Origin: Posidonia oceanica | Taxonomy: Eukaryota; Streptophyta; Magnoliopsida; Alismatales; Posidoniaceae | Reading direction: 5' to 3' | Assembly (NCBI GenBank): GCA_037176725.1 | Contig: JAZBRS010000059.1 | Location: 8,295,001-8,359,000, forward strand | DNA: 64,000 bases | In this document: positions 1-64,000 of the stretch, piece after piece | How the letters are laid out: every line of letters begins with the position of its first letter | How positions within the stretch are numbered: the stretch's first letter is position 1 | Position numbers and translations under genes: made by a program | Notes under the pieces: generated by a model | Seen by the model: only the letters and a program-made list of their open reading frames with translations | Told to the model about the DNA's origin: nothing | Database searches by the model: none

Positions 1-1206
1 CGACTTTTCTTTTGCTCCTCCATGAATTTATACAAGTTTTCTTTAACGAAGGCCGCCACTTCGTATAAAGCCGTAACATTGAGGTAGTAAGCATTCACTA
101 GCCCCTTCTTCATTGGTCCAGTTGTGTTTGCATTGAGGGTTTGGACCACTTGTCTCTCTGGAATGGTCAGTCCTGATCTGGCTGCCATTTCCCACCATCT
201 GTTGGCGAATGTAACACAGTTTTCACCTTACTTCATGACCTCCTTCCTTAGTCGTGGAAGGTTGGCTTTGGATCTATCTTGTGCTGGTACTTTGTAAGGA
301 AGCTCTCTCTGATCTTATCAAAGCTACTGAGGTCTTCCTTGGAGAGAGTGAGAAACCAATCCGTTGGCTCTCCTTCGAGTGAATAGAAGAACAGGTGTAC
401 CACGAGCCCCAAATCATGGAAATAGGGGGCCGACTCCATTTGGAACCGCACCAAGTGGCTGAGTGGGTTGGTGGTTCCATTGAACTTAGGAGTCTTGGGG
501 TACTTGAAACCTGGAGGTAATCTAAATGGGGGGAACCGGCTTATGTCAAAGTTTGCCGGAGCTTGGGTATGCACCCCTAATGCACTGAGCATTTTCCTCA
601 TCTCATCCAAATTTGTTATCCCGATTGATGGAGTCGGGACATGTGAATTGAAGGACGGATGGTTCTGCTGCTGATGGAGGTAGCTGTTGCAAAAATGTTG
701 AGGCGCGACTTGCTCGTATCGTGGGGGAGATGCCTGGTGAGAATGATGATCCGGTCGAGGCTGATTGTCTGCCGGGGGTGGTCGGGGATGTCTCAGATAG
801 ACTCCTTCCTTGTACTCGCCATGTGGCATGTAATTATGTTCCTGAATCAAGGGGTTGGCCCTTGAGTTATATGCTCCGTTGAGCCCTGTGCCCTGTACTG
901 GGTGGTTTGTGTCCGGCGGTGGGTTGCCATCTAGTCCCTGGTATAGATCTTCAGGGGGATGGTCCTCAACTGGCCTTCGTTGTCCTTCACCGAGGTGGGG
1001 TGGCTGCTGGAGGTTGTTTAGACATGGCCTCGTTTGGGCAGATGTCTCTTCATTTAAGAACTAGTACATGGCTCTGTACTGGATTGAATCCGGATCAAAA
1101 ACTTCTCCGGTGATTGGGTGGTAGATTGTAGGCTCCTTTCCCGAGGTACTTGCGGAGTCTGACCTCTCTCTTTCTGGCTGATCAGCTTCGTGTATTTGAT
1201 TCATCA
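1..1206 (-). pseudogene. gag of a second T-family element (5' part, runs off left edge)
   Basis: Retrotransposon capsid/nucleocapsid precursor, read leftward from an ATG at 1206-1204 (MMNQIHEADQ). A Q/H/P-rich N-terminal region (about residues 1-190) is followed by the retrotransposon gag core with motif FNGTTNPLSHLVRF and the W-F-L-T-L-S-K stretch near 345-370. It is nearly the same protein as the gag at 50271-52457. Breaks seen: a TAG at about 1060 after the residues AMY, a frameshift near 245, and a TAA at about 205. The leader, PBS and LTR to its right (1207-3130) mark it as the start of an element whose remainder lies left of the window. Assignment to Ty3/gypsy gag is from family knowledge; decay is seen directly. 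Confident call. Confidence 0.88.
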
Positions 1207-1730
1207 TTGCTGCAGCTTTTGATAATGAGAATTGACTTCAGGGCGTAATACGCCTCAATGTAAGGCGTGTAACGTTGGACGCAAGATGTCAGGCGTTCAA
1301 CGTCCCCAGTTATATTTCCTCCAACTCTGTTCCTGTCTTCTCTTTCTTTTCTTTTTTTTTCTCTCAGCCTTTCACTCTCTCTTTTTTTTCAGATTTTTGC
1401 TTTTCTTTGATTTTTTCCTTTTCCTTTTTTTTTTGTTCTTTTTCTGCTTTTTCTCTTTTTTGCTTTTCTTCTTTTCCTTTTTTTTTTGTTTTTTATTTTT
1501 TTTTGAAGGGTTACAAGTGCGAAGAAAGGGAAATTACAAGAAATTTTAATACAGGTTCCTAAAAAAAAGAAAGTAAACAATAAACAGAGTTTCCCCTAAC
1601 TAATATTGTTACTGTTTGGGTTTCTCAAAGTCTTCCCTGCCAAACAAATCACACCAAGGAGGAAAAAGAAAGAAAGGATCACTTACCTTGCACGGGGGCA
1701 CTTTTAGCCATCCCATCGTGATCGCCAGAC
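1207..1730 (-). other. 5' leader of the left T-family copy
   Basis: Untranslated leader between LTR and gag on the minus strand. It holds a cluster of CGTAATACGC/AACGTTGGACGC words (1237-1302), a long pyrimidine-rich tract on the plus strand (1325-1505), and a consensus 5' splice site (CAAG|GTAAGT, cut at 1686/1687) about 40 nt after the LTR. The matching leader at 52458-54024 is about 1.07 kb longer: it has extra DNA between about 52875 and 53948 that this copy lacks. No protein-coding gene is seen; open frames in the pyrimidine tract are low complexity. Confidence 0.7.
1708..1730 (-). promoter_or_regulatory. putative primer binding site, left T copy
   Basis: Minus-strand sequence directly after the LTR end reads GTC then TGGCGATCACGATGGGA. 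Position immediately downstream of the LTR and the TGG start fit a tRNA-primed PBS. The equivalent right-hand site (54002-54024) reads TGGCTATCACGGTGGGA. The primer tRNA was not assigned. Confidence 0.55.
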
Positions 1731-3130
1731 TGTGGATATGGGGTTTTGGAAGAGGGAGGAGAAGATGGTGATGAAAGCGATAGCGAGATGGATGGTTCCC
1801 GGGGACGAAGAATGCCTCTTTTGCATCCCTCTTTTCCTCGCCCTATCTTCTCTTCCTCGAGGTTCCCCTTCTTTGTATCCGACTCCGTCACTCCACGTGT
1901 GATGGAATCGGTGAGATCACCACTCTCGGTTCGCTTTCGCCGGCCCTCGAGACTCCTTTGGGGAGATGTGATGTGGCTGCGGGTTCAACTACCTTGGGGC
2001 AACGCCAGCATTACCCAAAAGTGCCCGTGATTGGTAAGTTCTTTCTTCCATCTTCCTCCTTGTATGACAAACGTTAGCAAAGCAAAAGCAAGACAATGTA
2101 GAAGTGGATTAATATGTGTAGCAATCTATCCAGAATTAGTAAAAAGGAAAGTAAAGGAAACGTGGTGAAATACGTACCTGAGGGGTTTGATCCCCTCGGT
2201 TGCAATATGAAGGAGATGTATGCCTAGTTAATAGTATATGATCTTGGAATAAAAAAAATGCTTGACTATGCTATGGAATTAAACGAATAATGACAGAAAT
2301 AAAGGAAGAAATGTATGAAACAGAGTTCCCTTCTGTCTATGCATAAGGTGCAAACCGTGTTAACATGAAGCCAACAACGACAAAAGGATCCTCTAGCTAG
2401 CTCTCAGACTCTTTTCTTTCAAAAAAAACTTCTCTTTTCGCTCTAAGTTCTTGAGGAGCTCACTTCTCTAAGATTTTTAATCTCAAGAGTATGTGAATTC
2501 CAAAAGCTTCTTAGCTTTTTTCCTCTCTCCAAAATCTGGCTTTGAACACTGTAGGGGTACCCATGCTTTTATAGAAGTAAGGGAGGAACAAAAAAGGACA
2601 CAAATGCCAAGTCAGCAGAGTTTCCTGTTTCAGAGGTGTTATATGCTGGAAAACCAGCATATAACCTTATAAACGAGAGAACTCGCATATAACGACCTCC
2701 GAGGCATAACTGCCAGGATTAGAGAAGATTCTCCAATTAAGGAGTCCTTAAGTGTGATTAAATTCGGCTTTAATGACTTTGACCGGTCAACAGGTTCTAA
2801 AGATGGCAAAAACACAATTTTTGGATTAAGCCAAATAAGGAAAGCTTTGGCTGACTGGGTTGCCACGTTCGCCGCTGCAAAGGCAGCGGCCAACGTTGTA
2901 CGCGGTCAATTCAGCGGATAACACCCTTAATCAGTTTGCCTTTCAAATTTGGTCAAGACGTGAAGAACACTTAGGTTGCCAGCATTTGGGGCTTAAAAGG
3001 TATAGCGTTTTGAATTTGAGAGGGACATTTAGCTCAAGCGAGATTCAGAAATGGATGGAGGGCCGCTAAGAGCGATCTAATGCAAGGGACTATCCTAACA
3101 TGAAGGGAGTGCCAAAACGGAGTATCTACA
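1731..3130 (-). repeat. T-family LTR (left copy), 1.40 kb
   Basis: On the minus strand it starts TGTAGATACTCC and ends TATCCACA, i.e. TG...CA termini. It is homologous over its length to 54025-55352, differing by substitutions and small indels (visibly more diverged than the two O LTRs are from each other). It carries a hairpin at about 2641-2663 (ATGCTGG, AAAA, CCAGCAT). On its left it is followed by PBS, leader and gag. On its right lies DNA with the T word family and a short purine-biased stretch (GGGTGGCCAT on the minus strand) that could be a degenerate polypurine tract. It may therefore be both the 3' LTR of element T and the 5' LTR of the next copy. Confidence 0.85.
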
Positions 3131-3457
3131 ATGGCCACCCGTGACATAGGACGAGGGCTTTATACCTTTAAACGTTTTCCGCGTGAATTGTCGCGTCCAA
3201 CACCTTGGGAAGAAAGAATGTTATACGCGCCCTTTGGCGCGTCTAACGTTTTGCGAGTTAAAACGTTAGCCGCTGGTTTCCCAACGTACAACGTTGGTCA
3301 CTCCATTTTCAGCGTACAACGCTTTAAGTTCAGGGAAGTGTTCTGAATTCTAAAACTCTCATTAAACTCATACAAATTCATTTAAAAGAGACCAAAGAGA
3401 TGAAATAAATTTTATTGATGATAAATGATACATTTCTAACTACATTTTCTATTTTTT
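3131..3457. other. T 3' untranslated segment with word-family cluster
   Basis: Non-coding. It contains many GTTATACGC, GCGTCTAACG, AACGTACAACG and related words (3180-3335), the same family found in the T leader and LTRs, which ties this stretch to element T. Nothing else recognised. Confidence 0.5.
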
Positions 3458-4943
3458 TTAAGGAAACTTAATGAACAACTTAGGCCGCACGCCCTCGTAC
3501 CAAGCGTCATAAGTTGCAAGAGAGATGGCTTCGCGGTACGCATTCGAGTTCTCCCATGCAGAAAGGACTCGGTTTCGCCCCTTCCCGTCCCAAGCACCAG
3601 CCTAATAGAAGACCTGGATGATGTCCCCAGGGGTGTCTCTCAAGCGCGGGAGAATCATGTCAGAGAAGCGAGGCAAGGGAGGTATAGCCCGAGGAGTACC
3701 CAGCATTGAGAAGCATCGCTGAGGGTTGTACCTCACGAACTCGATCGCTCCTATCAACGTCAGGAAGTACTCTGGGTCAGACACTGTCCTGAAAGACGAG
3801 GGGGGACTGAAGGAGTCCATCTGGGACTTGACCTCGCAAGCGCATAGACGACAAATGTACTCGTCCAAGGGAAGGCTAGTATTAAGAGCATGCAGAAGAA
3901 AATGCTCCTCCAACCAGCGCAGAACTAGAAACGGCGAGTCGAAGAATGGTCCCCCAAGGCAGGCGCTGGATAAGCCCCAGATGGTGAAAGCCAAAACAGA
4001 CTGGCTCAGGCATTTCTCCGGGTTGCGAACATAGATACACATGAGCTCAGCATGGTAGGCACTAATGGTCAGAGTTTCATCTGGGAAGAGAACCAGTCCC
4101 CTGACCAGAATAAAGACGCATTCCAAGCAAGAAGCCTCAGAGCAGATGCTGTCGCATTATTTCCAGAAGAATTTCCACACGGAGGAGAGTTTGATACAAA
4201 CATCTAGCACCAGGTCCTCTGGCACAACAACAGAGCCAAAGATGCGCTTTATGAGAGAGAAAGAGCCTACATCCTGATTGGCAAAAGGTAGGCATCCCTG
4301 CAGTAAATGGATGGGTCGGCATGTTGAGTACCAAAAAGGGCACTCACCTCCTCCAAAAGAATGGTCAACTCCTCCGAAGAAGAAAAGAACGTGTGGGTCA
4401 AAGGATTCCACAGCCCACAGAGGCCGAAGAGCACCTTCTAGTCAACAGGCTTCCGCAGCTGGCGAGGAGCTTGACAAAGACCAGCCTCTTCCAAGCGCTC
4501 TCGATACTTCTTCAAAGAGCAAGAGTGGAATTGTTGAACCTAGTCCAACTGATACGCTTTCGAGTCACAGTCGTTGTTGGCAGAAGATAGAGACTATGAA
4601 GTAAGGAAAAATCAGCAGAAATACGAGAATGGGCGTGTAGGGAAATGACAAAAATAGGGAGTACCTTCTCATGCACCAAAAGGTTCGCCAAATGGTCTGG
4701 TATATCTTCCAGCCGAAGTTGCACCATGTCAGAAGGAGAGGAGAAGACAGCCACTTGGAAAGCATGGCGCGAGATATCACTCAAATCTATGAGGAAAAGC
4801 ACAATCCCTAGCAAGCAAAAAATCATTAAGGAAAGGAAGATGAATGTTTGAACTACAAGATTCATGCCAAGAGGGGGGCTAATATAGGCCATGGAGCCTT
4901 CATCAGAATGGAAACCCAAAGAAAATCGGAGATTTACTGCCAA
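3458..4943 (-). pseudogene. plant mobile domain (DUF7745-like) gene, decayed
   Basis: Reads leftward. Exon 1 (about 4943-4663) includes RHAFQVAVFSSPSDMVQLRL and ends at a good splice donor (GAG AAG|GTACTC). A ~75-bp intron leads to an acceptor near 4590. The second exon continues with RERLEEAGLCQAPRQLRKPVD, then GLCGLWNPLTHTFF (about 4430-4380) and the WGLSSACLGGPF block (about 3985-3950), ending in YEGVRPKLFIKFP before a TAA at 3458-3460. Stops are seen near 4425 and 3602 and several frameshifts between 4590 and 4120. These motifs match the PMD/aminotransferase-like family common in plant genomes and often carried by transposons. The cellular role of that family is poorly defined; some host members act in silencing. 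Sense orientation relative to pol. Strong family call, certainly non-functional. Confidence 0.75.
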
Positions 4944-5123
4944 AACGGTGGTGCCCGAACAGGAAAGACAACAGCCTGTCTCACGACGTTATATGCAACC
5001 GCATTGGCGTCCAACGTTGGCCGCGGTGTTTCACTCGTCCAACGAATCAAAGCAGAATTGAGAGCAACTCTGTACTCTGGAGCACAACCGGGTCAACAAA
5101 GCAAGCAAAGCCAAAGAAGTATC
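4944..5123. other. spacer with one stray 34-bp repeat unit
   Basis: Contains CGACGTTATATGC and CCAACGTTGGCCGC words (4985-5045) and, at 5082-5115, a lone unit of the 34-bp family (GGAGCACAACCGGGTCAACA) that is otherwise found only at 5906-6495. The 44-bp array therefore sits inside the 34-bp array. Confidence 0.6.
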
Positions 5124-5905
5124 CTTTTCAACTCCTTTGGGCAATCCCCTTGGCACGTCCTACTTTATTTTCGACTCCCTTAGGCAATCCCCTTGTCACG
5201 TCATGTTTTTATTTTCGACTCCCTTTGGCAATCCCCTTGGCACATCATGTTTTTATTTTCGACTCCCTTGGGCAATTCTCTTGGCACGTAATGTTTTTTT
5301 TTTGACCCCCTTAGGCAATCCCCTTGGCACGTCATGTTTTTATTTTCGACTCCCTTTGGCAATTCCCTTGGCACGTCATGTTTTTATTTTCGACTCCCTT
5401 GGGCAATCCCCTCGGCATGTCCTGCTTTATTTTCGACCCCCTTGGGCAATCCCCTTGGCATGTCATGTTTTTATTTTCAACTCCCTTGGGGAATCCCTTT
5501 GGCGCGTCATGTTTTTATTTTCGACTCTCTTGCGCAATCTCCTTGGCACGTCATGTTTTTATTTTCAACTCCCTTGGGTAATTCCCTTAGCACGTCATGT
5601 TTTTATTTTCGACTCCCTTGGGCAATCCCCTTGGCACGTCATGCTTTTATTTTCGACCCCCTTGGGCAGTTCCCTTGGCACGTCATATTTTTATTTTCGA
5701 CCCTCTTGGGTAATTCCCTTGGCACGTCTTGTTTTTATTTTCGACCCCCTTGAGCAATCCCCCTGGCACGTCATGTCTTTATTTTCAACCCTCTTGGGCA
5801 ATCTCCTTGGCACGTCATGTCTTTATTTTCGACCCTCTTGGGCAATCCCCTTGGCATGTCATGTTTTTTATTTTTCGACCCCCTTAGCAATCCCCTCGAC
5901 AAGTC
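5124..5905 (+). repeat. 44-bp minisatellite, about 18 copies
   Basis: Unit core is GGCAATCCCCTTGGCACGTC followed by a TTTTTATTTTCGACTCCCTT-type spacer; the period is 44 bp (TCGACT recurs at 5171 and 5215). Copies differ by point changes and are in uniform orientation. Because 44 is not a multiple of 3, a reading frame rotates through all phases every 132 bp; a 257-codon plus-strand frame stays open across the array. I regard that frame as a by-product of the repeat, not a gene. Confidence 0.92.
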
Positions 5906-6495
5906 TATAGAGCAAACCCTGGAGCACAATCGGACAACAAAGCAGGAACTCGAAGCATGACCTGGATAAACAAAGCAAATCCCGAAGCACAACCGGACAA
6001 ACAAAGCAAAATAATCCAAAAGCAGGTACCCAGAGCACAACCGGACAAACAAAGCAAACCCAATCAAAGAAAGATCCCCGGAGCCTAACCGGGACACCAA
6101 AGCAAAGATCCCCGAAGCCTAACCGGGACACCAAAACAAAGATCCCTGGAGCCTAACTGGGACACCAAAGAAAAGATCCCCGGAGCCTAACCAGGACACC
6201 AAAGCAAAGATCCCCGAAGCCTAACCGGGACACCAAAGCAAAGATCCCCAGAGCATAACCAGAATATCAAAGCAAACGCCAGAGCACAACTGGACAAAAA
6301 AGCAAACCCAATCAAAGCAGGTACCTCGGAGTACAACCGGACATCAAAGCAAACCCCGGAGCACAATCGAACAACAAAGCAAACCCCGGAGCATGACCAG
6401 ACAAACAAAGCAACCCCGGAGCACAACCAGATAAACAAAGCAAAACCAATCAGCAGAAAGAACCTCGGAGCATGACCGGGTCAGCAAAGCAAAGT
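5906..6495 (+). repeat. 34-bp minisatellite array (GGAGCCTAACCGGGACACCA type)
   Basis: Imperfect units of about 34 bp, each with a GGAGC(A/C)(C/T)AACCGG core and an ACAAAGCAAA tail. The best-preserved run is at 6069-6250. Some units carry a short inverted pair CCCGG/CCGGG around AGCCTAA. No coding content. Confidence 0.85.
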
Positions 6496-6895
6496 CGACG
6501 GTATTAGTGAACTCCCTGTTCACTAACTCCCGGGTCAGAAGATAATGGTCTCCACCGAGAATGTAGGCAACCTTTAATGAAAGGACACTTCATTCTGACG
6601 AATAACGCCAACGGTATTGATGAACTCAACGTTCATTGATTCTGGGTCACGAGATGACGGTATCTGTCGAGAATGTAGGCAACATTCAATGAAAGGACAC
6701 CTAATTGTGACGAATAGAGCCAACGCGGTCGGCAGAAAACAGATCATTTCCCCTTTTGCCTGGGAGCATCATGGACCTCTCGCTGACCAACCCGTGTATC
6801 ATGAGACAACTGTCCACTGGGAGAGTGTAGGCTACACTCGAGGAAAGGGCACCTGATCATGACAAATTGCATTCACGCATTTGTCGGTTCGCCTT
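6496..6895 (+). repeat. ~113-bp tandem repeat, 3 units, with conserved stems
   Basis: Unit 1 starts at 6496, unit 2 at 6609, and a diverged unit 3 at 6721. Unit 1 has a perfect 9-bp hairpin TTAGTGAAC/GTTCACTAA with a 5-nt loop. Unit 2 keeps it as TTGATGAAC/GTTCATTGA through one compensatory pair change and two wobbles. A second stem is GTCAGAA/TTCTGAC in unit 1 and GTCAC/GTGAC in unit 2. A third is GAATG/CATTC in units 1 and 2 and GAGTGTAG/CTACACTC in unit 3. Stems are seen directly; an RNA-level role is inference. Confidence 0.75.
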
Positions 6896-6971
6896 GAGTG
6901 GTGAGAAAACTTCCTGAGCCAACCCGGTATACAAATTAAAGCCGGCGATGATGGAGGAACCTCATTACCTA

Positions 6972-6997
6972 GGGTCATGCATTGCATATCATGACCC
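6972..6997. repeat. perfect 8-bp hairpin
   Basis: GGGTCATG and CATGACCC separated by 10 nt, directly after the 113-bp repeats. Confidence 0.6.
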
Positions 6998-7063
6998 CTT
7001 TTTGCATTCCCGTCAGCACGCATCCATGCATAGCGCATTGTATTGCATTCGCATTGAGTGGGC

Positions 7064-7834
7064 TCAGCAGGAGCGCCACTTGACTTAGCAGCTCTCTGTT
7101 CTGACCGGAGAAATTGATCGTCTACGTGCCTCTGCCTCTCAGGTATCTTCACATGTAGCCTTTATAGTCTGACTATGAATTGTGACTGAGTTGAATCTTT
7201 CTTTTCAGCCATCGATGAGTAGTGCTCCTCCACCGGACCGCTCAGAGGAGATCTCCCGTCTCCAAGAGAAGGCAAGCATGCCTTTATTTTATTTCTACTT
7301 TTGAAATTCCCTTGGTCCTGACACCATTGCTTGTAGGTTACTTATTTAAAGAGCGAGCTGAGGGAGCGGGCTGTTGACTTCATAGCTGCTAGCTCTGTCG
7401 GGAGGTTGGAGAAGCTGGAAGGGACAGTTGCCGCCAGCAGTGCTCGGATCCGGGAGCTGGAGCTGTAGGTCGCTGATAGGGACGCTGAGATTGCCCCATC
7501 TCAGGTGGTATAATTTAATTCAGCGCTTCTTTACGTCTTCCATGTCCTTGCATGTATCTGACATTTCGGTTGCTTCTCTTCTCAGGGCATGGCAGGGTTT
7601 ATCTCGCAGCTAGAGCTTGAGCTTGGGCACTACCGGAGGTTTGCCTTTTCAGCTGGTGCCAGACTCAGGGTGCCCGTTCCTCCTGTATCGAGCCACCGGT
7701 CGGGTAGCCACCACTCTCGGTCCATCTCTAGGGCTACCTCAGGCATTTTTGTTTGGCAGTCGCCTCGTCCTCCTACTGCGCCTTCTCCGGCTCCTGCTTC
7801 AGCTCCCGAGGGCGAGGGAGAGAGTGCTCCTTAG
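7064..7834 (+). pseudogene. four-exon coiled-coil protein cassette (decayed)
   Basis: Four plus-strand segments join in one frame across phase-0 introns: up to 7142, 7209-7271, 7337-7504 and 7586-7834. Introns are about 65-82 bp, with AG acceptors and GT donors (the second has a GC donor). The product is heptad-like and charged (EIDRLRASAS, EEISRLQEK, KSELRERAVDF, GRLEKLEGTV, ARIRELEL, ISQLELELGHYRRF). It ends in a Ser/Pro/His-rich tail (SHRSGSHHSRS) before TAG at 7832-7834. Two in-frame TAGs (near 7084-7088 and in RELEL-stop-VADRD, about 7467) each differ by one base from CAG. It looks like the C-terminal coiled coil that often follows PMD-type domains; the upstream exons were not recovered. 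Function unknown. Confidence 0.6.
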
Positions 7835-8556
7835 CTTTTGTACTTCAGGGGTATGCCCCGGTGACCTTGTAGAACAATTATATATTTTGAAATGATATAA
7901 ATTTCTACACACTCAACAAACTTGTCAAATAGTTCTTTTAAATTACCTTTCTCAATGCTAAAATGAGCTTAAGCGACCAATATGGTAAAATAATGGCCCT
8001 TAATCCAAATTAACTTGAAACTAGCATACTCAAGTGAAATAGTATGTAAATAACATAGTTATAAGGAAAGATTTCACCTAGAAGCTTAAAAATTGAATTT
8101 TGAAGTCGTCGATGCCTTAATGAGCCATTTACTTGATGAAATGAGCAACCAGAGATTCCGACTGCCCGAATGTCCAAAAAATATGAAACCAACACTCATA
8201 CGTGTATTTCATCTTAGTTAAGCCTCTGGGACGGGTAAAACAGGTTCATGCAACTCAATCACGGATTAGGGGACGATCCAGCCAAGTTCAGTAACTTAAG
8301 TCACTGATAAAACGTTATACGCCTCATCTGGTGCGGCCAACGTTATCTGCTTTAAGCTCTGCTTCCAACGCCAGGCAGCTGATTTAAGCGTTATACGCTT
8401 CAACCAACGCGGCTAACGTTGGACGCGCTCCGTCTCGCGTACAACGAAGCGAGCCCAGAAACTTTTCTTTCCTTTCCTGTTCTTAGCTAATCTTCCGGAA
8501 TGTTGCGAAATTCTCTCAATGCCCGCGTGAAGGATTTCCGACGGCCCTCCTATGCT
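7835..8556. other. T 3' region spacer with word-family cluster
   Basis: AT-rich non-coding DNA (7880-8280), then a dense cluster at 8310-8455 of CGTTATACGC, GCCAACGTTATC, AACGTTGGACGCGC and GCGTACAACG words. No gene seen. Confidence 0.5.
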
Positions 8557-8563
8557 TATAAAA
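8557..8563 (+). promoter_or_regulatory. TATA box of the antisense PMD gene
   Basis: TATAAAA, 98 bp before the ATG at 8661, preceded by GC-rich DNA and followed by a pyrimidine-rich leader. It is well placed for a plus-strand promoter antisense to pol. Confidence 0.5.
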
Positions 8564-8660
8564 GCTTGGCCACCCCTTGGACTTTCATGCATACTCGCCC
8601 CTTTCCTCTCTACTGATTTCTTCCTGATTGGTGCTTCTTTCTTTCCTCTCTTTTGCTTTC

Positions 8661-10005
8661 ATGGCTTCTAGTTCAGTTCCCAATGTCTTCATGCACAACA
8701 AGAAGGGAGTTACAAAACCTTTGAAGAGATTGAAAGGCATATGATGTCCCTCATCAAGACGGGGAAGGTATGATCTTCTTCGTTGGTCCCTTCATACTCC
8801 TCTGTTCCTCATACTTTCGAATTTCTCTACAGGAAATCCTCAATTTTACCAAAACACCTTGCTTTGATAATGACTTCCCCTACTACTCCATTTGGGTGAA
8901 GGACTTTGTGCTTTGAGCTCGAGAAAGGAAGTCTGTATTGGCCCGTACGCGCTTTGATAGACTTTTGGATTTATTGGGCACTAACTTGGACTGGCCCCTG
9001 CTTCATGCCTCATGCGCCTTTTGGAGTCCTGAGACTCACACTTTCTTCTTTGGGGGTTGTAAGGCGACAATCCTAGTAGAGGATGTTCATGGCCTACTTG
9101 GTGTGACTCAGATTGGAGCGGTCCGACCAGATATTGACTTCCCATTGCCATACGGAACAGCAAATATGCAAACGTTCATAGACCGTATCTTCACCCTTCC
9201 ACCTACTTTCCCAGTGATTAGAGGTCGTAGGCTCAACTTGGCGCATTTGTACTTCAGCTTCCGACGGGTTGAGGACTCTGCCTCTCAGGATTAGCTGCTG
9301 GTGTGTCTGCATTTACTGATTGGAGGCCTCACTTTATTTGTCACCAAGGATTTCTCCTTCTATGTCTATCACACTGAGTTCTTGATAAGCCTTACTGAGC
9401 ATTTCTGGGGCTCTCCTTCAGTTGCCATTCTTGCCGCTACATATCTTGGCCTGACCAGTGTTTCCACCGGAGGGGATTTTGTAGGCTCTCCTTTCCTTCT
9501 TTCAAGGTGGCTGCAGGTCCATTTCCCGAGGCTTGGGGCTGTGAAGACAGATTTGATTGAGGAAAGGGTTTGCTCTTTGTCCTCTGCCCCTATTAACATT
9601 TCCGTGCCTTCCATGTCCCTTTTTCATAAGCACCAGTCGCGAGGTTCTTCAGTTGAGTTGGAGTTGATAGGGCCCACCCACTTTGTGGTGTACAACTCCC
9701 ACTGTTGCTTCGAGATGGTGGGGCAGAAGAAAGGGGTGCCACCTCGGCTGAGCTTTATTCATCGCATTCGAGTTCGGGACCGCAGTCTTCCATCTGATGC
9801 AGTAATGGTGTACTACATTCGGACTCTTTGATCGTCTCAGGACCGCCATGATGATTCAGAGGGGCCATCAGCTGCTCCTTCGACTTGCTGCCTACCACGG
9901 GAGGATGCGTACTGGAAGTAGTATTCAAAGCTACTGCCCAAACCCGAGGAGTGGGTTGAAGCGACGGGCGTGCTGCATAGGAAAAGGAAGAAGATGATTA
10001 GATAG
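8661..10005 (+). pseudogene. plant mobile domain (DUF7745-like) gene, antisense to pol
   Basis: Starts MASSSVPNVF at 8661. Exon 1 ends MSLIKTGK|GTATGA (8767/8768), a 65-bp intron ends CTACAG at 8832, and exon 2 continues FDNDFPYYSIWVKDFV. PMD-type blocks follow: ARTRFDRLLDLLG, ASCAFWSPETHTFFFGG (about 9010-9060), VEDVHGLLGVTQIG, and AILAATYLGLTS with FLLSRWLQVHFPR (9425-9530). The frame ends in a basic RKRKK stretch and TAG at 10003-10005. Decay: a frameshift late in exon 1, TGA near 8914, TAG at 9292, TGA at 9829, TAG near 9920. It has its own TATA box, intron and AATAAA, so it is organised as a separate transcription unit opposite to pol, as antisense ORFs of Tat elements are. Molecular function not established for this family. 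Confidence 0.78.
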
Positions 10006-10054
10006 GCAATCATTGTAATCTTTTATTCTTAGGGACCATGTATCTTTTCAAGGG

Positions 10055-10060
10055 AATAAA
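10055..10060 (+). terminator. polyadenylation signal AATAAA
   Basis: AATAAA 50 bp after the PMD stop at 10005, in T-rich sequence. Typical placement for a plant 3' end. Confidence 0.45.
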
Positions 10061-11741
10061 TATGTCTTTCATCCTTGTTCATGTGTTTTGGACTGTTTTG
10101 AGTTTAGAAATACTCCCTGGTGGCTTTGATATTTGATGAAAAGCCATTTGTCCAAATTCTGCAGTTTAAGTCACAGTTAAAATGTAAGACGCTCAAACTA
10201 GCACTTATAACGTAAGACGCGTGAAAACATGCGTCTAATATCCCTCTATTGATCGTTATACGCTTCAGATAGTGCGTCCAATGTTGGACGCTGATATTTG
10301 CTCGTTTAACGCTCCCGAACTGCCCTCCTGCGCAACCTCAGCAAATTTTTTAATCCATCTAGGGGTATTATTGCCCCTAGTCCACAGTAACTTCTGGAAA
10401 CTCAGAAACATCCTTAATACTGTGAAATCAAAACGGTTACAGAACACTTGGTAACAGCCTATATACAATGCGTACTTTAAGCAAACCTAATGCTATGAAT
10501 GGGAAAAAAGAAGTCTTAATGCAATGAAAAGTTAAGGGAAGCTTAGGTTTTGAATAACAAGTATTGGCCTTAGCATTGTTGTCTAAAGATGATATGCCAG
10601 ACGAGGGACTGTCTCTTCTCGAGATCCCAGTCTTAACTCGTAGGCGAATACCAAGTGACCGTCTTGAATAAAAGGGGTCGAGTACGACGCAGAGTCATAA
10701 AATGTCCTAGATTTTTACATCACTGGCCTTACTTGTTATCAGTTTCATGAGATGATGTTGGTTGGGTAGATTTTACCCTACTCACTATTTTTAGATTTTT
10801 GGTTTTATCATTTTTTTGGATTTTTGATTTTATCATTTTTTGGATTTTTGATTTTATCATTTTTTTGGATTTTTTATTTTATCATTTTTTGGATTTTTGA
10901 TTTTATCATTTTTTTGGATTTTTGAATTTATCATTTTTTTTTGGATTTTGATTTTATCATTTTTTGGATTTTTGATTTTATAAGAGACAAAGAAACCTCT
11001 GGGAAGTTGGGAAACTGGGGACCTCATGGTTGAAAAACCTTGACAGTTTGGTCCCTCTTACATCTCAGAGTCAGAAAATACCTCAAGCTTGCTTTGGCAC
11101 CTAACTACATCTAGACCTAGGCCTCTGCCCCTTGCCTCTAATGTACAGTGCAGGATGTGGGTAGAAGGAAAGTCCAAGTCCTATCCTAAGATGTTGGCTG
11201 AAGATTTGATACCTAAACCCCTCCTAGTTCAAGGTTGATTCCTATTGTGCTTAGTATTCCCCAGCTTTTCAGTTTTGACTCTTGGACAGCTTCTTTGTTG
11301 CCGTCTTTTCCAGTCTCTTTCTTTTCTTACACATGGACAGCTTCTTTGCTGTCTTCTTTTCTGACCCTTTTTGCTTTCTTTTCAAGGTACTTTGGCAAGT
11401 AGTCTCACCCCTTCTAAGTGCTCGGTCAATGGATACTCGTTCCTTAACGAACCGAGACACTCTTTTATTTGGTACACTCCCTTCTTTTCTGCGCTTCTAG
11501 GTTTTGGCCTTAGATACCTACCAATTTGTACTAGGGTAACGCGTCTGACTCGAGGGACGTGTGTGGACTTGCTATTCATGAACTGGGAGGGGGCTCCTTA
11601 TGATTTGCCTCTATCTCAATGTTGGACCATTTTCTTTCCTTCTCCCACGAAGTGTTTGTGGGGTGAGGCTAAGGCATGATTCCTAGGCTTCAACAGTAGC
11701 AGGCCCTTAAGCACGGGTAGTCTAATGGCTCAGTGTGCATA
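10061..11741. other. T 3' region downstream of pol, non-coding
   Basis: Holds another word-family cluster (10186-10318: AAGACGC, GCGTCTAATA, CGTTATACGC, CCAATGTTGGACGC), the AT-rich array at 10790-10982, and a short direct repeat (TGGACAGCTTCTTTG at 11283 and 11335). No credible coding region was seen; short open frames lack recognisable motifs. Confidence 0.5.
10790..10982 (+). repeat. ~25-bp AT-rich tandem repeat
   Basis: About 8 copies of a GGATTTTTGATTTTATCATT-type unit with variable T-runs. Low-complexity minisatellite. Confidence 0.85.
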
Positions 11742-12058
11742 TCAAGGGTAGTACCTTTTGAGGTGCAGTGCATTCCAGGGAAATTCAATCCTAGTGCCAT
11801 CCTCTCTGGCCAAACAATAGGCATTGCCCGGATATGCCTCAACCACCAAGTATGGTCCTTCCCAATTTGGTCTCAGTTTTCCATTCTTACGAGAAAGGAC
11901 TTCTTTAAGCACCCATTCACCAATATTGAATTTACGTTCAATTACTTTCTTCTTATTTTTTCGTGCAAGTCGTTCTTGGTAGAGGTGTGCATGCTCAGCT
12001 GCTTGCAACCGCTTCTCATCTAGCAAATCCAACTGTAGACTTAATAATTGCCTCTTCT
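11742..12058 (-). pseudogene. T integrase C-terminal domain, severed
   Basis: Reads leftward: LQLDLLDEKRLQAAEHAHLYQ, then R-K-F-N-I-G-E-W-V-L-K-E-V, then GKLRPNWEGPYLVVEAYPGN, and YCLAREDGTRIEFPWNALHL before the stop near 11742. This is the SH3-like DNA-binding C-terminal domain of a Ty3/gypsy integrase (GxxVLK and PNWEGPY blocks). The rest of integrase is not adjacent: at 12059 the sequence switches abruptly to the O leader. The simplest source is element T, whose integrase breaks off after VADNG at 45173. By comparison with the O integrase, about 110 codons between the two pieces are missing. The domain call is firm; the pairing with 45173-45880 is inference. Confidence 0.75.
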
Positions 12059-13133
12059 CATGTATGCTTTCTAGCATGCTCTCCCTCATCAATCTAGTGT
12101 ATCCTAGTAGGTAGCCTACTTCGGATACTCACAGGTGTACGGGTCACCGACTCAGGTCAGAAAAAGCAGGTCCCCTGTCTAAATCCTAGCCAAAGCTTAG
12201 GTAATAACAGGGTGGTGCGTTGGTGGCCCTGACCCCACCAAAGCGTGGGTAGTACCCTCCACTAGCACTGACACGACCCCTAGACACGGGGGGACAGACC
12301 GACTGACTTGGGCCACGTCAAAAGCAGTGGAACAAGAGGTCGGGACCGTCCTTCGCAGATTGATAGGTGGACTCAGATGAGAGGATACAAGCCCTATATG
12401 AAGCTTTATGCAAATGATTAGAGTTTTTTATCTTGCGTGTTTTATTAACTCAAAGGGGGTGTAGGTTTGTTGAGGTCTCTAGTTGCTCCTAGAACTTCTT
12501 TTTACTTGCCATTTTTAGTTAGCCACAGGGAAAGCAATTAGTCTCTACTATCCTAGGCATGGCATGTGCAAAAGGGAAGAAAATCAACCAAATATGGCAG
12601 GCAAACAACATACATCACTGCAAAAGGCAAGTGCATGGCATGTGCAGGTGTTTGTGAGCATAATAGTGAAGGGAAAACATTCATCATATCAAAAGGCATA
12701 TATACAGGGCATGTGCGTGTATAGTGGCGTAGCAAGTGTGTGCAAGAAGCATTCATCACTCAAAAAGCATGTATTGTTGCCAAGCAAGTATGTAGACATG
12801 CATTATGCGAGAAATAAAGTAGTAATAAGCCAATAGATAAAGAAGGTAAAGACAGGTAAGCAGTAAAGCAAATAAGAACAGAGCAAGTAAACAAGCAAGA
12901 AAGTCAAAGCAACCAAAGCAGAGCAAACAATAAAGCATGCCAAGGCAAAGCAAGCAAAAGAAGTGTGAAACCCAAGCAAAGTCGCTACAATGCGACTCGC
13001 TAGGAATTGGCATAGGGGAGCAAACAAACAGGCAAAGGAGACAAAGGCACAAGGCAAGCAAAGAAAGCAAAACCCAAGCGGCGAAAAAACCAAAACGAAA
13101 GCCGGAGTCTAGTATCCCCAATGGAGTCGCCAC
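12059..13133 (-). repeat. second copy of the O 5' leader
   Basis: 1075 bp, the same length as and nearly identical to 38164-39238. It sits directly left of the O 3' LTR, i.e. where host flank would be expected. Homology starts exactly at CATGTATGC (12059 versus 38164). It contains the PBS at its right end and a GCAAAG-rich stretch (12840-13080). Open frames on both strands here simply repeat those at 38.7-39.4 kb and show no protein family. Confidence 0.9.
13114..13132 (-). promoter_or_regulatory. O-type primer binding site (left copy)
   Basis: Minus-strand TGGCGACTCCATTGGGGA one base after the LTR end. The same form occurs at 39219-39237. Ogre elements are known for tRNA-Arg-type PBS sequences starting TGGCGACTCC; that assignment is from memory of the family. 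Confidence 0.65.
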
Positions 13134-13829
13134 TGTAGTAATCCTGGTGTTTGGATCGTCCATGCACACTGCCAAAGCTCGCGTGCACCGATCAGAATTA
13201 GGTTCAGTATTAGTGGCCGTGTCCGAGAAGGAAGACTTGATTCAAAAACACTTTAAAAAGGGAAAAAAGGAAAGAAACGAAGAAGATAAGACAAATAAGA
13301 GTCGCCACCGTGTCTATTAATTCGGGAGACAAGGAAAATCGGAGAAATGCATGAATAAACACGCAAAACCAAGCAAAAGATGCAATACGATGCAATGCAA
13401 AAGAAATGGGATGCAATGAGATGCAAATGATGTGACTCATGCCTAAGATAAGGGCAATATGGTCATTGCAGGCCAAGAGAAAGGGGAAGGACTCCGGTTA
13501 CGTGCGGGGAAGGTATTAGGCACCCCCGACACGCCCAAGAATCGGTCTTTCTAGGCTTACGCTCGCATACGCAGGGAAATGCATACTTTGAATGCCTAAG
13601 TGCCATGAATGTCTAATTAGATGCTCAAAGGTGTGGTCTAAGTGATGAAATGCGTGTAAGGAATTAAACGTGCTATCTAAGTGCTCAGCAATGCTGTCTG
13701 TGTTCCGAACCAGGTGAACCCTGGTTCGTGAGAACTCCAGGCAGTAAACATCACTGCCCTAAATGCAAATGCAGGCGATAAAACAAAACATCGGTAAAAA
13801 TAGGCAATGCGGGCGACATTCAAGGGAAA

Positions 13830-14085
13830 ACAACGTCAAACATGCAAAACGGTGCAAGAAACAAAACGAGCACGTAAAACGGTGCAAGAAACAAAGAGGG
13901 CACGCAAAACGGTGCAAGAAACAAAGCGGGCATGCAAAACGGTGCAAGAAATAAAGCAGGTATGCAAAACGGTGCAAGAAACAAAGTGGACATGCACAAC
14001 GGTGCAAGAAACAAAGCATGCACGTAAAACGATGCAAAAAACAAAGCGGACCCGCAAAATGGTGCAAAAGCAAGCGAAAACAGGC
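13830..14085 (+). repeat. 30-bp array in O 3' LTR
   Basis: About 8 units of GCAAAACGGTGCAAGAAACA plus a 10-bp variable end. Since 30 is a multiple of 3, all six frames give 10-residue periodic pseudo-proteins; none is credible as a gene. The same array occurs at 39945-40205 and, inverted, at 28060-28455. Confidence 0.9.
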
Positions 14086-14859
14086 GATGCAAGTGCGGAA
14101 ACAAAACATCGTAAAAATCGTGCAATGCAGATGTAAAAACATGCAAAGGGAGAGAGTAAAACAAGTAAGGAGAGGCAAGCGGTGTAGATGTGAAAACAAA
14201 CACTGCTTAAGGACCACACAATGCAGGTGTGAAGACCTGCAAAGGGGAAAGGAAGCAAGCAGAGGGATTGCCACTACCTTGTGATTGTTTCCCACTAAAC
14301 CGTCCCAAGATGTGTCTCGCACGCTGCCAAAAACTCGCGGTGCAATCGGATCATGGAAAAGGGGGAAGAAGGTCGCAATCAGTAGTGAATCCAAGGAGAA
14401 CTCAACCCAAAAACACTAAGAGTACGCGAAAAGAGGGAGTAGAGTGGATAGGCAAGAACAGGAGACCAAATCTACATGCATGAAAACGATGCATGCAATG
14501 CAAGTGATATGCAACAATGTGCTATGCAGTGGTTCAGAAGGACTTACCTTGGAGATCTGAGGCCTGATCAGAGGTAAACTTGGTCAGCATGGGAGTTCAC
14601 TCCACCAAGGTGGTCCAAGTAGCTTGGTCGCGAAGATCTGGCGGTCCGATCAGGAGTTGCACAGGCCTCAAGATCAGAAGACCCAAGAACCAGAGGAGGA
14701 GAAGGGATCTAAGTGCAAAAAAAGGTCCTAAAGGTGTGCAGAAGAGGGCCTCCCACATACAAGGGAGCTAAAGATGCTTAAAAGTGTGCTAATATGCTAA
14801 GTGCAATGATGTATGGGTGCAATGCATGAAAAAATGCAAGAAAAGGACTCAAATGTGAT

Positions 14860-15180
14860 TAAAATGCAAACCTAGGGACCTAAATGCAATTATTTTGAAA
14901 AGTTAGGGGCCTAAATGTGTTGATTTTGAAAAGATAGGGACCTAAATGCAATAATTTTGAAAAGTTAGAGACGTAGATGCAACTAAATGCAAAGCCAATG
15001 GCCTAAATGCAATGATTTTGAAAAGTTAGGGACCTAGATGCAACTAAATGCAAAACCAGGGACCTAAATGCATTGATTTTGAAAACCTAGGGACCTAAAT
15101 GTAATTTATTTGAAAACCTAGGGGTCTGGATGCAATGTTTTTGAAAACCTAGGGGTCTAGATGCAATAAAAACAAGTTTG
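14860..15180 (+). repeat. degenerate ~38-bp array in O 3' LTR
   Basis: Repeats of GGGACCTAAATGCAAT followed by a TTTTGAAAAGTT-type end. Weaker relatives (ACTAAAATGCAA) continue to about 15870. The matching array in the other LTR is 41020-41330; relatives in the solo LTR appear inverted at 26760-27660. Confidence 0.8.
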
Positions 15181-18100
15181 TGGGTTTTTCAATAATGCAA
15201 TAAGGTTTTAAAACTGGGATTAAATGAAATCTGAATGGACTGAGGACCAAAATGCAAATGCAAATGCAAATGCAAAGAAATGCAGGGTCTGAAATGCAAT
15301 GTAATATGGAAAAATGCAATTTAAATGAATGTTGTGAATGCATGCAGTGGACTAAAATGCAAATTAAATACATGCAGGGGCTAAAATGCAATTTAATATG
15401 GCAAAGTATGAGATTAAATGATTTTTCTAACATGTAGAGGACTGGAAAGTAATAATAAAATAAAACAGGATAAAAGTACAATGTAATATGGTAAAATAAG
15501 AGATTAAATAAATCTAACAACTGAACAGAGGACTGATTTGTAAATAAAATAAATAGCAAGAGAAAAAAGCAATGTAATAAGGTAAAGACATGCATTTAAA
15601 TGACATTTATCAACTGGAGGACCTAGATGCAAAATAAATAAATAGCTGGACTAAAAACTAAGAGACAGTAAAGTATTTTGAATTACAGTAGGACTAGCAT
15701 ACAAATAAAAGAAATAACAGGGCTAAAACTAAAGAAAACTTAAAAAGCTTTGAACTGTAGAGGGACCAAGATGCAATAAAAATAAATGGCAGGACTAAAA
15801 CTAAAAGAAAATAAAAAACTTTGAACTATAGTAGGACTAACATTTAATAAAAGAAACTACAGATTTTTCATGCAATGTTATATAGTTTTTATTTAGAATT
15901 AAATCAAACTTAAACTGTGGCTGGACCCGAAAGAAAATAAATAAAACTGCAAGGAAGAGATGCAATACGATGGTAAAATTTCTAAGTTAACAGAAAAATA
16001 AAACGAAACCGAAATGTAAGGCATTAAAATAACTAAACTACTGTAGCTAAACTTGCAAACGCCTGCGTCGGAGAAGGGAGCGTGATCCGGCGGAGCAAGG
16101 GGGCTGGCGAGTTGCGGTGGACGTTCCCGGAGGTCAGAGGCTGGTCAGCGAACCGTGACGGAGGGCTGAGCAGACCGGAGGAGGCGGCGGAGCTCTGCAG
16201 GAGGTGCTGGAGCCAGGCCGGAGGCTGCGGGCGTTCCCGGCGAAAGCAGAGGACGGGACGGAGTTCCTGGGACCTCCACGGTGCTAGGAGGGCGATCGGC
16301 AAGGGCTGAGCGGGCTGGAGGCAGGTCTGCACGCAGAGAGCTCGCCGGAGAAGAAGGGTCCATGACGACGACGACTTTGCACGACGGGGAGCAGAACCTA
16401 CTTCTAATGGGTTGGGAAGCAAGAGGAAGAAGAAACTAGACTAATGGCAATGAGGGTAACCTTTTTCCGCGGCTGGTGTGCTCTCCCGACGTCGGTGGGT
16501 TGAGCAGAGGACGGCGGCATTGGTGCAGCTACTGCGGGCGCTCCTGGTGGCACACGACGATCTGGATCGACTCCTGGCGGTGCTTTGGAGCTCAGAGGCA
16601 GCATAGGCGCGAGTTTGCACGCCGGAGGAAGGGAAATGGATTTCTGGGTTCAGCTGGTTCAGCCGGAGGTGGGGGTGGCGCTCTGTCACTCCCTGAGCTG
16701 GGTGGAGACTTCCGGTGGGTTGCTGTGAGCCTGGTGAAGGTGAAGGAGGCTTTGAATTGGGTCGGTGGAGGCTGTGGTGGGTGTTTGCAGGTTTGGTGGA
16801 TTTCGGCTGAAAATGGGTGCAAGTGTTTGCTGTGGAGTGTCTGGGCTGTGGTGGGTCTGAAGGTGGAAGGTCGGGTGGTCTGGAAAGGTGATGGTTGGGT
16901 GAATGCCGTGGAGGAGTTGGAGGGGATTCTGTGGACAGGAGTGTTGGGAATTTTCGAGTGGAAGGTGGTCTGTGCTGTGAGTGGTGGGTGGGGTGTTTGG
17001 GGTTGATTGCGGGGAGTAGGCGGGGCGGTGGAGGTGGGGAATGGATGCTGGGTGATTGGGTGTAGTTTGAGGAAGAAGATGGGAGAGTTTGGAGGTCTGA
17101 GGAGGTCTGATGCTGGGAGAAGGGAGTTGGATTTTTCAGAGGAAGGAGGAGGGGAATTCTGGCTTGCTCACGCTCTCTCTCTGGTTCTCTCAATTCTGGC
17201 AAAGGTGTGGAGAAGGAGAAAGCTGAGGGTTGGTTTTAACTGGAGACCAAGCGCGAACGGTGGATTTGAATCCACGGACGTGGGGAGACTGCAGCTGAAA
17301 GGAGAGCTGGTCGGCGAGGCGACGCGCAACCGCCCGGAGTAAATGCTGCCATGGAAGACATGCTGCCAAGGATGGGAGGGCTGAGAGAGGGTGTGAGAGC
17401 AGAGGTGGCAGGCTGGTGATGGCAACGGAGGGGGAAATTTGGATTTGAAATCGGAGAGAAGGCTGTGCTGTTGGGCGCGGGAGAAAAGAAGAAGGAAGAA
17501 GAAGCAGAAGGGAAGGAGGAGGGGCAGAAGCAGTGGGCCACCGAAAAAAAAGAAAAAAAAGAAAGAAGGGAGAGGAGCAGGTGGGCTGGACTGCGGGGGA
17601 AAGAAAAAAAAAGAAAAGGAGGGGAAGAGAGCTGCAGGTGGGCTGGGCCGGATTAAAAGAAAGGAAAAAAAAGAAAAAAGAAAAAGGAAAGGAGATGGAA
17701 AGGGAAAAGAAAATGAAAAAAAGGATTTGGAAATATTTTTAGAGTAGTTATTTTTAGGTTAAGATAGTTAGGGTTTAGGGGATTGTTTTTTAATTTTTTA
17801 AATTAGGGTTAAGAAGGGTTTTAGTTTTGTTTAAGTTTTTATAACTTTTCTTAAGTTTTTCTTTAAATTGTTTTTTAAAGTTTGTTTTAAATGTTTGTTA
17901 AGTTTTTTTAATTATTTTTAAGTTAATTTTTCTTATTAAGTTTTTTCTCTTTTTTTCTTTTTAGTTAAGTCTTTTTAATTGTTTTAAGTTTTTGTTTTAA
18001 TTGTTTCTTTAGGTTTGTTAATTGTTTGCTGTTGATTTTTAATTACTCATCCTAGGTTTTTTGATTGTTTCTTCTTTCTTAGGATTTACTTTTGGTTGTT

Positions 18101-19052
18101 GTTATTTTTAAAAGGGTTCTTTCTTTTTGTTTGTTTTGATTATGTTTATCTTTTGTTTGTTTTTTAATAGCATTTTCCTTTTGTTTGTTTTATATTTTTG
18201 GATTGCATTCTTAGTTTTTAATTGCTTTTTAGCTGGATTTTTCTTTTAATTGTTTGTTCAAGTCTTTTAATTATTTCTTTTTAAGGTTCTGATTTGTTTC
18301 TCCTTATGTTTTCCTTTTTAATTAGAGTTTTAGGGGTTTAATGTGGAAGAAAGGAAAAGAAAAAGGAGAGGAAGAAGAAAAGAAAGAAAGAGAGGGAGAA
18401 AGAAAGAAAGAAAGGGAGGGGAGGAAAGAAATTAAAGATCAGAAAATCAAGAGATAAAATAAAATGAAATAAAAATATAGATAAAATAAAGGAAGGAAAG
18501 AAGCATAAGGGGGGCCCACTGGAAAGCAAGAAAAGGAGAAAGAAGGAAGGGAAAAGAAGGAGAATGAGAAGGAGGATAGAGAGGAAAGAGAGGAAAGAGA
18601 AAAGAATAATTTGGAAAGAGAAAAGGATAATGTAGAGAGATGAGAATGATAAAGGCTTCGATTTGGAGTGGGATTGGGTGAGTGTGTGACCTAGGGTTTC
18701 TAAGATTTGACTTAGGGTTTGAAGTGGGATTTTGGAAGGTTTTTGGATGGATTTTGGGTCTAGAAAAAGGGTGGTTCTACCTAGGTTTTCTAGGATTTTT
18801 GGGAGTAGTTTTGGTAGGAGATTCTAAGGGTTTTTTGGAGGATTTTCTAGGTTGAAAAGGATGGGTTTTCCTATGATTTTTGGATGGTTTTTGGGTTAGA
18901 AAATGGGTGTAGTTTTAGGTTTGGTTTAGGGATTTGTTTTGGAGTTTTGGTTTAAAAAGAAGAGTGTGGTTTTGGGTTTAGGTTAAGGTGTTTGGTTCAG
19001 AAGCCACCAGAGAGATTCCACTAGTTCAGCCTGTCAAAATGGGGTGTCTACA

Positions 19053-19066
19053 GATGCCCCTCCCTG
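19053..19066 (-). promoter_or_regulatory. polypurine tract of element O
   Basis: Minus strand CAGGGAGGGGCATC immediately before the LTR's TGTAGACA. It is the right position and composition for the plus-strand primer of reverse transcription. Confidence 0.75.
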
Positions 19067-19525
19067 TGCAAGGTCAAGTGAAGCGAGGCCGCTGCTCAGG
19101 ATTGACAAGACATCCCATCTGACCAACGGGAGCACAAAATTGCTATCGACGTGAGTCACTTATTCGGCGGATGCACCGAACGTCGTGGCTCGTCATCGCA
19201 ATGCAAAATGCAGATGCAGATGGAATGCAATGTATGCAATGCTGACGATGTAATGTAGTTAGTCTAGCATGCAATGTTATAAAAAAGAAGTGCAGAATTG
19301 ATGCAAAAGGATGCTAAAATAGAAACTGCGATGCAACGCGAAAATTTGGCAGTTAGTCCAAACTTGCGCAAGAAAGAGGGAAAGAAGGGGGCAGCCTGTC
19401 CCTGCCAGGGGGAGCGCAGAAGGGGCGACCGCAACAAAAGAGGCGCGAAGGGAGAGGGGCACCCTCTCCTACCTCGGGGAGATGTGGAACTTTGTCTTCT
19501 TGGAACAAAGTCGTGCAAAGGAAGT
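19067..19525. other. O 3' untranslated region, proximal part
   Basis: Non-coding. It contains an inverted pair TTCGG/CCGAA (about 19162-19180) nested in GACG/CGTC, and ATGCAAAATGCAGATGCA-type short repeats (19200-19260). No gene recognised. Confidence 0.4.
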
Positions 19526-20560
19526 GATAAGATATCGGACTTATCGGCCGGAGGGTGATAGTTTACGGTCCTATCAACCGAAAGCGATAGTTTACGGTCT
19601 TATCAACCGGAAACGATAGTTTACGGTCCTATCAACTGGAAAGAGTGATAGTTACTGGATATCAACCAGAAAACATGATTGCGCAAGATAGTTTCGGATA
19701 TCAGCCGAAGAGAGATAGTTTACAGTCCTATCAACGGGAAGCGATAGTTTACGGTCCTATCAACCGAAAGTGATAGTTTACGATCCTATCAACCGAAACG
19801 CAATCATGAGTGATAGTTACTGGATATCAACCGGAAAACGCAAATGCCCGCGATAGTTTTGGATATCAACCGAAGAGAGATAGTTTACGGTCCTATCAAC
19901 CGGAAGCGATAGTTTACGGTCCTATCCACCGGAAGCGATAGTTTACGATCCTATCAACCAGAAAGGGGCGTTTGTGAGTGATAGTTACTGGATATCAGCC
20001 GAAAAACACAACAGCTGGTGATAGTTTTGGATATCAGCCAAGGAGAACGATAGTTTACGGTCCTATCGACCAGAAGCGATAGTTTACGGTCCTATCAATC
20101 GGAAATTATAGTTTACGGTCCTATCAAACGGAAAGTGCAGTTGTGAGTGATAGTTACTGGATATCAGCTGAAAGAGTGATGAGTTTCGGATCATCAGCCG
20201 GAGAACGATGAGTTTCGGATCATCAGCCGGGAGAATGATGAGTTTCGGATCATCGGCCGAAGAGATGATTGAATTGATTGATAAGATATTGGACTTATTG
20301 ACCGGCAGATGAACAAGTGATAAGATATTGGACTTATCGGCCGACAAAAGAATAAGTGATAAGACATCGGACTTATCAGCCGGCAAAAGAATAGGTGATA
20401 AGATATCGGACTTATCGGCCGACAAAAGAATAAGTGATAAGATATCGGACTTATCGGCCGGCAAAAGAATGAATGATAAGATATCAGACTTATCGACCGG
20501 CAAAGGAATGGGTGATAAGATATCAGACTTATCGACCGGCAAGGGAATGGATTTTGCGAG
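19526..20560. repeat. tandem array of interlocking inverted repeats (pseudoknot-capable)
   Basis: About 30 units in three sub-blocks. Block 1 (19526-20170) has ~29-bp GATAG...CTATC units alternating with longer GATA...TATC units. Block 2 (20178-20260) has GATGA...TCATC units. Block 3 (20278-20545) has 39-bp GATAAG...CTTATC units. Each unit has arm 1 (GATAG, GATAAG, GATGA or GATA), then arm 2 (CGGT, TCGG, CTGG or TTCGG), then the complement of arm 1, then the complement of arm 2 (ACCG, CCGA, CCAG or CCGAA). The order 1-2-1'-2' is the H-type pseudoknot order. Both arms change together between unit types. Located between the PMD gene and the 3' LTR of O. Confidence 0.85.
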
Positions 20561-20570
20561 AGCAGATCAT

Positions 20571-20689
20571 CCCGTGATATCTAGGAATATCATGGGGGAA
20601 AGATAGGGGGAGTGATACCAAGGGGCGGTCAAAAAGATGCCCCTGGTATCAAGATGATGCCAGGAGTTGGCTAGCGCGTCCTTGGTATC
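20571..20689. repeat. cluster of three strong hairpins
   Basis: 20571-20596: a 10-bp stem CCCGTGATAT/ATATCATGGG (one wobble), loop CTAGGA. 20614-20650: GATACCA-A-GGGGC with GCCCC-TGGTATC, 12 pairs and one bulge, 12-nt loop. 20656-20689: GATGCCAGGA with TCCTTGGTATC, one wobble and one bulge. They directly follow the pseudoknot-type array. Confidence 0.75.
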
Positions 20690-21035
20690 GAAAACGAAAG
20701 GTAAAGACAAAACTGACGCGTTTGTCAGACGAGTAGTTTGGGATACCAAGCCCTGGAAGAAGATCCAGATGATGGTGCTCAGTGGCCTCGCTTGCTTGGA
20801 TGGCGCAGGTCAACATTCGGATTGATTATGGAGGACTTTCCTGCGGTGTTTGGTAGTAAGTCTGGCCTGGGGCCCTACAATATGATTGGTGCGAACATGC
20901 ATGCATTGGAGCAGACTTGAAATGCAAACAGGTGGCTCAGAACGCCTTTGTATTAATAAAACTTGATTACACGCCTGTGGCAGGCCAAAATATACAGCAT
21001 AAGAACTGAACAAGCAAACGGCTACACAGGTGCCC

Positions 21036-22232
21036 TAGTTGATTCGGGCTTTCTTTGACTTTCTGGAGTCGGGGAACAAGGGAGCACCAAGAGGTATCTC
21101 ACTGATGGGCCAAAGCGCCTGCACCTCTGTCAGGTATTCAGGAGTGCATCCCGAGTCTTGCGCGGATGCTATGTCAGTAGACCGCACTCCATGCTGCATC
21201 AGATCAGCTAGCTTAGTTGTAGCAGATGTCGAGCCAAATGGATATGTCTAGAGGAGCCTAGGGGCGGTGCTGTCTATGAAGGCGCCCTGCTGGAGGCCGA
21301 ACTGCCGCATGACCCGGATGGGGTGTACTCCACACCCCCGGTGAATCTTGGCAGCACAACAAGTCACGCATCACGGGTGCCAAAGAAGATAGTGAAAGGC
21401 TCGGTCGCGGATGGAATGATACACCATGCTACGGTGTCATCAGTCATCTCTAATAGCTTCTTATATTCTTCTAGGACGCTTTTGATTGTCCTGGCATGGC
21501 CGCTATTGCAGTATGTCTCAATAGCATTGCCCCGGGGGCGCAGTATGTCCAGTTCTAAATGTGCAGCCAACCAGATCTATACTAGCACTCCGCAGCCGTG
21601 GAAGTGGCGGCAACGATGAGAGATGCGGTCCAGCCTGCGGTAGGTTTCAGTCAGGACAACTGGTGCCAGGTCTATCGGGTCACCACAGCTAGTGCGATTT
21701 CAGCAATTTCTATCGCAACTGTCATCCGACCATGTGTGAATATCAGCTCGCCCAAAAATCGGGTGACAAATCTCCGAAGCCATAGATCGTCTCCGAGCTC
21801 AGCACACTTGTCCACAATCTCATCAAAGTAAGTCAGGCGCAGCATGGGCGTAAGGCCGTTGGTGCAGATCAATCTTTGTTGGCACCGATCAGTAGAGAGC
21901 CCAGATAGTTTGCTCAAGACCGTTATGTACTTGTCACACCTCATGAAGATGGGAGATCCCATTAGTCGGGAGAAGCTACAGATTCGACGCACCTCTACCA
22001 GTGTAGGTGTCAGCTTTGTCCTTCCGAAGCGGAAGACATGATGCACCGGCTTTCAGAATCTTGCGGCAGCGCACAGGAGGTGTCGGCTTACTTCGACATC
22101 AGCCACCTTCAGCAGTTTAGTTGGTATGCCCCTGAGGCGCAGCTTTTCACAGTCATCCTAAGTGAGCTTGCCAATCCAACCCTGCAGAGTCTCAGAGCAG
22201 TGTACTGGGGTCCCGAGAGTGGGGTAGCCCAT
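21036..22232 (-). pseudogene. plant mobile domain (DUF7745-like) gene in element O
   Basis: Reads leftward from MGYPTLGTPVHCSETLQGW (22232) through PVHHVFRFGRTKLTPTLVEV and RRICSFSRLMGSPIF, then CQQRLICTNGLTPMLRLT, ELGDDLWLRRFVTRFLGEL and TVAIEIAEIALAVVTR. After frame breaks it continues LELDILRPRGNAIETYCNSG, TIKSVLEEYKKLLEMTDDTV and PFTIFFGTRDA, ending in SRKSKKARIN and a TAG at 21036-21038. Stops near 22155 and 22050 and others around 21600-21680 inactivate it. The W/L-rich PMD blocks and basic tail match the other two PMD copies in order but not closely in sequence, so it is a separate lineage. It lies between pol and the 3' LTR on the sense strand. Function of such cargo is unknown. Confidence 0.78.
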
Positions 22233-23732
22233 GGTGCAGGCTGCAGAGTGTAAGCAAACAGATGCTGCAGAATCTTCAGGGTACCTGTTATCAAGGCTGT
22301 AGACAGTCAGATCACACAGGTATATAATCGCTAACTGAAAGCGGAATCTGAAGCTGGTAAAGTAGTTCAATATATTCAGCAGTTAACATCAGAACATAGC
22401 AGTTAAGCACATATAAGCAGGGGAATTCTGTTGCCACGAGGGCGAGGACTAGCAGGAGTTTTGGACCAGCACAGCTCGAACAGCGTTAACGCGTGCTTGG
22501 TAAGAGTACTATCTCAGAGCTGAGGCAAGTTTTGCAGAGCGGAATGGTTGAAAAGAAGGAAAGGATGATTGGGGATGTAGATATGCATGATGCGGGTTAA
22601 TATGCTTTAAATATGATTGGTATGCTTTGCCCTCAGCATACGGAGTGCTTTGGTGCTTACTGTAGAGCAAGGGAGTGGTCCCTGACTCATTGGGCCCTAC
22701 TTGGACTCCTAACTTGTTGGTGGCACTCCGGAAGGGGTGTTGGTGGTATTCAGGTGGTGGTGTAGTGAGGACAGGCTACCTGCCAAACTCTTCAAGACCT
22801 ACACCTACTTTTTCTCTCTCTTTTTTTGGTTTTCTCCCACATGGGTGTGCAGGCTTTCTCTGCCCCTGACTTAGAGGTGATGGGTGTCTATTTTTGAGGT
22901 GGGCGAGTTGTAGACCGTTTAGGCTTGCACCCTTGGTTCCTTTCTAAGGTATGGGGGGATAATATTGCATGTACTTCTGAGGCTAACTTTTGTCCAACCC
23001 CTTTCTTTTTCCCCTTTTTTTTCTTACTTGCTTTCTTCTCTTTTTTTCTCTTCTTTTTTTTGTTTGTTTGTTCTTCTTTTTTTTCTTTTTTTTTCACAGG
23101 CTTCCGTTATCCCTATTTTGGAGCAAAAGGGTGCATGGATTCATGAATGTGGGCTTTGGGTCTCCTCTGAGGTGAGCAGAAGGAGCAAGGTTAGACTGCA
23201 CACCCTTATCTCTAGGGCCAGCTTCTGTCTTCACCTTCTGTTCTTTTCATATGTGCCCAAGCTTAGACATCTATTCTCTTTTTTGAGCTCACATCCTAGC
23301 ATTTTTTCTCCTTCTAAAGGTGCATGTCCTATGAGTTTGGGCAATTCGCCTGTCCTGAATGGGTGGTGGCTCCCTCACTAGCTAAGACATCTGAGTAGTG
23401 CCGAGTGAGGCGAGGTGGACTCCTTCTAGAGCAAGCAAGCACTTCCGGTTTTCATCATCGGGCAAAAATGCAATGCATGATTTATGAGGATGACGATGAT
23501 GATTTCAAAAGGGATGATGTTTGGAAAGGACAAAATGCATGAGGATGTGCAGTGGAGCAGAAATGCAAGAGAAGGGTAGAAGTATGAGAAAATATACAGG
23601 AATAGAGATGCAAGAGGCAAGATAGGAGATGTGAGGAGGGATGTAGAAAGAGTGAGAATGCAAGCGACTAGATGGGGGAGAAGCATCTGCAACGGGGTTG
23701 CCCCGGGCGTAGATAGTACTTCTTGAGGTAGC
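22233..23732. other. O region between pol and the PMD gene
   Basis: Non-coding as far as can be seen. Features: a pyrimidine-rich tract (23000-23098) and A/G-rich DNA (23460-23690). The last codons of the O integrase (CYLKKYYLRPG, then stop near 23685) lie at its right end, at 23685-23732, separated from the rest of integrase by the solo LTR. Confidence 0.5.
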
Positions 23733-23737
23733 ATAGG
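23733..23737. repeat. target-site duplication ATAGG (left)
   Basis: ATAGG directly before the solo LTR; repeated exactly at 29162-29166. Confidence 0.9.
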
Positions 23738-26700
23738 TGTAGACACCCTATTTTGACAGGCCGGATCGATTGAAACCTTCTGGTGGCTGCTTAACCCGAA
23801 TCTAGACCCAAACCTACACCTTTCTCTTCCTCTTTTCCCTCAAAACAAGCCCAAACTCAACCTAGGATTACCCCCCTTTTCCGAACGTGAAAACTAACCA
23901 AAATTCATAGGAAAACTCACCTCTGATGACTTAGCAAACCTACCAAAAAGCCTACAAAATTTCAAACCAGAACCCCTCCCAAAAACCCTAGGAAACTTAG
24001 GCAAAACTACCCTTTTTCTACACCTCAAAACCCCTCCAAAACTTTCTCAAAACCAAACCAAAACCCTGGGACCAAGACTAGAAACCCTAGACCCCACACT
24101 TGCCAAGTTTCATCCCTTTCCAAGACCTCTAAGCCCCCCTTTTGGCCGAATTATCGTTTTCTCTCTCCGGGATTATCGTTTTCTCTCTCCTCTCTCTCTC
24201 CTGATTATCGTCTCTCTTTTTATCCCCTTCTTGCCCTTTTTCTGGCTTGGCTGTGGGTCCCCTTTGTACGTCTATCCCTTCTCTATCTTATTCCTATTTT
24301 TATTTTATTTTTAGCATTTTCCCTGAAATTTAAGAATCATTTCCCTCAAACCTATCTCTTTTCCCTCTATTTCCCTCCTTTTCCCATTTCTTTCCTCCTC
24401 CTCTTTCCCTTTTCTCTCTTTTGCAAAAATCCATAAAAAGCCCTAAAAATCTGTAAAACTCCAAAACATAAGAGAAACAAATCAGAACTCTAAGAAAAAT
24501 AATTTAAAAATATTAAACAAACAATTAAAAACTTAAACCTAATTAAATCAAGCTAAAAGGGAAATCAAGCATGCAAGCTAAAAAATGCAGAACAAACCAA
24601 AAGAAAATGCTGAAAAATCAAGGAAAAAACTAAAATAAAATCCAAACCAACCAAAAGTTAAGACCCTATCAAAAATGATCAAAAACAAACCCTAAGAAGA
24701 AGTAAAACAATTAAAAACACCAAGATAAACAATTAATGAAAGAAAAAAAGCTTAACGTAACAAACCTAAGAAAGACAACCTAAGAACTTAAACAAAAAAG
24801 AGAAAATGAGAAACAATTAAGAAGACTTAAAAACACTTAATCAGACAAGAGAAACCTAATTAAAAAACATCAAGAAAAGTTAATAAATAAATAAAAAATC
24901 ACAAAACCTAATTCAAAAGATTTAAGAAAGAAAATCCTAAAAGACTAAAATTAAAAGCCCAAAACCCACTCTAATTAACCTAAAAATAAATCTTAAAAAT
25001 CCTAATTAACATCCTAAAATGCTTAACAAGAAAAACATAGTTAACAAAACAATTTAAAAGATTTAACAAACACCTAATCAAATGGAAAACAAATTAAGAA
25101 CAAAACAAAACCCTAAAACCCTAATCAATCCCAAAACACACTAATTAACCCCAAAACAGTCATTAAAAAATCTAATTAAAATCCTAACTCACAGCACAAC
25201 CTTTCTAATATTTTTACTTATTTTTAATTTATTTTTTTTATTTTATTTCTTTTCCTTTCCTCTCTCTCTTTCTTCCTTCTCATTTTCATTTTCTCTTTTC
25301 TCTTTGCTGGGCCCGTCAGCCCATTTCCTTTTTTTCCTTTTTTTTCCTTTTTCAAACCACGGCCCGGCCCACGGCTACAGCTTCGTCTTCCTCCTTTCCC
25401 TCCGCACAGTACGTGCTCGGCGCTTCGCTCCGTCTGCAATTCCTGCCACAGCAGCGTCGCAGTTCCTGCCATGGCCAGGCCTGCGCTCGCATGCCTCTGC
25501 CCGGACCGGACCGGCGTGCGCCGCACCACGTCCGTGCTCCTGCCACTGCCCCTTTGCATTAAATTGTCACAGCTTTGCAGTCCTGAAAAACCAAGAGAGG
25601 AGGAGAGATCAAAACAGGAACCAGAAGGAGAGGAAGAAAAATGGAGAGTTGAGAGAGACATCCCGGGGGAGAGATCCGAATTCCAGAGCATTCCCACTCC
25701 TGGAATTTCTCAACTTTCCTCCTCTGAATTCAGAAAATCCTTCTCTTCTTTCTCCGGTAACCCAAAACCTGTTCCCGGCCTTCACTTCTCTCCCATTTAG
25801 TCCCCCAAACTCACCCAGCAAACTAGCCAGCTTCCTTCACCATTTCCCGGCATTCCACCACTAAAACACCACCTGATCACCCGCAGAAAGCCGACAGCAA
25901 CCCAACACTTCTCATCCCAGGATTGCCTCCACCACAGCTCACTACTGCCTCCCAAAATCCACCCAAGCATTCACCGAACCTCCACCTTTTCAGAGCCTCC
26001 GACATCAAGCCTAACCATCCACCACAGACTGCAAACTTCACAACAAACCCCTTACCTCACCTCAGACCCAAAATCAGCCCGACTCCCAATCTCACTCCAC
26101 ACTCACCAGAAAACCCCTTCGATCATCCACACAGCTTTGCCGAACTCCCAGCAATCACCCCGAAGGCTCCGCTTCGCCGGACGAGCAGCGGACAAGGCCC
26201 CCCACCTCCGGCTGCATTCTGTCAACCCAAAAAACTCAATCTTCCGCTCGAGCTGCAGAAGCGCCATCCGATCATCCGAGGAGCTCCGGAAGAACGTCCT
26301 GAAGAAGCCCCAACCACCGCGAGCCGCTGGAGTTCACCGCTGCAACCAGACGAGGACCGCCGGTCACCTCCGATTCTGCCGAGGTCGGGAGCGCGCTCCA
26401 GACACGAACACAGGTAATTTCTTACCTCCCCCGCTCTCTCTCCTCCCCCTGCTGCTTTCCCACCGATCAGAAGCCAGTTCCCAGCCCTCCTGCTCCGATC
26501 ATGACTCGCCGGACAGTTCATCTTCTCCGGCGCCGGCCTCCTGTCCCCCTGATGCTCCGGCCGACAGAACGTTTCCCTGGTGATCCCCAGAGCTCCGCAC
26601 GGTCGCCGGTAGCGCCCTCCGCCAATCTGCGCCTCCTCAGCCTCCCCTGTCGGCGGCCACGAGCTCTAATGGCTTTGTGCTACAGTGCTCGTCGCCGTCG

Positions 26701-29161
26701 ACGAACACTGTACATTTATTTTCTTAGTTATAAGGTTTCTATGCCAATATTGCATATCTGCCTTAAGTTTTTTCCATTTTTGCATTCTGGTCCTTAGTTT
26801 ATTTAATCTGCTTAGTTTCTGATTTAATATCATGCTAAATTGCAGCTTTTATTCATGCTTTTCTGTATTTGCAATCTAGTCCTCTTACTATGCTGTGCTG
26901 TTGTATTTTTTTTTGCATTTTAGCCCCTCTGTTTTCGATTTTTGCACTTAAGTCCTGCTCTAAATCAGTTCATTTAATTGCATGCATTTTACCATATGAA
27001 ATTGCATTCTGCATCCCTTTATGTTTCTGATTTTGCACTTAGGTCCATACACTGTAGAAACTTAGGTTTTATTTTTGATCTTTGCATACTGCATTGCATA
27101 TTTTGCCTTCTGGTTTTGCATTTTTACATTTAGGTCCATTTTAAATGGACAGTAACTGTTTTGCATGCATTTTGGCTTATTGCATTGCATTTTTAACCCT
27201 GTTTTTCCCAAAAATTGCACATCAGTCCTGTCTACTGATTTCAGAGCATGTTTACCATATAAAATTGCATATTTGACCCCTGCATGATTCAAAAATTACA
27301 CATAGGTCCTTGCATCCTTTAGAAATCATGTAAAAAGACTGTTTTGCCCCTAAAGTTGCATCTTAGCTCCTATGTTTACAAAATTGCATATAGACCCTCC
27401 ACTTGCATTCCCAGACTTCCCAGAACCCTGTTTTCTGGAAAATTTGCACTTTAGACCCTAGTTTTTCCCAAAATTACCCTCTGATTTCCATTTGTTTTCA
27501 AAACTTCTTCCAATGCATGTCCTCTTTTCAAAGTAGTTTTCTGAACCCAATCTTTTGCAAAATAACCCTCTGCCCTCTTCTGTTTTCAAAACTCTCTCCT
27601 GTGGGCCCCATCCTTTTTTGAAAATTTGCATTTAGCCCCCTTCTCTTTTCAAAAATGGCATTTGAACCTCTGTTTTTCTAAAAATTCCCCTCTTGTCTTT
27701 TCTTGCCTCTTGCATGCATCCTGCATTCATTTAGCTTTGCATTTTTAGCATCCCTTTGCACACACTTGAATCCCATCAGCTCCCTTTCACCTGGGAGGAC
27801 CTTCTTGCACACCCCTAGGACCTCCTGAACACTTAGATCTGTTCTCTTCCCCTGTTCTGGCCCCTCTGCTTTGAAGTTGCGATATCTGCCAATCCGACCG
27901 TTGGATCTCCCCAAATAAGCTGCCAGAGCGACCCCGGTGGAGTATTCTTCAGCATGGACCAATCAGATTTCAAATCAGGCTTCGGATGCCCAAGGTAAGT
28001 CCCCCGGAACTTCGGCAGTATTGTTTTGCATATCATTCGCATCGCATGGTTTTTTGCGCACTCTTTTCGCTTTGTCTTGTATCGTTTTGCGTGCCGCCTC
28101 TTCGTCTCGCTCCGTTTTGCGTGCCCTTTGGTTTTCTTGCTCCGTTTTGCGCGTAGTTCTGTTTTCTCTCTCCGTTTTGCGTGCCCTTTGGTTTTCCTGC
28201 TCCGTTTTGCACGTAGTTCCGTTTTCTCGCTCCGTTTTGCGTGCCCTTTGGTTTTCTTCTCCGTTTTGCGTGCAGTCTTGTTTCCTTGCTCTGTTTTGCG
28301 TGCAGCCTCGTTTTCTCGCTCTCCTTTGCGTGCCCTTTGGTTTTCTTGCCCCGTTTCGCGTTCTTGTTCTGTTTCTCGCATCGTTTTGCGTGTCAACCTC
28401 GTTTCTTGCACCGTTTTGCATTCTCGCTTCGTGTCTCGCACCGTACTGCGTGTTTTACGTTGTTTCCCCTTGCATGTCGCCCGCATTGCCTGTTTTCCCC
28501 GCTGTTTTGTTTTATCGCCCGCATTTGCATATAGGGCAGTGATGCTTACTGCCTGGAGTTCTCACGAGCCAGGTTTCGCCCGGTTCGGAACACAGACAGC
28601 GTTGCTGAGCGCTTAGATTGCACGTTTACTTTCCAGCACTGCATTCCCTCACTTAGAGCACACCTTTGAGCATCTAGATAAGCATTCATTGGCACTTAGG
28701 CATCTAAAGTCTGCATTTCCCTGCGTATGCGAGCGTAAGCCTAGAAAGACCGATTCTCGGGCGTGTCGGGGGTGCCTAACACCTTCCCCGCGCGTAACAG
28801 GAGTCCTTACCCTCTCTTGGCCCGCAATGACCATATTGCCCTTATCCTAGGCACGAGTCACATCATTTGCATTCATTTGCATCTTATTTCTTCTGCATTG
28901 CCTTGCATTGCATCTTTTGCTTGGTTTTGCGTGATCATTCACGCATTTCCTCGGTTTTCCTTGTCTCCCGATTTAATAGACTTGGTGGCGACTCCGATTT
29001 TGTCTTATCTTCTTCTTTTCTTTCCCCTTTTTCTCTCTTTTAAATGTTTTCGAGTTAGGCCTTCCTTCTCGGACATAGCCGCTAATAGTGAACCTGATTC
29101 TGATCGGTGCACACGAGCTTTGGCAATGTGCATGGACGATCTGAACACCGGGATTACTACA
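23738..29161 (+). repeat. solo LTR, 5.42 kb, O-related family, plus strand
   Basis: Runs from TGTAGACACCCT to GGATTACTACA with perfect ATAGG duplications on both sides and no PBS, leader or polypurine tract next to it. It shares the O LTR's order of blocks in opposite orientation but is clearly diverged and about 500 bp shorter. A pyrimidine-rich segment (25240-25380) precedes a GC-rich Pro/Ser-coding-like segment (25380-26680). A conserved splice donor (CCAAG|GTAAGT) lies at 27994/27995. A solo LTR arises by LTR-LTR recombination that deletes the internal region. Confidence 0.95.
28060..28455 (+). repeat. 30-bp array in the solo LTR
   Basis: About 12 units around TCCGTTTTGCGTGCCCTTTG with TTTTCTTGC-type spacers. 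It is the reverse complement of the arrays in the two O LTRs. The long open frames across it (up to about 200 codons) are repeat artefacts. Confidence 0.88.
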
Positions 29162-29166
29162 ATAGG
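29162..29166. repeat. target-site duplication ATAGG (right)
   Basis: Exact copy of 23733-23737. Confidence 0.9.
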
Positions 29167-30352
29167 TTGACGGGCTCAGACTGCTCGACCTAATCCATGT
29201 CCTCAAGAGTTACAGCGCAGCCCGAGAAGACCTGCTTAACCACAAAGGGCCGCGCCAATTAGGTCGGAATTTCCCTCGACCATCAGGTAGATGAATGGTG
29301 CGTAAAACAAGGTCTCCTGACTGGAAGCTTCTAGGCTGAACCTTCTTCAAGTATGATCTGGCCATTCGCTTCTGGTAACAGTGAGCATTATGCATAGCTT
29401 GCAGCCTATGCTCATCAATTAGATTTAGTTGGACGCAGCGGTCTTCGACCCATTCTGCTTCTTCCAACTCAGCTTATCGTAGGATCCGTAGTGAGGGGAT
29501 CTCTACTTCGATAGGCAACACCGCCTCCATGCCATACACTAGAGAGTATGGGGTGGCTCCTGTTGAAGTCCGGACAGATGCCCTATACGCCCAGAGTGCG
29601 TAAGGAAGCCTGTCGTGCCAGTCCTTGTGACTTTCCGCCATCTTTTTCAGGATCTTAACCAGGTTCTTGTTGGCAGACTCTACTGCGTCGTTCATCTGCG
29701 GCCGATAAGGCGAGGATTTGTGGTGTTTGATGCTGAAGCTCTGCAGATAGTCTTCGATCCTCTTGGCGATGAAATTCATGCCGTTATCAGAGATGAGCGC
29801 ATGCGGGACCCCATGCCGGGCTATGATATTGTTTCTGATAAACTTTTCTGTAGCCACGGCAGTTACTGTTTTGTAAGAAGTCGCTTCCACGCACTTAGTA
29901 AAGTAATCGATCGCTACCAGAATGTAGCGATGACCATTGGAAGCTGCAGGGTGGATGGCACCAATGACATCAATCCCCCAAGTAGAGAAGGGCCATGGCG
30001 ACGACATGCTATGCAATTCCTATGGGGGCGTCTGAATGAATTTACCATGCACTTGACAGTTGTGGCATCTGTGCACGAACCGGCAGCAGTCTGCTTCCAT
30101 AGTTAGCCAAAAGTAGCCTTGAAGCATTATCTTCTTGGCTAAGAGTACGTCGTTCATGTGCGGGCCACAACTCCCCGCATGCACTTGAAGCATCAACGTG
30201 TCAGCCTCCGATTTGTTCAGACAGCGCAGGAGCGTTTGATTGTATAACCTTCTGTACAACTGTCCCGCCCTTAGTACATACTTTGACGCCAGACGCGTCA
30301 GAGTTCTTTTATCTGCTGCTGAGGTACCAGGTGGAAGGCTGCCAGATTCCAA
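29167..30352 (-). pseudogene. O integrase (H2C2 zinc finger, DDE core, C-terminal domain)
   Basis: Integrase inserts the cDNA into the host chromosome. Reading leftward: a zinc finger with HAGSCGPH and CHNCQ (30190-30050); the catalytic core with Asp in STWGIDVIG (about 29970), Asp in ISDNGMNF (about 29790) and Glu in DAVESANKNL (about 29685), so all three DDE residues are present; then GATPYSLVYGMEAVLPIEVE and the C-terminal domain FQSGDLVLR and KFRPNWRGP (29330-29250). Damage: stops at about 30018 and 29472 and a one-base loss near 29253. The last residues continue at 23732-23685 beyond the solo LTR. Upstream neighbour is RNase H. Not functional as it stands. Confidence 0.88.
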
Positions 30353-31242
30353 GAAAGTTTTTATGTCGTGAAACTAGGGCTACTCCTCTGCTGGATCCAC
30401 CTCTTCTATGTTCATGCAGTGCGCAGGCTGCTCTATGCGAGTAACAGATACATCCACTGTGCTGTCTTCAGGTATGCTGAGCCAGGACGCCAGGGTTGCC
30501 AATGCATCTGCATATGCGTTCCTTGCTCAGTTCATGTATGTGAAGCGGATGCTCGCGAACTCTTCTATCAGTTTTAGCAGGTGTTCATGATATGGCAGTA
30601 ACTTTGGATCCTTTGTCTTCCAGTCGCCATTAACTTAAGAAATCACCAGTATGGCGTCGCTGTGCACAAGCAGCTTCTGTATCTCATGCTCGAGGGCGAC
30701 ATTCAGTCCTAGGATGCACACTTCATACTCTGCCTCGTTGTTGGTGCATTTGAAGGTTAGCTTCCTCGCGAAGGGAATCATCTGTCCCTGAGGCGTTGTC
30801 AGCACTGTGTCTATGCCTTGACCCTTCTTGTTCACAGCACCATCAAAGTATAACTGCCACTGCTCTTGATCATTAGGGTCTTTCTCCTCAGAGTCCTCCA
30901 TTGCAAAAAGAATGTCTTCATCTGGGAATTGTGTCTGGAGTGGCTAGTATTCAAGCAGAGGGAAATCAGCAAGATGGTCTGCCAGAGCTTGGCCCTTCAT
31001 GGACTTCTAAGTGACAAAGGTGATGACAGTAGCACCTACCACTTAACACATCTGCCTACCATGAGCTGAACTGGGTATGCCATCATATAATGCCTTAGTT
31101 TCTGTGCAACCCAGATAAGAGATAGGCAGGTCTTCTCTATTGTACTGTACCTGGCTTTGCATTCATTGAACTTCTTGCTCAGGTAATAAATGGCGCGCTC
31201 CTTTCTACCTGACTCATCAAGTTGGCCCAAAACGGCGCCCAT
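30353..31242 (-). pseudogene. O RNase H domain and RT connection
   Basis: RNase H degrades the RNA strand of the replication hybrid. The connection piece includes MGAVLGQLDESGRKERAIYY, SKKFNECKARYSTIEK and WVAQKLRHYM (31242-31080). The catalytic fold follows with Asp in WQLYFDGAVNKKGQG (about 30855), Glu in TNNEAEYEVCILGLN (about 30735) and Asp in LVHSDAILVIS (about 30645). Stops at about 30632, 30530 and 30390, plus a frameshift between 31040 and 30905, break it. It lies between RT and integrase in standard Ty3/gypsy order. Confidence 0.85.
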
Positions 31243-32160
31243 GAATGCTGTGTGGTAGAAAGATAGAGAAGTAAGGGTCTCCCTGGTGTAGGGAGAACCA
31301 GGACAGGAGGCTTGATCAACAACTGCTTGATTTTGTCAAATGCAGCCTGGCACTCCTCGCTCCAATCGATCTGTGCATTCTTCTTCAGGAGCTTGAATAT
31401 TTGCTCGCAGATGGGCGTAAGCTGTGTAATTAAGCGACTGATATATTGTAAACGCCCTAACAAGCCCCTGACCTCCTTTTCAGTCCTAGGGGGTGGCATG
31501 TCCACGATGGCTTTTGCCTTCATCGGGTCTACTTCAATCCCCCTTTGGTTAACAATGTAGCCCAGAAGTTTGCCAGAAAACACCCCGAATACACACTTGT
31601 TGGGGTTGACGTGCAGCTTATACTTTCTCAAACGGTCAAAGAGCTTCTTCAAACAGGCAAGATGATCCTCAGGCTCTTTGGTTTTGGCAATCATATCATC
31701 TACATATACCTCCACTTCTTGTTGCATGAGGTCGTGGAACAGTGCAGTCATGGCCCTCTGATAGGTTGCGCCAGCATTTTTCAGCCCAAACGACATAACT
31801 TGGTAGCAGAAGACTCCCCAAGGGGTGATGAATGAAGTCTTTTCCATGTCTTCTTCTGCCATTTTGATCTGGTTATATCCGGAGAAGCCGTCCATGAAGG
31901 AAAGTATCTTACGGCCCGCTATATTGTCGACTAGGACGTCAATGTGAGGAAATGGGAAGTCGTCTTTGGGACTCGCCTTGTTCAGGTCCTATAGTCGATA
32001 CAAATCCAGACTCGACCATCTTTCTTGGGCACAGGTACAATGTTTGCCAGCCACTCAGGATAAAGGACGACCTTTAAGAAATTGACTTTATGCTGCTTCA
32101 TGATCTCTTCTTTGATCATAAGCAGCCACTACGGTCGCCATCTTCTCAGTTTCTGCTTTA
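31179..32160 (-). pseudogene. O reverse transcriptase
   Basis: RNA-directed DNA polymerase. N-terminal fingers are frameshifted but readable: KPVKQKLRRWRP then a stop (about 32127), VLYPEWLANIVPVPKKDGRV, ICIDYR. The intact stretch starts MDGFSGYNQIKMAEEDMEKT (31895), with TSFITPWGVFCYQVMSFGLKN and ATYQRAM. The active site is YVDDMIAKT (about 31700), then HVNPNKCVFGV, GKLLGYIVNQRGIEVDP and RLQYISRLI. The first catalytic Asp falls in the damaged part near DYRT; the YVDD pair is present. Typical Ty3/gypsy RT, Tat/Ogre type by the size and layout of its element. Confidence 0.92.
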
Positions 32161-34163
32161 CTGGCTTGGCATCTGGATTCAAAGGCAGGTTGTGCACCAC
32201 TATCTCGACATTAAGGCCGATCATATCTTCGTAGGTACAGGCGAAGACATCCGCATACTCTTTCAGGAATGCGATAAACTCTGCTCTAGCCTGGGGGGAC
32301 AGCTGGGCACTTGTACGAACCTCTCTGGCTTCCTCAGTTGTGCCGATATTAACAACCTCTGTTTCTTCTTCAACATGGAGGTTGGGGCCTTCTGGATCGT
32401 CGTCATAGGGCTGGAACTCGGGCAATGGTTCATCATTCTCGTCCTCGCCTGTATCATCTTCCTCTCCATATGCAATAAGTTCCGAGAGGATCTCTTTCTC
32501 AAAAGTAGAGTTTGTGATGTCGAAAGAATGTATATGTTCCGCTGCCTGGCCCTGGTGACGCTTCAGGATGGTCACGCTTACTCGAGTGTTCTTGTAACCT
32601 CGATGCGCGACCTCCGTCCTGGCAACTTCCTCTACCTGCTCTGGCCTGACTGACTCTGCTAAGCGCTCTATTGCTGACTCTGCTGATGGCCCTGCTGATT
32701 CTGTCAATGACACCGCTGATTGCCCTACCACTGAGGCTGCTGATAACTCTGTTACTGATGCTGCTTTCAGCTCTGTTACCGTCTGGACTGTTGGCTCAGT
32801 TGCTGCTTGTGCTACTAATGCTTCCTCCTCTGCGTCTTCTAGTGTACTTACAGAGGGTATGCCAGACTGGTGACTGATCTGGGCACTGCTGCTTGCTAGA
32901 CTGCCTAAATGGGGCATGTGCTGCATAAACAACCTAGACCCGCCTTGTGGTTGCAGAGTGATAAGCTCATCTGGTCTAGTGGAGTCCACCGCTGCTGAGT
33001 CTTCTTCCAAGACCATGATAGAGGCATGGTCTTCTTACGAGGGTCCGTAACCACAGCTTTCCCTTTCCTCTTCGCTGTTTGGTGCTCTACCAGGTCCTCT
33101 ACTAGGGACTTGAGCTGTTCCTGGTATAGTAGCTCTAAGTCTCCCATCCATGAGTCGACCTAGGCTTCTACAGCCACTCCTTCCTCCTCATCCGAGGGTG
33201 AGTCGACGTAGTAGGCGTCGGGGGCCTACGGCTCTGGCCCAGCTGCTAGATGTACTACCGCCCTGGATGTTTGCATTGTCTGGCCCGCAGGCGCGTCTAA
33301 TTATGGCGGCTTCAAGATCGGAGATCCAAACAGATTGGTCAGCGAGGCCGTAGATGGGTGCACTGCCAAGGTCACTGCTGCAGTTGGAGGGTAGGCAAAG
33401 GTGCTCTTCTGAGGACCTAATGGTTGGGAGGCTGTGTTGCTCAACTGGACCTCTGCATCTAGTAGTGACAATGAGGGTGCGGCCTTCGACGCCATGCGGG
33501 CCTGCCACAAGGGTTGCTATTTTACGGCAGGAAGATGTGTAGCAGACGGCGCCGGTTGCATTCTCTGTGATGCGGCTGCTGAAGTGGGCCGAGTCGCGCT
33601 GCTGGCTGAATTGGCTGACTGTTCCTCTAAAGAGGGTGACAGCGGTACTCATGCGACTGCGACCGCAGTAGACTAGCTGACTGTGCCTGAAGGAGTGTCC
33701 CTAACTTCTGCGCTGCTGCTTGTGCTTGTGATGCTGATGTGGCTGCAGAAATGTGAAAGCTCGTCAGTCCTACCACAGGGCCTGCTAAGTAAACTGTTGT
33801 ATTTGTTGAGGGTAGGGCCATACAAATCGACCAAGGTGCCTCCGTGCTAATCAGAGCTTTGCCAAAAGTTTTGGCCACCTCTACTGTGCCAGACTGCTCC
33901 TCATTCGAGTAGTAGTCCTCAATGCAGACCCAATCTTCTGCCGGCACCGCGGCTTGACCATCAATTGAACCCAGAATACCTATACTGGTGAAGTTAGTGA
34001 GGTCTCTGGGGTTGACCGTCGTCTGATTCTTCAACTGAAAGCAGTCATCTTCGTCGGGCTTGGGCTCGTAACTGAGGCCTTCTGATTTTCTCCGCTCCTC
34101 TACTACGATTGGCTCTGCGATCCCCTGGTCGTGATGCCTGAGCGGTGTGCCCTTAACGTAACC
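32161..34163 (-). pseudogene. O spacer polypeptide between protease and RT
   Basis: Continuation of the polyprotein with several frame changes. One readable segment (34034-33627) starts MKNQTTVNPRDLTNFTSIG. Another (33016-32129) is acidic and Ala/Ser/Val-rich, with repeats around VTELKAASVTELSAAS, then EILSELIAYGEEDDTGEDEN. It runs into the standard pre-RT block SPQARAEFIAFLKEYADVF. No further domain recognised; no G-patch was seen here, unlike element T. Confidence 0.6.
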
Positions 34164-34823
34164 TCATCTGTGACAGACATTCTCGACCATTCGAAAGGGG
34201 TTATTGTGAACGGCCAAGGAGTTGACGCGTTCAAGATCAGGAATGAAGTTAACCGACTTACACCGGTTAACGCGATACAAAGCATCGGAGGTTTCAGGGT
34301 CAAAGGGGATGGTTTGTGAAGAAACGGGGGAGACTGTCTCGATCCGCTCCTTCTCAAAGTTCTCCGCCATGACGACAATGACATCATCGCCGCGACGGTA
34401 CTTTATCATGCGATGGAGGGTCGAGGGGAGGACTTGATGCTTGTGGAGCCAAGGGTGCCCAAGCAGGAAATTAAAATTTGGCTTCAAGTCAACGACATAG
34501 AATTCTACATCGAATACGACCGGGCCAATAGCATGAGGAATAATCAGGATCCCTAGAGCGTCATGGTGGGTATTGTCAAAAGCCGTCATTCCCTTTATAG
34601 CTGGAGTGATATCCTCGGCTTTGAATTCGAGCTTTGTTGCAGTATGCAAGGGGCAGACATTAAGGCCTGACCCGTTATCAACCAGCGTGAGGGGAATGCG
34701 AAAGTTTTTGAACTGAACCGTGACGAACAAGGGTTGGTTATCATTAATCCCCGTCGGAGGCAGTTCTTTGCTCGTAAAAGAGATGATCTGATGCTCCGCA
34801 ATCATCCCTACCATGCTTTCCAA
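34164..34823 (-). CDS. O aspartic protease domain (DNG type), open fragment
   Basis: Cuts the gag-pol polyprotein. An open stretch of 219 codons. The active-site loop is LVDNGSGLNVCPL (about 34690-34655), i.e. Asp-Asn-Gly instead of the usual Asp-Thr/Ser-Gly. The D-N-G form is a recurrent variant in plant Tat/Ogre-like elements. The flap region and NFNFLLGHPWLHKH (about 34470-34430), matching the ILGR-W block near the end of retropepsins, follow, then LPSTLHRMIKYRRGDDVIVV. The domain is preceded by stops that separate it from gag. Confidence 0.75.
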   Translation of the reverse strand: MESMVGMIAEHQIISFTSKELPPTGINDNQPLFVTVQFKNFRIPLTLVDNGSGLNVCPLHTATKLEFKAEDITPAIKGMTAFDNTHHDALGILIIPHAIGPVVFDVEFYVVDLKPNFNFLLGHPWLHKHQVLPSTLHRMIKYRRGDDVIVVMAENFEKERIETVSPVSSQTIPFDPETSDALYRVNRCKSVNFIPDLERVNSLAVHNNPFRMVENVCHR

Positions 34824-37800
34824 GGGTGAAGGCTCAATAGTCTAGGACACATGAGCAGCTTGGAACACGCAAAGAAAAGCTTCGCGGTGTTCGGCAGAGG
34901 TGTGTATCAGGTCCCAAATGGAAATGTCGGCTTTGACCTTCTTAAGCTGAGAGGTAATGTCAGCCTTGGGTTGGTTCTTCTTGACAGTAGAGGGTGGCTT
35001 TGGTGGCAAGCTCTAAAGGGACGGTTACAGGGGGTTGGCTATAGGCCTGGCTTGCTATAGGTTGGGTAGAGGTTTGGCCTACTATGGGTTGGCTAGAGGC
35101 CTGGTCTACTATGGGTTGGCTAAAGGGTGGGGGCATAGTAGGTTCTGGATAGTTTGGCCTAACCGTTGGTGCTGGGGGTCTGTAGACCCTCCCCGATCGT
35201 GTTACTTCCACACACATTTCTGTGGCGTAACTGTATGGTACGCGATGGGTGTCCTAAGTTAAATCAATAACCACAGGAGCACGTGCCACAAGCACAAGAG
35301 GGGCTGCAGGGGTGCCTATTGGATACTGGGGAGAAAGGTAAGGTTGTTGGGGAGGGAAGGCAGGGGTTGGCTGAGGTCTGCCTAAAAGGTGTACAGGGGA
35401 TCCTAACTGAGGCCATCCTAAGAGATGGACAGGGGATCTAGGCTGGGCCCTAGCTAGGAGGTGTACAGGGGATTGAGCCTGAGGAAGCACAGCAGGGGGC
35501 GTGAAGGATCGCTCCGGCCTGGCACGCGGTCGGATCATGTGAACTCCCGACTCGGGGTTGGCAACAGCCGCGAGATAAAGATTAACAGGAAAGGGCTCAG
35601 AGATATCAAAGATGAGTACAGAAGGGTCTACCACGGACGTAGTAGGCTCAGAAGGGAAGAGAGAGTGAATTCCTGAGGTTCCCGTACCTCCCGGATAAGA
35701 GTGCTCTGGTAGAGGTTGGCAGACGATGCTGGAATGAGGAGGAACAGATGAATGAGCAGATGCATGAGTGGGTGTATGAGTGGATGCCTCGTGAGTGTCG
35801 ATCACAATCGTTCCCGATTCGATGAAGTCCTGAAAAACATTCCGCAGGGTGAAGTAATTGTCCGTCGAATACCCGACGCTTCGATGGAAATTGGAAAAGA
35901 GCTTCGCCTTATGCCAATGCGGCAAGGGATTTAGGGGCGGGTGAACCTCCGGGAATCTCAGGAGCGATGCAACCTTCGGCAAGATGGCCGTCAGCGGTTC
36001 CACCAGTGGGGCGAACTTCTGCTTCTCAGTGGATGGCCGTCTTTACCTTGGGTATGGGCCTTGCTGAACCGGTGCGGTGGGATAGACCGGTCGAGCAGTG
36101 GTGGTGATCTGTGGTGTGGGAGCATTCCTAGGGGCAGGAGCATACACCATCTGAGCTGGGGCAGGCCGAGACGGCAGGTGAACAGGCGCAGCAGGAGAAT
36201 CGACGAATGCAACAGCGGTCTTCGGAGAGTCTTTCTTCTTGAGACGATTGTTGTTGCTACCGCTGTTGTTGCTGGTGGTTCTGTTGTTAGCGCTGTTACT
36301 GCTAGTCGCAGCCTGGTTAGCGAACGCAGAGAGAGCAGGGAACTTGCCACTCCGCAACGAACTCTCCATGCGCGCTCCAGCTCGGATTAGTGCTGCAAAA
36401 GTAGTGACAGGTTGAATGCTAAGCAAAGCCACGAGAGATGGCTGTGCCTCCTTGATAACGATCTCAATAGACTCCTCATCAGAGGGTCTATCTCAGACTT
36501 GTGAAGCAAGGACGCGCCAGCGGTCGACGTACTCCCCGAACGGCTCGCTGGGATTCTGCTTGGTTGCAACCAGGTCCGCGCGCTTTGGGCCAGGTCGAGG
36601 TTGAAGGAATATTGTTCCAGGAATGCCTGACTGAGGTCGTTCCAAGTCTTGATGGCTGACATATCAAGCGAGGTGAACCACTTGAGTACCGACCCGGTCA
36701 AGCTCTTCTGGAACAGGTGGATCAGCAACCTCTCGTCAGCCTGAAGCTAAGCGAGATCACCACAATACACCTTCAGATGTGCTATGGGACAGCCCTTACC
36801 ATTATATTTGTCGAAGTCCGAGATTTTAAACATCAAGGGGAGTACCGCCTCTGGAAAGTAACAATGGTCCCGGAACTGGTAGGTCTGGTGCTCAGTACCC
36901 TGCACTAGTCGTAGTGCCTTCTCCAAGACATCCATTCTGTTATTGATGGGGTCTGGATTTGCTACCGCAAGAGAGGGATCGGCAGGAGTAGCGAGCACAT
37001 ATGCCGAGTGGGTCACACCTAAGTGCTCCTCTGGATCTACAATAGCGTCACCTGGTGGAGCAACGGGATGGCCGGCATATCCGTGCGCTGGTACAGTGTA
37101 TGCTGGAATGTATGTAGGATTCTGGACCTGATGCAGGAGAGGAGGATAAATGACATGCTATGCAGTGGAAGGTGTAGTGTGCTGGAGCATCAGTTGCTGC
37201 CCAGGCAGGGTGCCAAACAGTGAGCCAATGGGGTACTGTGCTCCAACCAGCCCGAAGGACTGGCCACCAGGGGGCAGAGGTGCATGCTGTGCTATGTGTT
37301 GTGCTGTGGGAGGCGGAAACCGGGCCCCCATCTTCGGAACCGTGAGCAGTTGAGACGATGGTCTAGGCGGAGGTGTAGTGGCAAGTGTATGATATGTAGG
37401 AACTGGCCGCAGGGGAACCTCAGGAGCGGCAGGAATGAAGGAGGGATGAACCGATAGAGCCATGCCTTGCAATCTCTGGGCGAGCTCCATCAAGTGCTGG
37501 TACTGTGCCTCAGGCATCCCGTCAGCGGGAACGCTGAAGTGCAGTGCCGGCGAGGGATGAGAAGCAAGTGGCACGGACATAGACTATCCGAGAGAAACAG
37601 GCCCTACAGCAAGAGCCGCAGCAGCGGTAGAAGGGACGTCAATGGTGACGTATCCTTGAGAAGGAGGGGTCAAAGGCGTCACTGGAATGCGAGTGACGGT
37701 CACCAAGATGGACTCGGCGACTAGATCCAGAGGGGCAGATGTTTGCCAATGCCCCGGGACGAACTGGGATACCAGAGGCGTCAGGGGGGAAAACCCTAGC

Positions 37801-37904
37801 ATCACAAGAGGCACAAAGGGAACTGAAGAGGCAACCGGAGGGGCCGAAGCGGAAACTCCTTCCGTGACAAGAGTAAGAAGAGGCTCACTAACGTACTGGG
37901 CCAT
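34824..37904 (-). pseudogene. O gag polyprotein
   Basis: Starts MAQYVSEPLLTLVTEGV at 37904. A Pro/Ala/Thr-rich N-terminal region follows, then a P/Q/H-rich segment (37580-37050) and the capsid core KISDFDKYNGKGCPIAHLKV (about 36830) with SLTGSVLKWFTSLD and W-N-D-L-S-Q-A-F. After a frameshift it continues VTTFAALIRAGARMESSLRS, then a long Pro-rich tail with SPVHLL repeats (35470-35350) and TRSGRVYRPP near 35205. Stops at about 37581, 37155, 36745, 36490, 36040, 35251 and 34955. The nucleocapsid-like zinc knuckle position (KLFSNFHRSVGYSTDNYF, about 35920-35865) has Ser, Tyr and Tyr where Cys, His and Cys are expected. Confidence 0.82.
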
Positions 37905-38163
37905 TGCTGACCGAGAGCGCGTGAGGATAGGGCTGCGACAAGGAAGAAGAGGACGAGTCCTAGTAGGAGCTATCGTCGCAAAAGCGGATAGCTCAGAAGG
38001 GAATGGTCGTGAACAAAGGTCGCAATAGGGGTGTCAGTAGGGGACAGTACTCAAACTCCAGCAAGGGAACTCGCTTACCGATCTCTGCTGACACAAACAG
38101 AAACAAACATGGATTAGAAACTGAAAGAAAGATGCAAAAGTGTTAAGTTAAAGGCATGAATGA
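37905..38163 (-). other. O pre-gag leader
   Basis: Non-coding on the minus strand. It includes a consensus 5' splice site (ATCG|GTAAGC, cut at 38078/38079). This stretch is absent from the second leader copy, where integrase sequence takes its place at 12058. Confidence 0.5.
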
Positions 38164-39238
38164 CATGTATGCTTTCTAGCATGCTCTCCCTCACCAATCT
38201 AGTGTATCCTAGTAGATAGCCTACTTCGAGTACTCACAGGTGTACGGCTCACCGACTCAAGTCAGAAAAGGTAGGTCCCCTGTCCAAATCCTAGCCAAAG
38301 CTCAGGTAATAACAGGGTGGTGCGTTGGTGGCCCGGACCCCGCCAAAGCGTAGGTAGTACCCTCCACTAGCACCGACACGACCCCTAGACACGGGGGGAC
38401 AGACCGACTGACTTGGGCCACGCCAAAAGCAGTGGAACAAGAGGTCGAGACCGTCCTTCGCAGATTGATAGGTGGACTCAGATGAGAGGATGCATGTCCT
38501 ATATGATGCTTTATGAAAATAATTAGAGTTTTTTATCTTGCGTGTTTTATTAACTCAAAGGGGGTGTAGGTTTGTTGAGGTCTCTAGTTGCTCCTAGAAC
38601 TTCTTTTTACTTGCCATTTTTAGTTAGCCACAGGGAAAGCAATTAGTCTCTACTATCCTAGGCATGGCATGTGCAAGAGGGAAGAAAATCAACCAAATAT
38701 GGCAGGCAAACAACATACATCACTGCAAAAGGCAAGTGCATGGCATGTGCAGGTGTTTGTGAGCATAATAGTGAAGGGAAAACATTCATCATATCAAAAG
38801 GCATATATACAGGGCATGTGCGTGTATAGTGGCGTAGCAAGTGTGTGCAAGAAGCATTCATCACTCAAAAAGCATGTATTGTTGCCAAGCAAGTATGTAG
38901 ACATGCATTATGCGAGAAATAAAGCAGTAATAAGCCAATAGATAAAGAAGGTAAAGACAGTTAAGCAGTAAAGCAAATAAGAACAGAGCAAGTAAACAAG
39001 CAAGAAAGTCAAAGCAACCAAAGCAGAGCAAACAATAAAGCATGCCAAGGCGAAGCAGGCAAAAGAAGTGTGAAACCCAAGCAAAGTCGCTACAATGCGA
39101 CTCGCTAGGAATTGGCATAGGGGAGCAAACAAACAGGCAAAGGAGACAAAGGCACAAGGCAAGCAAAGAAAGCAAAACCCAAGCGGCGAAAAAACCAAAA
39201 CGAAAGCCGGAGTCTAGTATCCCCAGCGGAGTCGCCAC
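38164..39238 (-). repeat. O 5' leader (right copy) with PBS
   Basis: 1075 bp, nearly identical to 12059-13133. The PBS TGGCGACTCCGCTGGGGA (39219-39237, minus strand) follows the LTR end by one base. A GCAAAG-rich stretch lies at 38945-39185. No coding region supported. Confidence 0.9.
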
Positions 39239-42200
39239 TGTAGTAATCCTGGTGTTTGGATCGTCCATGCACACTACCAAAGCTCGCGTGCACCGATCAG
39301 AATTAGGTTCATTATTAGTGGCCGTGTCCGAGAAAGAAGACTTGACTCGAAAACACTTTAAAAATGGAAAAAAGGAAAGAAACGAAGAAGATAAGACAAA
39401 TCAGAGTCGCCACCGTGTCTATTAAGTCGGAGATAAGGAAAATCGGAGAAATGCATGAATAAACACGCAAAACCAAGCAAAAGATGCAATGCGATGCAAT
39501 GCAGAAGAAATGGGATGCAATGAGATGCAAATGATGTGACTCATGCCTAGGATAAGGGCAATATGGTCATTACAGGTCAAGAGAAAGGGCAAGGACTCCT
39601 ATTACGTACGGGGAAGGTGTTAGGCACCCCCGACACGCCCAAGAATCGGTCTTTCTAGGCTTACACTCGCATACGTAGGGAAATGCATACTTTGAATGCC
39701 TAAGTGCCATTAATGTCTAATTAGATGCTCAAAGGTGTGCTCTAAGTGATGAAATGCGTGCAATGAATTAAACGTGCTATCTAAGTGCTCAGCAACACTG
39801 TCTGTGTTCCGAACTGGGTGAACCCTGGTTCGTGATAACTCCAGGCAGTAAGCATCATTGCCCTAAATGCAAATGCAGGCGATAAAACAAAACATCGGTA
39901 AAACCAGGCAATGCGGGCGACATGCATGGGAAAACAACGTCAAACACGTAAAAAGGTGCAAGAAACAAAACGGACACGCAAAACGGTGCAAGAAACAAAG
40001 AGGGCATGCAAAACGGTGCAAGAAACAAAGCGAGCACGCAAAACAGTGCAAGAATCAAAGAGGGCATGCAAAATGGTGCAAGAAACAAAGCAGGCACGCA
40101 AAACGGTACAAGAAACAAAGCATGCATGCAAAACGGTGCAAGAAACAAAGCATGCATGCAAAACAGTACAAGAAACAAAGCGGACACGCAAAACGCTGCA
40201 AAAGCAAGTGAAAATAGGCGATGCAAGTGTGGAAACAAAACATCGTAAAAATCGTGCAATGCAGGTGTAAAAACATGCAAAGGGAGAGAGTAAATTTAGT
40301 AAGGAGAGGCAAGCGGTGTAGATGTGAAAACAAATACTGCTTAAGGACCACACAATACCGGTGTGAAGACCTACAAAGGGGAAAGGAAGCAAGCAGAGGG
40401 ATTACCACTACCCTGTGACTGTTTCCCACTAAACCGTCCCACGATGTGTCTCGCACGCAAAAAAAGCTCGCGGTGCAATTGGATCGTGGAAAAGGGGGAA
40501 GAAGGTCGCGATCAGTAGTGAATCCAAGGAGAACTCAACCCAAAAACACTAAGAGTACGCGAAAAGAGGGAGTAGAGTGGATAGGCAAGAACAGGAGGCC
40601 AAATCTACATGCATGAAAACGCAGGGCAAAAACGATGCATGCAATGCAAGTGATATGCAACAATGTGCTATGCAGTGGTTCAGAAGGACTTACCTTGGAG
40701 ATCTGAGGCCTGATCAGAGGTAAACTTGGTCAGCATGGGAGTTCACTCCACCAGGGTGGTCCAAGTAGCTTGGTCGCGAAGATCCGGCGGTCCGATCGGG
40801 AGTTGCACAAGCCTCAAGATCAGAAGACCCAAGAACCAGGGGAGGAGAAGGGATCTAAGTGCAAAAAAAGGTCCTAAAGGTGTGCAGAAGAGGGCCTCCC
40901 ACATACAAGGGAGCTAAAGATGCTTAAAAGTGTGCTAATATGCTAAGTGCAATGATGTATGGGTGCAATGCATGCAAAAATGCAAGAAAAGGACTCAAAT
41001 GTGGTTAAAATGCAAACCTAGGGACCTAGATGCAATTATTTTGAAAAGTTAGGGACCTAAATGTGATGATTTTGAAAAGATAGGGATCTAAATGCAATAA
41101 TTTTGAAAAATTGGGGACCCAATTGCAACTAAATGCAAAGCCAAGGGCCTCAATGCAATGATTTTGAAAAGTTAGGGACCTAGATGCAACTAAATGCAAA
41201 ACCAGGGACCTAAATGCAATGATTTTGAAAACCTAGGGACCTAAATGTAATTTATTTGAAAACCTGGGGGTCTGGAGGCAATGTTTTTGAAAACCTGGGG
41301 GTCTAGATGCAATAAAAACAAGTTTGTGGGTTTTTCAATAATGCAATAAGGTTTTAAAACTGGGATTAAATGAAATCTAAATGGACTGAGGACCTAAATG
41401 CAAATGCAAAGAAATGCAGGGTCTGAAATGCAATGCAATATGGAAAAATGCAATTTAAATGAATGCTGTGAATGCATGCAGTGGACTAAAATGCAAATTA
41501 AATATATGCAGGGGCTAAAATGCAATTTAATATGGTAAAGTATGAGATTAAATGATTTTTCTAACATGCAGAGGACTGGAAAATAATAATAAAATAAAAC
41601 AGGATAAAAGTGCAATGTAATATGGTAAAATAAGAGATTAAATAAATCTAACAACTGAACATATGACTGATTTGTAAATAAAATATATAGTAGGAGAAAA
41701 AAGCAATGTAATAAGGTAAAGACATGCATTTAAATGACATTTATCAACTGGAGGACCTAGATGCAAAATAAATAAATAGCTAGACTAAAAACTAAGAGAC
41801 AGTAAAGTATTTTGAATTACAGTAGGACTAGCATGCAAATAAAAGAAATAACAGGGCTAAAACTAAAGAAAACTTAAAAAGCTTTGAACTGCAAAGGGAT
41901 CAAGATGCAATAAAAATAAATGGCAGGACTAAAACAAAAAGAAAATAAAAAGCTTTGAACTACAGCAGGACTAACATTTAATAAAAGAAACTACAGATTT
42001 TTCATGCAATGTTATATAGTTTTTATTCAGAATTAAATTAAACTTAAACTGTGGCTGGACCCAAAAGAAAATAAATAAAACTGCAGGGAAGAGATGCAAT
42101 ACGATGGTAAAATTTCTAAGTTAACAGAAAAATAAAACGAAAGCGAAACGTAAGGCATTAAAATAACTAAACTACTGTAGCTAAACTTGCAGACGCCTAC

Positions 42201-45172
42201 GCTGGAGAAGGGAGCGCGATCCAGCAGAGCTGGAGGGCTGGCGAGCTACAGTGGACGTTCCCAGAGGTCGAAGACTGATCGGCGAGCCGTGACGGAGGGC
42301 TGAGCAGACCGGAGGACGCGGCGGAGCTCTGCAGGAGGTGCTGGAGCCAGGCCGGTGGCTGCGGGCGTTCCCAGCGAAAGCGGAGGACGGGACGGAGCTC
42401 CTGGGACCTCCACAGTGCTCGGAGGGCGATCGGCGAGGGCTGAGCGGGCCGGAGGCGAGTCTGCGTGCAAAGAGCTCGCCGGAGAAGAAGGGTCCACGGC
42501 GGCGATGACTTTGCGCGACAGGGAGCAGAACCTACTTCTAATGGGTTGGGAAGCAAGAAGAAGAAGAAACTAAACTAATGGCAATGAGAGTTACCTTTTT
42601 CAGCGGCTGGTGTGTTCTCCCGACGTCAGTGGGTTGAGCAGAGGACGGCGGCGTTGGTGTAGCTGCTGCGGGCGCTCCCGGCAGCACGCGGCGATCTAGA
42701 TCGACTCCTGGCGGTGCTCCGGAGCTTAGAGGTAGCACAAGCGCGAGTTTGCACGCCAGAGGAAGGGAAATGGATTTCTGGGTTCAGCTGGTTTAGCCGG
42801 AGGTGGGGGTGGCGCTCTGTCACTCCCTGAGTTGGGTGGAGGCTTCTGGTGGGTTGCTGTGAGCTTGGTGAAGGTGAAGGAGGCTTCGAATTTGGTCGGT
42901 GGAGGCTGTGGTGGGTGTTTGCAGGTTTGGTGGATTTCGGCTAAAAATGGGTGTAAGTGTTTGCTGCGGAATGTCTAGGCTGTGGTGAGTCTGAAGGTGG
43001 ATGGTCGGGTGGTCTGGAAAGGTGATGGTTGGGTGAATGCTGTGGAGGAGTTGGAGGGGATTCTGTGGACAGGAGTGTTGGGAATTTTCGGGTGGAAGGT
43101 GGTCTGTGTCGTGAGTGGTGGCTGGGGTGTTTGGGGTTGATTGCGGGGAGTAGGCTGGGCGGTGGAGGTGGGGAATGGATGCTGGGTGATTGGGTGTAGT
43201 TTGGGGAAGAAGATGGGAGAGTTTGGAGGTCTGAGGAGGTCTGATGCTGGGAGAAGGGAGTTGGATTTTTAAGAGGAAGGAGGAGGGGAATTCTGGCTTG
43301 CTCACGCTCTCTCTCTGGTTCTCTCAATTCTGGCAAAGGTGTGGGGAAGGAGAAGGCTGAGGGCTAGTTTTAACTGGAGGCCGAGCGCGAACGGTGGATT
43401 TGAATCCACGGACACGGGGAGACTGCAGCTGAAAGGAGAGCTGGTGGGCGAGGCGACGCGCGACAGCCTGGAGTAAATGCTGCCGTGAAAGACACACTGC
43501 CAAGGTCGGGGGGGCTGAGAGAGGGTGTGAGAGCAGAGGTGGCAGGCTGGTGATGGCGACGGAGGGGGAAATTTGGATTTGAAATCGAAGGGAAGGCTGT
43601 GCTGTTGGTCACGAGAGAAAAGAAGAAGGAAGAAGAAGCAGAAGGGAAGGAGGAGGGGCAGAAGCAGTGGGTCACCGAAAAAAAGGAAAAAAAAGAAAGA
43701 AGGGAGAGGAGCAGGTGGGCTGCGCTGCAGGGGAAAGAAAAGGAGAGGGAGAGAGCTGCAGGTGGGCTGGGCCGGATTAAAAGAAAGGAAAAAAAAAAAG
43801 AAAAAAGAAAAAGGAAAGGAGATGGAAAGGGAAAATAAAATGAAAAAAAGGGTTTGGAAATATTTTTAGAGTAGTTATTTTTTGGTTAATATTTTTAGTT
43901 AGGGTTTAGGGGATTGTTTTTTAATTTTTTAAATTAGGGTTAATAAGGGTTTTAGTTTTGTTTAAGTTTTTATAATTTTTCTTAAGTTTTTCTTTAAATT
44001 ATTTTTTAAAGTTTGTTTTAAATGTTTGTTAAGTTTTTTTAATTATTTTTAAGTTAAGTTTTTCTTATTAAGTTTTTTCTCTTTTTTCTTTTTAGTTAAG
44101 TCTTTTGAATTGTTTTAAGTTTGTGTTTTAATTGTTTCTTTAGGTTTGTTAATTGTTTGCTGTTGATTTTTAATTACTCATCCTAGGTTTTTTGATTGTT
44201 TCTTCTTTCCTAGGATTTGCTTTTGATTGTTGTTATTTTTAAAAAGGTTCTTTCTTTTTGTTTGTTTTGATTATATTTATCTTTTGTTTGTTTTTTAATA
44301 GCATTTTCCGCTTGTTTGTTTTATATTTTTGGATTGTATTCTTAGTTTTTAATTGCTTTTTAGCTGGATTTTTCTTTTAATTATTTGTCCAAGTTTTTTA
44401 ATTATTTCTTTTTATGGTTCTGATTTGTTTCTCCTTATGTTTTCCTTTTTAATTAGAGTTTTAGGGGTTTAATGTGGAAGAAAGGAAAAGAAAAAGGAGA
44501 GGAAGAAGAAAAGAAAGAAAGAGAGGGAGAAAGAAAAAAAGAAAGGGAGGGGAGGAAAGAAATTAAAGATCAGAAAATCAAGAGATAAAATAAAATGAAA
44601 TAAAAATATAGATAAAATAAAGGAAGGAAAGAAGCATAAGGGGGGCCCACTGGAAAGCAAGAAAAGGAGAAAGAAGGAAGGGAAAAGAAGGAGAATGAGA
44701 AGGAGAATAGAGAAGAGAGAGAAAAGAATAATTTGGAGAGAGAAAAAGGATAATGTGGAGAGATGAGAAGGATAAAGGCTTGGATTTGGAGTGGGATTGG
44801 GTGAGTGTGTGACCTAGGATTTGACTTAGGATTTGAAGTGGGATTTTGGAAAGTTTTTGGAAGGATTTTGGGTCTAGAAAAAGGGTGGTTCTACCTATGT
44901 TTTCTAGGATTTTTGGGAGTAGTTTTGGTGGGAGATTCTAAGGGTTTTTTGGAGGATTTTCTAGGTTGAAAAGGATGGGTTTTTCTATGGTTTTTGGATG
45001 GTTTTTGGGTTAGAAAATGGGTGTAGTTTTAGGTTTGGTTTAGGGGTTTGTTTTGGAGTTTTGGTTTGGAAAGAAGAGTGTGGTTTTGGATTTAGGTTAA
45101 GGTTAAGGTGTTTGGTTCAGAAGCCACCAGAGAGATTCTACTCGTTCAGCCTGTCAAAATAGGGTGTTTACA
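39239..45172 (-). repeat. O element 5' LTR, 5.93 kb
   Basis: Minus strand TGTAAACACCCT to GGATTACTACA. It has the same block order as 13134-19052 with scattered substitutions and small indels (a ~37-bp loss in the GC-rich/purine part near 43740; a ~17-bp gain near 40620). Its right edge cuts the T integrase reading frame at 45172/45173; the adjacent 5 bp, GCCAT, are the expected target duplication. A splice donor at 40693/40694 matches the one in the other LTR. A 131-codon Pro-rich frame (42941-43336) corresponds to a 253-codon frame in the 3' LTR and ends early at a stop. Confidence 0.95.
39945..40205 (+). repeat. 30-bp array in O 5' LTR
   Basis: About 8 units of GCAAAACGGTGCAAGAAACA with a variable 10-bp end; counterpart of 13830-14085. 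Confidence 0.9.
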
Positions 45173-45880
45173 GCCATTGTCTGCTACCAATTTCTTTGGG
45201 ATCCCGAACCTTGAGAGGATATTTTTCCGCACGAACTTGCAAAGATTTGAAGCTTTGATTTCAGTGAACGCTTCCGCTTCAACCCATTTAGTGAAGTACT
45301 CAGTAGCTGTGAGGATGAACCTATTCTGCTTTTCGGTGTCGAATGGTCCCATGACATCAAATGCCCACATAGAGAAGGGCCACACCGTTTGAGTTGGATT
45401 CAACTTGGATACTAGCGCATGTATTCTGTTTGCATGGATCTGGCACTACCTGCACCTTCTCACCTTTTTGCGCAATTTGCCTCCATTGTGGGCCAGTAGT
45501 ATCCTCTGTGCAGTATCATTTTTACCAGGAATTGGGAACTGATGTGTCCTCCACATATGCCTTCATGCATTTCTCCGATGATAACTTCAACCTCCTCATA
45601 AGTGACACAGCGCAGCTCTATTCCGCTGAAAGACCTTTTGAAAAGGACCCCGGCTCTCATGAAGTATCTTGTAGCCATCCTCCGAATTGCCTCTCTATCT
45701 TGTGAAGTTGCGTGGTCGGGGAAAATCCCGTCTTGAATGTAGTTCTGGATGTCAAAAAACCATGAGTTCCCGTCATCCCCTATGTTGTAGCAAACTTCAA
45801 ACGTGCCTATCCTTGATTCCCCAGCTTTTTGTCTAAGCTCCACGGCCCATGGCTCAGTTGAGTCAATGGCAGGCATCCCG
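45173..45880 (-). pseudogene. T integrase, N-terminal half, cut by O insertion
   Basis: Reading leftward: the pre-integrase region with TRYFMRAGVLFKRSFSGIEL, the zinc finger HEGICGGH (about 45565) and RRCRQCQIH (about 45465), then WPFSMWAFDVMGPFDTEKQN with the first catalytic Asp (about 45365). YFTKWVEAEAF and RFGIPKKLVADNG follow, with the second catalytic Asp, immediately before the O LTR. The catalytic Glu and the rest of the core are absent here. A frameshift near 45460 is visible. The C-terminal domain at 11742-12058 is probably the displaced other end. Confidence 0.88.
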
Positions 45881-46444
45881 TGTTGCTAAACCATTATTGT
45901 TTGCTCTCGGATATTGATGGGGAACTCGATTAAGGAAGCCAGCAAAGCGAGAGCATCCGCTAGTAGGTTATGACTCCGGAGGGTGTGGACATACACCACT
46001 TGCTGAAACCGCACCAATAGGAGGCGTGCAATGCCTTTGTATTCTTTCTAGTCTTGGGTTGAGGGTTCTATATTTGTTCAGAATTTGTCTTAGAACCAAT
46101 TGGGAGTCTCCAATGAGTTTCAACCACTTTGCCCCTAGCTCCAGTGCTAGGCGTAATCCAAGGATAAAGGCCTCGTATTCTGCAACATTGTTGGTATTTG
46201 CGGCGAAGTTTAGCTGTACAGCTTGAGGAATGAGAACTCCTTCCAGAGTGAGAAGTGCTACTCCGATGCCTGCCCCTTGTCTGTTGAGTGCTCCATCGAA
46301 GTAAAGAGTCCATTGTCAAGTGGGAGACTCGGTAGCTTGTATTTCCAGTATTTCCTCATCAGGGAAGTCTATTCGGACTAGTTGATAATCTTCTATTGGT
46401 AGTTCTGCCAGGTGATCTGCAATGGCTTGCTGCTTGATCGCCTT
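45881..46444 (-). pseudogene. T RNase H domain
   Basis: Asp in WTLYFDGALNRQGAGIG (about 46300), Glu in NNVAEYEAFILGLRLALELG (about 46180-46130) and Asp in KLIGDSQLVLRQI (about 46110-46080) are all present. Stops are seen near 46444, 46318 and 45885. The upstream connection domain is mostly missing: RT jumps from the palm end (GIEMD) to a segment normally found just before RNase H (FEKSALSARLARWQLLSTEF), so an internal deletion joins the two. Confidence 0.82.
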
Positions 46445-47260
46445 CTAGGACACATATTGCAAGTCAAATTCAGTGGAGAGGAGTTGCCACCTTGCCAATC
46501 TTGCAGAGAGGGCTGACTTCTCGAACATATATTTGATTAGGTCCATCTCAATTCCTCTCTTGCTGATGATGAAGCCCAATAACTTCCCGGTAGTTACCCC
46601 AAACACACATTTCTTTGGGTTCATTTTTAGTTGATATTGCCTTGCTATACTCAGTACCCTTCTTAGTGCCTCAAAGTGTGCCTCCCTTGTTCTTGATTTA
46701 ACCAAGATATCGTCAACATACACTTCCATGCAATTGTGCATCATGTCGTGGAAGATGGCCAACATCGCTCTCTGATATGTTGCACCGGCGTTCTTGAGAC
46801 CGAATGGCATGACTACATAGCAGTATGTCCCCCATGGTGTGATGAACGATGTCTTCTTTTGGTCCTCCTCTGCTAGCTTAATCTGTTGTAACCGGAGAAA
46901 CCATCCATGAAAGATAGCATCTCAAATCCTGCTGTACTGTCCACTAGCAAGTCAATATGTAGCAAAGAGAAGTCATCTTTGGGATAGGCGGCGTTGAGGT
47001 TGCGATAGTCAATGCAAACCCGAACCTTCCCGCCCTTTTTGGCCACTAGTACTATATTTGAGACCCAACTGGGGTACACAACCACCCTTATGAATTTTAC
47101 TTTATGGAGCTTGTCAATTTCTTCTTTGACTTTGAGGGCGAGTTCCGGCCTTAGTCGCCTTAACTTCTGCTTGACGAGTTTGGTTCCAAAGTTCAGTGGA
47201 AGCAGGTGTTCCACTAGGGCTGATTGTAGACCAGGCATATCCTCGTACTTAAAGGCCAGC
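46445..47260 (-). pseudogene. T reverse transcriptase, with connection-domain deletion
   Basis: Fingers and palm are well preserved: KLVKQKLRRLRPELALKVKE, FIRVVVYPSWVSNIVLV, VRVCIDYRNLNAAYPKDDF (first catalytic Asp region, about 47030-46980) and SFMDGFSGYN (about 46900). After a frameshift near 46875: MPFGLKNAGATYQRAM (46810), the active site EVYVDDILVKS (about 46720), KMNPKKCVFGVTTGKLLGF and ISKRGIEMD. The frame then passes straight into a segment from the distal connection domain, implying loss of a few hundred base pairs. Standard Ty3/gypsy RT. Confidence 0.9.
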
Positions 47261-48305
47261 ACATCCACAAATTCTTTCAAGATTTGGACCATTTGCTCCC
47301 GCTCTTTTGGGCTCAGGCTTGCACTTATGAGTATTGGTTTTGGCTCTTCCATAGTTCCCAGGTTGACCTCCACGGTCTCTTCTTCAGTTGCCTTGGTTAG
47401 CTCATCATATTTGTCCATGAGGTGTTTAAGGAGGTTTGAGTCGGCCTCTTGATCTTCTTCCTCATCACTGCAGCTAACCAACTCATATGCTTCTATTCCT
47501 GCACACTTCCCAAACCGATCAAATTCTTCTAGTAGGAAGACCATATTAGCAGTAGCCAGCTCCTGAGGTAGTGCCTCCGTGTATTGACACACACACAGAG
47601 TTTTGGAAGCGGTGGTCGAAGTTGACCGCGAGTTGCTAGAACTAACATGGTGATCCTCTCCCTTATTGAAAACAGAAAGTAAATTACTTTTATTTCTAGG
47701 AAATGAAAACAGTGCGGAATTAAACAAAGTTTTATTTACAGCATCTAGGGGGATGTCCCTAGAGTTACCTGCATCAGTAGAGATAGGAACCTTTCTAGGC
47801 GGGCTCATCATAGTCGACTTCCCATCATCTTCGAGAAGCTCATGGTTGGCCCCTGGATCGGGGTCAACTTCAGATCTCTGGGGCTGCAGACCTTCAGAGA
47901 GATCAACCGTGAGGTGGCGGACCCTGTGTACGAGTCGTTGTGACTTGCGTAGAATTTGCCCCGGCCTTTGCTCCAAAGAGGAAGAGATGTCCAGAACTGG
48001 AGGAGGCGGAGGCTTGGAAGCGGCGGTGCCGGAAGAAGAGGGAGAAGAAGGAAGAGGTGGTCGATACGGAGGCTTGGAGGCAGCAGTGCCGGAAGAAGAG
48101 GGAGAAGAAGAAAGAGGTGGCCGATCCGGAGGTTCGGGGGCTGGTGCGCCTAATAGTGGTGGCAGCGATGTTGCAGTCTGACCTTCATAAGGCTCTGCTG
48201 GCAACTCTTCTGCAGTCTGACCTTCCTGAGGCTCTGCTGCTACAGTCTGGCCTTCGTGAGGCTCTGCTGTCAACTCCCTTGCAATCTAACCTTCGTGAGG
48301 CTCTG
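47261..48305 (-). CDS. T polyprotein spacer upstream of RT (open frame)
   Basis: Open and continuous with RT (466 codons in all, 48273-46873). N-terminal part: five imperfect EPHEGQT-type repeats (48305-48165, ~45 bp each). Next comes a duplicated ~60-bp Ser/Pro segment (SSSPSSSGTAASKPP, 48125-47990), then a basic stretch QRLVHRVRHLTVDLSEGLQP. An acidic region follows (ELVSCSDEEEDQEADSNLL, about 47480-47420), and finally the pre-RT block KEFVDVLAFKYEDMPGL. No enzymatic domain; spacer role inferred from position. Confidence 0.65.
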
Positions 48306-48489
48306 TTGGCAATTCAAGTGTTTGGAATAAGCCGGAAATGTTTACGTCGGCTGTGTCCTCTGCACTTTGGAGAGTGTGTTTGGTTGATTGTGCCAAAATA
48401 ATATTTCCCAGGGGGACGAATTCGAGTCGAGTATCCTTACGCTGGTAAAATGTCCTTGTAGATTCCACTGTAATGGTCGTCCGTCAGGG

Positions 48490-48605
48490 AGCAAGTCGAA
48501 ACCGAGTCCTCCCCTTCCTTCTCTGTCACAGGCCTTTACTGGCTCCTTCATTCCCATTCCTTCTGGGCCTAAGCCCTGGCCTTCCTTGTGCCCAATTCTC
48601 CTCAT
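48490..48605 (-). pseudogene. G-patch motif in T polyprotein
   Basis: MRRIGHKEGQGLGPEGMGMK followed by EPVKACDREGRGGLGFDLL fits the G-patch pattern (spaced glycines, GxGLG core, closing GLGF). G-patch segments between protease and RT are known from some retroelements and betaretroviruses and bind nucleic acid. A stop lies just upstream (about 48617) and frame changes occur downstream, so this copy is broken. Confidence 0.6.
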
Positions 48606-48622
48606 GATCTCTCATCCCACAT

Positions 48623-49312
48623 TCATGGAGGGCATTTGCTTTTTGAGGATTCCTTCTTCTTGTGAAATAATCTAGGCCTGGCCCACTTGTCTCTTAGCTC
48701 GACCATAGATACTACATTCTTGCCCTTTTCGGCGCGGGTCGACTTTTCTTGCACACTGAACTGGTGCGGCAGGTATATCACATTTGCCTCTGCTTCTTGG
48801 CCTGGTATGTCCCCTGCTATCTTGATGATTTTCCCATCGTGAGGGAATTTCAGGCATTGGTGCCGAGGAGATGATACTCCTTTTAAAGTGTCCAGCCATT
48901 GTCTCCCCAGGATAATCTGATATGGGACATTGATGTCTATGACGATTAGTTGGGTTAGAACCTGAGCTGGTCCTATCCCTATTTTTGTGGTCCACTTGCC
49001 GTGTGCTTTTCTTTTGCTGTCATCATACCCGACAATCGTCATATCAATAGGGGTTAAGGAAGCCTCATTTACGCCTAAGGCTCGTATTGTATTTAACGAG
49101 CAAATGTTCGTTGATGCACCAGTATCTATGAGCACTTCAGAAATTAAGTGATTGTTTATAGAAATGGTTACATTCAGTGGAGCTTTTCTCCTCTCTATTG
49201 GTGCCAACTCGCTATCAGCAAAGGTAATGATAGGCTCTACAAAGACTGCTGTAGCTATAATATGGAGTTCCTCTGCTGGCATATCTGGGGCAACTTGAGC
49301 CTTCTCTAGCAC
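48623..49312 (-). CDS. T second aspartic-protease-like domain (DTG)
   Basis: 229 open codons. Active-site loop VLIDTGASTNICSL at about 49140-49100; downstream GIGPAQVLTQLIVIDI and YQIILGRQWLDTLKG (about 48905-48865), the ILGR block of retropepsins, then LKFPHDGKIIKIAGD. It follows another complete protease-like domain (49396-50270) in the same gag-pol string, so T carries two. They share fold landmarks but not close sequence. One may be catalytic and the other structural; which cannot be told from sequence. Confidence 0.75.
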   Translation of the reverse strand: MLEKAQVAPDMPAEELHIIATAVFVEPIITFADSELAPIERRKAPLNVTISINNHLISEVLIDTGASTNICSLNTIRALGVNEASLTPIDMTIVGYDDSKRKAHGKWTTKIGIGPAQVLTQLIVIDINVPYQIILGRQWLDTLKGVSSPRHQCLKFPHDGKIIKIAGDIPGQEAEANVIYLPHQFSVQEKSTRAEKGKNVVSMVELRDKWARPRLFHKKKESSKSKCPP

Positions 49313-49395
49313 TTCTTGCAGAGCTTTTCAGTGTTGATTTGAGCTGTTTATGAGGTCATAGATCGAGATCCTGGCCTGTGTCTTCTTTAATTGCT

Positions 49396-50270
49396 CTAGG
49401 ATGTCAAATTCCACCGACCCGGGTCCTGCTTCGAGTCCAACCGGCTCTGTTTGCTCTGCTGGTGGCATGATTCGATTTGACAGCCTCCCTCCTCTGGTGA
49501 TGGACGCGGCAGCCTCATTTCCTTTGCACGGGTCGCTAGATGCTCCTTTCTTGACGGCCAGGCGAAGATGGACTTCTCCCGTATAGATCTGCCAAGCTCT
49601 GGTGGCTTTGTGGCCCTAGCTTGTTGCTCTGTTGGCGCTTGGAAGATTGGGGATGACGGAGTAGTAGTGCTCCAGAATACTGAAGTGTTGAGGGCCGGCA
49701 ATTGACTTGATGGAGGCCTAGCTGCCCTGAAGATTAGGGAGACCGGTGGCGACAGCGGCTTGGGATCCCACAGCTGTGATTTTCTCCATGGCAGATGTTG
49801 TGACTCCTCCTCATCCCGAAGGGTTGCAATTTGTGGTTCTGGCATCTTGAATGTGCATAGAGTCCCCGGTCGATTGGCTGGAATGCTGACGACCGCTCCA
49901 TGGTATTTGAATTTTAGCATTTGATGAACTGAAGATGCTACAGCCCCGACCTCCGCTAGCCAAGACCTCCCTAGGATGAGTGGCTCCAGAACTTCCTCCT
50001 TCATAATGATCACTGAAGTGACACTGGTCAAAGGACCGACTGTGATTTCCATGGGCATTGTCCCTAGTGCCAATTTCTCCTTCTAATCAAACCCAGTGCA
50101 TATAAATGGAGTTCTATCTAGCTCACCCTCATTTAGCCCTAAGCTCCGGAGTGTGGAGAGAGAACTGAGGCTTCGGCTTGCTCCAGTGTCAACCAATACT
50201 CCTTCCAGCACATGATCATTGATGTCCACTGTGATGACAAGCGGCAGCTCTTGCGTATATTGGGGCGGAA
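49396..50270 (-). pseudogene. T first aspartic-protease-like domain (DTG)
   Basis: VDINDHVLEGVLVDTGASRS (about 50230-50175) gives the active-site loop; SLSTLRSLGLNEGELD follows, then a TAG at about 50083. The open part from MALGTMPMEITVGPLTSVTS (50073) has EPLILGRSWLAEVG (about 49980-49945) and LKFKYHGAVVSIPANRPGTL. After the domain comes a Pro/Ser-rich tail ending near 49396. One in-frame stop separates the loop from the rest. Confidence 0.75.
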
Positions 50271-52457
50271 GACTATATTTTCCCGTTCAAATTGCTGATT
50301 AGCTTTTTGAACTTGGTTTCTTCCTCTATATCTTCTTGTGGTTCCTCCACTACTGCTGTGAGGTTGAACTGGCTAAGGAGCTCCTTCACTGTTAGTCCCT
50401 TGTTTGCCTCACTATCCCAATCATCATCCGAGATTATTCCTCACTGCTCAGCTTGGTTGTCTTGGTTCTCTTCTAGTATGACATGGTTGTCCCAGTCCTT
50501 TGATGTTAGCGGATTAGGGAGCTGCTCGCCTTGGAATGCCATGACTTGGTGCTTAAGGAGAGGGTCGCTGTAGACTTGTTGGGACATCCCTGTCTGCTTT
50601 CTCTGTTTGGCTCTTTTGACTAGGACATCCTATTCAAACACATCTGCCTCTACCATGTCATAGACTATGTCTCTGAAAGTCCAACAGTCATTGATGTTGT
50701 GACCATGTACCCTATGGAACGGGCAGTACTTGTTCTGGTCACAATTTGGAAGTTCAGGCCTGGCTAGCGGGAGTTCGATTGCTTTTGCCTCCTCTATTCT
50801 ATGAACATATCTGCCAGTGTGACTGGTAGAGGAGGGTATGGTCTCTTCTTCCCTTTTTGCGTGGCATTGAAGGGGGAACATTGTGATAACCGCTCCCATT
50901 CCCAGTGTTGTTGGGCAGATTTCTGTTGTTGGCCTGGCCATTTTGATTGCCCTAGTCCATTGCTGCCAGGGAGCATTCCACATAGGGTGGATTTGCTGCT
51001 GAGGGGGAGGGTTATTCCATGCCTGCTGTTGCTGAGGAAGGCGGCTCCATGCTTGCTGTTGTTGAGGAGGAGGGTGGCTCCATGCTTGCTGCTGCTGAGG
51101 AGGAGGGTGGCTTCAGGCTTGTTGTTGCTGAGGAGGAGGGTTGTTCCAGGTTGGCTGCTGTGAAGTTAATATAGCCCTTTGTTCGAATGGCCTGGGTGCA
51201 GGGCCCATCTTGTTGACGACTCCGGTCACTCCCTCTACCACCTGTGCTTTCTGGCTCTTCTTTGGCTCCTCCATGAATTCATGTAGATTTTCTTTAACGG
51301 AGGCTGTCACTTCATACAAGGCCGTCACATTGGGACAGTAGGCATTCACGAGTCCCTTCTTCATTGGTCTAGTGGTGTTTGCAATGAGGGTCTGGACTAC
51401 TTGTCTCTCCGGAATGGTCAGCCCTGATCTAGCCTCCATTTCCCGCCATTTGTTGGCGAATGTTACCCAACTTTCGCCTTGCTTCATGACCTCCTTGCTT
51501 AGGTCGTGGAAGGTTGGCTTGGGGTCTATCTTGTGTTGGTATTTTGTAAGGAAGCTCTCTCTGATTTTGTCAAAGCTACTGAGGTCTTCCTTGGAGAGAG
51601 TGAGAACCAATCCATAGGCTCTCCTTCGAGTGAGTAGAAGAACAGGTATACCATAAGCCCCAAATCATGAAAGTAGGGGGCTGACTCCATTTGGAACCGC
51701 ACTAGGTGACTGAGTGGGTTAGTGGTTCCATTGAACTTGAGAGTCTACGGGTACTTGAAGCCTGGAGGTAATCTGAACGGGGGAAACCGGCTCATGTCAA
51801 AGTTTGCCGGAGCCTGGGTATGTACCCCTAATGCACTGAGCATTTTTCTCATCTCATCCAAATTTGTCATCCCGACTGATGGGGTCGGGACATGTGAATT
51901 GAAGGATGGATGGTTCTGCTGCTGATTGAGGTATCTGTTGCAGAAATGTTGAGGTGCGACCTGCTCGTATCGTGGGGGAGACGCCTGATGGTGGTGATGA
52001 TCTGGCCAAGGCTGAATGCCTGCCATAGGTGGTTGGAGATGTCTTAGATAGACTCCTTCATTGTACTCGCCATGTGGCATGTAGCTGTGTTCCTAAATCA
52101 AGGGGTTGGTCCTTGAGTTATAAGCTCCGTTGAGCGTTGTACCCTGACCTGGGTAGTTTGTGTCCAGCAGTGGGTTACCATTTTGTCCCTAGTATATATC
52201 TTCAGGGGTATGGTCCGCAACTAGCCTTCGTTGTCCTTCACCAAGATGGGGTGGCTGCTGGAGGTTGTTCTGACATGGCCCCGTTGGGGCTGATGCCTCT
52301 TCATTTAAGAACTGGTACATGACTTTATACTGGATCGAGTCCGGATCTAAGGCTTCTCTGGTGATCGGGTGGTAGATTGTAGGCTCCTCTCCCGAGGAAC
52401 TTGTTGAGTCTGACCTCTCTCTTTCCGGTTATTCAGCTTCATGGATTTGGTTCATCA
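50271..52457 (-). pseudogene. T gag polyprotein
   Basis: Starts MMNQIHEAE near 52457. A Pro/Gln/His-rich N-terminus contains MPHGEYNEGVYLRH (52080) and RFPPFRLPPGFKYP. The capsid core follows (TLKFNGTTNPLSHLVRF, SFDKIRESFLTKYQHK, SWVTFANKWREMEARSGLTI; 51750-51350). Next are tandem PPPQQQQAWSH repeats (about 51000-51150, 36-bp units) and a zinc knuckle CPFHRVHGHNINDC (about 50725-50685) with its Cys, His and Cys intact. After a stop at about 50627 it continues as acidic spacer to the protease. Stops at about 52430, 52195, 52095, 51745, 51112, 50627, 50448 and 50275 mark it as dead. Capsid and RNA-packaging role by family. Confidence 0.87.
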
Positions 52458-54024
52458 TTGCTGCAACTTTTGATAATGAGATGGAATTGGCTTCAGGGCG
52501 TAATACGCCTCAGAGTAAGGCGTATAACGTTGGACGCAATATTTCACACGTACAACACCCTTAACAGTATTCCTCTATTCTTCTCCTGTCTTTTCTTTTC
52601 AGCTTTTCCTTTCTCTCCTCTTTCTTTTTTTTTCCTTTTTTTTTGCTTTTTTTTCTGATTTTTTTTTGCTCTCTTTTTTTCTGTTTTTTTTTTTGCTCCT
52701 TTTGCTTTTGGCTTTTCTCTTTTTTTTCTTTTGAAGGATTACAAGTGCAAAGAAAAGGAAATTACAAGAACTTTGGAAATTTTAATACAGATTCCTAACA
52801 AAAAGTAAAAATAAAACAGAATTGTCACTGTTACAGGTTTTTCAATGTCTTCCCCTGCCAAACAAATCACACAAATGAGCTAAAATATAACAGCCACACA
52901 AAGAATGCGCTAGACACGGAACCTACTGTGTACAACGTTAGACGCAGGGATCTCAGTGGCTAACATCCTGTTTCACGGAACTGCACAAAAACACTTTCAA
53001 ACAGCGATTTAAGGTTTTGATTTTTGTTTTCGCTTTGAGATTAGTGCTTTAAACCTGCTGTAGCTCTTTAGGTTCCTTAAGGCTTAGGTATGGCTTCTTT
53101 TTTGGAATTTCTAGGACTCCTCACAAAATAGGTGAATATTTTTGGTACTACCCCCTACCTCAACTCCTGAGGATGCTAGGGGGAGCCCAAATACACTTAG
53201 GTCCCTACCCTGTAGAGGTAGAGCCCAGCATACTCGAGATTGATCGGGTCACTCACGTATCCACACACCAATGAAATAAACAAACTACCGAAAGAGGGAG
53301 GGAGAAATACAAGTCAAAGCTTGAGGTTCTAATTGTCTTTCACAAAAGGTCAAGGGAGAAGGAGGGCCCCTAGTGAAAGACAATGACAATACAAGTACCT
53401 TTCCTAAGCCCTTTGCAACAGAGGTGCTTGGGACCTAGACGGTTACTTATATAACCCAAGAAATGACACAAGCAATTAGTTCCCAAGGAGGGCCATGCAA
53501 GTCATATAAAAAGATTCGATTTTTTTGTTATTATTTTTTTTGCAAAGCACTTAAAGAAACTGAAGTTCCGGTCCTTACGGCAAAGCCGATCACCTCACAC
53601 CTCAGTCCTTGGGCCAGTTATGAAAAGAAAAATAAGAGAAAATTTAAAACAAAAGGTTTCTGTTCAGTAGTCGTTAGACGTTGATATTGCAGCGTCTAAT
53701 GTTAGACGCGCCAGATCACGCGTATAACATACTGACAGAGTTTTTTTTTCAGAAAGACAGTGGTTTTTACAAACCACCTCTACTCCCAAGAATCTAGAGA
53801 AAAGGGAGAGGTGATTTCAGTTATTTGAATGTAAACAAAAAAACGAAAAGGGTCACGGCGCCTCAAAACACTACGAGGAATTTCACCGCTACCTTAAAAC
53901 TTATGGAAGAAATTAAGAAATTAAAACTAAACTAAGAATGTCAATAATGGAGGAGGAAGAAAAAAGAAAAGCTTACTTACCTTGCACGGGGACACTTTTA
54001 GCTGTCCCACCGTGATAGCCAGAC
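52458..54024 (-). other. T 5' leader (right copy)
   Basis: 1.57 kb between LTR and gag on the minus strand. Word-family clusters at 52495-52560, 52925-52975 and 53670-53735. A pyrimidine tract lies at 52570-52735, and a consensus splice donor (CAAG|GTAAGT) at 53980/53981. A segment of about 1.07 kb (52875-53948) has no counterpart in the left copy, so one leader gained or the other lost it. The PBS candidate is at 54002-54024. No gene supported. Confidence 0.65.
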
Positions 54025-55352
54025 TGTGGATATGAGGTTTTAGAGAGGAGAAGAGGCTTGTATGCTTTTTTTGCTCTATCTGCTCTTTCTCGGGGTCCCC
54101 TTTTTGTATCCAACTCCGTCACTCCACGTATGATGGAATTGGTGTAATCGCCACTCTCGGTTTGCTTTCGTCGGCCCTAAAGACGCCTTGGGGAGATGTA
54201 ATGTGGTTGCGGGTTCAACTACCTTGGGACAACGCCAGCGTTGCCCAAGGGTGCCCGTGCTTGTGAGCTCTTTCTTCTTTCTTCTTCCTTGTATGACAAA
54301 CGTTAGCAAAGCAAAAGAAACAATGCAAGATGGATTAATATGTGTAGTAACTTTTTCAGAGTAAATAGAAAAGACAATGGAGAAACATAATGAAATACGT
54401 ACCCGAGGGATTTGATCCCCCCGGTTGCAACTAATAAAGATGTATGCTTAGCTACAACAATATATGAACTCGAAAAAAATGCTTGATTATGCTATGGAAT
54501 TAAAGATGTGATATGAGAAAAAAAAACAAAACAAAAAAATAGAGTCCCCTTTATCTATGCATAGAGTGTAAACTGTGTTGACATAATGCCAACAACGACA
54601 AAGGGACACTCAAGCTCTCTCGAAGACTTTCTGCCTTTCAAATTTTCTCTTCTCTCTTTCAATTCTCAAGGACCTCACTTCTCTAGGATTTTTTAATCTC
54701 AAGAGAGCATGTGAATTCCAAAAATCCAGCCATGAACCCTATGGGGGTACCCCTGTTTTTATAGAAGCAGGGGAGAAACAAAAAAGGACACAAATGTCAA
54801 GTCAGTAGAATTTCCTGTTTCAGAAGTGTTAAACGCTGGAAAACCAGCGTATAACGTTATAAGCGAGAGTCCCTGCGTATAACGACCTCCGAGGCATAAC
54901 TGCCAGGATCAGAGAAGATTCCCCAATTAAGGAGTCATTAAGTGTGTTTAAACTCGGCTTTGATGGCTTTGATCGGTCAATAGGTTCCAAAGAAGGCAAA
55001 AAACGATTTCTGGATTAGGTCAAATAAGGAACGCTTTGGGCTGATTGGGTTGCCACGTTGGACGCTGGAAAACCAGCGGCCAATGTTAGCCACTGGAGAA
55101 CCAGCGGTCAACGTTGTACGCTAAGAAGACAGCGGACAACACCCTCAGTCAGTTCAACTTCCAAATTTGGTCAGGACATGAAGAACACACGGGTTGCCAA
55201 CATTTGGGGCTTAGATAAGGATAACAATATGGACTTGAGAGAAAACATTTGGCTCAAGTAAGACATTCTGGATTAGGCAAAAGGCTTCTAAGAGTGACCT
55301 AATGCAAGAGACTATACTAACATAAAGGGAGTACCAAAACGGGGTATCTACA
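54025..55352 (-). repeat. T element 5' LTR, 1.33 kb
   Basis: Minus strand TGTAGATACCCC to TATCCACA. Homologous to 1731-3130. It includes a hairpin ACGCTGG-AAAA-CCAGCGT (about 54835-54855) where the left LTR has ATGCTGG-AAAA-CCAGCAT, a compensated change. Several AACGTTGGACGC-type words with CTGG/CCAG inverted pairs lie at 55055-55135. Right flank (55353 on) starts ATTAG; no matching duplication was found in the window. Confidence 0.88.
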
Positions 55353-55412
55353 ATTAGAAACTGCAATTCCTTAAAGTAATAGTCAAAGTTAAGTTTTGTT
55401 AGTTAAAAAAAA

Positions 55413-56539
55413 GAGTAATTTTCTTAATGGTACCCTCAACTATTCTTGTTAATTGACTTAGTATCCTCAACTATAAAACTAGTCACTCTGATACCTTCAG
55501 CTATTACCATTAGTTAATTTAATCATTCCGTTAGGAAACGTTTGGTGAAAATACTAAAAGGACAAAAATGCCTCCTTCTTCCACTCCCTTCTTCTTCCTT
55601 CCCCTTCTTCCCCTCGGTTCTTCCTTTCCCTTCTTCTTCTTCCTAGACTTCAAAGCAAGGGGAGCCCCTACGCCACCCACAAGCCGACCGCCAGCTGCCA
55701 CGCCACTTGTAGGCCGACTGCCACCTGTAGGCTCGACGCTGCTCTCCTCCGTGCCCCTGCTCGGTCCTATTGGGTGTGCTTGGAAATCTTTTGGGGTGTG
55801 CTCAGAACCCTGCTCGGGGTTTTCTAACGGGAACAGAGGTTCAACCCTTCTGAAGGGGGGGACTCCCTTTCTCGTGGTTGCTTTGTGCTGCACCCTTGCT
55901 GTAGAGGGGAGGGTTTCTTGGGTTGCGAGGTAGCTCCGCTTGGAGTTGCTCGGAGCTAGTGCGGCTCGGAGCGGAGGATCGCTGCTCAGGCTGTGCTGTT
56001 TCCGTAGAAGCTTGGCTCTGGGGGATTTCTTTCTTTCTACGGGAGCAGCTGTTCAAGCCTTGTAAAGGGGGGGACTTCCTCTCTCGTGGGGGTTCTCCTC
56101 CCTTTCTAACTAGTACAGGGGTGAGAGGTTTGGTTTTGTTTGTGTTGTTCTCCGGGTTGCGACGACATTTTGTTCGGTGTTGATCTTCGTCAATGTGCTT
56201 TGTCGTGCTCCGGGACGTCTTTTCACTAGGCCCAGCTTGTTTCCAATCCTTCTGAAAGGGGGGAGGCTTGCTGTGGTATCTGCGGTGTTTGGTGCCCTCT
56301 GTCCGGAGGTTGGGCATGGTGTCAGTGTGGTGGTCCGACGACCGGGTTGGCGTGCCATTTTCTAGTAGGCTCATAAAAGGGCAGAACTAACCTTTCGTGT
56401 AAAAATTTAATAGAGTTATCAAACTTATTGTAAATTGAAACATAATACGAGTTTAGGGTACCAGAGTAATTGATTTTAAAGTTGAGGGTACTGAAGTAAA
56501 AAACAAGAATAATTGAAGATACTCTTAAGGAATTTACTC
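55413..56539. mobile_element. Mutator-like (possible Pack-MULE) element, 1.13 kb
   Basis: Both ends start GAGTAA on the inward-reading strand and match imperfectly for about 95 bp (left 55413-55508, right 56445-56539 inverted). Each terminus contains TACCCTCAACTAT-type sub-repeats about 37 bp apart. Flanks are A-runs on both sides (55405-55412; 56540-56549), compatible with an 8-10-bp target duplication. The GC-rich interior (55560-56390) has no transposase; it holds open frames on both strands and three imperfect repeats around CCTTCTGAAGGGGGG (about 55847, 56058, 56248). Long inverted ends, A-rich target and captured GC-rich DNA suggest a non-autonomous MULE. The captured gene was not identified. 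Confidence 0.65.
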
Positions 56540-56549
56540 AAAAAAAAAA

Positions 56550-58434
56550 GAAAAAGAAAAAGAAAAAAAAAAAGATCCCTTCCCCCTCTTACGGAGAGGA
56601 GTATGAGGTGGAGAAAGAGAGAGGGGGCGGAGAGGAGGAGAAGAGGAGGTGGAGGAGGAGGAGAAGGGGCAGAGAGGAGTGCTTGACGATTGGATGATTG
56701 CAAGCTTTGATCGCTCGCCACTCTCAAACCCTAACACCCGAAGGTACTCTCTTGTACTCCATTTCCAGGAAGATTTAGGTCGAAGTAGATCATTGTTTTT
56801 GTGTGGATTTGGAACTTTGGCCCGTCTCATTGTGATGTAGCGTCGGGTTTGTTTCTGCGTTTCGTTTATGTTTTGAATGTTCCCGGAGTAACCTTTGCTC
56901 TTCGTCGAGTATTGGTATGTTATTCTTTTTATTATGAAAGTCTACAGTACGAAAGCAAGGCTCCAGTCTCTCTCATCCGATCTTTGGAATTGTATATTAT
57001 CGAATGCGGATTTCTTGACGTGATTGACCTTCCTATTCAAGCACTCTCTTTTTCATGAGCTCTGTAGTCAATTTTTCTTGCTTTTAATTTTCTTTCGCTC
57101 TTATTAACTAATGGTTTCTGGGTTGCCAGACGACTAACACGTACTGAAAATATAGTTCTCTTCGTGTTGGAAAAGGAGACTTGGATAAGGATAGCTTTGA
57201 GCAGCCAGCTTTTGTTTATTTTGCAAGTTCGTCTGTATCTAGATCACACATGGTAAGATTTGTTCAATCTAGAAAGTTGTCTACAATTGGGATCCTGCTT
57301 AAGACTGCCTCCAACACTATTCACTGTTTCTGCAACACCAAGTACCAACTTCATAAAGAGGATATTGCCTAATTAATGGAGATTCTCTGGTTTTTTGGTA
57401 GAATAAGAAGTAATATATAACTTCCGACGAAAACAATTGATGTACTTGGTTTCGAAGTACTCCTCTGTGAGCCTTTGCGACCTGATGCATGCAGTTCTCA
57501 GGAAAATAATTCTCGTGAAAATTTTAGTAATCAACATTCACATGATTAGTTACATGCATATCTTGATGCCTTGATGCAAAGAATGTTTTTTACAGGCTAG
57601 GTGCAAACAGAAAATATTACGGCTACAAGGGAAGGTTCCGTAGAGCAGTTGGCATTGAGAAGGTCTTCCTATTCCTGAAGGTCTTGGTTTCAAGAGAAGG
57701 ATCCATAGTGCACTTGGCATTGCAGGGACTTTCCAACCTTAGTTGTTCGCCTAGACTTTCATGGTTGTAGTGGTTGCGGAGCCAAGGATTTACTAGTGGA
57801 CTAGGTTTGTCAAGTTCCTCTTTAGCAAAAGAAGAAAAAGAAAAACGGACAAAATTTTTAACGCATGATCTACAGATAAAGACGAAGCCAAGATTTTGTG
57901 CGAGTATGCATGGGCTAATTAATGTATATGAATTTCAAACGTATACATGTTTTGATATGTATTTTTAAATAATAAATAATTACATGTTAAGTCCATGTAA
58001 TTTATTTTGTCAACTCATATTATTGTTAAATTTTTCAAAAACTCAAGAAAATAATTTTAAGCTTTTGTAATTCTAGTTTGCTTGATTATTTATATTTTTT
58101 AATTTTTATGGAGACTTGATTGCAAGAATATTTAATGTTCTACTGTTTGTTCTCGATCCAAAGCAAGTGAGGACTCAAACCCTTCACCTATCCTCACTTG
58201 CTTTCGTCCCTATGTATTGATCATTGCTCAAATACTTGATATACTACTCGTAAATTTTTAGGTTGGGATGAGTTGACAAAAGCTTAGCTATATCCTCGAG
58301 CAACAATGCTAAATTCATAAGATAAACACCGACGCTTATCTCAATGCAGATGTGCGGTGAAGTTTCATTCTGTAAAAATGAGTTCATGTGTATTTTCTGT
58401 GGATGTAGCCCTCCTTAGGAAGAGTTCATAGGGT
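56550..58434. other. unassigned low-copy-looking DNA
   Basis: GA-rich stretch (56550-56670), then 56670-57370 with gene-like base composition, including a plausible donor after CCCGAAG (56740) and acceptor CCATTTCCAG (56769). A short open frame at 57181-57372 (63 codons) has no recognised motif. Sequence after 57400 is AT-rich. Possibly the remains of a host transcription unit; not supported enough to call a gene. Confidence 0.3.
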
Positions 58435-58640
58435 GAGTTTGGAATAGCTGTTGGACAGCTTCTATGTGTCTGGATTCTGGGAGTAGCCAAAAGAATCCAG
58501 AAGTATCTCCAAATGAGCCTTCTAGTAGCAGCTTCTGGTAGAAGCTACCAACTACTAGAACAGTAACAACAGTTCATTTTCAGAAGATGGCTGGATGCAG
58601 TTTCTGGTAGAAGCTATATAAATACTCCCTTAAATACCAA
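58435..58640. mobile_element. hAT-MITE-like fragment
   Basis: Starts GGGTGAGTTTGGAATAGC. It contains the inverted pair TCTGGATTCT/AGAATCCAGA (58470-58501) and two copies of the hairpin-like TTCTGGTAGAAGC. This composition resembles plant hAT-type MITEs, but terminal repeats and target duplication were not resolved. Confidence 0.3.
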
Positions 58641-61016
58641 AATTGTTCTTAAATATTTCATTATATTACAAAAAAATCATAACTTTTTTACCAAAACTAC
58701 CCTTATACATTTCAGAATATTACCAACAAACCATAAACTAAGCCCTTACCCTAACGAAATAATCCCTCTTCATGCCAACCTCTTCTCCCTCTTGCACCCT
58801 CTTCTCCTTGTGGATCCCCGACACTTTCTGTGGGTCGTTGATCTCTTACGATCTCCGCCGACAATCCCTGTAGGTCGCCGATCTCCGTCGACACTCCCTG
58901 TCAAGTATGGATTTAACAAACACAACCCTTCTTTCTCCTTCACCTTGGTTAATCTACATTGAAATATAAATAATGCAGTAACATACAACAAAATAAGTTG
59001 TTATATTTATGCAGCAACATTTAGTAAATATACGTGAGGACGATTTTTTTTTGACTTGCAGCAACATTCACAGTAAATAAGACATTAATTTACTGAAACA
59101 TACTGGTCCAACATTTCCTGTAAACCATGAAACATTTCCTGTAAATAAGATGTATTTTTCCAACATTTTATACCATGAAACATACTAGTCCATTGGATTT
59201 CCTGTAAATTTTTTTTATTAGTTTGATTGGTATCATTTTCACATAAACTTACGTCATATAAAAGTCTATTATTGTCACTTCTATTTAATGTTTTTTTGCG
59301 TTTGTCCTAAAATGGTTTTTTTGTTAAAATTTTGTGGATAGTTTCTACTGCTACTCTTGATGGGCTTTTGGAGTAATTTCCTCTCCAATGACATGGATGT
59401 GGATGACATGGAGGATTTCCTTGATGTGGTATCATTTTGAATCAATGTTTGAACTAATGTGTTTGAACTAATGTGTGAATCAGTGTTTGAACTAATCTAT
59501 CTGAATTTGATGCCAATGTAATACCTGAATGTGTGAATGTGATATCTGAATGTGATACCAATGCAAAATGTATATACTCTTGTTTCCATTTTATTCATTA
59601 CCTTTGCAGGATTATGACAAGTGAGACAGCAGAACTCCAGCAACCTCCAGCAAATTTCACGGTAGGATCTATCAAGATATTGTGGAAGTTGATCCTTCCA
59701 TATGTTGCTTTGTGTTTAGAATTTATATGTATGTAGAACCAGCATGGGCAATCCCATCAGAGTGAATATTTCTGTGATGGACTTCCTTCAATATATTGAT
59801 GTGTTGTAAACATGTATATAGACCAGTTAAAGTGTTACTAATGGTTGGTTAAAGCTTTTGGTGCTAAATTATTCTGGTGCATTTCTCCTGCTTCTTAATA
59901 TCTCAATTTGAAGGACAAAAAACAAAAAAGAAGCACAAGAAACTCATTACATAAACCATTAGTCATAACCAAATAAAGATAGCTCGTGCCAGTTGTTGCT
60001 GCTAATTGGAAGGATGTGAGGATATATTTACTAGCTGCTTATGCGGATTCATAACATGCAACGAGAAATTATCTGGCGAATAATGAAATATAAAAAAATT
60101 TTGAATGCAAGGATATTTGAGATACTCCATCTTGTCACATAGTCATGAATTACCAAGAAAGTGTAAATTGGAATTTCAGCATATAATTCCATAAACATAT
60201 AATTTCAAGCATAGAGTTAACACAACATTATAAAATCCATAAACATAGAAGTCCATAAAAATCCATTTTATTGCATAAAGTTAACTTCTCTATTACAACA
60301 TAACAATTACAAGTGATACAAGATTCAATAATCATATTCATCATCGGATGAGTCATTCAACTGTAGAAGTTGAAGTTGCTCAAGTAGCTCTAAATGGTAA
60401 TCATCAACATCGACAACTTTCTTTTTTGTTTTACTTTCTACAACAGTTTCTTCCTTATCTTCAAATTTGACTTCTATTTGAAATTATTCTTCTTCATTGT
60501 TTTATTGGAAGAATCCGCAATTGTTCCTCTTCTACATTACAATAATCATCAGCCCAGATACAATTTATTGCTCCATAACAATGTTGGCTCCGTAACTAAT
60601 AATGTAGCTACTTACACAAATATAAAACCGACGATCAGGATTTTGAGATGTCTTTGACATTAATTGCTTCACCAATTCTCCACACCAACAATATGGTACT
60701 AGTCGATATATAAGGTGATATATCAATGTCACCTTCTTCTAGTTCTCATTGCGAAACAAGTTTTGACAAAGAAATGAATTAACAGGTCTTTAAATATGAT
60801 AGCATCACTGAAATAAATAGGTAAACAATTGTAAGAGCAATTTAGGATAACCCACTTAATGGAATGGATAAAAGTGGAATATATTACCAGTACAGGAAAA
60901 AATAATCTATTTTGATAATTAGAAACAAGTATTTTTACTTAATATATTTCAAGCTTTAGGAAATAATTACTGAATTAAAAAAGCAGGAGCTCTGAATGCA
61001 CTAGTAATCTCAACTT
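58641..61016. other. AT-rich intergenic DNA with coding relics
   Basis: Mostly AT-rich. Two short tails look like ends of old coding regions: plus strand NDMDVDDMEDFLDVVSF then stop (about 59388-59441), and minus strand LEQLQLLQLNDSSDDEYDY then stop (about 60390-60328). Acidic tails of this kind occur in several transposon and host proteins; family not identified. Confidence 0.3.
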
Positions 61017-61021
61017 GGATT
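61017..61021. repeat. target-site duplication GGATT (left)
   Basis: GGATT directly before the LTR; repeated exactly at 63866-63870. Confidence 0.9.
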
Positions 61022-63865
61022 TGTAGACACCCCATTTTGACAGACTTTTAGTTGGAGAATCTCTGGAAGTTAGCTCAGAAGATGGTATGGCGAATCCTAT
61101 TCAAAATCCTACCCAAAACCAACCCAATTCCCTTTTCCAAACTCAACTCAAAACTTTGAACCAACCCAAGCCCATTAGCAGCCCAGTTTACTGAATTGCA
61201 AACTCGGGCGCCGCATGCAGAGGCGACTGGACTCTGTCACCAAAATTAGTGGCGACTGAGTTTGGCACCACGTGTAGCAGCGACTGGACTATAACTCAGG
61301 CCACCGCCCAAGCTTTCCTGCGTGGCCGCTGCTGGTCGTCGTCACCAGCCACCCGTCTCCTCGGTCACTTACTCGCCCACTCTCGGCCACGCACTACACG
61401 TCAAGCCCCACTAACTCCCTGCCTCCGGTCACCCTATCCGCCGGTAACCTTCCCGCACTCACCACCCCCACTGCCACGGCCGTCCACCTCCTCTACAGCC
61501 GACAACTTCGCCGTCCCCTCCCTGCCACCACACTAACTTCCTCGGCTTCCAAACCATCTCACAGCCGCTCACAGCCATCGCCTCTGCACCTCGTCTCCCA
61601 CCCCGTCCTTCCCTTTTGTTTCGGCCATTGAACAAAACCCAATTGTCACCGCCTAAACCCAACACCGTTCATCATTCACACACTCACACACTTGCTCCTC
61701 CCTTGCTTCCAGAGCGCAATTGAGAGTTTCCAGAGCACTCCCGTCTTTCCCTTGAGCGTTCCAGAGTGATCCCAAGCCTTTCCATGCCTCGCCGTTACCC
61801 TCTTCTTCCACTCCGGTGAGCCACTCCAACTTCTGTCCGCCAACTCCCGTACCTTTTCTCTTCCTTTTTAGAATACTTGTGTGTGTCCTTGCGCCCTCGG
61901 TCGTGCCAACAACCGAGGAGGCGTGGCAACGCCGGCCATTGGCCGGTGGAGGCGGGAAAGAGACGCCTGTCTCTTTTCTCAGCCCACGAGCACTCCCTCG
62001 CATCCCCCTCGGTCCCTCGAAGCTTCCTAGTCGGTTTGTCGGGTCGTTGGCCGCTCACACGGCCGGCCTCCGGCAAGCTACGGCGACGCAAAGAGGCGAA
62101 GGTGGGTGGAGTGCTACAAGCCACCATTTTCCACACCGAAGGTGTGGTTGGATTTGTGGGAACATCGTCGACGTTCTCCGATCCTCCCCGGTCCTTTTTG
62201 CTTCACCTGGAGTGAGCAGTTCGCCGTTGAAGTTCATTCATCGGACTGCCAAGTCTAGCACCGCTCCAAGTGGCGACTGACCTGCAACTTCAAACAGCCG
62301 TCAGTCGATCTTCGGGCCGACGTTCCGGGCGATTCAGGCTGTCATTTTGCTTGATATTTGTCTCTCTGTGATTGTGGATGCTTGCTCATTAATTTCGCGT
62401 ACTTAGTTGCTTGTTTTGCATCGTGTGTGGAGCGAGATTTGGTTCCAAAGTTCATTGTTTGGACTGCTTGGTTGCAGAGGTGACGCCGCTCCAAGTGGCG
62501 ACTAACCTGCAACTTTAGCAGTCTATTGGCCAAACTTTGCGCTGTGTATCTCGTTACCCAAACCTCCGTTTCATGTAATTTTTGTTTCCTTGTCATCGTG
62601 GTTGATTGCTCTGCATGTTTGCACCATTAGTTTTCAATCTTGCATGGCTTTGGCTGCGAGATTTGGTCATGAAGTTTGGTCCAGGACCGCCAGTTGAGCC
62701 GTCGCTCACACCGGCGACTTGACTGTGTTTTTCAACAGTCCACCGGTCGGACTTTAGGCCGCCGTATCTTGTGACCCATATTGTCATTTTACAAAGTGAT
62801 TGCATGGTTTTGATCGTGGATATGTCATCTGTAATTCTGTATGCTTGGTTCCTTATTCTGCTTAGTTTACATAGCATGTTTTCAGCAGCAAAGGCTTTTG
62901 CTTGGGAATACTGTGTAAAGCTGTGTCGCCTGGGAGCTTGGCGACTGGTTCAGGCGCCACTCACAGTGGCGACCTGCTCAGTTGCTACTCTTAGGGGCGG
63001 CTTGGTTGCAGTCCAGGCAGTGGGCTGCGCCGCTCGCTTGCCACCTCCTCGCTTTGTTGATCAACTTGTTTTAATACCAGTTTTATCTCAGAGCATGCAA
63101 TTTTTATTGCTTTGTCGCCGATTTTATGTTTTGCACGATTTCCGTAGCTTTCCTTGGCGATGATTGCCGCTATGTTGGTAGCAGGAGACGTGCTCTGTGT
63201 CGCCAGTTCCACCAGCGACAAGCACTACCGCCCCTCAGGCCGGCGACTCCAGTAGTAATCTAGGCAGTGGGCATAGCCGTTCCCGCTGCCGCCCCTCTGT
63301 TTTTATTCGACTCCTTTGGCTTTAGTTTCGCTTCTCTCACTTGTCTATCGCCTGTTTGCAATGCTTTAACTTTACTTGATTACTTTTAAACAATGTTTGC
63401 TAAGCTTCGCATGGTTTATAATTGCATATTGCATACCGCCTTAGGACGAACATAAACCGGCATTTATTTGCCAACATTTGCCACAAAATAGCCGATCAGT
63501 TAAGAAAGACCAATTCCTTGGGCGTGTTGGAGGTGTCTAACACCTTCTCCGCACGTAACAGGAGTCCTTACTCTTTCTCTGGACCGCATTGATTTTGTGT
63601 CACACATTTACATTGATTTTCGCATGCTTCTAAAATGCATAGGTTTTCCTTACACGTTCCTTATACAGTTTTCCTAATTTTTCCGTTTTTAGGTGGCGAC
63701 TACTTTTCTTTTATTTTGCTTTCCTTTTACGTTCGTCTCTGTTTTTCGATGTTTTCAAGTCGAATATCCCTCCTCGGATCCACCCGTTAATAGTGACCTA
63801 CTATCGGTCGGTGCACGCGAGCTTTGGCATCGTGCATGGATACGCCGATTTTCAGGGTTACTACA
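61022..63865 (+). repeat. solo LTR, 2.84 kb, related to O termini
   Basis: Runs from TGTAGACACCCC to GGTTACTACA with perfect GGATT duplications on both sides. It shares with the O LTRs the first ~20 bases, the AACACCTTCTCCG...GTAACAGGAGTCC block (63510-63570) and the terminal GTGCACGCGAGCTTTGGCA segment (63811-63829), but is half their length and otherwise unlike them. The first third is GC-rich with open frames of no recognised family (61249-62280). The middle has 4-5 degenerate ~220-bp repeats (62230-63200). No internal element sequence adjoins. Confidence 0.93.
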
Positions 63866-63870
63866 GGATT
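63866..63870. repeat. target-site duplication GGATT (right)
   Basis: Exact copy of 61017-61021; AT-rich flank continues to the window end with nothing recognised. Confidence 0.9.
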
Positions 63871-64000
63871 TATTCAAAAATATAATGCCAAGAAAAATTA
63901 ACACATTAGTGCAGAGAAAAAGAAATACACAGAGTAAGAATGCATGTGGAGAGCCTTGTTAGTATTGGTTCTCATTCATTTATATTCCAATATTTTTATT

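Follow-up and report, generated by a model that had tools for sequence, protein, structure and literature searches.

The window analysed here, a stretch of 64,000 nt at positions 8,295,001-8,359,000 of the forward strand of contig JAZBRS010000059.1 (Posidonia oceanica, assembly GCA_037176725.1), holds a retrotransposon bounded by two copies of a 7-kb stretch, its LTRs (Table 1). Its domains lie on the minus strand, place it in the Tat clade of Ty3/gypsy elements and make it Ogre-like; the giant Ogre-like element proposed in the first-pass annotation of this DNA is thereby borne out. Besides the domains listed in Table 1, a weak protease match, under its cut-off, has been found on the minus strand between the LTRs. 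The polyprotein includes the second RNase H that characterizes the Tat clade, and it is located between RNase H and the integrase; an archaeal-type RNase H in this place marks the angiosperm Tat subclades Ogre and Retand according to PMC6317226 and, being common to both, is not decisive. The LTRs of ~7 kb fall outside the 315-1,194 bp of the recently active Retand set, and the only extra ORF seen is a 3' one on the sense strand; the TRP28 ORF of Retand is antisense. Since the domains, the polypurine tract and the LTRs are all on the minus strand, the tandem array that is our subject is situated 3' of the polyprotein, ~470 bp ahead of the 3' LTR, and its sense strand is the minus strand; its earlier assignment to the 3' region of the element was thus correct.

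Table 1. Features of the element and of its tandem array (positions in the window)
Feature	Position	Strand	Remarks
3' LTR	12059..19052	-	BLAST, 94% identity with 38164-45173; p-distance 0.047; minus-strand start TGTAGACACC
Polypurine tract AGGGAGGGGCATC	19053..19065	-	Read in the sequence; abuts the 3' LTR start
Tandem array, 30 units	19526..20542	- (sense)	Minus-strand unit CGG-N-GATX-N-CCG-N-X'ATC
Lone T1 unit (GATAAG/CTTATC)	19526..19551	-	3' edge of the array in sense
Higher-order repeat of ~165 bp, T2 T2 T2 T3 T4	19557..20174	-	Arm 1 GATAG/CTATC or GATA/TATC; similar order in related arrays
Three T5 units (GATGA/TCATC)	20178..20261	-	Unit pattern
Seven T1 units, 39-bp period	20280..20542	-	Unit pattern
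12-bp GAT/ATC hairpin CCCCTGGTATCA-NNN-TGAT[A/G]CCAGGGG	20640..20666	-	Pairing not perfect in the window (a T-G and a C-A position)
Extra ORF piece	21675..22052	- (sense)	Just upstream (in sense) of the array; no Pfam match itself
Integrase core	29477..30019	-	rve, E 7e-14
Second RNase H	30638..30943	-	RVT_3, E 2e-7; between RNase H and integrase
RNase H	31039..31335	-	Upstream (in sense) of the second RNase H
Reverse transcriptase	31182..31988	-	RVT_1, E 6e-26
gag fragment	36390..36746	-	Retrotrans_gag, E 6e-5, 23.6 bits, slightly below the cut-off of 24.1
5' LTR	38164..45173	-	BLAST partner of the 3' LTR

An inverted LTR-like stretch inside the element (23738-29161, 68-84% similar) is probably a nested related LTR, and further tandem arrays of 30-bp units occur within both LTRs (13844-14067 and 39945-40201). 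The integrase gene of an older, related element seems to hold the insertion (11853-12017 and 45173-45406). That older element has arrays of its own (5125-6444), composed of different units; visual inspection of its CCGG-type inverted repeats showed complementary arms (CCAG/CTGG) in one unit and no match in others.

The array consists of 30 units by the fuller unit pattern and 29 by a stricter one, in agreement with the earlier count of about thirty and with the order S1-S2-S1'-S2' then described. On the plus strand each unit begins with arms 1 and 2 and continues with their complements in the same order; the arms were first written on this strand, while the loops of the sense (minus) strand are better suited to an H-type pseudoknot. 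Five forms are present in the window: T1 (8 units), T2 (GATAG/CTATC, 12 units), T3 and T4 (both GATA/TATC, 4 and 3 units) and T5 (3 units). The T1 tract (20087-20566) is also an open sense frame of 13-residue repeats, 160 codons long; it is open in some relatives too, with 233 codons in the related copy L008.

A search of the 2.96-Gb genome with the array returned 12,260 first-look candidates, not every one of which need be an array, and 40 of them were scored. We took all 39 scored matches other than the window. The 472-bp flank yielded 39 further places, of which we added 38, the remaining one being a copy already present as L010; a T6 tract likewise yielded 39 further places, of which we added 20. 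The resulting 98 places, window included, contain 2,967 units, detected by similarity to eight templates and independently of pairing; five places have only 2-12 units (L049, L050, L051, L053 and L057), and L058 and L069 appear to be duplicates of one copy. The order of units is broadly kept in most related arrays, some of which carry further forms: T6 (GATG/CATC), T7 (GATGA/TCATC), T8 (GATAAG/CTTATC) and, in one subfamily, T9 (GATG/CATC). Outside this genome, the exact T2 pattern had no match in viral contigs and the T1 pattern none in prokaryote genomes; integrase and reverse transcriptase queries revealed no relative in viral contigs, an alignment of the reverse transcriptase giving one viral-contig locus at 32% identity and none in prokaryote genomes.

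The first of the two pairings, arm 1 (GATX/X'ATC), is Watson-Crick in 148 of 151 cells in the window, where two clear paired changes are seen, from GATAG to GATAAG and from GATA to GATGA. Partner shuffles over the 30 window units reached the observed pairing in 0 of 1,000 trials among all types and in 1,000 of 1,000 within types, and, with the best-pairing member standing for each type, 6 of the 120 type permutations of the window alone matched it. Across the 98 arrays, where X is A, AG, AAG, G or GA, arm 1 is perfectly complementary in all 11 forms compared, as anticipated by the first-pass annotation, which had claimed that the arm 1 pairs change together. In these 11 forms, T9 standing outside the test, permuted partners equalled the own pairing in 6 of 20,000 cases, or in 18 and 12 of 5,040 with one form per type, counts that are not probabilities because the forms are related. 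With G-U allowed, the contrast is weaker (93 of 20,000 on the sense strand and 731 on the antisense strand); G-U-type pairs are absent from arm 1 in all 11 forms. To connect the five arm 1 states at least four paired changes are needed, and by sequence comparison these are the strongest evidence that we have. The passage from T4 to T5, for instance, requires a second matching insertion, which is provided by only 1 of 108 possible insertions, by none of 27 deletions and by none of 81 substitutions. Two-sided changes of arm 1 within types amount to one across the six types T1-T6 in the first 78 places.

Variation within forms was counted in the same 78 places, as were the constraint rates and the dependence of T4 on its slot, with units under half the maximal score (11 T4 and 1 T6) excluded from the within-form count. 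Sites with A or T are mostly 97-100% constant within forms, while C and G sites vary, often by 5-18% and mainly from C to T or G to A. Such variation would fit the decay of methylated cytosines after insertion; it says little on selection. At A/T sites, on the other hand, the rate of change (calculated from forms other than T7 and T8 in copies other than the window) is 0.64-0.66% in arm 1 and 0.96% in the rest of the core, or 0.6-1.0% in the cores overall, against 2.4-2.7% in T1 spacers, 4.7-5.9% in T2 spacers and, in the 3' flank, 2.8% in flank-selected and 5.2% in array-selected copies. This contrast may be inflated, since the detection of units favours intact cores and columns with less than 75% agreement were skipped; it is also seen in the 38 copies chosen by their flank. 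The earlier view that the units are not simply drifting is therefore upheld by the related copies. Since at A/T sites the loops and arm 2 vary hardly more than arm 1, low variability by itself is no mark of the stem. Compared with decay rates taken from the LTR pair, the window has 3 changes in arm 1 (6.8 expected, P 0.09), 24 in arm 2 (16.3 expected) and 11 in the loops (3.6 expected); with arm 1 no less changed than decay predicts, and arm 2 and loops more, the window alone shows no constraint.

The pairing of arm 2 (CGG/CCG) is not clean. In the window it is Watson-Crick in 97 of 126 cells, the others being 19 G-T, 8 A-C and 2 other combinations on the plus strand. The arm 2 pairs reported at first turned out to be those of the best-pairing members only, CTGG/CCAG occurring in one of the four units of its type, TCGG/CCGA in one of eight, and TTCGG/CCGAA in one of three units in each of two types. 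An apparent arm 2 covariation obtained from such members (2 of 120 permutations) was rejected as biased, because, once each type is represented by its commonest form, the own pairing is matched by 100 of 120 permutations and is no better than that with partners dealt among the types. Partner shuffles over the 30 units reached the arm 2 pairing in 205 of 1,000 trials among all types and in 323 of 1,000 within types. A test of wobble pairs by strand yielded nothing in favour of the sense RNA in the window, where no departure from a type's commonest form is compensated by a change in the partner arm. Among the related forms the arm 2 value was reached by 230 of 20,000 permutations, and by 180 and 516 of 5,040 with one form per type. 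Non-Watson-Crick pairs are fixed in some of these forms: in the CGG/CCG core T3 has T-G (256 of 303 units) and T8 has C-A, and T1 has T-G as an outer pair. T5 repeatedly shows a C-A variant (42 of 179). By the criterion of the first-pass annotation, for which relatives with arms not kept complementary would be counter-evidence, arm 1 holds in all 11 forms compared and arm 2 does not hold cleanly.

In the first 78 places, two-sided changes of arm 2 are close to independence in T1 (18, with 22.0 expected), T2 (33 and 31.7), T3 (21 and 19.9) and T6 (2 and 2.0), and exceed it in T4 (66 and 36.8) and T5 (22 and 13.6). The excess in T4 follows the slot of the unit in the array: the 248 units comprise 64 C-G, 120 T-A, 31 T-G, 6 C-A and 27 others, C-G being found mostly in slot 1 and T-A mostly in later slots. 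Arm 2 also co-changes between CGGT/ACCG (T2 and T7) and CGGC/GCCG (T6). Both of these co-changes exchange G-C for A-T, the product of the commonest mutation here. Taken together, the comparison of forms argues weakly for a second, interlocking pair.

Concerning the folding of the units, a strict scan for pseudoknots (both stems of at least 4 bp, 9 bp in total) identified 11 places in the array, or 10.6 per kb, and 52 elsewhere in the window, or 0.83 per kb. By our reading four of the 11 correspond to a unit's own pairing and seven pair neighbouring units or other bases, which makes the phase of the units ambiguous. The pairing of the best-pairing unit of each type was equalled in 0 to 3.25% of the shuffles of that unit. 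The fold of the sense strand is better than each of 20 shuffles (z -4.4), and so is that of the antisense strand (z -2.4). Rfam detected no family at gathering score in 19000-21000. The distance from GAT to ATC spans 16-20 bp and broadly rises with the length of the stem, while the loop is steady at 7-10 nt, as in a hairpin and unlike a rigid site of fixed spacing. The array is likely a conserved hairpin-like module. That the variable X bases are complementary within one array, with a spacing that is not rigid, would suit RNA or single-stranded DNA; the RNA reading is made uncertain by the absence from arm 1 of G-U pairs, commonly accepted in RNA stems, and by the small number of independent events (five arm 1 states in related forms).

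Our preferred explanation, for which we see about an even chance, is that the array is a conserved, cis-acting module of hairpins in the 3'-UTR of a high-copy Tat/Ogre-like retrotransposon, acting as a multivalent protein platform. Each unit would fold into a small hairpin in the RNA of the element or in its single-stranded cDNA, with GAT/ATC as the outer pairs and A, AG, AAG, G or GA as inner pairs that vary in concert; the loop, 7-10 nt long, holds CCG (CCA in some forms), and a CGG-like triplet lies 1-3 nt ahead of the hairpin. On the sense strand of most forms this triplet could engage the loop in a compact H-type pseudoknot, the second pairing being optional. Acting jointly, about thirty such modules would offer multivalent binding to one of the element's proteins, either Gag or that encoded by the extra ORF next to the array, and might in this way serve RNA export, packaging or reverse transcription. 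The extra ORF recurs in many copies (53,645 first-look candidates, 150 of them scored) and is open for up to 452 codons in relatives; in the relative L004 a 201-aa piece resembles the Plant mobile domain (E 1.4e-7, below the cut-off). That its product binds the array is our conjecture.

Paired GAT/ATC sequences are not confined to the units. The hairpin just beyond the array (20640-20666) is matched, with at most 7 substitutions, in 87 of the 98 places, one T position facing G in 56 of them and A in 31, and a best-hairpin score of at least 8 was obtained in 78 of 98 regions beyond the array versus 20 of 92 control regions. The inverted repeat CCCGTGATAT-CTAGGA-ATATCATGGG at 20571-20596, which is the best hairpin in some related copies, likewise extends the GAT/ATC pairs past the array.

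A stronger form of the preferred explanation, with which its chances overlap, is that the sense RNA forms a true repeated H-type pseudoknot whose two stems are both selected. A pseudoknot in the units is possible as far as rough modelling can tell; that both stems are selected we find somewhat doubtful. In a rough model which imposes a minimum of 2-3 nt on loop 3, nine of ten forms make the knot on the sense strand with the S1-S2-S1'-S2' order and loop lengths of the H-type (loop 1 of 1-2 nt, loop 3 of 3-5 nt over a 3-4 bp stem), and in eight of these nine the antisense knot is weaker or absent. With G-U allowed, 101 of 20,000 permutations attain the arm 2 value for the sense strand, against 10,508 for the antisense strand. 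However, T3 has no sense pseudoknot and is modelled on the antisense strand alone, T4a, the exception among the nine, is better on the antisense strand, and the stability is marginal: the sense knots are roughly valued at -0.35 to -5.4 kcal/mol and the nested hairpins at -1.7 to -6.3; the knot comes within 1.5 kcal/mol of the hairpins, is unfavourable in eight of nine forms, and is preferred only in T5b. The departures of arm 2 in the window, which lean towards G-T over A-C on the plus strand, run opposite to the bias expected of a sense RNA, and the arm 2 permutations at one form per type are weak. The H-type pseudoknot of the first-pass annotation is thus retained in its order and in the covariation of arm 1, while its second stem is weakly backed. 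In its boldest version the 3' untranslated RNA would be a beaded chain of about thirty diversified pseudoknots, selected across thousands of copies and possibly serving as a packaging or export signal, a picture that we consider rather unlikely.

Alternatively, the array may work as DNA, an element or host protein binding GAT...ATC inverted half-sites and thereby countering silencing or directing transcription, in a manner resembling the VANC proteins of VANDALs. Unlike the present element, VANDALs are DNA transposons. Their VANC-binding motifs in Arabidopsis, as described in PMC5735166, are short, accumulate through tandem repeat formation in noncoding parts of the element and diversify as sets, and the present array is likewise a short motif tandemly multiplied in a noncoding transposon part. 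The conservation of the cores would suit binding sites equally well, arm 1 lacks G-U-type pairs, and the extra ORF that adjoins the array in many copies could encode the binder. We nevertheless regard this alternative as rather improbable, because a protein reading only the GAT half-sites gives no reason for the complementarity of the variable inner bases and the spacing of the half-sites is not fixed; moreover, the VANC motifs are described in PMC5735166 as having one orientation.

It is also conceivable that the array is neutral and satellite-like. Its arms would then owe their complementarity to hairpin-templated correction, a template switching that accompanies replication or reverse transcription, and its forms would be spread by unequal exchange. 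Templated correction would change both arms in one event, arrays of no known function are common before Tat 3' LTRs (PMC7004042, PMC11963269), and both the C-to-T/G-to-A character of most within-type variation and the near independence of two-sided arm 2 changes in T1, T2, T3 and T6 are in line with neutrality. We hold it to be unlikely, as under the same exchange the A/T sites of the cores are ~2.4- to 9-fold more constant than those of the spacers (by a measure that somewhat favours intact cores) and the order of units is broadly kept among copies. Finally, that the 39-bp units encode a 13-residue repeat is very improbable despite the open frames of the T1 tract in the window and in L008, since adjoining units of other lengths break the frame, the lack of stops makes repeat-bearing ORFs expected (PMC6317226), and the L008 frame has no Pfam family above cut-off.

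Tandem arrays between pol and the 3' LTR are common and family-specific, their function being unknown in Ogre (PMC7004042) and in Retand (PMC11963269), and these Tat-lineage arrays share with the present one the second RNase H as clade mark and the same place in the element. They are a source of plant satellite DNA (PMC7004042); in Retand, according to a survey of 2025, neither their origin nor their function is known (PMC11963269). Arrays at this position are thus already known, from Retand; what differs here, going by the portions of these sources at hand, is the conserved behaviour of the paired arms. Arrays of the Tat lineage have been called hypervariable, whereas in the copies that we compared the cores and, broadly, the order of units are kept. 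The text of PMC11963269 available to us contains neither 'secondary structure' nor 'hairpin', and 'palindrom' only in a reference; among the literature matches listed, no title or opening of an abstract pointed to paired arms in arrays of Tat or other plant LTR retrotransposons.

The constitutive transport elements of retroviruses are structured RNAs located 3', which recruit an export factor. Like them, the array would be a repeated RNA structure near the 3' end, and by this analogy a role in export can be conjectured. The parallel is made attractive by Ogre RNA, of which some is spliced and some is not (PMC6317226).

One such array behaves here as a conserved module whose arms are complementary, and its element has candidate copies in the thousands. 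If the preferred reading is right, a concrete function, be it an RNA structure or a protein platform, can be offered for a feature usually seen as neutral repeat turnover. A chain of pseudoknots, if true, would explain in structural terms why Tat elements carry tandem arrays.
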